From Begonia masoniana (lineage: Eukaryota > Streptophyta > Magnoliopsida > Cucurbitales > Begoniaceae): a stretch of 64,000 nt of DNA. Of the stretch, positions 1 through 64,000 are shown one piece after another (within the stretch, counting starts at the first letter, position 1; each line of letters starts with the position of its first letter). Below the pieces are notes generated by a model. The model ran no database searches and was not told where the DNA came from. It was given only the letters and a program-made list of their open reading frames with translations. The translations under genes were made by a program, and so were the position numbers. The stretch covers positions 19,066,531-19,130,530 of the forward strand of contig CM039506.1 in the NCBI GenBank assembly GCA_022432975.1. Direction: 5' to 3'.

Positions 1-2319
1 CATTAGCTTGATACGTTCAGTTGTTTTGGAACAAATCGACGGAAGTGAAGGTTCTTTTACTTCATCAAACCCATTACTAAGTCCTAATTACACGTCCATG
101 AAGCTTATGGGGTCCTCAATACACTTCGTTCTGATCACTTCAAGTTAAATCCTTGAAGGTGAAATGGATAACTTCGGTTGTAACAACAAGTCATGTAATA
201 GTGAACCTCATTATCTTGATACATTCAGTTCTTTTGGAACAAATCGATTGAAGTGAAGGTTCTTTTAATTCATCAGACGCATTACTAATTTCTAATTACG
301 CATCCATGAAGCCTATTTGGTCCTCAATACACTTCGTTCTAATCACTTTAAGTTAAAGCTTTGAAGGTGAAATGGATAACTTCGGTTGTAACAACAAGTC
401 ATGTAACAGTCAACCTCATTAGCTTGATACGTTCAGTTCTTTTGGAACAAATCGATTGAAGTGAAGGTTCTTTTAATTCATCAAACGCATAACTAAGTCC
501 TAATTACACGTCCATTAAGATTATTGGGTCCTCAATACACTTCGTTCTCATCACTTCGAGTTAAAGCCTTGAAGGTGAAATGGATAACTTCGGTTGTAAC
601 AACAAATCATGTAACAGTCAACCTTATTATCTTGATACCTTCAGTTCTTTTGGAACAAATCGATTGAAGTGAAGGTTCTTTTACTTCATCAAACGTATTA
701 CTAAGTTCTAATTACGCATCCATGAAGCTTATTTGGTTCTCAATACACTTCGTTCTGATCACTTCAAGTTAAAGCCTTGAAGGTGAAATGGATAACTTCG
801 GTTGTAACAAAAAGTCATGTAATAGTCAACCTCATTAGCTTGATACGTTCAGTTCTTTTGGAACAAATCGATTGAAGTGAAGGTTCTTTTACTTCATCAA
901 ACGCATTACTAAGTCCTATTTACGTGTCGATGAAGCTTATTGGGTCCTCAATACACTTCGTTCTCATCACTTCAAGTTAAAGCCTTGAAGGTGAAATGGA
1001 TAACTTCAGTTGTAACAACAAGTCATGTAACAGTCAACCTCATTGGCTTGATACGTTCTGTTCTTTTGAAACAAATTGATTGAAGTGAAGGTTCTTTTAC
1101 TTCATCAAACGCATTAGTAAGTCCTAATTACGAGTCCATGAAGCTTATTGGGTCCTCAATACACTTCGTTCTCATCATTTCAAGTTAAAGCTTTGAAAGT
1201 GAAATGGATATTTTCGGTTGTAACAACAAGTCATGTAGCAGTCAACCTCAATAGCGTGATACGTTCAGTTGTTTTGGAACAAATCGACTGAAGTGAAGGT
1301 TCTTTTACTTCTTCAAACGCATTACTAAGTCCTAATTACGCGTCCATGAATCTTATGGGGTCCTCAATACACTTCGTTCTTATCACTTCAAGTTAAATTT
1401 AATTCTTGAAGGTGAAATGGATAACTTCGGTTGTAACAACAAGTCATGTAACAGTCAACCTCATTATCTTGATACGTTCAGTTCTTTTGGAACAAATCGA
1501 TTGAAGTGAAGGTTCTTTTACTTCATCAAACGCATTACTAAGTTCTAATTACGCATCCATGAAGCTTATTTGGTTATCAATACTCTTCGTTCGGATCTCT
1601 TCAAGTTAAAGCCTTGAAGGTGAAATGGATAACTTCGGTTGTAACAATAAGTCATGTAACAGTCAACCTCATTAGCTTGATACGTTTAGTTCTTTTGGAA
1701 CAAATCGATTGAAGTGAAGGTTCTTTTACTTCATCAAACGCATTAATAAGTCCTAATTACGCGTCGATGAAGCTTATTGGGTCCACAATACACTTCGTTC
1801 TCATCACTTCAAGTTAAAGCCCTGAAGGTGAAATGGATAAATTCAATTGTAACAACAAGTCATGTAACAGTCAACCTCATTAGCTTGATACGTTCAGTAC
1901 TTTTGAAACAAATCGATTGAAGTGAAGGTTCTTTTACTTCATCAAACGCTTTACTAAGTCCTAATTACGCGTCCATGAATCTTATTGGGTCCTCAATACA
2001 TTTCGTTTTCATCACTTCAAGTTAAAGCCTTGAAGGTGAAATGGATAACTTCGGTTGTAACAGCAAGTCATGTAACAGTCAACCTCGTTAGCTTGATACG
2101 TTCAGATGTTTTGGGACAAATCGATTGAAGTGAAGGTTCTTTTACTTTATCAAACGCATTACTAAGTCCTAATTACATGTCCATTAAGATTATTGGGTCC
2201 TCAATACACTTCTTTCTCATCACTTCGAGTTAAAGCCTTGAAGGTGAAATGGATAACTTTGGTTGTAACAACAAGTCATGTAACAGTCAACCTCATTATC
2301 TTGATACTTTCAGTTCTTT
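1..2319 (+). repeat. 208-bp satellite array, block 1 (subfamily A)
   Basis: About eleven head-to-tail satellite monomers that recur every 208 bp, recognisable by AAGCTTATTGGGTCCTC, GATAACTTCGGTTGTAACAA and GGAACAAATCGATTG. Monomers here differ by scattered substitutions and carry diagnostic variants such as ATTATCTTGAT, GCGTGATAC and CGTTCGGATC in a set order. The block is cut at 2319 by element E1 and continues in the same phase at 7522. Short ORFs in it are frame accidents, because 208 is not a multiple of three. No gene is seen. Confidence 0.97.
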
Positions 2320-3490
2320 TGATGCGAACCTCGGATCGAAAGGACCCGGGACCCGACAACAACGCGGAATAATTCAAAGGAACGCCTTTTCGATTCAAGA
2401 ACAAAGTAAGGAACTAAGACCCAAATCGAATAATTCGATAGAACCCTAGTTATCAAAACAGGAGCTTGACCCGAGCCACACCTGTTGGCTGAACCAAAAC
2501 TATCAAAACAGGAGCTTGACCCAGACCAAACTCGTTGGTAAGAACCAAAGCTATCAAGCGAGACTCTTCAAGCGTGACTTGAAGAAGATCGTTGTTCTTC
2601 GCAAAGAACCAAAGAGAAATCCTCTCTAAAAAAACTCTCAATTTTTAATTCAAACTTGTTCTTCCTATTAAATCAAATAGTTTGCCATTAAATAGGGTAC
2701 ACATTAAAATTATACTAATTAATTAAAAAAAAACGAAAATTAAATAAAATAACTAATAAAATAGTGAGATAATGATCCTTGGCATGATCAGATATCATCT
2801 CACGTTTGAATATGATTTGAATTGATTTGAGTAGATTCTGTCGGATAAGATCTCTCATACGTGATTTGTTGGAATTTGCATGTTCTTCGCATGTGACTTT
2901 TTAATTCCTCGGATATGCATGTGCTTGGCGCATGTCCTCTTTAATTCCTACATGTGCATGTGCATGGCACATGTGTTTTAATTCTTACATGTGCATGTGC
3001 GTCACATCCTCCCAAATCTTCATGCATCTTTAGCCTTCCTTGCTTCAAAAGATCTTCCAATAATTTTGGGCTTCTTGCTCTTGTCATTGGGCCTGCCGTA
3101 TCAATAATTGGATCTTTGTTCTTGGGCTTTGACTTGGTCTCAATTTGGATCACATCATAAATCAAGTCATGTGGATCTTTATCTCTTTCCAACCCACGTG
3201 AATCTTTATCTCTTTGTACTTTGTGTGGATCTCTACCCTTCTCTCTCCAATCCGTTGGTATTTGTGGAGCCCAACTTTGCGCCTTATTGGGCTTCTTTTG
3301 CCAATTTTGTGGGGCCCAGTTCCATGCTACAAAACTTTTCATTTTTATAGTCTTGTGCTTTTGTTGTGATGGCTCTTTTCCTCGGGCTTCCAAGACTAAA
3401 CTATGTGAAGTTTTGTTCGTTGGACCTCCTTTATCTTCTAATAGATCATGGTCCTTGACAATGAGATTTATCGCTCCTCAGTTCACATCA
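2320..3490 (-). repeat. E1 3' LTR (left copy)
   Basis: On the minus strand it begins TGATGTGAAC directly after the polypurine tract and ends GGTTCGCATCA. It contains a tandem pair of about 50 bp near 2451-2550 (each with ATCAAAACAGGAGCTTGACC) and about four imperfect 35-bp units rich in ATGTGCATGTG at 2875-3005. An open frame on the minus strand (2941-3393) encodes a GPMTRAR-like motif, the kind of tail found after integrase in relatives, but here it is not joined to the internal ORF, which stops at 3478. Confidence 0.95.
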
Positions 3491-5511
3491 TTCCCTCCCC
3501 TTTCGAAAAGATTCGTCCTCGAATCTCCTACATCATATAAAAATAAGTTAGTAAAATAAAAATATGTGCTTACATTACCGTATTCACTCGGTAGGTTGAT
3601 CTTGTAAGCGATGTCGTTGATGCACTCTAAAACTTGGAAAGGATCATCTCCTCGAGGTTGTAGCTTGTTGTTCCGTGTGTTCAGAAACCTTTCTTTTTGT
3701 AGACGTAGCCCAACCAAATCTCCGGGTTTAAAAATAAGTCTTACCATTGAATGAAATTTCTTAGCAAATTCGTCTTTTTTACGTTCATGCACAAGAACAA
3801 ACTTATTAGTTAACGAAGTTAATAATTTTAACGGATTTAATAGATTAAAATCTTCAATAATATCAAACAGTGAATAATATCGAATAGAAATAAACTCCCT
3901 TAAAATGCTAAAATCAGATTTGAAACTCGCAAAATATGTATCTACAATTTTGTCAGAAACCAAGTTGTATGCAAAGTAATCAATGACAAATTTTTCAATA
4001 AAATAATGTTGCATATTATCTATTAACCTTAAACATATAATAGATGGTGCAATATAAAAATCATATGGTCTTACCAACCACTCAAACCTATTTGATGTTT
4101 CCGGTCGACTTGTAACTAGCGTACTCGGTACGAGGTTTTTATGCTTCTCAATCTCTCTCAAAGGAGAAATTTCTCTTCGAAACTCCTCGGGAATTTCATA
4201 TTTATTTTTCTGCAAAAGAAAAGAAACAACACTTGGAAGAAAACTTGGTAAGTCGTTAGATGATAAATAAACATATTTATATAAAAGTAAAATCATCTCA
4301 CGCTTATCATCACTTTTGTTCATCAACACAATTTGTTTATCACTCGACTTTTGTTCACTCTCTCCCTCGGTTTTTATCTCTTTTCCCTCGATTTTTCTCT
4401 CTTCCTCCCTCGTTTTTTCTTCCCTCTTTGTACTCTTTTCAACTATTTTTCTTTCTCCACTTTCTTTTTCTATTTTGGCCTCTTTTTCAACTAATTTCTT
4501 TTCACCTTTTTCTTTCTCTCTCTCGTCCTTTATGATTTGAAATTCCTTCGTGATCCTCTCTTGATCTTCAATTGCCTCCCACGACTTTAATGGTGTAAGG
4601 ATCATAGGTCTTCCATTGTTAACCAATGCATACTCGTTCTTTGATTTATCGGTCTTGAATTTTTGTGAAAATACATTAGTAGCAACGATTTTGCTCTTAG
4701 GATCCTGTCTCGGTTTCAGATTTTCATCCTCCCAATTTGATTTCCATGATGAATTCAAAGTTGATCCCATCTTAGAATTCCGTTTTGCTCTTAGTTGCCG
4801 TTCGATATTGATTGATTTGTGAAGCAATTCTTCTAAGTCCACATGATGTTGTAGATCTATGACATCCGCTATCTCTCTATTTAGTCCTCTAACAAATCGA
4901 GTCATTGTTTCTTCGTCGTCTTCCTCCACATTAGCTCTTTTCATAGCTATTTTCATCTCTTTATAATAATCTTCCACGCTTTTATAACCTTGAGTCAAGT
5001 TTTGGAGTTTTCGACACAAATCTCTATAATACTGTGATGGAACAAATCTTTTTCGCATGAGTGCCTTCATGTCCTTCCATGTCTGAACTTGTGACACACC
5101 ATACCTTCTTCGGTACTTTACTAGTTCATCCCACCAATTGTTAGCGTAGTCCGTGAACTTCATTGTCACCAATTTAAGTTTCTTTTCCTCTGTGTAGTTT
5201 TGGTATTCAAACAATAGGTCCACCTTTCTTTCCCATTCCAAATACACCTCGGGATCACTTTTCCCTTGGAAAGAAGGAATATTTACCTTGATGTTACTTA
5301 GATCATCATCTCCTCGATACGACCTATCATTTCTTTCCTTTTGATAATATCCATTATACTCTTTAAATTCTACATCAAAATCCTTCATTTGCCGCATATG
5401 ACTAGGGAATGGAGATTCCAATCGGTCCATCCTCGTATTTAAAGCCTTGAAATTTTCTAGCATGGCTTTCATGAACAACTTTAAGTCAACATCGTTGTGT
5501 TCTCCACTCAT
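3478..5511 (-). CDS. E1 Gag fused to internally deleted Pol, single open frame
   Basis: An ATG at 5511 opens a 677-residue frame that stays open to a TGA at 3478-3480, 11 to 13 bases inside the 3' LTR. A longer reading from a TTG at 5580 adds only a hydrophobic stretch from A/T-rich leader and is not accepted. Residues about 85-240 are a retrotransposon Gag domain (YLEWERKVD, TWKDMKALMRKRF, FVRGLNREIADV). Residues about 292-410 match the lysine/glutamate-rich linker that follows protease in E3, so the CCHC knuckle and protease are missing. Residues about 440-540 are a worn RT piece, with YFDD replaced by YFAY. Residues about 540-677 match the integrase C-terminal end (KPGDLV, PRGDDPFQVLE). 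All three deletions preserve frame. Gag may package RNA; the Pol pieces cannot be catalytic. Whether the whole chain is made is unknown. Confidence 0.88.
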   Translation of the reverse strand: MSGEHNDVDLKLFMKAMLENFKALNTRMDRLESPFPSHMRQMKDFDVEFKEYNGYYQKERNDRSYRGDDDLSNIKVNIPSFQGKSDPEVYLEWERKVDLLFEYQNYTEEKKLKLVTMKFTDYANNWWDELVKYRRRYGVSQVQTWKDMKALMRKRFVPSQYYRDLCRKLQNLTQGYKSVEDYYKEMKIAMKRANVEEDDEETMTRFVRGLNREIADVIDLQHHVDLEELLHKSINIERQLRAKRNSKMGSTLNSSWKSNWEDENLKPRQDPKSKIVATNVFSQKFKTDKSKNEYALVNNGRPMILTPLKSWEAIEDQERITKEFQIIKDEREKEKGEKKLVEKEAKIEKESGERKIVEKSTKREEKTREEERKIEGKEIKTEGESEQKSSDKQIVLMNKSDDKREMILLLYKYVYLSSNDLPSFLPSVVSFLLQKNKYEIPEEFRREISPLREIEKHKNLVPSTLVTSRPETSNRFEWLVRPYDFYIAPSIICLRLIDNMQHYFIEKFVIDYFAYNLVSDKIVDTYFASFKSDFSILREFISIRYYSLFDIIEDFNLLNPLKLLTSLTNKFVLVHERKKDEFAKKFHSMVRLIFKPGDLVGLRLQKERFLNTRNNKLQPRGDDPFQVLECINDIAYKINLPSEYGNVSTYFYFTNLFLYDVGDSRTNLFERGGNDVN
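3491..3503 (-). other. E1 polypurine tract
   Basis: The minus strand reads AAAGGGGAGGGAA immediately before the TG of the 3' LTR, the normal place for the plus-strand primer of an LTR retrotransposon. The same purines are codons of the internal ORF (Arg-Gly-Gly-Asn near its end). E2 and E3 carry the near-identical tract AGAGGGAGGGAA in the same position. Confidence 0.92.
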
Positions 5512-6214
5512 GATATTTTTTTTTTCGACCACAATAAGAAAATAAAAGAAAATAGTTAGAAGTAAAAGAAAAATAATCAAGTAATGGACCTTACCTCTCC
5601 CTCACGTGTTTGCTCTCGATGGATATCACTCCACTCGTGTTTCGCTCAAAAATTAAGGCTTTTTCTATAATAGTCTCACCCTCTTGCCTTTTACCTCTAG
5701 ATCTCCCTTCTAGTTCTTTACGTAAGAACTTGATCGATGGTAAATATTCAACAAGCCAAACTATAAAAAATCAAACTTTAAAGCTTAAAAGTTCAAACTT
5801 GTAAAGATGGCTAAATCAAGGGTATGATTGAAATAAGACAAAACTTTGGATGATGACAATCTTTCAAATGAAGATTCAACAATATGAACCTTCAAGGAAT
5901 AAATTTGGATAAAGACAATATTTCGAATGAAGATTCAATAATTTGAATTTTCAAAGAACAATTATCTACGAATTTAAGAACGAATTTTTGAATTTAAAAG
6001 GGCTAGAAATTTCAAAATCTCTAGAACAAAATTTCGATTTTTTTTTTTTTTTTAACTTCTCACAACTCCTTTTTTTTTTGACTTTTGACAACAACTCTCT
6101 TTTTTTTTTTTGACTTTTGACAATTTTTTTTTGTACTCTTCGAATTTCAAGAGGAGAAATTCACAAAAAGAAAAAAAATTGATGATAAAAATCGAGACTT
6201 GATAATAAAGACGG

Positions 6215-6245
<31 letters not shown>

Positions 6246-6337
6246 GTGCTTTTTTTGAGTACTAGGACGAATAGAATAAGATGAAGAGAATATTGATAAC
6301 AAAAATTAAAGATAGCTTCTTGAATCAAGGAGCCGAA
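5512..6337 (-). other. E1 5' leader between primer site and gag
   Basis: About 0.8 kb without a convincing gene. On the minus strand it is A-rich, with several A runs (the longest, 29 bases, at 6217-6245) and repeated pieces such as TTGTCAAAAGTC near 6080-6125. Two similar sentences of about 80 bp containing TTCGAATGAAGATTCAA recur at 5855-5950. It is the normal place for the 5' untranslated and packaging region. An A-rich leader is relevant because E3 ends in a far longer homopolymer tract at the equivalent side. Confidence 0.7.
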
Positions 6338-6349
6338 GCTCTGATACCA
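6338..6349 (-). promoter_or_regulatory. E1 primer-binding site (initiator Met tRNA type)
   Basis: The minus strand reads TGGTATCAGAGC two bases after the 5' LTR end (CA at 6353-6352). This is the standard plant primer site complementary to the 3' end of initiator methionine tRNA. It fixes element orientation as minus. Confidence 0.93.
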
Positions 6350-6351
6350 AC

Positions 6352-7521
6352 TGATGCGAACCTCGGATCGAAAGGACCCGGGACCCGACAACAACGCGGA
6401 ATAATTCAAAGGAACGCCTTTTCGATTCAAGAACAAAGTAAGGAACTAAGACCCAAATCGAATAATTCGATAGAACCCTAGTTATCAAAACAGGAGCTTG
6501 ACCCGAGCCATACCTGTTGGCTGAACCAAAACTATCAAAACAGGAGCTTGACCCAGACCAAACTCGTTGGTAAGAACCAAAGCTATCAAGCGAGATTCTT
6601 CAAGCGTGACTTGAAGAAGATCGTTGTTCTTCGCAAAGAACCAAAGAGAAATCCTCTCTAAAAAAACTCTCAATTTTTAATTCAAACTTGTTCTTCCTAT
6701 TAAATCAAATAGTTTGTCATTAAATAGGCTACACATTAAAATTAAACTAATTAATTAAAAAAAACGAAAATTAAATAAAATAACTAATAAAATAGTGAGA
6801 TAATGATCCTTGGCATGATCAGATATCATCTCACGTTTGAATATGATTTGAATTGATTTGAGTAGATTCTGTCGGATAAGATCTCTCATACGTGATTTGT
6901 TGGAATTTGCATGTGCTTCGCATGTGACTTTTTAATTCCTCGGATATGCATGTGCTTGGCGCATGTCCTCTTTAATTCCTACATGTGCATGTGCATGGCA
7001 CATGTGTTTTAATTCTTACATGTGCATGTGCGTCACATCCTCCCAAATCTTCATGCATCTTTAGCCTTCCTTGCTTCAAAAGATCTTCCAATAATTTTGG
7101 GCTTCTTGCTCTTGTCATTGGGCCTGCCGTATCAATAATTGGATCTTTGTTCTTGGGCTTTGACTTGGTCTCAATTTGGATCACATCATAAATCAAGTCA
7201 TGTGGATCTTTATCTCTTTCCAACCCACGTGAATCTTTATCTCTTTGTACTTTGTGTGGATCTCTACCCTTCTCTCTCCAATCCGTTGGTATTTGTGGAG
7301 CCCAACTTTGCGCCTTATTGGGCTTCTTTTGCCAATTTTGTGGGGCCCAGTTCCATGCTACAAAACTTTTCATTTTTATAGTCTTGTGCTTTTGTTGTGA
7401 TGGCTCTTTTCCTCGGGCTTCCAAGACTAAACTATGTGAAGCTTTGTTCGTTGGACCTCCTTTATCTTCTAATAGATCATGGTCCTTGACAATGAGATTT
7501 ATCGCTCCTCGGTTCACATCA
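6352..7521 (-). repeat. E1 5' LTR (right copy)
   Basis: Nearly identical to 2320-3490. It should hold the promoter of the element; the A/T-rich part around 6700-6800 is a possible core promoter but no box is certain. Its minus-strand open frame (6972-7517) runs almost the whole of one side and encodes a GPMTRAR-like motif. It lacks an ATG at its beginning (the apparent start is GTG), so independent expression is doubtful. Confidence 0.95.
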
Positions 7522-10500
7522 TCTTTTGGAACAAATCGATTGAAGTGAAGGTTCTTTTACTTCATCAAACGCATTACTAAGTTCTAATTACGCGTCCATG
7601 AAGCTTATTTGGTCCTCAATACACTTCGTTCTCATCACTTCAAGTTAAAGCCTTGAAGGTGAAATGGATAACTTCAGTTGTAACAACAAGTCATGTAACA
7701 GTCAACCTCATTGGCTTGATACGTTCTGTTCTTTTGAAACAAATTGATTGAAGTGAAGGTTCTTTTACTTCATCAAACGCATTAGTAAGTCCTAATTACG
7801 AGTCCATGAAGCTTATTGGGTCCTCAATACCCTTCGTTCTCATCATTTCAAGTTAAAGCCTTGAAGGTCAAATGGATAACTTCGGTTGTAACAACAAGTC
7901 ATGTAACAGTCAACCTCATTATCTTGATACGTTCAGTTCTTTTGGAACAAATCGATTGAAGTGAAGGTTCTTTTACTTCATCAAACGCATTACTAAGTTC
8001 TAATTACGCATCCATGAAGCTTATTTGGTCATCAATACACTTCGTTCGGATCTCTTCAAGTTAAAGCCTTGAAGGTGAAATGGATAACTTCGGTTGTAAC
8101 AATAAGTCATGTAACACTCAACCTCATTAGCTTGATACGTTTAGTTGTTTTGGAACAAATCGATTGAAGTGAAGGTTCTTTTACTTCATCAAACGCATTA
8201 ATAAGTCCTAATTACGCGTCGATGAAGCTTATTGGGTCCACAATACACTTCGTTCTCATCACTTCGAGTTAAAACCCTGAAGGTGAAATGGATAAATTCA
8301 ATTGTAACAACAAGTCATGTAACAGTCAACCTCATTAGCTTGATACGTTCAGTACTTTTGAAACAAATCGATTGAAGTGAAGGTTCTTTTACTTCATCAA
8401 ACACATTAGTAAGTCCTAATTACGAGTCCATGAAGCTTATTGGGTCCTCAATACACTTCGTTCTCATCATTTCAAGTTAAAGCTTTGAAGGTGAAATGGA
8501 TAACTTCGGTTGTAACAACAAGTCATGTAACAGTCAACCACATTAGCTTGATACGTTCAATTCTTTTGGAACAAATCGATTGAAGTGAAGGTTCTTTTAC
8601 ATCATCAAACGCATTACTAAGTCCTATTTCCGCGTCGATGAAGCTTATTGGGTCCTCGATACACTTCGTTCTCATCACTTCAAGTTAAAGCCTTGAAGGT
8701 GAAATGGATAACTTCAGTTGTAACAAGAAGTCATGTAACAGTCAACCTCATTGGCTTGATACGTTCAGTTCTTTTGAAACAAATCGATTGAAGTGAAGGT
8801 TCTTTTACTTCATCAAACGCATTAGTAAGTCCTAATTGCGAGTCCATGAAGCTTATTGGGTCCTCAATACCCTTCGTTCTCATCATTTCAAGTTAAAGCT
8901 TTGAAGGTGAAATGGATAACTTCGGTTGTAACAACAAGTCATGTAACAGTCAACCTCATTAGCGTGATACATTCAGTTGTTTTGGAACAAGTCGACTGAA
9001 GTGAAGGTTCTTTTACTTCTTCAAACGAATTATTAAGTCCTAATTACGCTTCCATGAATCTTATGGGTCCTCAATACACTTCGTTCTGATCACTTCAAAT
9101 TAAAGCCTTGAAGGTGAAATGGATAACTTCGGTTGTAACAACAAGTCATGTAACAGTCAAACTCATTATCTTGATACGTTCAGTTCTTTTGGAACAAATC
9201 GATTGAAGTGAAGGTTCTTTTACTTCATCAAACGCATTACTAAGTTCTAATTACGCATCCATGAAGCTTATTTGGTCTTCAATACACTTCGTTCGGATCA
9301 CTTCAAGTTAAAGCCTTGAAGGTGAAATGGATAACTTCGGTTGTAACAACAAGTCATGTAACAGTCAACCTCATTAGCTTGATACGTTTAGTTCTTTTGG
9401 AACAAATCGATTGAAGAGAAGGTTCTTTTACTTCATCAAACGCATTACTAAGTCCTAATTACGTGTCGATGAAGATTATTGGGTCCTCAATACACTTCGT
9501 TCTCATCACTTCAAGTTAAAGCCCTGAAGGTGAAATGAATAACTTCAATTGTAACAACAAGTCATATAACAGTCAACCTCATTAGCTTGATACGTTCAGT
9601 ACTTTTGAAACAAATCGATTGAAGTGAAGGTTCTTTTATTTCATGAAACGCATTACTAAATCCTAATTACGCGTCCATGAAGCTTATTGGGTCCTCAATA
9701 CACTTCGTTCTCATCACTTCAAGTTAAAGCCTTGAATGTGAAATGGATAACTTCGGTTGTAACAACAAGTCATGTAACAGTCAACCTCATTAGCTTCATA
9801 CGTTATGTTCTTTTGGAACAAATCGATTGAAGTGATGGTTATTTTACTTAATCAAACGCATTACTAAGTCCTACTTACGCGTCCTTGAAGCTTATTGGGT
9901 CCTCAAAACACTTCGTTCTCATCACTTCAAGTTAAAGCATTGAAGGTGAAATGGACAACTTCGGTTGTAACAACAAGTCATGTAACAGTCAACCTCGTTA
10001 GCTTGATACGTTAAAATGTTTTGGAACAAATCGATTGAAGTGAAGGTTCTTTTAATTCATCAAATGCATTACTAAGTCCTATTACACGTCCATTAAGATT
10101 ATTGGGTCCTCAATACACTTCGTTCTCATCACTTCGAGTTAAAGCCTTGAAGGTGAAATGGATAACTTTGGTTGTAACAAGAAGTCATGTAACAGTCAAC
10201 CTCATTATCTTGATACTTTCAGTTCTTTTGGAACAAATCGATTGAAGTGAAGGTTCTTTTACTTCATGAAACGCATTACTAAGTTCTAATTACGCATCTA
10301 TGAAGCTTATTTGGTTCTCAATACACTTTGTTCTGATCACTTCAAGTTAAAGCCTTGAAGGTGAAATGTATAACTTCGGTTGTAACAACAAGTCATGTAA
10401 CAGTCAACCTCATTAGCTTGATATGTTCAGTTCTTTTGGAACAAATCGATTGAAGTGAAGGTTCTTTTACTTCATCAAACGCATTACTAAGTCCTATTTA

Positions 10501-13500
10501 CGCGTCGATGAAGCTTATTGGGTCCTCAATGCACTTCGTTCTCATCCCTTCAAATTAAAGCCTTGAAGGTGAAATGGATAACTTCAGTTGTAACAACAAG
10601 TCATGTAACAGTCAACCTCATTATCTTGATACTTTCAGTTCTTTTGGAACAAATCGATTGAAGTGAAGGTTCTTTTACTTCATCATACGCATTACTAAGT
10701 TCTAATTACGCAGTCCATGAAGCTTATTGGGTTCCTCAATACACTTCGTTCTGATCACTTCAAGTTAAAGCCTTGAAGGTGAAATGGATAACTTCGGTTG
10801 TAACAACAAGTCATGTAACAGTCAACCTCATTAGCTTGACTATTTCAGTTCTTTTGGAACAAATCGATTGAAGTGAAGGTTCTTTTACTTCATCAAACGC
10901 ATTACTATGTCCTAATTACGCGTCCATGAAGCTTATTGGGTCCTCAATACACTTCGTTCTCATCACTTCAAGTTAAAGCCTTGAAGGTGAAATGGATAAC
11001 TTCGGTTGTAACAACAAGTCATGTAACAGTCAACCTCATTAGCTTGATACATTCAGTTCTTTGGAACAAATCGATTGAAGTGAAGGTTCTTTACTTCATC
11101 AAACGCATTACTAAGTCGTAATTTACGCAGTCCATGAAGCTTATTTGGTTCTCAATACACTTCGTTCTCATCATTTCAAGTTAAAGCTTGAAGGTGAAAT
11201 GGATAACTTCGGTTGTAACAACAAGTCATGTACAGTCAACCTCATTAGCTTGATACGTTCATTCTTTTGGAACAAATCGATTGAAGTGAAGGTTCTTTTA
11301 CTTCATCAAACGCATTACTAAGTCTAATTACGACGTCCATGAAGCTTATTGGGTCCTCAATACACTTCGTTCTCATCACTTCAAGTTAAAGCCTTGAAGG
11401 TGAAATGGATACTTCGGTGTCAAACAAGTCATGTAACAGTCAACCTCATTAGCTTGAATACGTTCAGTTCTTTTGGAACAAATCGATTGAAGTGAAGGTT
11501 CTTTTACTTCGTCAAACGCATTACTAAGTCCTAATTACGCGTCCATGAAGCTTATGGGGTCCTCAATACAATTCGTTCTGATCACTTCAAGTTAAAGCCT
11601 TGAAGGTGAAATGGATAACTTCGGTTGTAACAACAAGTCATGTAACAGTCAACCTCATTATCTTGATACGTTCAGTTCTTTTGGAACAAATCGATTGAAG
11701 TGAAGGTTCTTTTACTTCATCAAACGCATTACTAAGTCCTAATTACGCGTCCATGAAGCTTATTGGGTCCTCAATACACTTCGTTCTCATCACTTCAAGT
11801 TAAAGCTTGAAGGTGAAATGGATACTTCAGTTGTAACAACAAGTCATGTAACAGTCAACCTCATTAGCTTGAATACGTTCAGTTCTTTTGGAAACAAATC
11901 GATTGAAGTGAAGGTTCTTTTACTTCATCAAACGCATTACTAAGTCCTAATTACGCGTCCATGAAGCTTATTGGGTCCTCAATACACTTCGTTCTCATCA
12001 CTTAAAGTTAAAGCGTTGAAGGTGAAATGGATATCTTCAGTTGAAACAACAAATCATGTAACTGTCAACCTCATTATCTTGATACGTTCAGTTGTTTGAA
12101 CAAATCGATTGAAGTGAAGGTTCTTTACTTCATCAAACGCATTACTAAGTCCTAATTACGCGTCCATGAAGCTTATTGGGTCCTCAATACACTTCGTTCT
12201 CGATCACTTTCAAGTTAAAGCTTGAAGGTGAAATGGATAACTTCGGTTGTAACAACAAGTCATGTAACAGTCAACCTCATTATCTTGATACGTTCAGTTC
12301 TTTTGAACAAATCGATTGAAGTGAAGGTTCTTTTACTTCATCAAACGCATTACTAAGTCCTAATTACGCAGTCCATGAAGCTTATTGGGTCCTCAATACA
12401 CTTCGTTCTCATCACTTTCAAGTTAAAGCCTTTGAAGGTGAAATGGATAACTTCGGTTGTACAACAAGTCATGTAACAGTCAACCTCATTAGCTTGATAC
12501 GTTCAGTTCTTTGAACAATCGATTGAAGTGAAGGTTCTTTTACTTCATCAAACGCATTACTAAGTCCTAATTACGCAGTCCATGAAGCTTATTGGGTCCT
12601 CAATACACTTCGTTCTAATCACTTCAAGTTAAAGCTCTGAAGGTGAAATGGATAACTTCGGTTGTAAACAAGTCATGTAACAGTCAACCTCATTAGCATT
12701 GATACGTTCATGTTCTTTGGAACAAATCGATGAGTGAAGGTTCTTTTACTTCCTCAAACGCATTACTACGTCCTAAATTACGCGTCCATGAAAGCTTATT
12801 GGGTCCTCAATACACTTCGTTCTCATCAATTCAAGTTAAGCTTGAAGGTGAAATGGATAACTTCGTTATGTAACAACAAGTCATGTAACAGTCACCTCAT
12901 TAGCTGATACGTTCACTTCTTTGAACAAATCGATTGAATGTGAAGTTCTTTTACTTCATCAACGCATTACTAAGTCCAAATTACGCGTCCATGAAACTTA
13001 TTGGGCCTCAATACACTTCGTTCTCATCACTTCAAGATAAAGCCTTGAAGGTGTAATGGATAGCTTCGGTTGTAACAACAAGTCATGTAACAGTGAACCT
13101 CTTTAGCTTGATACGTTCAGTTCATTTGGAACAAATTGATTGAAGTGAAGGTTCTTTTACTTCATCAAACGCATTACTATGTCAAAATTAAGCGTCCATG
13201 AAGCTTATAGGGTCCTCAATACATTTCGTACAAATCACTTCAAGTTAAAGCATTGAAGGTGAAATGGATAACTTCGGTTGTAACAACAAGTCATGTAATC
13301 GTCAACCTCATTAGCTTGATACGTTCAGCTGTTTTGGAATAAATTGATTGAAGTGAAGGTTCTTTACTCATCAAACGCAATCCAAGTCTTAATTACGCGT
13401 CATGAAGCTATGGGTCCTCATACACTTCGTTCTATCACTTCAAGTAAAGCCGTGACGAATGGATAACTTAGGTTGTAACAACAAGTCATGTAATAGTCAA

Positions 13501-16500
13501 CCTCATTAGCTTGATACGTTCAGTTGTTTTGGAACAAATAGATTAAAATGAAGGTTCTTTTATTTCATCAAACGCATTATTAAGTCCTAATTACGCGTCC
13601 ATGAAGCCTATGGGGTCCTCAATACACTTCATTCTGATCACTTCAAGTTAAACCCTTGAAGGTGAAATGGATAACTTCGGTTGTAACAACAAGTCATGTA
13701 ACAGTCAACCTCATTAGCTTGATACGTTCAGTTCAGTTGGAACAAATCGTTTGAAGTGAAGGTTCTTTTACTTTATCAAACGCATTACTAAGTCCTAATT
13801 ACGCGTCCATGAAGCTTATGGGGTCCTCAATACACTTCATTCTGATCACTTCAAGTTAAACCCTTGAAGGTGAAATGGATAACTTCGGTTGTAACAACAA
13901 GTCATGTAACAGTCAACCTCATTAGCTTGATACGTTAAGTTCTTTTGGAACAAATCGATTGAAGTGAAGGTTCCTTTACTTCATCAAACGCATTACTAAG
14001 ACCAAATTACGCGTCCATGAAGCTTATTGGGTCCTCAATACACTTCTTTCTCATCGCTTCAAGTTAATGCCGTGAAGGTGAAATGGATAACTTAGGTTGT
14101 ACCAACAAGTCATGTAATAGTCAACCTCATTAGCTTGATACGTTCAGTTGTTTTGGAACAAATCGATTGAAGTGCAGGTTCTTTTATTTCATCAAACGCA
14201 TTACTAAGTCCCAATTACGCGTCCATGAAGCTTATGGGGTCCTCAATACACTTCGTTCTGGTCACTTCAAGTTAAAGCCTTGAAGGTGAAATGGATAACT
14301 TCGGTTGTAACAACAAGTCATGTAACAGTCAACCTCATTAGCTTGATACGTTCAGTTCTGTTGGAACAAATCGAGTGAAGTGAAGGTTCTTGTTATTTCA
14401 TCAAACGCATTACTAAGTCCTAATTACTCGTCCCTGAAGCTTATTGGGTCCTCAATACACTTCGTTTTGATCACTTCAAGTTAAAGCCTTGAAGGTGAAA
14501 TGGATAACTTCGGTTGTCACAACAAGTCATGTAACAGTCAACCTTAGTAGCTTGATACGTTCAGTTCTTTTGGAACAAATCGATTGAAGTGAAGGTTCTT
14601 TTACTTCATCAAACGCATTACTAAGTCCTAATTACGCGTCCATGAAGCTTATTGGATCCTCAATACACTTCGTTCTCATCACTTCAAGTTAAAGCCTTCA
14701 AGGTGAAATGGATAACTTCGGTTGTAACAACAAGTCATGTAACAGTCAACCTCATTAGCTTGATACGTTCAGTTCTTTTGGAACAAATCGATTGAAGTGA
14801 AGGTTCTTTTACTTCATCAAACGCATTACTAATTTCTAATTACGCATCTATGAAGCTTCTTTGGTCCTCAATAAATTTCGTTCTGATCACTTCAAGTTAA
14901 AGTCGTGAAGGTGTAATGGATAACTTAGGTTGTAACAACAAGTCATGTAAAAGTCAACCTCATTAGCTTGATACGTTCAGTTGTTTAGGAACAAATCGAT
15001 TGAAGTGATGGTTCTTTTATTTCATCAAACGCATTACTAACTCCTAATTACGCGTCCTTGAAGCTTATGGGGTCCTCAATACACTTCGTTCTGATCACAT
15101 CAAGTTAAAGCCTTGAAGGTGAAATTGATAACTTCGGTTGTGACTACAAGTCATGTAACAGTCAACCTCATTAGCTTGATATGTTCAGTTCTGTTGGAAC
15201 AAATCGATTGAAGTGAAGGTTCTTTTACTTCATCAAACGCATTACTAAGTCCTAATTATGCGTCCCTGAAGCCTATTGGGTCCTTAATACAATTAATTCG
15301 GATCACTTCAAGTTAAAGCCTTGAAGGTCAAATGGATAACTTCGGTTGTAACAACAAGTCATGTAACAGTCAACCTCATTAGCTTGATACGTTCAGATGT
15401 TTTTGAATAAATCGATTGAAGTGAAGGTTCTTTTACTTCATCAAACGCATTACTAAGTCCTTATTACGGGTCCATGAAACTTATTGGGTCTTCAATACAC
15501 TTCGTTCTCATCACTTCAAGTTAAAGTAATGAAGGTGAAATGGATAACTTCGGTTGTAACAACAAGTCATGTAACAGTCAACCTCGTTAGCTTGATACAT
15601 TCAATTCTTTTGAAACAAATTGATTGAAGTGAAGGTTTTTTTACTTTATCAAAAGCATTACTAAGTACTAATTACGCGTCCATGAAGCTTATTAGGTCCT
15701 CAATACACTTCGATCTCATCACATCAAGTTAAAGCCTTGAAGGTGAAATGGATAACTTCGGTTGTAACAACAAGTCATGTAACAGTCAACCTCATTGGCT
15801 TGATACGTTTAGTTCTTTTGGAACAAATCGATTGAAGTGAAGGTTCTTTTACCTCATCAAACGCATTACTAAGTCCTTATTACGCGTCCATGAAGCTTAT
15901 TGGGTCCTCAATACACTTCGTTCTCATCACTTCAATTTAAAGCCTTGAAGGTAAAATGGATAACTTCGGTTGTAACACCAAGTCATGTAACATTCAACCT
16001 TATTAGCTTGAAATGTTTAGTTCTTTTGGAACAAATCGATTGAAGTGAAGGTTCTTTCACTTCATCAAACGCATTACTAATTTCTAATTACGCATCCATG
16101 AAGCTTATTTGGTCATCAATAAACTTCGTTCTGATCACTTCAAGTTAAAGCCGTGAAGGTTAAATGGATAACTTAGGTTGTAACAACAAGTCATGTAAAA
16201 GTCAACATCATTAGCTTGATACGTTAAGTTGTTTTGGAACAAATCGATTGAAGTGAAGGTTCATTTATTTCATCAAACGCATTACTAACTCCTAATTACG
16301 CGTCCTTGAAGCTTATGGGGTCCTCAATACATTTCGTTCTGATCACATCAAGGTAAAGCCTTGAAGGTTAAATTGATTACTTCGGTTGTAACAACAAGTC
16401 ATGTAACAGTCAACCTCATTAGCTTGATATGTTCAGTTCTGTTGGAACAAATCGATTGAAGTGAAGATTCTTTTACTTCATCAAACGCATTACTAAGAGC

Positions 16501-18411
16501 TAATTACGCGTCCCTGAAGCCTATTGGGTCCTCAATACAATTCATTCGGATTACTTCAAGTTAAAGCCTTGAAGGTGAAATGGATAACTTCGGTTGTAAC
16601 AACAAGTCATGTAACAGTCAACCTCATTAGCTTGATACGTTTAGTTCTTTTTGGAACAAATCGATTGAAGTGAAGGTTCTTTTACTTCATGAAACGCATT
16701 ACTAAGTCCAAATTACGCGTCCATGAAGCTTATTGGGTCCTCAATACACTTCGTTTTCATCACTTCAAGTTATAGCCTTGAAGGTGAAATGGATAACTTC
16801 AGTTGCAACAACAAGTCATGTAACAGTCAACCTCGTTAGCTTGATACGTTCAGTTCTTTTGAAACAAATTGATTGAAGTGAAGGTTTTTTTACTTGATCA
16901 AAAGCATTACTAAGTACTAATTACGCGTCCATGATGCTTATTAGGTCCTCAATACACTTCGATCTCATCACATCAAGTTAAAGCCTTGAAGGTGAAATGG
17001 ATAACTTCGGTTGTAACAACAAGTCATGTAACAAACAACTTCATTGGCTTGATACGTTTAGTTCTTTTGGAACAAATCGATTGAAGTGAAGGTTCTTTTA
17101 CCTCATTAAACGCATTACTAAGTCCTTATTACGCGTCCATGAAGCTTATTGGGTCCTCAATACACTTCGTTCTCATCACTTCAATTTAAAGCCTTGAAGG
17201 TAAAATGGATAACTTCGGTTGTAACACCAAGTCATGTAATATTCAACCTTATTAGCTTGAAATGTTTAGTTCTTTTGGAACAAATCGATTGAAGTGAAGG
17301 TTCTTTTACTTCATCAAACGCATTACTAAGTCCTAATTACGCATCCATGAAGCTTATTGGGTCCTCAATACACTTCGTTCTCATCATTTCAAGTTAAAGC
17401 CTTGAAGGTGAAATGGATAACTTCGGTTGTAACAACAAGTCATGTAACAGTCAACGTCATTAGCTTGATATGTTCAGTTCTTTTGAAACAAATCGATTGA
17501 AGTGAAGGTTTTTTTACTTGATCAAAAGCATTACTAAGTACTAATTACGTGTCCATGAAGCTTATTAGGTCCTCAATACACTTCGATCTCATCACATCAA
17601 GTTAAAGCCTTGAAGGTGAAATGGATAACTTCGGTTGTAACAACAAGTCATGTAACAGTCAACCTTAGTAGCTTGATACGTTCAGTTCTTTTGGAACAAA
17701 TCGATTGAAGTGAAGGTTCTTTTACCTCATCAAACGCATTACTAAGTCCTAATTACGCGTCCATGAAGCTTATTGGATCCTCAATACACTTCGTTCTCAT
17801 CACTTCAAGTTAAAGCCTTCAAGGTGAAATGGATAACTTCCGTTGTAAAAACAAGTCATGTAACAGTCAACCTCATTAGCATGATACGTTCAGTTCTTTT
17901 GAAAGAAATCGATTGAAGTGAAGGTTCATTTACTTCATCAAACGCATTACTAAGTCCCAATTACGCGTCCATGAAGCTTATTGGGTCCTCAATACACTTC
18001 GTTCTCATCACTTCAAGTTAAAGCCTTGAAGGTGAAATGGATAACTTCGGTTGTAACAACAAGTCATGTAACAGTCAACCACATTAGCTTGATACGTTCA
18101 GATATTTTGGAACAAATCGATTGAAGTGAAGATTCTTTTACTTCACCAAACGCATTACTAAGTTCTAATTACGCATCCATGAAGCTTATTTGGTCCTTAA
18201 TACACTTCGTTCTCATCACTTCAAGTTAAAGCCTTAAAGGTGAAATGGATAACTTCGGTTGGAACAACAAGTCATGTAGCATTCAACCTCATTAGCTTGA
18301 TACGTTCAGTTCTTTTGGAACAAATCGATTGAAGTGAATGTTCTTTTACTTCATCAAACGCATTACTAAGTCCTAATTACACGTTCATGAAGCTTATTGG
18401 GTCCTCAATAC
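7522..18411 (+). repeat. 208-bp satellite array, block 2 (subfamily A)
   Basis: About 52 plus-oriented monomers continuing the phase broken by E1. Three textures are visible. At 7.5-11.1 kb variant monomers recur in five-monomer order. At 11.1-13.5 kb many single-base insertions and deletions break the 208-bp register. At 13.5-18.4 kb the register is kept and a six-monomer pattern repeats (about 1249 bp, seen with CGATCTCATCACATC at 15711, 16960 and 17584). The last five bases, AATAC, are one copy of the S1 target duplication. No genes are seen. Confidence 0.97.
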
Positions 18412-20864
18412 TGTAACGACCATAATACCGTACCCAATTTCCCGTAATTATTTTTTTTTATACTTATTATTTTAGACAAACTTAATTAAACTTTAAGTGG
18501 AAACTAAACCGAAATCGAAATTAGAAATTAAATCTAACTTTCGAAGCTTTTAAAACAAACTTAAAAACAATTATAATAAACTATGTAAAATAATTAAAAT
18601 TATTTAAAACAGTGCAGAGGGGCAAAACTGGAAAAACAGAGAGGAACGAAAGCAGCGACTGATCGCTGTAGGCGCTGCACATTGCAACGCCCAGTCGCTG
18701 CACATTGCAGCGCCAAGTCGCTGCACTTTGCAACGACCATTTTTCCCTCTCCCCTGGATCTTCTACCACATTTCCCTGTAAATTTTACAAGTGCTCTCTG
18801 GAAATTTCAGAGAGTAAAACATCACTCTACATTTAAGCATTTTCCAATTCCATCACTATCAATTTATCATTTAAACTCAACTAAAACGTGTTCTAAACTC
18901 AATCAACTTGCAGCGGACTTTGCGAAATCCAACTACATGGATAGCTCTAAAAACCGAGCCTATCCGTATCCAATCCTAAAACCATTTAAAATATTTCTAT
19001 AACATTCGAATAAAAGACTTAACAAAACATTTTAAATACGATTACCAAAACATTTGAAACGTCAAAAGTAAACCTATCAACTACCAAACCAAGCATCCTA
19101 ATATGTTCTATACAAATTAACATCAGCCCAAACATCACGAAAATCCCAAAATCTATACATACTTCCCCCCCGGGTCAAAACGCGCCTCGACTGCCCAGCG
19201 CACTCCCACGGGCCATCATCCATCAACTGCCTCAGACAATAGAAGGAGGAACGTCGTCCTCACCTGGATCTACGTCACCTATAACATCACCTACACAATA
19301 CAGACACCTATGAGATAATGAAATCTCAGTAAGCTACGTAAATGCAGATGCATGCATGTGTATGCCATTCAGAAAACATGCAGATTCAGATTCAGATACA
19401 GATTCATTACGTCGCAGACAGACAGATTGTCACCGAGATCGCAACCCACTAACCGGAGAGAGCCCATCCTGCGGTCGGACTACTCTTTCCAACTAGAGGA
19501 GGGGGGTACACGCTTGCAACACGCACAGCCGTGCCTGAGCCCCACCTCGCATGACCAGATACAGACAGATTACGTTCATTCATTACAGAGGTTTGTTTTC
19601 TTTTCTTAAAACACGTGCGGAAATTCATTTTCATGTCATTTGAAATACGTGATGCATGAACAGATATGAGCATAATATAAACATTCAATAAACAAGCACA
19701 TGTATACCATCAAGACTGTAAATGAAATAACCTACAAAACGTTTAAACCTAACTACCCAACCAAAGCAATTAAAACAAACGATCCTTTAACATCCTCGAC
19801 GCGACATCGAAGTACGGTGTAGGCCCATCGGCCAGAGTAAGTCACGAGAACTTACCTTGAGCGCGCTGAATCTCAAGCTTCGTCCACGGGAGTTGTGTGT
19901 CTGAGGCAAAACACGATATTCGTCGTTAAAACCAATTTAAGCTATTAACGTCCAAATTTCAAATCTTAACTAAAGAACTTTTCCTAAATTCTTAACTTAG
20001 CTAATCGAAGCGTTTATAACGTCAATTAACGCTCGATAATCCAAAAACCTCAATTAACGAGTTTTTTCCTTAAAAACCCGAAAATCTATAAATTTTAACT
20101 TTTTTCATAAATTGATTTAACTTCGTCCAATAACGTCCAATACGTTCAATATATACTTAATCACGGCTAACCTATTAATTACGAACCCTAATTCGCGTTT
20201 TTAACGAAAATAAATCGAAACCCTAAACGGAAACCTAACGCTAAACCGGTCCGAAAACTAAAAACCAAAGCTCTAGAATCATAGGTTCATACCTAGGATA
20301 GCGATTGGAGGAGAAATCACGAAGAACGGAGGAGAACGGAGGTCGGAATCGTTGGAAATCGTCGGCGGCCGAGAGAGAAAGCTCTCTGTCGTTTTCGCGA
20401 AACAGAGAAGAAGGGAGAAAGTGAGGGAGAGAAGAAAGAATTGTGATTTTATAAAATTGATTTGACAGATTACCATTTTGCCCTTCGCACTTAATTCTAT
20501 TTGTTTCGTCCTTCGTTTCGTTAATCGGCTAGCTATTCGGTTTCACCATATTTCCTTATTTTGCCAATAGCCCTTATTCATTATTTAGGTCCTATTAAAA
20601 CTGTTCGTTCGCAGTTTGGACTTCATTTACTATTTTTACTAAAACATCATTTGTTTTACGATAGAGGTAATTACTCGGAATATAGCGGTTAATCTCCGAA
20701 AATTCCCATAATTTCCTTAAAATTCCAATTACTCGTTAGGATCGTAATGACGCTTTCTTTTCGTAAAACGGACCTGATTTGACATATTTACAAAAACGCC
20801 ACGTTTTATTAAAATATCAATATAATATATTAAATCCAAAAATCCGTACAAGCCGGATATTACA
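18412..20864 (-). mobile_element. S1: solo LTR of a long-LTR retrotransposon
   Basis: A 2453-bp insertion flanked by the 5-bp direct repeat AATAC (18407-18411 and 20865-20869) inside a satellite monomer. Ends are TGTAATATCC (minus strand, at 20864) and GGTCGTTACA (at 18412), that is TG...CA. The sequence matches S2 (50307-52861) in the opposite orientation at both ends and in interior blocks, and S2 has a polypurine tract at its TGTAATATCC end, which sets S1 as minus. With intact target duplication and no internal region, unequal recombination between two LTRs is the simplest origin. Inside are a short GC-rich tandem (18660-18735, units like CGCTGCACATTGCA), a short CAGATT/CAGACA repeat near 19380-19430 and purine-rich sequence at 20290-20430. 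No coding region is supported; a Tekay/Del-like chromovirus is possible but unproven. Confidence 0.9.
18660..18735. repeat. GC-rich tandem units inside S1
   Basis: Three units of about 25 bp, each with a CGCTGCACATTGCA-like core that is partly self-complementary (GTCGCTGCA...TTGCAACGAC). It occupies the position that in S2 holds a longer CTGCCAGCGA/TCGCTGGCAG array, so this part of the LTR has diverged by repeat turnover. Confidence 0.75.
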
Positions 20865-23800
20865 AATACACTTCGTTCTCATCACTTCAAGCTAAAGCAT
20901 TGAGGGTGAAATGGATAACTTCGGTTGTAACAACAAGTCATGTAACAGTCAACCTCATTAGCTTGATACGTTCAAATGTTTTTGAACAAATCGATTGAAG
21001 TGAAGGTTCTTTTACTTCATCAAACGCATTACTAAGACCTAATTACGCGTCCATGAAGCTTATTGGGTCCTCAATACACTTTGTTCTCATCACTTCAAGT
21101 TAAAGCCTTGAAGGTGAAATGGATAACTTCGGTTGTAACAACAAGTCATGTAACAGTCAACCTCATTAGCTTGATACGTTCAGTTCTTTTGGAACAAATC
21201 GATTGAAGTGAAGGTTCTTTTACTTCATCAAACGCATTACTAAGTCCTAATTACGCGTCCATGAAGCTTATTGGGTCCTCAATACACTTCGTTCTCATCA
21301 CTTCAAGTTAAAGCCTTGAAGGTGAAATGGATAACTTCGGTTGTAACAACAAGTCATGTAACAGTCAACCTCATTAGCTTGATACGTTCAGTTCTTTTGG
21401 AACAAATCGATTGAAGTGAAGGTTCTTTTACTTCATCAAACGCATTACTAAGTCCTAATTATGCGTCCATGAAGCTTCTTGGGTCCTCAATACACTTCGT
21501 TCTCATCACTTCAAGTTAAAGCCTTGAAGGTGAAATGGATAACTTCGGTTGTAACAACAAGTCATGTAACAGTCAACCTCATTAGCTTGATACGTTCAGT
21601 TCTTTTGGAACAAATCGATTGAAGTGAAGGTTCTTTTACTTCATCAAACGCATTACTAAGTCCTAATTATGCGTCCATGAAGCTTCTTGGGTCCTCAATA
21701 CACTTCGTTCTCATCACTTCAAGTTAAAGCCTTGAAGGTGAAATGGATAACTTCGGTTGTAACAACAAGTCATGTAACAGTCAACCTCATTAGCTTGATA
21801 CGTTCAGTTCTTTTGGAACAAATCGATTGAAGTGAAGGTTCTTTTACTTCATCAAACGCATTACTAAGTCCTAATTATGCGTCCATGAAGCTTCTTGGGT
21901 CCTCAATACACTTCGTTCTCATCACTTCAAGTTAAAGCCTTGAAGGTGAAATGGATAACTTCGGTTGTAACAACAAGTCATGTAACAGTCAACCTCATTA
22001 GCTTGATACGTTCAGTTCTTTTGGAACAAATCGATTGAAGTGAAGGTTCTTTTACTTCATCAAACGCATTACTAAGTCCTAATTACGCGTCCATGAAGCT
22101 TATTGGGTCCTCAATACACTTCGTTCTCATCACTTCAAGTTAAAGCCTTGAAGGTGAAATGGATAACTTCGGTTGTAACAACAAGTCATGTAACAGTCAA
22201 CCTCATTAGCTTGATACGTTCAGTTCTTTTGGAACAAATCGATTGAAGTGAAGGTTCTTTTACTTCATCAAACGCATTACTAAGTCCTAATTATGCGTCC
22301 ATGAAGCTTCTTGGGTCCTCAATACACTTCGTTCTCATCACTTCAAGTTAAAGCCTTGAAGGTGAAATGGATAACTTCGGTTGTAACAACAAGTCATGTA
22401 ACAGTCAACCTCATTAGCTTGATACGTTCAGTTCTTTTGGAACAAATCGATTGAAGTGAAGGTTCTTTTACTTCATCAAACGCATTACTAAGTCCTAATT
22501 ACACGTCCATGAAGCTTCTTAGGTCCTCAATACACTTCGTTCTCATCACTTCAAGTTAAAGCCTTGAAGGTGAAATGGATAACTTCGGTTGTAACAACAA
22601 GTCATGTAACAGTCAACCTCATTAGCTTGATACGTTCAGTTCTTTTGGAACAAATCGATTGAAGTGAAGGTTCTTTTACTTCATCAAACGCATTACTAAG
22701 TCCTAATTATGCGTCCATGAAGCTTCTTGGGTCCTCAATACACTTCGTTCTCATCACTTCAAGTTAAAGCCTTGAAGGTGAAATGGATAACTTCGGTTGT
22801 AACAACAAGTCATGTAACAGTCAACCTCATTAGCTTGATACGTTCAGTTCTTTTGGAACAAATCGATTGAAGTGAAGGTTCTTTTACTTCATCAAACGCA
22901 TTACTAAGTCCTAATTACGCGTCCATGAAGCTTATTGGGTCCTCAATACACTTCGTTCTCATCACTTCAAGTTAAAGCCTTGAAGGTGAAATGGATAACT
23001 TCGGTTGTAACAACAAGTCATGTAACAGTCAACCTCATTAGCTTGATACGTTCAGTTCTTTTGGAACAAATCGATTGAAGTGAAGGTTCTTTTACTTCAT
23101 CAAACGCATTACTAAGTCCTAATTATGCGTCCATGAAGCTTCTTGGGTCCTCAATACACTTCGTTCTCATCACTTCAAGTTAAAGCCTTGAAGGTGAAAT
23201 GGATAACTTCGGTTGTAACAACAAGTCATGTAACAGTCAACCTCATTAGCTTAATACGTTCAGTTCTTTTGGAACAAATCGATTGAAGTGAAGGTTCTTT
23301 TACTTCATCAAACGCATTACTAAGTCCTAATTACGCGTCCATGAAGCTTATTGGGTCCTCAATACACTTCGTTCTCATCACTTCAAGTTAAAGCCTTGAA
23401 GGTGAAATGGATAACTTCGGTTGTAACAACAAGTCATGTAACAGTCAACCTCATTAGCTTAATACGTTCAGTTCTTTTGGAACAAATCGATTGAAGTGAA
23501 GGTTCTTTTACTTCATCAAACGCATTACTAAGTCCTAATTACGCGTCCATGAAGCTTATTGGGTCCTCAATACACTTCGTTCTCATCACTTCAAGTTAAA
23601 GCCTTGAAGGTGAAATGGATAACTTCGGTTGTAACAACAAGTCATGTAACAGTCAACCTCATTAGCTTGATACGTTCAGTTCTTTTGGAACAAATCGATT
23701 GAAGTGAAGGTTCTTTTACTTCATCAAACGCATTACTAAGTCCTAATTATGCGTCCATGAAGCTTCTTGGGTCCTCAATACACTTCGTTCTCATCACTTC

Positions 23801-24613
23801 AAGTTAAAGCCTTGAAGGTGAAATGGATAACTTCGGTTGTAACAACAAGTCATGCAACAGTCAACCTCATTAGCTTAATACGTTCAGTTCTTTTGGAACA
23901 AATCGATTGAAGTGAAGGTTCTTTTACTTCATCAAACGCATTACTAAGTCCTAATTACGCGTCCATGAAGCTTATTGGGTCCTCAATACACTTCGTTCTC
24001 ATCACTTCAAGTTAAAGCCTTGAAGGTGAAATGGATAACTTCGGTTGTAACAACAAGTCATGTAACAGTCAACCTCATTAGCTTGATACGTTCAGTTCTT
24101 TTGGAACAAATCGATTGAAGTGAAGGTTCTTTTACTTCATCAAACGCGTTACTAAGTCCAAATTATGCGTCCATGAAGCTTCTTGGGTCCTCAATACACT
24201 TCGTTCTCATCACTTCAAGTTAAAGCCTTGAAGGTGAATTGGATAACTTCGGTTATAACAACAAGTCATGCAACAGTCTACCTCATTAGCTTAATACGTT
24301 CAGTTCTTTTGGAACAAATCGATTGAAGTGAAGGTTCTTTTACCTCATCAAACGCATTACTAAGTCCTAATTACGCGTCCATGAAGCTTATTGGGTCCTC
24401 AATACACTTCGTTCTCATCACTTCGAGTTAAAGCCTTGAAGGTGAAATGGATAACTTCGGTTGTAACAACAAGTCATGTAACAGTCAACCACATTAGCTT
24501 GATACGTTTAGTTCTTTTGGAATAAATCGATTGAAGTGAAGGTTCTTTTACCTCATCAAACGCATTACTAAGTCCTAATTACGCGTCCATGAAGCTTATA
24601 CGTTCAGATCTTT
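20865..24613 (+). repeat. 208-bp satellite array, block 3 (homogenised core)
   Basis: About 18 monomers of near-perfect identity. AAGCTT falls at 21264, 21472, 21680 and so on to 24384, sixteen consecutive copies with no net indel. Two main variants alternate: one with ACGCGTCC/AAGCTTATT and one with ATGCGTCC/AAGCTTCTT. Several of the former from 23.2 kb onward also carry AGCTTAATACG. The final monomer is a deletion chimera joined at AAGCTTA|TACGTTCAG (about 24599) before E2 starts. Recent amplification by unequal exchange is the likely cause of the homogeneity. Confidence 0.97.
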
Positions 24614-25221
24614 TGGCGTCGTCGCTAACCCAGAATCTACAAGTTCGAAGAGGAAATCCTTGACCCGAAATCTATACAGATTCGAACCTTGGAATGAGGA
24701 AGACGCCACAAACGAATATGCCTGTTCGTTTGATAAGTCAGATTTTGAACGCCTCAAGGAGAACCTTGATAAGTTCGGAGTTTCTTCAAGAAACTAAGAG
24801 AAATTCTCTCACTATTAGATAAAACCTGAATCCCTTTTCATTCATCTAAGAATAAATATATAGGCATGAAACACCCCTTCATGCTAGGGTTTTAAGAACA
24901 AAATTACTATCCTGTCCTTGTAACTCTTAATTAAAAATAATGACAACTTATGACTCGACAACGACAAGTACTTTTTAAACCCTAAAAACGACAATCGAAT
25001 TAACTAAATAATTAAAACGACAATGACATAAATATCATCCCAAAACAGCTTGGATTACGAGAACAATCTCTGGTATCTCTGGTTCTTGGTTCCAAATGCA
25101 ATTTCCTTTTTGAGGTAAGATTTGACGGACCAAATTGCTCATTTGCTCCTTGATTTGTTTTGCCTTTGCTCTCGTTATTGGTCCAGCCACTTGTAATGTA
25201 TCCATCTTGAGATTCTCATCA
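24614..25221 (-). repeat. E2 3' LTR
   Basis: About 608 bp. On the minus strand it begins TGATGAGAATC after the polypurine tract and ends GACGACGCCA. It shares with the E1 and E3 LTRs the TGATG start and a general arrangement of short AAGAACC/GTTGG-type phrases, but is much shorter. The last 62 codons of the integrase frame lie inside it and include GPITRAKAK. There is no second LTR in the window. Confidence 0.85.
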
Positions 25222-26035
25222 TTCCCTCCCTCTTGAAAAGGATTTGTCCTCAAATCGAAATCTGCATCAAAAGGACTCAAGTCAGAAACATTAAACGTTG
25301 CACTTACATTGTACTCACCAGGTAAATCAAGCTTGTAGGCATTGTTGTTAATTCGCTCAAGCACTTGGAATGGTCCATCACCACGAGGAAGCAACTTAGA
25401 ACGCCGTTGTGCGGGGAATCTCTCTTTGCGCATATGCAACCAAACCCAATCTCCGGGGTCAAAAATGAGCTGACGCCGACCCTTGTTGGCATTCTTGATG
25501 TATTGATCAGTTCTCCGCTCAATGTTTTGTCGAGCTCGCTCGTGGAGTTGTTTCACGACTTCTGCCTTCTTCTCGCCATCTAAATTCACTTGTTCAGAAA
25601 CAGGTAAAGGTGATAAATCCAATGGGGTTAGCGGATTAAAACCATAAACAATCTCAAATGGTGAAAATTTAGTGGCTGAATGAATTGAACGATTGTAGGC
25701 AAACTCAACATGTGGCAAATATTCCTCCCATGACTTAATGTTTTTGCTAATGATTGCCCTTAACAATGTCGATAAAGTCCTATTCACTACCTCAGTTTGA
25801 CCATCAGTTTGGGGATGACAAGTAGTTGAAAACAAAAGTTTTGTTCCTAATTTCCCCCACAAAGTCTTCCAAAAGTAACTTAAAAACTTAGCATCACGAT
25901 CCGAAACTATTGTTCTCGGCATCCCATGTAACCGTACTATCTCTCGAAAGAACAATTCAGCAACATTAGAGGCATCATCAGTTTTATGACAAGGAATAAA
26001 ATGAGCCATCTTAGAAAAACGATCTACAACCACAA
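25035..26035 (-). pseudogene. E2 integrase core and C-terminal part
   Basis: About 332 residues continuing, in another frame, the integrase begun upstream. It contains the second and third residues of the DDE triad (VSDRDAKF, and the Glu of [13 protein letters not shown]), then the [14 protein letters not shown] and [11 protein letters not shown] blocks of the gypsy integrase C-terminal domain. The tail EGGND reads through the polypurine tract into the LTR and carries GPITRAKAK. No chromodomain aromatic cage was recognised. The split from the upstream part is a one-base loss in a T run (minus strand) at about 26035. A CRM-like lineage is suspected from the read-through arrangement. Confidence 0.88.
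25222..25233 (-). other. E2 polypurine tract
   Basis: Minus strand AGAGGGAGGGAA abutting the LTR start TGATG. It is read in frame as part of Gln-Glu-Gly-Gly-Asn-Asp of the integrase tail, as in E3. Confidence 0.9.
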
Positions 26036-27004
26036 AATCGAATCCTTACCACGCTTAGTCCTAGGTAACCCTAACACAAAGTCCATCGAAATGTCAATCC
26101 AAGGTGAACTAGGAATAGGCAGAGGTGTGTAAAGCCCGTTCGGTTGTACTCTCGATTTAGCTTGCTTACACGTAAGACACCTACCAACTATCCTCTCAAC
26201 ATCTCGTTTAATGTGGGGCCAATAGAAATGTTCTTGTAGAATTCCTAGAGTTTTTGCTACCCCAAAATGCCCCATCAACCCTCCCCCATGGGATTCCCTA
26301 ATCAATAAATCACGCAAAGAACAGTTGGGAACACACAATTTACCTTCCCTAAATAGGTACTCGTCATGCCTAAAGAACTTCCCAAACCCAGATTTATCAC
26401 ACAACCTATAACTCTCTCCAAAATCAACATCATCAATGTAAAGCTGCTTGATATGTTCGAATCCAAGTAATTTAGCATCTAAGATTGATATTAAAACATA
26501 CCTGCAAGAAAGTGCATCAGCAACCACATTCTCCTTACCTTTCTTGTACTGGATGACGTATGGGAATGGCTCCAAGAATTCAGACCAGTGACCATGGCGT
26601 TTATTCAGCTTGTGTTGGCTCTTGAAATGCTTCAAGGTTTCATGATCGGTGCGGATCACGAACTCCTTTGGCATAAGGTAGTGTTGCCACGTCTCGAGGG
26701 CACGAACTACGGCATAGAGCTCTTTGTCGTACGTCGGGTAGTTGAGCGTTGCACCGCTTAACTTCTCACTGAAGTATGCAATTGGTCTTCGTTCCTGCAT
26801 TAAAACAGCTCCAATCCCTACACCTGAAGCATCACACTCAACCTCAAACATTTTATCAAAGTTGGGTAAAGCAAGTAAAGGGGCATGCGAAAGTTCATAT
26901 TTCAGAATCTTAAATGCCTCCTCTTGTGCCTCGCCCCACTTGAATGGAACATTATTCTTCATCACATCGGTGAGCGGTGCGGCCACGGTGCTAAAGTCCT
27001 TCAC
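26036..27004 (-). pseudogene. E2 RNase H and integrase N-terminal part
   Basis: About 320 residues of Pol. First comes the RT-RNase H connector ([13 protein letters not shown]), then RNase H with [25 protein letters not shown] and the DALS box (here followed by Cys-Arg-Tyr), then the integrase HHCC finger ([21 protein letters not shown]) and the first catalytic Asp in [11 protein letters not shown]. The frame then slips at about 26035 and ends in a false stop at 26024. No ATG begins this piece; it is an internal part of a polyprotein. Confidence 0.88.
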
Positions 27005-27126
27005 GAATCGCCTGTAGAAGCTAGCAAGTCCATGAAAACTTCGTACAGTCGTCGGAGTTGGCCATTCTTGAATTGCAGAAACTTCTCAAGGCAACCTGGA
27101 TTTCCTGCGCTGAACAATAAAACCAA

Positions 27127-28345
<1,219 letters not shown>

Positions 28346-28639
28346 TCCACTCTTAAGTGTGCTTTTGGGAGGAGTAAGGGACTTGATATTATATCATTTG
28401 GTATCAGAGCCTCACTTCTGTGGACCGGTTAGCAGCCACATCAGCAGACGCCGATTGCGGCAGCCATCCTACGGGGGTCACGGTCAGATCGCCGACTGAG
28501 GCAGTCGCCCTTAAAGGGTGAAGGGATGATGTGATATCACATGGAAACAGAGAGTTGCCTGGCTCAGTAATTATATTGAGTCCAAACCTCCACTCTTAAG
28601 TGCGCTTTTGGGAGGAGTAAGGGACTCGATATCATATCA
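28346..28639 (+). mobile_element. TRIM-like miniature LTR element, 5' LTR truncated
   Basis: A complete 108-bp LTR at 28532-28639 (TGATATCAC...CATATCA) has its last 51 bp repeated at 28346-28396, so two LTRs with a truncated left one are inferred. Two bases after the left LTR end is TGGTATCAGAGC (28399-28410), an initiator-Met primer site. Just before the right LTR is a purine-rich AAAGGGTGAAGGGATGATG. The interior is about 120 bp and codes for nothing. Size, primer site and layout fit TRIM elements. No target duplication was found: the left end is fused to RT sequence and the right end resumes satellite at ACAGTTAACC. Confidence 0.68.
28399..28410 (+). promoter_or_regulatory. TRIM-like primer-binding site
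   Basis: TGGTATCAGAGC on the plus strand, matching initiator Met tRNA, two bases after an LTR end ATATCA. The same word occurs in the first direct-repeat copy near 27418. Its plus orientation is opposite to E1 to E3. Confidence 0.75.
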
Positions 28640-31600
28640 ACAGTTAACCTCATTAGCTTGATACGTTAAGTTATTTTGGAACAAATAGATTGAAGTTAAG
28701 GTTCTTTTACTTCATCAAACGCATTACTAAGTCATAATTACGAGTCCATAAAGCTTATTGGGTCCTTAATACACTTCGTTCTCATCACTTCGAGTTAAAG
28801 CCTTGAAGGTGAAATGGATAACTTCGGTTGTAACAACAAGTCATGTAACAGTCAACCTCATTAGCTTGATACGTTCAGTTCTTTTGGAACAAATCGATTG
28901 AAGTGAAGGTTCTTTTACTTCATCAAACGCATTACTAAGTCCTAATTACGCGTCCATGAAGCTTATTGGGTCCTTAATACACTTCGTTCTCATCACTTCA
29001 AGTTAAACCTTGAAGGTGAAATGGATAACTTCGGTTGTAACAACAAGTCACGTAACAGTCAACCTCATTTGCTTGATACGTTCAGTTCTTTTGGAACAAA
29101 TCGATTGAAGTGAAGGTTCTTATACTTCATCAAACGCATTACTAAGTCCTAATTACGCGTCCATGAAGCTTATTGGGTCCTCAATACACTTCGTTCTCAT
29201 CACTTCAAGTTAAACCTTGAAGGTGAAATGGATAACTTCGGTTGTAACAACAAGTCATGTAACAGTCAACCTCATTTGCTTGATACGTTCAGTTCTTTTG
29301 GAACAAATCGATTGAAGTGAAGGTTCTTTTACTTCATCAAACGCATTACTAAGTCCTAATTACGCGTCCATGAAGCTTATTGGGTCCTCAATACACTTCG
29401 TTCTCATCACTTCAAGTTAAACCTTGAAGGTGAAATGGATAACTTCGGTTGTAACAACAAGTCATGTAACAGTCAACCTCATTTGCTTGATACGTTCAGT
29501 TCTTTTGGAACAAATCGATTGAAGTGAAGGTTCTTTTACTTCATCAAACGCATTACTAAGTCCTAATTACGCGTCCATGAAGCTTATTGGGTCCTCAATA
29601 CACTTCGTTCTCATCACTTCAAGTTAAACCTTGAAGGTGAAATGGATAACTTCGGTTGTAACAACAAGTCATGTAACAGTCAACCTCATTTGCTTGATAC
29701 GTTCAGTTCTTTTGGAACAAATCGATTGAAGTGAAGGTTCTTTTACTTCATCAAACGCATTACTAAGTCCTAATTACGCGTCCATGAAGCTTATTGGGTC
29801 CTCAATACACTTCGTTCTCATCACTTCAAGTTAAACCTTGAAGGTGAAATGGATAACTTCGGTTGTAACAACAAGTCATGTAACAGTCAACCTCATTTGC
29901 TTGATACGTTCGGTTCTTTTGGAACAAATCGATTGAAGTGAAGGTTCTTATACTTCATCAAACGCATTACTAAGTCCTAATTACGTGTCCATGAAGCTTA
30001 TTGGGTCCTCAATACACTTCGTTCTCATCACTTCAAGTTAAACCTTGAAGGTGAAATGGATAACTTCGGTTGTAACAACAAGTCATGTAACAGTCAACCT
30101 CATTTGCTTGATACGTTCAGTTCTTTTGGAACAAATCGATTGAAGTGAAGGTTCTTATACTTCATCAAACGCATTACTAAGTCCTAATTACGCGTCCATG
30201 AAGCTTATTGGGTCCTCAATACACTTCGTTCTCATCACTTCAAGTTAAAGCCTTGAAGGTGAAATGGATAACTTCGGTTGTAACAACAAGTCATGTAACA
30301 GTCAACCTCATTTGCTTGATACGTTCAGTTCTTTTGGAACAAATCGATTGAAGTGAAGGTTCTTATACTTCATCAAACGCATTACTAAGTCCTAATTACG
30401 CGTCCATGAAGCTTATTGGGTCCTCAATACACTTCGTTCTCATCACTTCAAGTTAAAGCCTTGAAGGTGAAATGGATAACTTCGGTTGTAACAACAAGTC
30501 ATGTAACAGTCAACCTCATTTGCTTGATACGTTCGGTTCTTTTGGAACAAATCGATTGAAGTGAAGGTTCTTATACTTCATCAAACGCATTACTAAGTCC
30601 TAATTACGCGTCCATGAAGCTTATTGGGTCCTCAATACACTTCGTTCTCATCACTTCAAGTTAAAGCCTTGAAGGTGAAATGGATAACTTCGGTTGTAAC
30701 AACAAGTCATGTAACAGTCAACCTCATTTGCTTGATACGTTCGGTTCTTTTGGAACAAATCGATTGAAGTGAAGGTTCTTATACTTCATCAAACGCATTA
30801 CTAAGTCCTAATTACGCGTCCATGAAGCTTATTGGGTCCTCAATACACTTCGTTCTCATCACTTCAAGTTAAAGCCTTGAAGGTGAAATGGATAACTTCG
30901 GTTGTAACAACAAGTCATGTAACAGTCAACCTCATTAGCTTGATACGTTCAGTTCTTTTGGAACAAATCGATTGAAGTGAAGGTTCTTTTACTTCATCAA
31001 ACGCATTACTAAGTCCTAATTACGCGTCCATGAAGCTTATTGGGTCCTCAATACACTTCGTTCTCATCACTTCAAGTTAAAGCCTTGAAGGTGAAATGGA
31101 TAACTTCGGTTGTAACAACAAGTCATGTAACAGTCAACCTCATTTGCTTGATACGTTCAGTTCTTTTGGAACAAATCGATTGAAGTGAAGGTTCTTATAC
31201 TTCATCAAACGCATTACTAAGTCCTAATTACGCGTCCATGAAGCTTATTGGGTCCTCAATACACTTCGTTCTCATCACTTCAAGTTAAAACCTTGAAGGT
31301 GAAATGGATAACTTCGGTTGTAACAACAAGTCATGTAACAGTCAACCTCATTAGCTTGATACGTTCAGTTCTTTTGGAACAAATCGATTGAAGTGAAGGT
31401 TCTTTTACTTCATCAAACGCATTACTAAGTCCTAATTACGCGTCCATGAAGCTTATTGGGTCCTCAATACACTTCGTTCTCATCACTTCAAGTTAAAACC
31501 TTGAAGGTGAAATGGATAACTTCGGTTGTAACAACAAGTCATGTAACAGTCAACCTCATTAGCTTGATACGTTCAGTTCTTTTGGAACAAATCGATTGAA

Positions 31601-33414
31601 GTGAAGGTTCTTTTACTTCATCAAACGCATTACTAAGTCCTAATTACGCGTCCATGAAGCTTATTGGGTCCTCAATACACTTCGTTCTCATCACTTCAAG
31701 TTAAAACCTTGAAGGTGAAATGGATAACTTCGGTTGTAACAACAAGTCATGTAACAGTCAACCTCATTAGCTTGATACGTTCAGTTCTTTTGGAACAAAT
31801 CGATTGAAGTGAAGGTTCTTTTACTTCATCAAACGCATTACTAAGTCCTAATTACGCGTCCATGAAGCTTATTGGGTCCTCAATACACTTCGTTCTCATC
31901 ACTTCAAGTTAAAGCCTTGAAGGTGAAATGGATAACTTCGGTTGTAACAACAAGTCATGTAACAGTCAACCTCATTTGCTTGATACGTTCGGTTCTTTTG
32001 GAACAAATCGATTGAAGTGAAGGTTCTTTTACTTCATCAAATGCCTGTACTAAGTCCTAATTACGCGGTCCATTGAAGCTTATTGGGTCCTTAATACCAT
32101 TTCGTTCTCATCACTTCAAGTTAACGACTTGAAGGTGAAATGGATAAATTCGGTTGGTAACAACAAGTCATGTAACAGTTCAACCTCATTAGCTTGAGAC
32201 GTTTCAGGTGTTTTGGAACAAATCGATAGAAGTGAAGGTTCTTTTACTTCTAACGCATTACTAAGTTCTAATTACATGTCCATGAAGCGTATTAGGTCCT
32301 CAATACACTTCGTTTCCTCACTTCGAGTTTTAAAGCCTTGCAGTTGAATGGATACCTTCAGGTTGTGAACAACAATGTCACGTAACAGTTACCTCATTAG
32401 CTTGATACGTTCCGTTTTTCTGGAACAAATCGATTGAACTGGTGAAGGTTCTTTAACTTCATCAAACGCAATTCTTTAATACTTAATGCGCGTCCATGAA
32501 GCTTATTGGGTTCCTCAAACACTGCGTTTCTCATCACTTCAAGTTAAAGACTTGAAGTTAAAGGTAACTTCGGTTTGTAACAAAAGTCAATTAACAGTCA
32601 ACCTTATTAGCTGGATACGTTCAGTTCTTTTGGTAACAAAAAATCGATAGAAGGTTAAGGTTCTTTTACTTCATCAAACGCATTACTAAGTTCTAATAAA
32701 TGTCCAGAAGCTATAGGTACTCAATACACTCGTTCATCACTGAGTTAAAGCCTTGAATTGGAATGGATACATTCGTTGTAACAACAAGTCAAGTACAGTT
32801 AACCTCATTAGATTGATACGTTCAGTGTTCTGGAAACAAATCGATGAAGTAAGGTTCTTCAACTTCACAAACGCTTACTAATACTAATTGCGGCATGAAG
32901 CTTGGCCTCAATCCACTGCGTTTCATCACTTCGAAGGTTAAAGCCTTGAAGGTGAAATGGATAACTTGGTTTGTAAACAACAAGTCAGTACAGTTAACCT
33001 TAATAGCTTTATACGCAAAACCCAACGGTCAGTCTTTTGGAACAAATCGATTGAAGTAAAGGTTCTTTTACTTCATCAAACGTATTACTAAGTTCTAATT
33101 ACGCGTCCATGAAGCTTATTGAATCCTCAATAAACTTCGTTCTCATCACTTCAACTTAAAGACTTGAAGGTGAAATGGAAAACTTCGGTTGTAACAAGAA
33201 ATCATCTAAAAGTCAACCTCATTAGCTTGATACGTTCAGTTCTTTTGGAACAAATCGATTGAAGTGAATGTTCTTTTACTTCATCAAACGCATTACTAAG
33301 GCCTAATTACGTGTCCATGATGCTTATTGGGTCCTTAATACACTTCGTTCTCATCACTTCAACTTAAAGCCTTGAAGGTAAAATGGATAACTTCGGTTGT
33401 AACAACAAGCCATG
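28640..33414 (+). repeat. 208-bp satellite array, block 4
   Basis: About 23 monomers. From 28.8 to 32.0 kb they are very homogeneous; many are 207 bp because GTTAAAGCC has become GTTAAACC (AAGCTT at 29166, 29373, 29580). Many carry CATTTGCTTGAT and CTTATACTTC, which are features shared with subfamily B on an otherwise A background. From 32.04 to 33.03 kb the copies are full of small indels. The last two monomers (33.03-33.41 kb) match 43.74-44.12 kb closely, variants included. The array stops in AAGCCATG at E3. Confidence 0.96.
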
Positions 33415-34277
33415 TGATATGAACCTAAGATATTAGAGATCTTAGACCCAACACGCAATACGGAATTCAAAGGGAATAATGCCTTTATTGATTCGAAAGA
33501 ATAAGAAGAAGGAACTTGACCCCAATCGATAGATAGCGATGGAACCAAAGTTATCAGAAAAGTAGCTAGACCCGAACCAAACTCGTTGGTTGAACCTAAG
33601 CTATCAAGTTCGATCTTTTCAAGAATACACTTGAAGAAGATCAAGTTCTAATCCAAGAACTCAAGAAGAGAATTATAAGGATCTCACCTCAAAGCAAAAG
33701 CTTAATAAAAATCAATTCATTCAAAAGTCCCTAAAATCTATTACAAGCCTCCCTTAAATAGGCAAAGGGATAAAACTAATAAGGTAATAACATAATTAGA
33801 AATAATCAAAATATCCTAATTAGACAATAGGAAAGTTTCCAAAAATAAGAGAAGGAAAATTGGAAAGTGGTGCAAGTGGATGGTGGCCGCGGAACTTAGG
33901 TTTAAGTAACGTGAGTCTCGAGTTTAATTCAGATTGTGGGCCTAGCCCAATGGTGTGGCACTTGTAAGAACTTTGAAGTTAAAAACTCTTGGGCTAGAGT
34001 AGTGCCATGTTGGGTGACCATGTGGGAAGTCTTTATTTTTGAGACTTCGTTTTGGGCTTCTTTTCCAGTCCTTGCTTCTTCATCAACACTTAGTAATATT
34101 ATTGCTCGTTGCACATTTTGTGATGATTCCTTTTCTTGGATGTCTTTGATTAAAATTTGTAGTCTTTTGTTTATTTTCTTCGTTCTTGATCTCGTCATTG
34201 GTCCTCCTATATTCATCAATGGATCTTGGCTCCCTATTGCTTCTTGATTGTCCTTAGTTGCTCCTTTGACTACATCA
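33415..34277 (-). repeat. E3 3' LTR
   Basis: 863 bp, minus strand TGATGTAGTC... to ...GGTTCATATCA. The end nearest 33415 is recognisably related to the E1 LTR (AACCTAAGATATT versus AACCTCGGATCG, followed by similar AAGGAAC, GACCC and AACTCGTTGGT phrases). The terminal part of the pol frame (33929-34277) lies in it. Confidence 0.88.
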
Positions 34278-34560
34278 TTCCCTCCCTCTTCGAAAAGATT
34301 CGTCCTCGAATCTGCATCAAACAAAGATAAGTCACTAACATTAAAAGTAGCGCTTACATTACCATATTCGCTCGGTAAGTCAATCTTATAAGCATTGTCA
34401 TTGATGCGTTCCAACACTTGGAAGGGACCGTCTCCTCGCGGTTGTAATTTATTCTTTCTCCGCTCCGCAAATCTCTCCTTTCGTAGATGCACCCAAACCC
34501 AATCTCCGGGTTCAAAAATGATTTCTTTTCTACTCTTGTTGGCTTGTCGCGCATAGTGCT
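33929..34560 (-). pseudogene. E3 integrase C-terminal end, frameshifted from main pol
   Basis: The correct continuation of integrase after a one-base loss at about 34560. It holds the GDWVW, LRKERF and [11 protein letters not shown] blocks, then a [10 protein letters not shown] segment, EGGND over the polypurine tract, and GPMTRSRTKK inside the LTR, ending at 33929. Apart from this one shift the reading is clean, which suggests either a recent mutation or a consensus error. Confidence 0.87.
34278..34289 (-). other. E3 polypurine tract
   Basis: Minus strand AGAGGGAGGGAA, identical to E2, abutting the LTR start TGATG. It is read as codons in Glu-Glu-Gly-Gly-Asn-Asp. Confidence 0.9.
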
Positions 34561-37500
34561 CGTTCTTTGTATAATGTTTTCTCGAACCTTCGAGTGTAAT
34601 TCTCTTACGAATTCAGCCTTTCTTTTTCCATTTAAATCAACCAATTCATTAGAAGGTAACGGTAATAAATCAAGCGGTGTAAGAGGGTTAAAGCCATACA
34701 CAATTTCAAATGGTGAGTAAGAAGTAGTAGAATGAACAACTCTATTGTAAGCGAACTCAACATGTGGCAAGCAATTTTCCCATTGTTTTAAATTCTTAGA
34801 AATTATTGCTCTCAACAAAGTAGATAAAGTTCGATTCACTACCTCGGTTTGTCCATCCGTTTGGGGGTGTGCCACGGTGGAAAACAACAATTTTGTACCT
34901 AGCTTATTCCATAAGGTTCTCCAAAAGTGACTTAGAAACTTCACATCCCTATCACTAACAATTGTTCTAGGTAATCCATGTAAACGCACAATTTCTTTAA
35001 AAAATAAATCCGCTATATGTGTAGCATCATTAGTTTTAGAACATGCTATAAAATGTGCCATTTTACTAAATCGATCCACAACCACAAAAATACTATCCTT
35101 ACCTCCTTGTGTTCTTGGTAAACCTAACACAAAGTCCATGGAAATATCCGTCCAAGGGTGCTCGGGCACGGGTAAAGGACTATACAATCCATATGGTTTG
35201 ATCTTTGACTTTGCCTTCCTACATTCAATGCATCTTTCACAAATAGTTATAACATCATGCTTCATTTTTGGCCAAAAGAAATGTTCTATCAAGACATTCA
35301 AAGTTTTGTCAATTCCAAAGTGTCCCATTAATCCTCCACCATGTGTTTCTCTAACAAGCAATTCACGTAATGAGCATTTAGGTATACAAAGTTTATCCTT
35401 TCGAAATAAATACCCATCATGTCTATAATAATCAGCACATGCAATTTTCTCACAATCTCTCCATACATGACAAAAATCTATATCTGATTCATACAAATCC
35501 TTAATAAATTCAAATCCTAACAATTTAGATTGTAGAGAAGTGATTAAAACGTACCTCCTTGACAACGCATCAGCGACTACGTTGTCTTTACCTTTTTTGT
35601 AATGGATGACATATGGAAAGGTCTCGATGAATTCCATCCACTTGGCGTGCCTCTTGTGCAATTTACCTTGTGACTTTAGGTGCTTCAAACTCTCGTGATC
35701 GGAATGAATAATAAACTCCTTGGGCCACAAGTAGTGTTGCCATGTTTGTAACGTCCTTACCAAAGCATAGAGTTCCTTGTCATATGTTGGATAATTTAAT
35801 GCCGCTCCACTAAGCTTTTCACTGAAGTAAGCAATCGGCTTCATTTCCTGCATCAAAACACCTCCAATTCCCTTTCCCGACGCGTCACATTCGATTTCAA
35901 ATGTTTTATCAAAATTTGGTAAAACTAGAAGGGGAGCATTAGTTAGTTTCTCTTTTAACAAATTAAACGCTTTGTCATGTACTTCGGTCCAGTTAAATGC
36001 AATATTCTTTTTAACTAACTCATTCATAGGTGCCGCAATAGTGCTAAAGTCTCTTACAAATCTCCTATAAAAGCTAGCCAAGCCATGAAAGCTACGTACC
36101 TCATTTGCATTCTTTGGTGTGGGCCATTCCTTGATTGCTCTTATCTTTTCCTCATCTACGGATACCCCCTTTGAGCTAACTACAAAACCAAGGAAAACTA
36201 CCGATTCCATGCAAAAGGTACACTTTTTAAGATTAGCATACAATAGATTCGATTTTAACACACTAAATACAGATCTCAAATGCTTAACATGTTCGTCAAG
36301 TGACTTACTATACACCAAAATATCATCAAAGTAGACCACAACAAATTTTCCAATAAATTGCCTTAAAACATGATTCATCAATCTCATAAACGTGCTCGGT
36401 GCATTAGATAGTCCAAACGGCATAACCAACCATTCATAAAGACCATATTTTGTTTTAAAAGCTGTTTTCCATTCATCTCCTTGTTTCATGCGAATTTGAT
36501 AATATCCATTCTTTAAATCAATTTTGGAAAACATACATGCACCATACAGTTCATCAAGCATATCATCAAGACGAGGAATAGGGTGTCGATACTTTACCGT
36601 AATTTTATTTACCGCTCGACAATCGACGCACATTCTCCAAGTGCCGTCCTTTTTTGGAACCAAAATAACCGGAACCGAGCATGGGCTAAGACTCTCCTTC
36701 ACTAGGCCTTTCTCTACCAACTCATCTACTTGCCTTTGAATTTCCTTGGTTTCCTCTGGATTTGCTCGGTATGCGGGTCGGTTTGGGATCGTCGCTCCGG
36801 GGATGAAATCGATTTGATGCTCGATTCCCCTAAGTGGGGGAACTCCTTTAGGTAATTCCTCTGGAAATATGTCTTCAAATTCCTGCAAAAGAGAGGTAAC
36901 ACTTATGGGAAGAGAATTTGTTAGTTCGTTAGTGGAAAAATAAACATCTTTGTAGAGTAACAAAATCATCTCCTCACCTTTCCTCACAAGTCCACTCTTT
37001 TTTCTCTCTTCTCCCTCGTTTCTTTTCCCTTCCTCCAATTTCTTTTCTTCCTCTTTGTCTTTTTTGCTCTCTTTATTTATGACTTTTCTCTCATCGGCTT
37101 TTTTGTCTCCTCTTTCTTTTTCGCCTTTTTTCTTCTCTTCTTTCATGCTTGAATTTTCGACTACGCCATTTTTGTCATTTTGGATCTCTTTGGCAATCCT
37201 CTCTTGATCCAAGCTTGCTTCCCACGGTGGTAATGGTTTTAGTATTACCAACCTCCCATTTTGAGTAAGCGAATACTCATTTTTGTAGCCGTTATGCTTA
37301 ACCGTTCTATCATATTGCCATGGTCTCCCCAATAGGATGTGAGTTGCTTGCATTGGCACTACGTCACACAAAATCTCATCTTTGTACTTTCCGATTGATA
37401 ATGTGATGTTTACTTGTCTTGTTACCTTAATTTCGCCACAATCGCTCAACCATTGCAATTTGTACGGCTTTGGGTGTCGCTTGGTTTGCAAATTTAACTT

Positions 37501-37776
37501 TTGGACCAATAATGTACTAGCCACGTTTGTGCAACTTCCGCTATCGATGATCATGCTACATACCTTGTTGTTGACATGACACCTAGTATGAAAGATGTTT
37601 TCCCTTTGGGCTTTGTCGTCGTCCTCCTTAATTTGTACACTTAAGGCTCTCCTTGTGACTAATAAATCTCCTTTGACCGGTTCCTCCACGTCTACGTCAC
37701 TACAATCTTCGAGTGATGGCATCTCGTTATCGCTTGAACTCACACTTTCTATATCACCATTCTCTAAAAAGACCAT
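34561..37776 (-). pseudogene. E3 Pol: protease, reverse transcriptase, RNase H, integrase
   Basis: About 1072 good residues counted from an internal Met at 37776. Protease: [11 protein letters not shown] with catalytic Asp at about 78. A Lys/Glu-rich linker follows at about 200-270. RT: about 310-560, with [13 protein letters not shown] (Asp 420) and YFDDILVYS (482-490). RNase H: about 625-745, from [11 protein letters not shown] to DALSRRYV. Integrase: HHCC finger about 811-852, then Asp 881 (SMDFVLGLP), Asp 942 (VSDRDVKF) and Glu 978 ([10 protein letters not shown]), which gives 35 residues between the last two as in DD35E enzymes. All catalytic residues are present. The frame is lost at about 34560; the following 68 residues to a stop at 34354 are out of frame. 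Gag lies upstream in the same frame without a stop, so this was one Gag-Pol polyprotein. Confidence 0.92.
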
Positions 37777-38262
37777 TGCACGCTTATTGGGACAATTTGA
37801 TGCAATGTGCCCAATTCCTTGGCATCGATAACACTTGACTTCTCTAGTCCGAGTTAGTGTTGGAACCTCGCTCTTTCCTTTAGGTGGGTTGAAGTTATTA
37901 GCGACGATTTTTCCTTTGTGGTCCTCCCTCGGGTTTGGCTTCTCTCCTTTCCAATTTGGTTTCCACGAACTATTTGACGCTGTGTTTACCTTTGCACTTT
38001 TCTTGGCATTTAGTTGTCGTTCGATTTTGATCGCCTTGTGTAGTAATTCCTCATGTCCAAATAGTGTTGTAAATCTACTATGTCGGCAATTTCTCGATTA
38101 AGTCTCCTCACAAACCTTGCCATTGGGCTTCTCCATCCTCGTTAACATCGGCCTTTATCATGGCCATATCACATTTCTTTATAATACTCCTCACACTTTT
38201 ACTCTTGAGTAAGACCTTGAAGTTCAGACACAAATCCCTTAGTAATTGATGGGAAAGATACC
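37777..38262 (-). pseudogene. E3 Gag C-terminal part with CCHC knuckle
   Basis: The frame of Pol continues upstream into Gag. The codons at 37833-37789 encode a zinc knuckle CX2CX4HX4C (Cys-Tyr-Arg-Cys, His, Cys). Further upstream are stretches homologous to E1 Gag ([21 protein letters not shown]), but small indels at about 38052 and several between 38120 and 38220 shift the frame. The Gag N-terminus is missing: homology stops where the T-rich tract begins. Clustered indels next to a homopolymer favour poor consensus quality here. Confidence 0.82.
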
Positions 38263-38284
38263 TTTTTTTTTTTTGAATTTTCGG

Positions 38285-38363
<79 letters not shown>

Positions 38364-38372
38364 AATTTTCGG

Positions 38373-38678
<306 letters not shown>

Positions 38679-38687
38679 AATTTTCGG

Positions 38688-38863
<176 letters not shown>

Positions 38864-38897
38864 AATTTTCGGAATTTTTTTTTTTTTGAATTTTCGG

Positions 38898-39006
<109 letters not shown>

Positions 39007-39015
39007 AATTTTCGG

Positions 39016-39522
<507 letters not shown>

Positions 39523-39531
39523 AATTTTCGG

Positions 39532-39571
<40 letters not shown>

Positions 39572-39580
39572 AATTTTCGG

Positions 39581-39695
<115 letters not shown>

Positions 39696-39854
39696 AATTT
39701 TCGGAATTTTTTTTTTTTTTTTTTTTTTGAATTTTCGGAATTTTTTTTTTTTTTTTTTGAATTTTCGGAATTTTTTTTTTTTTTTTTTGAATTTTCGGAA
39801 TTTTTTTTTTTTTTTTTTGAATTTTCGGAATTTTTTTTTTTTTTGAATTTTCGG

Positions 39855-39988
<134 letters not shown>

Positions 39989-39997
39989 AATTTTCGG

Positions 39998-40048
<51 letters not shown>

Positions 40049-40085
40049 AATTTTCGGAATTTTTTTTTTTTTTTTGAATTTTCGG

Positions 40086-40134
<49 letters not shown>

Positions 40135-40170
40135 AATTTTCGGAATTTTTTTTTTTTTTTGAATTTTCGG

Positions 40171-40212
<42 letters not shown>

Positions 40213-40213
<1 letters not shown>

Positions 40214-40341
40214 AAACCCGGCAAACTTGCAGAAATAGAAATCCGACTTGAGATTCGGATGCTAGGGTTCGAGACAAGCAAAGATATGTCTTTCTCGATT
40301 GGCAGTACAAAAGAAGTTTCTCGTTATTAACAAACGAGAGC
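40213..40341. repeat. 129-bp unique insert, copy 2
   Basis: Exact copy of 39262-39390 by eye. Perfect identity of two such pieces inside a degenerate homopolymer region points to a very recent duplication or to the same molecule being assembled twice. Confidence 0.85.
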
Positions 40342-40422
40342 TTTTTTTTTTTTTTTTTTTTTGAATTTTCGGAATTTTTTTTTTTTTGAATTTTCGGAAT
40401 TTTTTTTTTTTTTTTTTTTTTT

Positions 40423-43400
40423 TTTTGGAACAAATCGATTGAAGTGAAGTTTCTTATACTTCATCAAACGCATTACTAAGTCCTAATTACGCGTCCATGA
40501 AGGTTATTGGGTCCTCAATACACGTCGTTCTCATCACTTCAAGTTAAAACCTTGAAGGTGAAATGGATAACTTAGGTTCTAACCACAAGTCTAGTAACAG
40601 TCAACCTCTTTTCCTTGATACATTCAGTTCTTTTGGAACAAATCGATTAAAGTGAAGTTTCTTATACTTTATCAAACGCATTACTAAGTCCTAATTACGC
40701 GTCCATGAAGGTTATTGGGTCCTCAATACACTTCGTTCTCATCACTTCAAGTTAAACCTTGAAGGTGAAATGGATAACTTAGGTTCTAACCACAAGTCAT
40801 GTAATAGTCAACCTCATTTGCTTGATACGTTCAGTTCTTTTGGAACAAATCGATTGAAGTGAAGTTTCTTATACTTCATCAAACGCATTACTAAGTCCTA
40901 ATTACGCGTCCATGAAGGTTATTGGGTCCTCAATACACTTCGTTCTCATCACTTCAAGTTAAACCTTGAAGGTGAAATGGATAACTTAGGTTCTAACCAC
41001 AAGTCATGTAACAGTCAACCTCATTTGCTTGATACGTTCAGTTCTTTTGGAACAAATTGATTGAAGTGAAGTTTCTTATACTTCATCAAACGCATTACTA
41101 AGTCCTAATTACGCGTCCATGTAGCTTATTGGGTCCTCAATACACTTCGTTCTCATCACTTCAAATTAAAAACTTAAAGGTGAAATGGATAACTTAGGTT
41201 CTAACAACAAGTCATGTAACAGTCAACCTCATTTGCTTGATACGTTTAGTTCTTTTGGAACAAATCGATTGAAGTGAAGTTTCTTATACATCATCAAACG
41301 CATTACTAAGTCCTAATTACGCGTCCATGAAGGTTATTGGGTCCTCAATACACTTCGTTCTCATCACTTCAAGTTAAATCCTTGAATGTGAAATTGATAA
41401 CTTCGGTTGTAACAACAAGTCAAGTAACAGTCAACCTCATTAGCTTGATACGTTCAGTTCTTTTGGAACAAATCGATTGAAGTGAAGGTTCTTTTACTTC
41501 ATCAAACGCATTACTAAGTCCTAATTACGCGTCCATGAAGCTTATTGGGTCCTCAATACACTTCGTTCTCATCACTTCGAGTTAAAGCCTTGAAGGTGAA
41601 ATGGATAACTTCGGTTGTAACAACAAGTCATGTAACAGTCAACCTCATTAGCTTGATACGTTCAGTTCTTTTGGAACAAATCGATTGAAGTGAAGGTTCT
41701 TTTACTTCATCAAACGCATTACTAAGTCCTAATTACGCGTCCATGAAGCTTATTGGGTCCTCAATACACTTCGTTCTCATCACTTCGAGTTAAAGCCTTG
41801 AAGGTGAAATGGATAACTTCGGTTGTAACAACAAGTCAAGTAACAGTCAACCTCATTAGCTTGATACGTTCAGTTCTTTTGGAACAAATCGATTGAAGTG
41901 AAGGTTCTTTTACTTCATCAAACGCATTACTAAGTCCTAATTACGCGTCCATGAAGCTTATTGGGTCCTCAATACACTTCGTTCTCATCACTTCGAGTTA
42001 AAGCCTTGAAGGTGAAATGGATAACTTCGGTTGTAACAACAAGTCAAGTAACAGTCAACCTCATTAGCTTGATACGTTCAGTTCTTTTGGAACAAATCGA
42101 TTGAAGTGAAGGTTCTTTTACTTCATCAAACGCATTACTAAGTCCTAATTACGCGTCCATGAAGCTTATTGGGTCCTCAATACACTTCGTTCTCATCACT
42201 TCGAGTTAAAGCCTTGAAGGTGAAATGGATAACTTCGGTTGTAACAACAAGTCAAGTAACAGTCAACCTCATTAGCTTGATACGTTCAGTTCTTTTGGAA
42301 CAAATCGATTGAAGTGAAGGTTCTTTTACTTCATCAAACGCATTACTAAGTCCTAATTACGCGTCCATGAAGCTTATTGGGTCCTCAATACACTTCGTTC
42401 TCATCACTTCGAGTTAAAGCCTTGAAGGTGAAATGGATAACTTCGGTTGTAACAACAAGTCATGTAACAGTCAACCTCATTAGCTTGATACGTTCAGTTC
42501 TTTTGGAACAAATCGATTGAAGTGAAGGTTCTTTTACTTCATCAAACGCATTACTAAGTCCTAATTACGCGTCCATGAAGCTTATTGGGTCCTCAATACA
42601 CTTCGTTCTCATCACTTCGAGTTAAAGCCTTGAAGGTGAAATGGATAACTTCGGTTGTAACAACAAGTCAAGTAACAGTCAACCTCATTAGCTTGATACG
42701 TTCAGTTCTTTTGGAACAAATCGATTGAAGTGAAGGTTCTTTTACTTCATCAAACGCATTACTAAGTCCTAATTACGCGTCCATGAAGCTTATTGGGTCC
42801 TCAATACACTTCGTTCTCATCACTTCGAGTTAAAGACTTGAAGGTGAAATGGATAAATTCGGTTGTAACAACAAGTCATGTAACAGTCAACCTCATTAGC
42901 TTGAGACGTTCAGTTGTTTTGGAACAAATCGATAGAAGTGAAGGTTCTTTTACTTCATCAAACGCATTACTAAGTTCTAATTACATGTCCATGAAGCTTA
43001 TTAGGTCCTCAATACACTTCGTTCTCATCACTTCGAGTTAAAGCCTTGAAGTTGAAATGGATAACTTCGGTTGTAACAACAAGTCAAGTAACAGTTAACC
43101 TCATTAGCTTGATACGTTCAGTTTTTCTGGAACAAATCGATTGAAGTGAAGGTTCTTTAACTTCATCAAACGCATTACTTAATACTAATTGCGCGTCCAT
43201 GAAGCTTATTGGGTCCTCAATACACTTCGTTCTCATCACTTCCAGTTAAAGCCTTGAAGGTGAAATGGATAACTTCGGTTGTAACAACAAGTCAAGTAAC
43301 AGTCAACCTCATTAGCTTGATACGTCAGTTCTTTTGGAACAAATCGATTGAAGTGAAGGTTCTTTTTACTCATCAAACGCATTACTAAGTTCTAATTACA

Positions 43401-46400
43401 TGTCCATGAAGCTTATTAGGTCCTCAATACACTTCGTTCTCATCACTTCGAGTTAAAGCCTTGAAGTTGAAATGGATACTTCGGTTGTAACAACAAAGTC
43501 AGTAACAGTCACCTCATTAGCTTGATACGTCGTTTGTTCTGGAACAATCGATTGAAGGAAGGTTCTTTAACTTCATCAAACGCATTACTTAATACTAATT
43601 GCGCGTCCATGAAGCTTATTTGGTCCTCAATCCACTTCGTTCTCATCACTTCGAGTTAAAGCCTTGAAGGTGAAATGGATAACTTCGGTTGTAACAACAA
43701 GTCAAGTAACAGTCAACCTTATTAGCTTGATACGTTCAGTTCTTTTGGAACAAATCGATTGAAGTAAAGGTTCTTTTACTTCATCAAACGTATTACTAAG
43801 TTCTAATTACGCGTCCATGAAGCTTATTGAATCCTCAATAAACTTCGTTCTCATCACTTCAACTTAAAGACTTGAAGGTGAAATGGAAAACTTCGGTTGT
43901 AACAAGAAATCATCTAAAAGTCAACCTCATTAGCTTGATACGTTCAGTTCTTTTGGAACAAATCGATTGAAGTGAATGTTCTTTTACTTAATCAAACGCA
44001 TTACTATGGCCTAATTACGTGTCCATGATGCTTATTGGGTCCTTAATACACTTCGTTCTCATCACTTCAACTTAAAGCCTTGAAGGTAAAATGGATAACT
44101 TCGGTTGTAACAACAAGCCATGTAACAGTCAACCTCATTAGCTTGATATGTTCAGTTGTTTTGGAACAAATCGATTGAAGTGAAGGTTCTTTTACTTCAT
44201 CAAACGCATTACTAAGTCCTAATTACACGTCTATGAAGCTTATTAGGTCCTCAATACACTTCGTTCTCATCACTTCGAGTTAAAGCCTTGAAGGTGAAAT
44301 GGATAACTTCGGTTTGTAACAACAAGTCATGTAACAGTCAACCTCATTAGCTTGATACGTTCAGTTCTTTTGAAAAAACGATTGAAGTGAAGGTTCTTTA
44401 ACTTCATCAAACGCATTACTTAATACTAATTGCGCGTCCATGAAGCTTATTGGGTCCTCAATACACTTCGTTCTCATCACTTCGAGTTAAAGCCTTGAAG
44501 GTGAAATGGATAACTTTGGATTTGTAAACAACAAGTCATGTAACAGTCAACCTCATTAGCTTGATAAGTTCAGTTGTTCTGAAACAAACGATTGAAGTGA
44601 AGGTCTTTTACTTCATCAAACGCATTACTTAATACTAATTGCGCGTCCATGAAGCTTATTGGGTCCTCAATACACTTCGTTCTCATCACTTCGAGTTAAA
44701 GCCTTGAAGGTGAAATGGATACTTCGTTGTAACAACAAGTCAAGTAACAGTCAACCTCATTAGCTTGATACGTCAGTTCTTTTGGAACAAATCGATTGAA
44801 GTGAATGTTCTTTTACTTCGTCAAATGCATTACTAAGTCCTAATTACGCTTCCATGAAGCTTATTGGGTCATCAATACACTTCGTTCTCATCACTTCGAG
44901 TTAAAGACTTGAAGGTGAAATGGATAACTTGGTTGTAACAACAAGTCAAGTAACAGTCAACCTCATTAGCTTGATACGTTCAGTTCTTTTGGAACAAATC
45001 GATTGAAGGAAGGTTCTTTTACTTCATCAAACGCATTACTTTAATACTAATTGCGCGTCCATGAAGCTTATTGGGTCCTCAATACACTTCGTTCTCATCA
45101 CTTCCAGTTAAAGCCTTGAAGGTGAAATGGATAACTTCGGTTGTAACAACAAGTCAAGTAACAGTCAACTTTATTAGCTTGATACGTTCAGTTCTTTTGG
45201 AACAAATCGATAGAAGTGAAGGTTCTTTTACTTCATCAAACGCATTACTAAGTTCTAATTACATGTCCATGAAGCTTATTAGGTCCTCAATACACTTCGT
45301 TCTCATCACTTTGAGTTAAAGCCTTGAAGTTGAAATGGATAACTTCGGTTGTAACAACAAGTCAAGTAACAGTTAACCTCATTAGCTTGATACGTTCAGT
45401 TGTTCTGGAACAAATCGATTGAAGTGAAGGTTCTTTAACTTCATCAAACGCATTACTTAATACTAATTGCGCGTCCATGAAGCTTATTGGGTCCTCAATC
45501 CACTTCGTTCTCATCACTTCGAGTTAAAGCCTTGAAGGTGAAATGGAAAACTTCGGTTGTAACAAGAAATCATCTAAAAGTCAACCTCATTAGCTTGATA
45601 CGTTCAGTTCTTTTGGAACAAATCGATTGAAGTGAATGTTCTTTTACTTCATCAAACGCATTACTAAGTCCTAATTACGCGTCCATGAAGCTTATTGGGT
45701 CCTCAATACACTTCGTTCTCATCACTTCGAGTTAAAGCCTTGAAGGTGAAATGGATAACTTCGGTTGTAACAACAAGTCATGTAACAGTCAACCTCATTA
45801 GCTTGATACGTTCAGTTGTTTTGGAACAAATCGATTGAAGTGAAGGTTCTTTTACTTCATCAAACGCATTACTAAGTCCTAATTACACGTCCATGAAGCT
45901 TATTGGTCCTCAATACACTTCGTTCTCATCACTTCGAGTTAAAGCCTGAAGGTGAAATGGATAACTTCGGTTGAAACAACAAGTCATCTAACAGTCAACC
46001 ACATTAGCTTGATACGTTCAGTTCTTTTGAAAAAAATCGATTGAAGTGAAGGTTCTTTTACTTCATCAAACGCATTACTAAGTCCTAATTACACGTCTAT
46101 GAAGCTTATTAGGTCCTCAATACACTTCGTTCTCATCACTTCGAGTTAAAGCCTTGAAGGTGAAATGGATAACTTCGGTTGAAACAACAAGTCATCTAAC
46201 AGTCAACCACATTAGCTTGATACGTTCAGTTCTTTTGAAAAAAATCGATTGAAGTGAAGGTTCTTTTACTTCATCAAACGCATTACTAAGTCCTAATTAC
46301 GCATCCATAAAGCTTATTGGGTACTCAATACACTTCGTTCTCGTCACTTCAAGTTAAAGCGTTGATGGTGAAATGGATAACTTTGGATGTAACAACAAGT

Positions 46401-49400
46401 CATGTAACAGTCAACCTCATTAGCTTGATACGTTCAGTTGTTCTGAAACAAATCGATTGAAGTGAAGGTTGTTTCACTTCATCAAATGCATTACTAAGTA
46501 CTAATTACGCGTCCATGAAGATTATTGGGTCCTCAATACACTTCGTTCTCATCACTTCGAGTTAAAGCCTTGAAGGTGAAATGGATAACTTCGGTTGTAA
46601 CAACAAGTCATGTAATAGTCAACCTCATTAGCTTAATACGTTCAGTTCTTTTGGAACAAATCGATTGAAGTGAATGTTCTTTTACTTCATCAAATGCATT
46701 ACTAAGTCCTAATTACGCTTCCATGAAGCTTATTGGGTCATCAATACACTTCGTTCTCATCACTTCGAGTTAAAGCCTTGAAGGTGAAATGGATAACTTT
46801 GGTTGTAACAACAAGTCATGTAACAGTTCACCTCATTATCCTGATACGTTCAGTTGTTTTGGATCAAATCGATTGAAGTGAAGGTTCTTTTACTTCATCA
46901 AACGCATTACTAAGTTAAAATTACACTTCCATGAAGCTTATTGGGTCATCAATACACTTCGTTCTCATCACTTCGAGTTAAAGCCTTGAAGGTGAAATGT
47001 ATAACTTCAGTTGTAACAACAAGTTATGTAACAGTCAACTTCATTAGCTTGGTACGTTGGTTGTTTTGGAAGAAATCGATTGAAGTGAAGGTTCTTTTAC
47101 TTCATCAAACGCATTACTAAGTCCTAATTACGCGTCCAAGAAGCTTATTTGGTCCTCAATACACTTCGTTCTCATCACTTCAAGTTAAAGCCATGATGGT
47201 GAAATGGATAACTTCAGTTGTAACAACAAGTCATGTAACAGTAAACCCCATTAGCTTGATACGTTCAGTTTTTTTGGAACAAATAGATTGAAGTGAAGGT
47301 TCTTTTACTTCATCAAACAAATTACTAAGTCCTAACTACGCGTCCATAAAGCTTATTGGGTCCTCAATACACTTCGTTCTCATCACTTCAACTTAAAGAC
47401 TTGAAGGTGAAATGGAAAACTTCGGTTGTAACAACAAGTCATGTAAAAGTCAACCTCATTAGGTTGATACGTTCAGCTCTTTTGGAACAAATCAATTGAA
47501 GTGAATGTTCTTTTACTTTATCAAATGCATTACTAAGTCCTAATTACGCGTCCATGAATCTTATTGGGTCCTTAATACATTTCGTTCTCATCACTTCAAG
47601 TTAAAGACTTGAAGGTGAAATGGATAAATTCGGTTGTAACAACAAGTCATGTAACAGTCAACCTCCTTAGCTTGAGACGTTCAGTTGTTTTGGAACAAAT
47701 CGATAAAAGTGAAGGTTCTTTTACTTCATCAAACGCATTACTAAGTTCTAATTACATGTCCATGAAGCTTATTAGGTCCTCAATACACTTCGTTCTCATC
47801 ACTTCGAGCTAAAGCCTTGAAGGTGAAATGGATAACTTCGGTTGTAACAACAAGTCATGTAACAGTCAACCACATTAGCTTGATACGTTCAGTTCTTTTG
47901 AAACAAATCGATTGAAGTGAAGGTTCTTTTACTTCATCAAACGCATTACTAAGTCCTAATTACGCATCCATGAAGCTTATTGGGTCCTCAATACACTTCG
48001 TTCTCGTCACTTCAAGTTAAAGCTTTGATGGTGAAATAAATAACTTCGGTTTTAACAACAAGTCATGTAACAGTCAACCTCATTAGCTTGATACGTTCAG
48101 TTGTTCTGGAATAAATCTATTGAAGTGAAGGTTCTTTAACTTCATCAAACGCAATACTAAGTACTAATTGCGCGTCCATGAAGCTTATTGGGTCCTCAAT
48201 ACACTTCGTTCTCATCACTTCGAGTTAAATCCTTGAAGTTGAAATGGATAACTTCGGTTGTAACAACAAGTCAAGTAACAGTCAATCTCATTTGCTTGAT
48301 ACGTTCAGTTGTTCTGGAACAAATCGATTGAAGTGAAGGTTCTTTAACTTCATCAAACGCATTACTTAATACTAATTGCGCGTCCATGAAGCTTATTGGG
48401 TCCTCAATACACTTCGTTCTCATCACTTCGAGTTAAAGCCTTGAAGGTGAAATGGATAACTTTGGTTGTAACAACCAGTCAAGTAACAGTCAACCTTATT
48501 AGCTTGATACTTTCAGTTCTTTTGGAACAAATCGATTGAAGTAAAGGTTCTTTTACTTCATCAAATGCATTACTAAGTTCTAATTACGCGTCCATGAAGC
48601 TTATTGGATCCTCAATAAACTTCGTTCTCATCACTTCAACTTAAAGACTTGAAGGTGAAATGGAAAACTTCGGTTGTAACAACAAGTCATCTAAAAGTCA
48701 ACCTCATTAGCTTGATACGTTCAGTTCTTTTGGAACAAATCGATTGAAGTGAATGTTCTTTTACTTCATCAAACGCATTACTAAGGCCTAATTACGCGTC
48801 CATGAAGCTTATTGGGTCCTTATTACACTTCGTTCTCATCACTTCAAGTTAAAACCTTGAAGGTGAAATGGATAACTTCGGTTGTAACAACAAGTCATGT
48901 AACAGTCAACCTCATTAGCTTGATACGTTCAGTTCTTTTGAAACAATTCGATTGAAGTGAAGGTTCTTTTACTTCATCAAACGCATTACAAAGTCATAAT
49001 TACGCGTCCATGAAGCTTATTGGGTCCTAAATACACTTCGTTCTGATCACTTCAAGTTAAAGCCTTGAAGGTCAAATGAATAACTTCGGTTCTAAAAACA
49101 AGTCATGTAACAGTCAACCTCATTAGCTTGATACGATCAGTTCTTTTGGAAAAAATCGATTGAAGTGAAGGTTCTTTTACTTCATCAATTGCATTACTAA
49201 GTCCTAATTACGCGTCCATGAAGCTTATTGGGTCCTCAATACACTTCGTTCTCATCACTTCGAGTTAAAGCCTTGAAGTTTAAATGGATAACTTCGATTT
49301 TAACAACAAGTCATGTAACAGTCAACCTCATTAGCTTGATACGTTCAGTTCTTTTGGAACAAATCGATTGAAGTGAAGGTTCTTTTACTTCATCAAACGC

Positions 49401-50073
49401 ATTACTAAGGCCTAATTACGCGTCCATGAAGCTTATTGGGTCCTTAATACACTTCGTTCTCATCACTTCAACTTAAAGCCTTGAAGGTGAAATGGATAAC
49501 TTCGGTTGTAACAACAAGTCATGTAACAGTCAACCTCATTAGCATGATACGTTCAGTTCTTTTGGAACAAATCGATTGAAGTGAAGGTTCTTTTACTTCA
49601 TCAAATGCATTACTAAGTCCTAATTACGCGTCCAAGAAGCTTATTGGGTCCTCAATACACTTCGTTCTCATCACTTCAAGTTATTGCGTTGAAGGTGAAA
49701 TGGATAACTTCGGTTGTAACAACAAGTCATGTAACAGTCAACCTCATTAGCTTGATACGTTCAGTTCTTTTGAAACAAATCGATTGAAGTGAAGGTTCTT
49801 TTACTTCATCAAACGCATTACAAAGTCATAATTACGCGTCCATGAAGCTTATTGGGTCCTAAATACACTTCGTACTGATCACTTCAAGTTAAAGCCTTGA
49901 AGGTCAAATGAATAACTTCGGTTGTAAAAACAAGTCATGTAACAGTCAACCTCATTAGCTTGATACGTTCAGTTCTTTTGGAACAAATCGATTGAAGTGA
50001 ATTTTCTTTTACTTCATCAAACGCATTACTAAGTCCTAATTACGCGTCAATGAAGCTTATTGGTTCCTCAATA
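40423..50073 (+). repeat. 208-bp satellite array, block 5
   Basis: About 46 plus-oriented monomers. The first five (to about 41.39 kb) are subfamily B-like: AGGTTCTAACCACAAG, GAAGTTTCTTATAC, GAAGGTTATTGGG. From 41.4 to 42.8 kb come near-identical A copies marked by AAGTCAAGTAACAG. At 42.8-44.1 kb the order of variants repeats that of 32.1-33.4 kb. From 43.32 to 44.78 kb single-base indels are frequent. The remainder to 50.07 kb is a diverged A array. It ends at CCTCAATA against S2. No genes are seen. Confidence 0.96.
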
Positions 50074-50090
50074 AAAGGCGCCTTTTATTG
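50069..50090. other. 22-bp perfect palindrome at the left edge of S2
   Basis: A perfect inverted repeat centred on GGCGCC, core AAAAGGCGCCTTTT with CAAT/ATTG outside. It straddles the satellite boundary: CAATA belongs to the satellite, and the rest is new sequence. Confidence 0.9.
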
Positions 50091-50199
50091 TAACAACCCG
50101 GCCCCCGTAACCCGAGGGTTTACACCGAGCTGTGCGGTACCATCCCCGCCACGTGGCTTCGTTTTCTGTTCGCCACGTGTACTCACAGAACTTTCCCCT

Positions 50200-50285
50200 C
50201 TCTGTCGGTTGTTTTTGCCTTCCTCCCCACTCGAACCCAAGACCTCAGGGTTAAGTACCTGGGCTACAAGTGAGGAGTACCAAAA
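50200..50285 (-). other. Possible tRNA-like (SINE head) segment
   Basis: On the minus strand TAGCCCAGGTA (50266-50256) resembles an A box and GGGTTCGAG (50238-50230) resembles a B box of an RNA polymerase III promoter, about 30 bp between them proximally as in tRNA-derived SINEs. The A box has a mismatch at its last base and no tail or target duplication is visible. It may be chance within the retroelement interior. Confidence 0.25.
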
Positions 50286-50293
50286 TTCTGAAT

Positions 50294-50301
50294 AAGGAGG
50301 G
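50294..50301 (+). other. S2 polypurine tract
   Basis: AAGGAGGG five bases before the LTR start TGTAATATCC. It orients the element as plus and shows that the LTR is the 3' copy. Confidence 0.7.
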
Positions 50302-51558
50302 TAGAATGTAATATCCGGCTTGTACGGATTTCAGATATAATGTATTATATTATTATTTTATTATATAATGGCATTTTTGGTAAATATGTCAAATCAGGTC
50401 CGTTTCACGAAAAGAAAGCGTCATTACGATCCTAACGATTAATAGGAATTTTAAGGAAAGTATGAGAATTTTCGGAGACCAAACATTATGTTCCGAGTAA
50501 ATACACTTTTCGTTATGTAAAAGACGTTCTCGTAAAAATAGTAAACGAGGTCCGAATTGCGAACGGACAGTTTTAATAAATCTCAAATAAGTTGGATATA
50601 TTGGTGAAATATGGAGACTTGGTGAATCCAAATCGTTGGACGATTAACGAACCGAACGACGAAACAAATATAAAATATGTAGTAAGGGCAAAATGGTCAT
50701 TTTACAAACCAAATTTTATTAAAATCCTTAAACTTCTTCTTCCTTCTCCATTTTCACGCCAGAACACATTTTCTTCTTTCTTCCTCGCGAAACCCTCCCT
50801 GCCCGAGGCGACATCCGACGATCCGACCTCCGTTTCTCCTCCCGTTCGTTCCGTTTCCTTCACGTTTCTTCCTCCAATCGACGTTCTAGGTAAGTCTCTA
50901 TAGTTTTCGAGCGTTAAGTTTCGGTTTTCATAGAGTTATACGTTTAGGTTTACGATTAGGGTTTTGGAAAAAAATGAGATTTAGGGTTCGTAATTAATAG
51001 GTTAGCCTTGAATAAGTGTCTATTGAACGTATTAAACGTTATTGGACGAAGTTGGATCAATTCGTGAAAAAGTTTAAAATCCGAGAATTTTAGGATTTTC
51101 AGAAAAGTTCGTAATTCGAGAATTGAGGTGCCGAGCGTAAATTTCTCAAATAAATGGCTCGATGAAATGGATTAAAACTTTAGAAAGCCCTTAGTCAAGG
51201 TCTTGACAATTTGGAAGTTTATTAACTTAAACTTGTTTTAACGTCAATCCTTGTAAATTGCTTAGGTAAACAGCGCTCGTGGACGAAGCTTAGATTACAG
51301 CTTGCACGAGGTAAGTTCTCGTGATCTTCTTTGGCCGATTGGCCTACACCGTACGTCGAACGTCGTCTCGAGGAGTTTTGGAGATGCCTTTAGTTAGTTT
51401 TGCTCGGTTGGGTAGCTAGGTCTTAGGAGTTTATAGTTTATGCTTTTACAGTTAATATTATTTCTTGGTTACTGTAAGTTATTGAACTGTTCACGCATCA
51501 CTTGTTTTAAAGAAAAGCATGAAAATGAATTTCCGCACAGAGTTTTAAAGGTAACGTA

Positions 51559-51739
51559 AAGCATAGCACTGGCCGAAAGGCGTATTGAGCATAGTATTGG
51601 CCAAAAGGCGTATTGTATTGGCCGAAAGGCGTATTGTATTGGCCGAAAGGCGTATTGAGCATAGTATTGGCCGAAAGGCGTATTGAGCATAGTATTGGCC
51701 GAAAGGCGTATTGTATTGGCCGAAAGGCGTATTGAGCAT
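51559..51739 (+). repeat. 21/28-bp minisatellite in S2 LTR
   Basis: Seven units built on TATTGGCCGAAAGGCGTATT, four of which have the extra seven bases GAGCATA or GAGCATT (order by length 28, 21, 21, 28, 28, 21, 28). One unit has CCAAAAGG instead of CCGAAAGG. The S1 LTR lacks this array in the matching interval. The apparent ORFs across it are repeats, not genes. Confidence 0.9.
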
Positions 51740-52423
51740 TGCATAGTAAGATAAAATAAAACATGGTTTATCGAACTCATACGCACAGCATGCATAGCAT
51801 TTACTAGAGCTTACTGAGATTTTCATCTCATAGTGTATTGTATGGTGTAGGTGACCTTGATATCGAGGAACCAGGTGAGGATGGGATTCCTCCTCCTGAG
51901 GCATGATACGGTTGACGGAGGATGGCCGTGGTGGCGTGCTGCGCAGTCGAGGCTTAACCGACCCGTGGGAAGTATGTATAGAGTTTTGAGGGTTTAGGGA
52001 TATTTTGGGCTGATAGATTTATAAACATTATAGGATGTTTAAATAATGACATTTGTTTTGACATTCTGGAACTGTTTAGTTTTAATTGTATTTAACGTTA
52101 TGTAGAAATGTTTTGACACGTTATAGGATGTTACGGATAGTCTCGGTTTTTAGATATATCCACGCAGTTGGATTTCGCAAAGTCCGCTGAGAGTGGGTTG
52201 AATTTAGAAAGTTTTGATTGAGTTTAATTTCTAATTTGATTGGTGTATTGGTGATAAAGGCATTAGATATATGAAGTTCACTCTCTGGAATTCGATTTCC
52301 AGGGAGTATTGGTTGAAAATTTATAAGTGTTCTGCTCTCTGGAATCGAATTCCAGAGAGCAATTGTGAAGGAAAAACTGAGGGCGATCAAAGAAGGCATA
52401 GGATCGCTGCAAGGAGTGCAGAG

Positions 52424-52690
52424 ATCGATCGCTGGCAGCTGAATGGCTGCCAGCGATCAAGCGCTGGCAACAAGGGAGCTGCCAGCGACTGATCGCTGGC
52501 AGCATGGGAGCTGCCAGCGATTGATCGCTGGCAGCATGGAGCTGCCAGCGACTGGGCGCTGGCAGTATGCCAGCGCCCGATTGCTGGCAGCATGGAGCTG
52601 CCAGCGACTGGTCGCTGGCAGTATGCCAGCGCCCGATCGCTGGGCAGACATGCTGCTCAGCGATCGGCGCTGAGACTTGGTCGCTGGTCA
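52424..52690. repeat. Palindromic GC-rich minisatellite in S2 LTR
   Basis: Tandem units of about 32 bp, each a near-perfect inverted repeat with arms CTGCCAGCGA and TCGCTGGCAG around a short spacer, joined by CATGGAG or TATGC. At least seven hairpin arms pairs are visible. Every unit can fold on either strand. Confidence 0.88.
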
Positions 52691-52861
52691 GCGACCAGTC
52701 GATGCTTCTTCTCCCTGGCCGAATTACATTATTGGCCCTCCCATGTTTTATTTTGTTTTATTTAACTTAATTGATTTAGTTTCCGCATAGTGTGTGAATA
52801 AAAATGAAAAATTTGTACGGTAATTAAGGGTAAATATGGGTACAGTATTAGGGTCGTTACA

Positions 52862-55800
52862 CAATAACCTTTATGAACGCGTAATTAAGACTTAGTATTC
52901 CGTTTGAAGAAGTATAAGAAACTTCACTTCAATCGATTTGTTCCAAAAGAACTGAACGTATCAAGAAAATGAGTTTCACTATTACATGACTTGTGGTTAG
53001 AAAAAAGTTATACATTTCACCTTCAAAGTTTTAACTTGAAGTGATGAAAACGACGTGTATTGATGGCCTAATAACCGTCACGGATGCGTAATTAAGACTT
53101 AGTAATGCATTTGAAAAAGTATAAGAACTACACTTCAATCGATTTGTTCCAAAAAAGAACTGAACGTATCAAGCAAATGAGGTTCACTGTTACATGAGTT
53201 GTGGTTAGAACCAAAGTTATCCATTTCACCTTCAAGGTTTTAACTTGAAGTGATGAGAACGACTTCTATTGAGGACCCAATAACCTTCATGGACACGTCA
53301 TTAAGACTTAGTAATCCGTTTGAAGAAGTATTAGAAAGTTTACTTCAATTGATTTGTTCCAAAAGAAATGAACGTATCAAGCAAATGAGATTCACTGTTA
53401 CATGACTTGTTGTTAGAACCAAAGTTATCAATTTTCTTTTCAAGGTTTTAACTTGAAGTGATGCAAACGACGGGTATTGAGGATCCAATAACCTTCATGG
53501 ACACGTAATTAAGACTTAGTAATCTGTTTGAAGAAGTATTAGACATTTCACTTCAATCGATTTGTTCCAAAATAACTGAACGTATCAAGCAAATGAGGTT
53601 CACTTTTACATGACTTGTGGTTAGAACCAAAGTTATCCATTTAACCTTCAAGGTTTTAACTTGAAGTGACGAGAACGACGTGTATTTAGGACCCAATAAC
53701 CTTCAAGGACGCGTAATTAAGACTTAGTAATCTGTTTGAAGAAGTATTAGAAACTTCACTCCAATCGATTGTTTTCCAAAACAACTGAACGTATCAAGCA
53801 AATGAGGTTCACTGTTACAGGAGATTGGGTTAGAACCAAAGTTATCCATTTCACCTTCAAGGTTTTAACTTGAAGTGATGAGAACGACGTGTATTGATGG
53901 CCCAATAACCGTCACGAAAGCATAATTAAGACTTAGTAATGCGTTTGAAGAAGTATAAAAAACTTCACTTCAATCGATTTGTTCCAAAAGAACTGAACGT
54001 ATCAAGCAAATGAGGTTCACTGTTAATGACTTGTGGTTAAAACCAAAGTTATCCATTCTACCTTCAAGGTTTTAACTTGAAGTGATGAGAACAACGTGTA
54101 TTGAGACCCAATAACTTTCATGATGCGTAATTAAGACTTAGTAATCCTTTGAAAAAGTATTATAACTTCACTTCAATCGATGGGTTCCAAAAGAAATGAA
54201 CGTATAAAGAAAATGAGGTTCACTGTTACCTGACCTTGTGGTTAGAACCAAAGTGTCTCCATTTACCTTCAAGGTTTTAACTTGAAGTGATGAAAACGAC
54301 GTGTATTGATGCCCAATAACGTCACGGATGCGTAATTAGACTTATTAATCGTTTGAAGAAGTATAGAAACTTCACTTCAATATATTTGTTCCAAAAGAAC
54401 TGACGTACAAGCAAATGAGTTCACTCTTACATGACTTGTGGTTAGAACCAAAGTTATTCATTTCACCTTCAAGGTTTTAACTTGAAGTGATGAGAACGAC
54501 GTGTATTGAGGACCAATAAACCTTCATGGACCGTAAATTAAAGACTTAGTAATCCAACCGTTTGAAGAAGTATTAGAAACTTCACTTCAAGTGATTTGTT
54601 CGAAAAGAAATGAACGTATCAAGCAAATGAGGTTCACTGTTACATGACTTGTGGTTAGAACCAAAGTTATCCATTTCACCTTCAAGGTTTTAACTTGAAG
54701 TGATGAAAACGACGTGTATTGAGGACCCAATAACCTTCATGGACACGTAATTAAGACTTAGTAATCTGTTTGAAGAAGTATTAGAAACTTCACTTCAATC
54801 GATTTGTTCCAAAAGAACTGAACGTATCAAGAAAATGAGGTTCACTGTTACATGACTTGTGGTTAGAACCAAAGTATCCATTTAACCTTCAAGGTTTTAC
54901 TTGAAGTGATGAGAACGACGTGTATTGAGGACCCATAACCTTTCAAAGGACGCGTAATTAAGACTTAGTAATCTGTTTGAAGAAGTATTAGAAACTTCAC
55001 TCCAATCGATTTTTCCAAAACAACTGAACGTATCAAGCAATGAGGTTCACTGTTAAGCGAATGTATGGTTAGAACCAAAGTATCCATTTAACCTTCAAGT
55101 TTTAACTTGAAGTGATGAGAACGACGTGTATTGATGGCCAATAACGTCACGGATGCGTAATTAAGACTTAGTAATCCGTTTGAAGAAGTATAAAAAACTT
55201 CACTTCAATCGATTTGTTCCAAAAGAACTGAACGCCCCTCATTATCAAGCAAATGAGGTTCACTGTTACATGACTTGTGGTTAGAACCAAAGTTATCCAG
55301 TTCACCTTCAAGGTTTTTACTTGAAGTGACGAGATCAACGTGTATTGACGACCCAATCACCTTCATGGATGCGTAATTAAGACTTAGTAATCATTTTAAA
55401 GAAATATTAGAAACTTCACTTCCATCGATTTGTTCAAAAAGAAATGAACGTTATCAAGCAAATGAGATTCACTGTTACATGACTTGTGGTTAGAACCAAA
55501 GTTATCAATTTTCTTTTCAAGGTTTTAACTTGACGTGATGAGAACGACGTGTATTGAGGATCCAATAACCTTCATGGACACGTAATTAAGACTTAGTAAT
55601 CTGTTTGAAGAAGTATTAGACATTTCACTTCAATCGATTTGTTCCAAAATAACTGAACGTATCAAGCAAATGAGGTTCACTTTTACATGACTTGTGGTTA
55701 GAACCAAAGTTATCCATTTAACCTTCAAGGTTTTAACTTGAAGTGACGAGAACGACGTGTATTTAGGACCCAATAACCTTCAAGGACGCGTAATTAAGAC

Positions 55801-58800
55801 TTAGTAATCTGTTTGAAGAAGTATTAGAAACTTCACTCCAATCGATTTTTTCCAAAACAACTGAACGTATCAAGCAAATGAGGTTCACTGTTACAGGAAT
55901 TATGGTTAGAACCAAAGTTATCCATTTCACCTTCAAGGTTTTAACTTGAAGTGATGAGAACGACGTGTATTGATGGCCCAATAACCGTCACGAAAGCATA
56001 ATTAAGACTTAGTAATGCGTTTGAAGAAGTATAAAAAACTTCACTTCAATCGATTTGTTCCAAAAGAACTGAACGTATCAAGCAAATGAGGTTCACTGTT
56101 ACATGACTTGTGGTTAAAACCAAAGTTATCCATTCTACCTTCAAGGTTTTAACTTGAAGTGATGAGAACAACGTGTATTGAGGACCCAATAACTTTCATG
56201 GATGCGTAATTAAGACTTAGTAATCCGTTTGAAAAAGTATTATAAACTTCACTTCAATCGATTGGTTCCAAAAGAAATGAACGTATAAAGAAAATGAGGT
56301 TCACTGTTACATGACTTGTGGTTAGAACCAAAGTTCTCCATTTTACCTTCAAGGTTTTAACTTGAAGTGATGAAAACGACGTGTATTGATGGCCCAATAA
56401 CTGTCACGGATGCGTAATTAAGACTTAGTAATTCGTTTGAAGAAGTATAAGAAACTTCACTTCAATATATTTGTTCCAAAAGAACTGAACGTATCAAGCA
56501 AATGAGGTTCACTCTTACATGACTTGTGGTTAGAACCAAATTTATTCATTTCACCTTCAAGGTTTTAACTTGAAGTGATGAGAACGACGTGTATTGAGGA
56601 CCCAATAACCTTCATGGACGCGTAAATAAGACTTAGTAATCCGTTTGAAGAAGTATTAGAAACTTCACTTTAATTGATTTGTTCGAAAAGAAATGAACGT
56701 ATCAAGCAATATAGGTTCACTGTTACATGACTTGTGGTTAGAACCAAAGTTATCCAGTTCACCTTCAATGTTTTAACGTGAAGTGATGAGAACGACGTGT
56801 ATTGAGGACACAATAACCATCAAGAACGCGTAATTAAGACTTAGTTATCCGTTTGAAGAAGAATTAGAAACTTCACTTCAATTGATTTGTTCGAAAAGAA
56901 ATGAACGTATCAATCAAATGAGGTTCACTGTTACATGACTTGTGGTTAAAACTAAAGTTATCCAATTCACCTTCAAGGTGTTAACTTGAAGTGATGAGAA
57001 CTATGTGTATTGATGGCCCAATAACCGTTACGGATGCGTAATTAAGACTTAGTAATGCGTTTGAAGAAGTATAAGAAATTTCATTTAAATTGATTTGTTC
57101 CAAAAGAACTGAACGTATCAAGCAAATGAAGTTCACTGTTACATGACTTGTGGTTAGAACCAAAGTTATCTATTTTACCTTCAAGGTTTTAACTTGAAGT
57201 GATGAGAACGACGTGTATTGAGGACCCAATAACCTTCATGGACGCGTAATTAAGACTTAGGATTCTATTTGAAGAAGTATTATAAACTTCACTTCAATTG
57301 ATTTGTTCCAAAAGAAATGAACTTATCAAGCAAATGAGGTTCACTATTACATGACTTGTGGTTAGAACCAAAGTTATCCATTTTACCTTCAAGGTTTTCA
57401 CTTGAAGTGATGAGAACGACGTGTATTGAGGACCCAATAACCTTCATGGACGCGTAATTAAGACATAGTAATCCTTTTGAAGAAGTATTAGATACTTCAC
57501 TTCAATCGATTTGTAATAAAAGAAATGAACGTATCAAGCAAATGAGATTCACTGTTACATGACTTGTGGTTAGAACAAAAGTTATCCATTTCACCTTTAA
57601 GGTTTTAACTTGAAGTGATGATAACGACGTGTATTGATGACCCAATAACAGTCACGGATGCGTAATTAAGATTTAGTAATGCGTTTGAAGAAGTATTAGA
57701 AACTTCACTTCACTCGTTTGTCCAAAAGAACGAACGTATCAAGCAAAAGAGGTTCATTACATGGTCTTGTGGTTAGAACCAAAGTTATCCATTTCACCTT
57801 CAAGGTTTTTAACTTGAAGTGATGAGAACGACGTGTATTGAGGACCCAATAACCTCATGGACGCTATTAAGACATTAGACTCCTTTTGAAGAAGTAATTG
57901 ATACTTTCACTCTAGATTTGTAATAAAGAAATGAACGTATCAAGCAATGAGATTCACTGTTACATGCTTGTGGTTAGAACAAATTGATCCATTTCACCTT
58001 TAAGGTTTTAACTTGAGTGATAGAACGACGTGTATTGATGACCCATAACAGTCACGGAGCGTAATTAATTAGTAATGCGTTTGAAGAAGTATAGAAACTT
58101 CACTTCACTCTATTTGTTTCAAAGAACGAACGTATCAGCAATGAGGTTCCTTGTTACGTCTGTGGTTAGAACCAAAGTGTTTTATCCATTTCACCTTCAA
58201 GGTTTTAACTTGAGTTATGAGAACGACCTTTATTGAGACCCATAAACCTCCATGGACCGCGTAATTATCCTTAGTAAGCCGTTTGATAAGTATTTGAAAC
58301 TTACTTCAATTGATTTGTTCAAAAAGAAAATACGATCAAGCAAATGAGGTTCACTGTTACATGATTGAGTATAACCACTTTATCCCCTTTTCCCTTCAAG
58401 GTTTTTAACTTGAGTGATGTGAACGACTTTCTTGAGGACGCAATAAACCTCATGGATGCGTAATTAAGACTTAGTATCCGTTTTTTTGTTTTTTTTTTTT
58501 GTGAAGAAGTATTGAAACTTCACTTCATTGATTTGTTCAAAAGAATAACGTATCAAGAAAATGAGGTTCACTGTTACATTGACTTGTTGTTAGAACAAAG
58601 TTATCCAGTTCAACCTTCATGGTTTTAACGGGAGTGATGAGAACCGTGTAATTGATGGCCCAATAACGGTCAAGGATGCTAATTAAGACTAGTCTCAGTT
58701 TTCAAGAAGTATTAGACTTCCTTCAGTTGATTTGTTCGAAAAGAATGAACGTATCAAGCAATGATGTCAGTGTTACATGACGTGTGTTTAAAACTAAAGT

Positions 58801-61800
58801 TATCCATTTCAACTTCAAGGTTTTTACTTAAGTGACGAATCACCGTGTTTGCGACCCAATCACCTTCTGTCTGCGTAAGTAAGACTTAGGAATCTTTTTA
58901 AAGAAAGATTAGACACTTCACTCCATGCGATTTTGTGCAAAAGAAATGAACGTATCAAGCAAATGAGGTTCAACTGTACATTACCTGTGGTTAGAACAAA
59001 GTTATCCATTTACCTTCCAGCATTTAACTTGAAGTGATGAACGACGTGTATTGGGGACCCAGCACATTCATGGACCGCTATTAATACTTATAACTATTTG
59101 AAGATGTATTAAAAACGTTCCTTCAATGATTTGTTCCAAAACGAACTGAACGCTATAAGCAAGTGAGGTTCACTGTTACATGACTTGTGGTTAGAACTAA
59201 AGTTATCATTTCACCTCAAGGTTTAACTTGACGTGTTTAGAACGACGTGTATTGAGGACCCAATACCTTCATGGACGCGTAATTAAGACTATACTCCTTT
59301 TGAAGAAGTATTAGAAACTTCACTTCCAACGATTTGTTCCAAAAAAAATGAACGTATCAAGCAAATGAGGTTCACTATTACATGACTTGTGGTTAGAACC
59401 AAAGTTATCCATTTTACCTTCAAGGTTTTAACTTGAATTGTTGATGGCCCAATAACCGTTACGGATGCGTAATTAAGACTTAGTAATGCGTTTGAAGAAG
59501 TATAAGAAACTTCACTTCAATTGATTTGTCCCAAAAGAATGAACGTATTCAAGCAATGAGGTCACTGTTACAAGTCTTGGGTTGACCTAAGTTATCCATT
59601 TCACCTTCAAGGTTTTCACTTGAAGTGATGAGATCGACGTGTATTGAGGACCCAATAACCTTCATGGACGCGTAATTAAGACTTAGTAATCCGTTTGAAA
59701 AAGTATTAGAAACTTCAATTCAATTGATTTGTTCCAAAAGAAATGAACGTATCAAGCAAATGAGGTTCTTTGTTACATGACTTGTGGTTAGAACCAAAGT
59801 TATCTATTTTACCTTCAAGGTTTTAACTTGAAGTGATGAGAACGACGTGTATTGAGGACCCAATAACCTTCATGGACGCGTAATTAAGACTTAGGATTCT
59901 ATTTGAAGAAGTATTATAAACTTCACTTCAATTGATTTGTTCCAAAAAAAATGAACGCATCAAGCAAATGAGGTTCACTATTACATGACTTTTGGTTAGA
60001 ACCAAAGTTATCCATTTTACCTTCAAGGTTTTAACTTGAAGTGATGAGAACGACATGTATTGAGGACCAAAAAACCTTCATGGATGCGTAATTAAGACTT
60101 AGTAATCCTTTTGAAGAAGTATTAGAAACTTCACTTCAATCGATTTGTTCCAAAAGAAATGAACGTATCAAGCAAATGAGATTAACTGTTACATGACTTG
60201 TGGTTAGAACCAAAGTTATCCATTTCACCTTCAAGGTTTTAACTTGAAGTGATGATAACGACGTGTATTGAGGACCCAATAACCTTCATGGAGCGTAATT
60301 AAGACTTAGTAATCCGTTTGAAGAAGTATAGAAAACTTCACTTCAATTCGATTTGTTCCAAAAGAACTGAACGTATCAAGCAAATGAGGTTCACTGTTAC
60401 ATGTACTTGTGTTAGAACCAAAGTTATCCATTTACCTTCAAGGTTTTAACTTGAAGTGATGAAGACGACGTGTATTGAGGACCCAATAACCTTCATGGAC
60501 GCGTAATTAAGACTTAGTAATCCGTTTGAAGAAGTATTAGAAACTTCACTTCAATTGATTTGTTCCAAAAGAAATGAACGTATCAAGCAAATGAGGTTAA
60601 CTGTTACATGACTTGTGGTTAGAACCAAAGTTATCCATTTCACCTTCAAGGTTTTAACTTGAAGTGATGAGAACGAGTGTATTGAGGACCCAATAACTTT
60701 CATGGATGCGTAATTAAGACTTAGTAATGCCTTTGAAGAAGTGATAAGAAACTTCACTTCAATGATTTGTTCCAAAAGAAATGAACGTATCAAGCAAATG
60801 AGGTTCACTGTTACATGACTTGTGGTTAGAACCAAAGTTATCCATTTCACCTTCAAGGTTTTAACTTGAAGTGATGAGAACGACGTGTATTGAGGACCCA
60901 CTAACCTTCATGGACTGCGTAATTAAGACTTAGTAATCCGTTTGAAGAAGTATTAGAAACTTCACTTCAATGATTTGTTCCAAAGAACTGAACGTATCAA
61001 GCAATGAGGTTCACTGTTACATGACTTGTGGTTAGAACCAAAGTTATCCATTTCACCTTCAATGTTTTAACTTGAAGTGATGAGAACGACGTGTATTGAG
61101 GACCCAATAACCTTTCATGGACGCGTAATTAAGACGTAGTAATCCATTTGAAGAAGTATTAGAAACTTCACTTTCAATCGATTTGTTCCAAAAGAAATGA
61201 ACGTATCAAGCAAATGAGGGTTCACTGTTAACCGTGACTTGTGTTAGAACAAAAAGGGTTATCCATATTAACCTTCAAGTTTTAACTTGAATGGGATGAA
61301 GAACCGACGTGGTATTGATGGACCAATAACCTTCATGATGCGTAATTAAGACTTAGTACTAGCATTGAAGAAGTATAAGAAACTTCAGATTCATTGATTT
61401 GTTCCAAAAGAATCTGAACGTATCAAGCAAATGAGGTTCACTGTTACATGACTTGTGGTTTAGAACCAAAGTTATCCATTTCACCTTCAAGTTTTAACTT
61501 GAAGTGTGAGAACGACGTGTATTTGAGGACCCAATAACTTCATGGACGCGTAATTAAGACTTAGTAATCCTTTGAAGAAGTATTAGAAACTTCACTTCAA
61601 TCGATTTGTTCCAAAAGAAATGAACCTATCAAGCAAATGAGGTTCACTGTTACATGACTTGTGGTTAGAACAAAAGTTATCCATTTTACCTTCAAGGTTT
61701 TAACTTGAATTGATGAAGACGACGTGTATTGATGGCCCAATAACCTTCACAGATGCGTAATTAAGACTTAGTAATGCGTTTGAAGAAGTATAAGAAACTT

Positions 61801-64000
61801 CACTTCAATTGATTTGTTCCAAAAGATCTGGACGTATTAAGCAAATGAGGTTCACTGTTACATTTGTTGTGGTTAGAACCAAAGTTATCCATTTCACCTT
61901 CAAAGTTTTAACTTGAAGTGTTGAGAACGATGTGTATTGAGGACCCAATAACTTTCATGGAAGCGTAATTAAGACGTAGTAATCCATTTGAAGAAGTATT
62001 AGAAACTTCATTTCAATTGATTTGTGCCAAAAGAAATGAATGTATCAAGCAAATGAGGTTCACTGTTACATGACTTGTGGTTAGAACCAAAGTTATTCAT
62101 TTTACCTTCTAGGTTTTAACTTGAAGTGATAAGAACGACGTGTGTTGAGGACCCAATAACCTTCATGGACGCGTAATTAAGACATAGTAATCCGTTTGAA
62201 GAAGTATTAGAAACTTCACTTCAACAGATTTGTTCCATAAGAACTGAACGTATCAAGCAAATGAGGTTCACTTTTACATGACTTGTGGTTAGAACCAAAG
62301 TTATCCATTTCACCTTCAAAGTTTTAACTTGAAGTGTTGAGAACGATCGTGTATTGAGGACCCAATAACCTTTCACTGGACGCGTAATTAAGACGTAGTT
62401 AATCCATTTGAAGAAGTATTAGAAACTTCACTTCAATTGATTTGTTCCAAAAGAAATGAACGTATCAAGCAAATGAGGTTCACTGTTACATGACTTGTGG
62501 TTAGAACCAAAGTTATTCATTTTACCTTCAAGGTTTTAACTTGAAGTGTTGAGAACGACGTGTATTGAGGACCCAATAACCTTCATGGACGCGTAATTAA
62601 GACATAGTAATCCGTTTGAAGAAGTATTAGAAACTTCACTTCAATAGATTTGTTCCATAAAGAACTGAACGTATCAAGCAAATGAGGTTCACTTTTACAT
62701 GACTTGTGGTTAGAACCAAAGTTATCTAATTCACCTTCAAGGATTTAACTTGAAGTGATGTAAACGACGTGTATTGATGATCCAATAACCGTCACGGATG
62801 CGTAATTAAGACTTAGTAATGCGTTTGAAGAAGTATAAGAAACTTCACTTCAATCGATTTGTTCCAAAACAACTGAACGTATCAAGCAAATGAGGTTCAC
62901 TGTTACATGACTTGTGGTTAGAACCAAAGTTATCCATTTTACCTTCAAGGTTTTAACTTGAAGTGATGAGAACGACGTGTATTGAAGGACCCAATAACCT
63001 TCATGGACGCGTAATTAAGACTTAGTAATCCGTTTGAAGAAGTATTAGAAACTTCACTTCAATCGATTTGTTCCAAAAGAAATGAACGTATCAAGCAAAT
63101 GAGGTTCACTGTTACATGACTTGTGGTTAGAACCAAAGTTATCCATTTTCACCTTCAAGGTTTTAACTTGAAGTGATGAGAACGACGTGTATTGAGGACC
63201 CAATAACCTTCATGGACGCGTAATTAAGACTTAGTAATCCGTTTGAAGAAGTATTAGAAACTTCACTTCAATTGATTTGTTCCAAAAGAAATGAACGTAT
63301 CAAGCAAATGAGGTTGACTGTTACATGACTTGTGGTTAGAACCAAAGTTATCCATTTTACCTTCAAGGTTTTAACTTGAAATGATGAGAACGACGTGTAT
63401 TGAGGACCCAATAACCTTCATGGACGCGTAATTAAGACTTAGTAATCCGTTTGAAGAAGTATTAGAAACTTCACTTAAACAAATTTGTTCCATAAGAACT
63501 GAACGTATCAAGCAAATGAGGTTCACTTTTACATGACTTGTGGTTAGAACCAAAGTAATCTATGTCACCTTCAAGGTTTTAACTTGAAGTGATGAGAACG
63601 ATGTGTATTGATGGCCCAATAACCGTCACGGATGCGTAATTAAGACTTAGTAATGCGTTTGAAGAAGATATAAGAAACTTCACTTCAATTGATTTGTTCC
63701 AAAAGAACTGAACGTATCAAGCAAATGAGGTTCACTGTTACATGACTTGTGGTTAGAACCCAAGTTATCCATTTCACCTTCAAGGTTTTAACTTGAAGTG
63801 ATGAGAACGACGTGTATTGAGGACCCAATAACCTTCATGGACGCGTAATTAAGACTTAGTAATGCGTTTGAAGAAGAATAAGAAACTTCACTTCAATTGA
63901 TTTGTTCGAAAAGAACTGAACGTATCAAGCAAATGAGGTTCACTGTTACATGACTTGTGGTTAGAACCCAAGTTATCCATTTTACCGTCCAGGTTTTAAC
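52862..64000 (-). repeat. 208-bp satellite array, block 6 (inverted, subfamily B)
   Basis: About 53 monomers in minus orientation to the window end. Read on the minus strand they differ from subfamily A at linked sites: AAGGTTATTGGG (HindIII site lost), GGTTCTAACCACAAG, CAGTGAACCTC, CATTTGCTTGAT, GAAGTTTCTAATACTTC, ACACGTCGTTC. Register is 208 bp (CGACGTGTAT at 63183 and 63391). Indel-rich stretches occur at 54.02-55.22, 57.70-59.30 and 60.28-61.56 kb; a T-run insert lies at 58483-58500. A 2077-bp offset duplication links 53.46-54.5 and 55.54-56.6 kb. No genes are seen. Confidence 0.97.

What the first reader, a model, noticed from the sequence alone, without database searches (positions are those of the whole stretch)
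3478..5511. Young non-autonomous element whose only ORF is Gag joined in frame to three Pol remnants
Seen: E1 has 0.7%-different LTRs, a target duplication, primer site and polypurine tract, so it moved recently. Its single 677-residue frame lacks the CCHC knuckle and protease, keeps a post-protease linker, an RT strip in which YFDD is YFAY, and an integrase tail. Compared with E3, all three deletions keep frame and the diverged remnants have no stop. Known: TR-GAG-type elements keep Gag only. Inference: a mobile non-autonomous family in which an unusual Gag-delta-Pol protein has been kept open, perhaps because the RNA or protein is useful for packaging by an E3-like helper.
Basis: partly seen in the sequence, partly recalled or inferred. 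Interest (0 to 1): 0.75.

Follow-up and report, generated by a model that had tools for sequence, protein, structure and literature searches.

The report
Defective jumping gene keeps frame open
A plant jumping gene that has lost its copying enzymes still spreads as a family and has kept one long reading frame free of stops, although beyond its capsid part the protein sequence itself seems to matter little.

Summary
Observation confirmed, interpretation partly supported. E1 (2320-7521, minus strand) is an intact LTR element: 8 LTR substitutions, 5-bp duplication, tRNA-Met primer site, polypurine tract. It is not unique: the 795-Mb host genome holds many copies with the same Pol deletions; 13 of 21 examined loci have both LTRs and identical duplications; all 29 ORFs examined carry YFAH or YFAY. 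The family frame is about 840-855 codons and enters the 3' LTR; E1's stop after residue 677 is private among them. A sister class keeps knuckle and protease.

Anatomy fits CRM chromoviruses, so this is a noaCRM-type element, a kind known from hop, sorghum and wheat; the E3 family is a young helper candidate.

New here: Gag is under purifying selection (omega 0.46), while RT strip, integrase tail and LTR-coded tail are near neutral by ML (0.93-1.16; NG86 gives lower values). Yet inherited stops are almost absent in frame (1 against 15.3 expected) and normal in the two other frames (22 and 20 against 17.0 and 15.4). Selection seems to guard openness more than sequence; NMD avoidance is one candidate.

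The parts
2315..2319 (.). left copy of the 5-bp target duplication TCTTT
   Evidence: sequence
2320..3490 (-). 3' LTR of E1 (1171 bp), TGATGTGAAC...GGTTCGCATCA in element orientation
2941..3490 (-). LTR-coded C-terminal tail of the family frame (codons about 675-857), with a GPMTRAR motif; interrupted in E1's 3' LTR by a private stop at 3478-3480
3491..3503 (-). polypurine tract AAAGGGGAGGGAA
3478..5511 (-). 677-aa ORF, Gag plus in-frame Pol remnants
4774..5511 (-). Gag part (codons 1-246), omega 0.46
4303..4671 (-). post-protease linker and charged stretch (about codons 281-403); knuckle and protease are deleted just upstream
4087..4302 (-). pre-RT remnant (codons 404-475), 41% aa identity to E3
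3892..4086 (-). RT strip (codons 476-540), YFAY at 3967-3978, 40% aa identity to E3, omega 0.97
3739..3891 (-). integrase C-terminal piece before the SH3-like tail (codons 541-591), omega 0.48 by ML
3484..3738 (-). integrase SH3-like tail (codons 592-676), 70% aa identity to E3
6027..6246 (-). A-rich stretch of the 5' UTR (T-rich on +), a feature of many CRM group A elements
   Evidence: PMC3059260
6338..6349 (-). primer binding site TGGTATCAGAGC (tRNA-Met type)
6352..7521 (-). 5' LTR of E1 (1170 bp)
7522..7526 (.). right copy of the target duplication TCTTT
33415..40423 (-). E3, autonomous-type relative (pol ORF 34354-37776), damaged here but a member of a family with open copies

Best explanation
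E1 is a young copy of a non-autonomous centromeric-type chromovirus family (noaCRM kind). Shown: it moved recently, many copies share its Pol deletions, the RT motif is lost in all 29 ORFs examined, and its Gag differs from the Gag of the one E3-family copy read (59% identity) and is under purifying selection. Inferred: its RNA is reverse-transcribed and integrated by enzymes of an autonomous CRM element, most likely the E3 family, while it supplies its own Gag. Shown: the frame is about 840-855 codons in open copies and enters the 3' LTR; among variants shared by several copies, stops are strongly depleted in this frame only, although post-Gag residues are mostly free to change. Inferred, most likely mechanism: premature stops harm the element at the RNA or translation level, for instance by leaving a long 3' untranslated stretch that invites nonsense-mediated decay, so the dead Pol remnants survive as translated filler.
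For: Copies and deletions. Identical TSDs at the LTR ends in 13 of 21 loci, LTR K2P 0.0026-0.0466 in those 13. YFAH 22, YFAY 7 of 29. ML omega in 23 copies: Gag 0.46 (2dlnL against 1 = 33.5), RT strip 0.97, integrase tail 1.16; LTR tail 0.93 in 19 copies. Stops among shared variants, post-Gag plus LTR tail: 1 against 15.3 expected in frame, 22 against 17.0 and 20 against 15.4 in the two other frames; singletons 13 against 18.0 in frame. Frame runs into the LTR: 838-854 aa in L010, L013, L015, L016, L021; in 8 of 8 ORF-only stretches the integrase-tail frame passes the LTR border. E3 family: 17 of 44 rows span residues 1 to at least 1078 without a stop. Shared PBS, LTR ends AGGTTC..ATCA, LTR 3' part about 76% identical.
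Against: Some residue constraint exists: pre-RT, RT and integrase-pre together give ML omega 0.69 (2dlnL 6.7); linker and charged part give 0.62 (2dlnL 5.0) in the 11 open copies; NG86 over 27 copies gives 0.55, bootstrap 0.44-0.71. Methods disagree on integrase-pre (0.48 ML, 1.06 by shared variants). Against E3 the integrase tail is far better kept (70%) than the RT strip (40%). Codons 404-591 alone show no significant stop deficit (1 against 3.5). Singletons in Gag and the post-Gag ORF also fall short of expected stops (3 against 8.5, 5 against 11.5), so sampling by protein score may add to the deficit there; the LTR tail, not in the query, is free of this. Indels help little: 9 frameshifting indels are single-copy, but 8 of them restore phase within their copy, and one-piece matches favour in-frame copies. 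NMD was not tested. No autonomous element with an E1-type LTR was recognised. Two shared stops exist (codons 167, 445), read here as recurrent C-to-T changes.
Confidence: 0.57

Rival explanations
1. The C-terminal part is a working protein piece, for example the integrase tail plus the LTR-coded CR-like motif, which tethers Gag particles or cDNA to centromeric chromatin.
For: Integrase tail 70-73% identical to E3 while the RT strip is 40-41% (E1 and L029). The LTR tail carries GPMTRAR-like motifs in frame and a net charge of +8 to +15 in 19 copies. NG86 gives 0.49 for the integrase tail in 27 copies.
Against: Within the family ML omega is 1.16 for the integrase tail and 0.93 for the LTR tail. 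The CR-like stretch is less conserved than the tether (0.797 against 0.835) and its TRAR core varies (SRVR, RRVR) among copies.
Confidence: 0.2
2. There is no selection on the frame beyond Gag; E1-like copies descend from a few recent open source elements and stops simply have not had time to appear.
For: Many copies are young, and the copies were found by protein score.
Against: The shared variants of the same copies produce stops at or above expectation in the two other frames. The remnants differ from E3 at about 60% of residues; a neutral simulation expects 5.3 stops in 183 codons (P of none 0.003), or 3.2 (P 0.04) if only half of the divergence was neutral.
Confidence: 0.14
3. The post-Gag stretch is kept for cis-acting RNA or DNA functions (packaging, PPT context, splice site), and the open frame is a by-product.
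For: The remnants border the PPT and LTR; the most conserved 36-mer of codons 404-600 looks like a splice acceptor.
Against: A cis function would not be expected to remove stops in one frame only; that 36-mer also encodes the S-LLQ motif of autonomous relatives.
Confidence: 0.09

Closest known systems
noaCRM of Humulus lupulus (PMC12371157, passages read)
   Same: Non-autonomous CRM elements with Gag, without RT, RH and INT, PBS shared with autonomous CRMs, recent movement; the dominant hop form is said to lack only these three, so protease should remain, as in the long class here
   Different: E1 class also lacks knuckle and protease but keeps an RT strip and integrase tail in frame; the passages read report no omega or stop test and are not clear on whether the targeting domain remains
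RLG_Quinta with RLG_Cereba in wheat (PMC11302176, abstract and passages read)
   Same: Gag-contributing partner with its own diverged Gag, shared PBS, LTR ends and 3' LTR half
   Different: Quinta is described as Gag plus DUF1; E1's C-terminal part is recognisably Pol remnants plus an LTR-coded tail
CR2-Sb-B and noaCR5-Sb of sorghum (PMC4079200, passages read)
   Same: Non-autonomous centromeric elements; RT and integrase absent or truncated in most CR2-Sb-B
   Different: Open-frame behaviour not described in the passages read
RLG_Sabrina_SA in wheat (PMC9744471, passages read)
   Same: Semi-autonomous Gag-protease ORF, like the long class
   Different: Other partner family; no Pol remnants described in the passages read
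TR-GAG elements (recalled; only search listings seen)
   Same: Gag-only non-autonomous LTR elements
   Different: E1 frame extends through Pol remnants and into the LTR

Membership tests
CRM chromovirus clade, group A | RT phylogeny places the element in the CRM clade | not tested
   E1 has only an RT strip; no RT tree was built for E3
CRM chromovirus clade, group A | LTR ends TGATG...CATCA, 5-bp TSD, LTR 299-1225 bp, element 5.1-10.2 kb | tested here: met
   LTR 1170/1171 bp, element 5.2 kb, TSD, ends; ranges from PMC3059260
CRM chromovirus clade, group A | tRNA-Met PBS, PPT, A-rich 5' UTR | tested here: met
   definition
[quoted passage not shown]
   5 of 21 loci open to a terminator inside the LTR; E1 itself stops at the fourth full LTR codon
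CRM chromovirus clade, group A | CR motif (TRARAR/K core) at the C-terminus | tested here: inconclusive
   GPMTRAR in several copies, SRVR or RRVR in others
CRM chromovirus clade, group A | centromeric location | tested here: inconclusive
   E1 lies in a 208-bp satellite array, but only 4 of 21 loci have it in a flank, one of them on one side only; no CENH3 data
noaCRM (non-autonomous CRM) | Gag kept; RT, RNase H and integrase core lost; mobile | tested here: met
noaCRM (non-autonomous CRM) | PBS and LTR motifs shared with an autonomous CRM in the same genome | tested here: met
   one E3-family copy: same PBS, similar LTR ends, 3' LTR part about 76%; open copies in the family; that E3 is CRM rests on the same anatomy, not on an RT tree
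TR-GAG | ORF codes for Gag alone | tested here: not met
   frame continues through Pol remnants and into the LTR

The most novel reading that the evidence does not exclude
Non-autonomous LTR elements are selected to keep a long frame open right into the 3' LTR for an RNA-level reason (such as escaping nonsense-mediated decay, or coupling translation to packaging) with little regard to what the post-Gag codons say. Some 'domains of unknown function' behind Gag in such elements, for example Quinta's DUF1, may then be decayed Pol filler rather than new proteins.
Probability: 0.33. Interest if true: 0.7.

Novelty: new variant of a known kind. Interest (0 to 1): 0.48.

Why it matters
Long open frames are usually read as proof that a protein is useful. 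Here residue selection and frame selection can be told apart in one family: Gag shows both, the tail mainly the second. That gives a direct test of whether RNA surveillance shapes transposon coding sequence, and a caution for naming domains in non-autonomous elements.

Tried and rejected
Gag fused to a centromere-targeting CR domain: the motif is in the frame but is not conserved above its surroundings. Autonomous element with an E1-type LTR: among the 53 LTR rows (40 candidates scored) the pairs I could recognise by spacing were about 5.2-5.3 kb, except one of 8.3 kb, whose interior I fetched and which holds a long-class-like ORF with a shortened Gag and extra DNA; many listed LTRs had no listed partner and their interiors were not examined. 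Relatives of the remnant in other species: residues 404-600 gave no match at E<=0.001 among 424 candidates. Viral contigs: no relative. Species from the 208-bp satellite: two paper searches returned nothing. Indel phase as evidence for frame selection: dropped, because 8 of 9 frameshifting indels are paired within a copy and the sample favours in-frame copies. IQ-TREE omega was first not read because it stands in the log file (read). Counting copies by a junction 36-mer failed because the tool stayed busy. P0014 from Rubroshorea has a similar outline but is an annotated gene model and may be a splice artefact.

Full report
What is there. E1 occupies 2320-7521 on the minus strand inside a 208-bp tandem array. 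The LTRs differ by 8 substitutions and one gap (K2P 0.0069; 0.26-0.49 Myr at 1.3e-8 and 7e-9 per site per year, rates recalled). Target duplication, PBS and PPT are intact. The ORF is Gag plus in-frame remnants.

The ORF crosses into the 3' LTR and stops at the fourth full LTR codon. E1's 5' LTR, read in the same frame, stays open for about 180 codons with a GPMTRAR motif. Among the 29 aligned copies only E1 has this stop. Five of 21 loci are open from the Gag ATG to a terminator in the LTR (838-854 aa: L010, L013, L015, L016, L021); E1 and L020 are open through the integrase tail. A terminator at codon 857 is shared by 11 loci, E1 included.

Copies. The ORF search of the host genome listed 100 matches, a lower bound. 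I fetched 20 further E1-class loci with flanks and ORF-only stretches of four long-class copies and four E1-like copies with a longer charged stretch. Of the 21 E1-class loci, 13 show both LTRs with identical 5-bp duplications at the LTR ends: E1, L009, L010, L012, L014-L017, L019-L022 and L026, LTR K2P 0.0026-0.0466 (L017's duplication was missed and seen). L025 has TCATT and TTATT; one search had matched it three bases off, so I do not count it. L011, L013, L018, L023 and L024 had cut, missing or disturbed LTRs or no TSD in the fetched stretch; L027 and L028 have no E1-type LTR, and their LTR tail resembles that of E3 instead. The long class (two of four fetched copies open to the end of the stretch) keeps CCHC and protease and shares the RT strip and integrase tail; L029's flanks carry E1-type LTR sequence. 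L029's protease core is 82% identical to E3.

Selection. L027 and L028 were dropped as strongly decayed, and the four long-class copies were dropped from the following, leaving 23. ML omega with a tree per region: Gag 0.46; basic piece 0.77; linker and charged part 0.79; pre-RT 0.83; RT strip 0.97; integrase-pre 0.48; integrase tail 1.16; LTR tail 0.93 (19 copies); pre-RT, RT and integrase-pre together 0.69. Against omega 1, 2dlnL is 33.5 for Gag, 7.8 for integrase-pre, 6.7 for the three together, and below 2 for the rest. In the 11 open copies: Gag 0.47, linker and charged 0.62 (2dlnL 5.0), RT strip 0.78, integrase-pre 0.49 (4.8), integrase tail 1.00, LTR tail 0.99 in 7. Pooled NG86 over 27 copies, long class included, is lower: Gag 0.24; all remnants 0.55, codon-bootstrap 0.44-0.71; integrase tail 0.49; LTR tail 0.72 in 19. 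That method ignores transition bias. By shared variants weighted for transitions: Gag 0.48, pre-RT 0.75, RT strip 0.96, integrase-pre 1.06, integrase tail 0.69, LTR tail 0.86. So constraint beyond Gag is weak and method-dependent rather than absent.

Openness. Spectrum-matched counts over post-Gag ORF and LTR tail: shared variants give 1 stop against 15.3 expected in frame, but 22 against 17.0 and 20 against 15.4 in the other frames; singletons give 13 against 18.0 in frame. By part, shared: post-Gag ORF 1 against 9.9, LTR tail 0 against 5.2; singletons 5 against 11.5 and 8 against 6.5. For codons 404-591 alone (1 against 3.5) and the integrase tail alone (0 against 1.7) the deficit is not significant. 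A Fisher test of shared against singleton stops gives P 0.002 (counts). Variants are not fully independent, because copies seem to recombine: pooled dS in Gag is about twice that of the remnants. Indels: five rows shared by several copies are all multiples of 3 and nine frameshifting ones are single-copy, but eight of the nine restore the phase within their copy and one-piece matches favour such copies, so I give this no weight.

History. Against outgroup proteins the RT strip of E1 differs 3.7 times as much as that of E3; pre-RT 2.0, integrase-pre 1.8 (two outgroups only) and integrase tail 1.8 times. So RT function was lost long before E1 inserted, and the tail was constrained longer than the RT strip (inference).

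Helper. The E3 family has 44 match rows, 17 of them spanning residues 1 to at least 1078 without a stop. One copy (L037) shows the same PBS, LTR end AGGTTCATATCA against AGGTTCGCATCA, and two stretches of the 3' part of the LTR at about 76% identity; its Gag is 59% identical to that of E1. These are the partner criteria used for wheat Cereba and Quinta (PMC11302176, abstract and passages). No autonomous element with an E1-type LTR was recognised, but most LTR interiors were not examined.

Known or new. CRM features from PMC3059260 (abstract, passages and one part of section 3) fit E1. Non-autonomous CRMs are known in hop (PMC12371157, passages), sorghum (PMC4079200, passages) and wheat. I found no report of frame selection without residue selection in such elements; the searches were made, in an open-licence library only, and most listed papers were not opened. 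In the EVADE element a spliced short Gag RNA lacks the protease domain (PMC12786077, passages), a lead for the splice-like site noted below.

Mechanism. Among variants passed on by replication, stops are removed while residues mostly are not. Avoiding a long 3' untranslated stretch and hence NMD fits this best among the readings considered, but it is inference; a C-terminal protein role is the main rival.

Noticed in passing
window 18411-20864 and 50307-52861: Two related (about 72% over their best stretch) solo-LTR-like elements of about 2.5 kb in opposite orientation; the first has TSD AATAC. The 208-bp satellite array changes strand across the second.
   Followed up: partly
window 27450-28116 and 38287-40212: A 667-bp A run (99% matches) between two 94%-alike repeats, and 1.9 kb of mostly T with interspersed GAATTTTCGGAA units where the 5' part of E3 should be: a large expansion of the A-rich 5' UTR or an assembly artefact.
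   Followed up: no
L027, L028: E1-type body with an E3-type LTR tail in old, decayed copies: LTR exchange between the non-autonomous family and the E3 lineage.
   Followed up: partly
E1 codons 429-441, window 4191-4226: The most conserved 36-mer of codons 404-600 (TTTCTTTTCTTTTGCAG...) looks like a splice acceptor; it also encodes the conserved S-LLQ motif.
   Followed up: no
G000:C5:19045523-19046690: An LTR reported as 100% identical to E1's 5' LTR lies about 20 kb before the window on the other strand.
   Followed up: no
L012, L017, L024: Identical RT-strip DNA in copies that differ elsewhere, a sign of recombination or gene conversion.
   Followed up: no
G000:C2:6436898-6437832: Nine match rows at 102-bp steps made from the 3' part of an E1-type LTR (positions 934-1051): LTR sequence turning into a small tandem array.
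   Followed up: no
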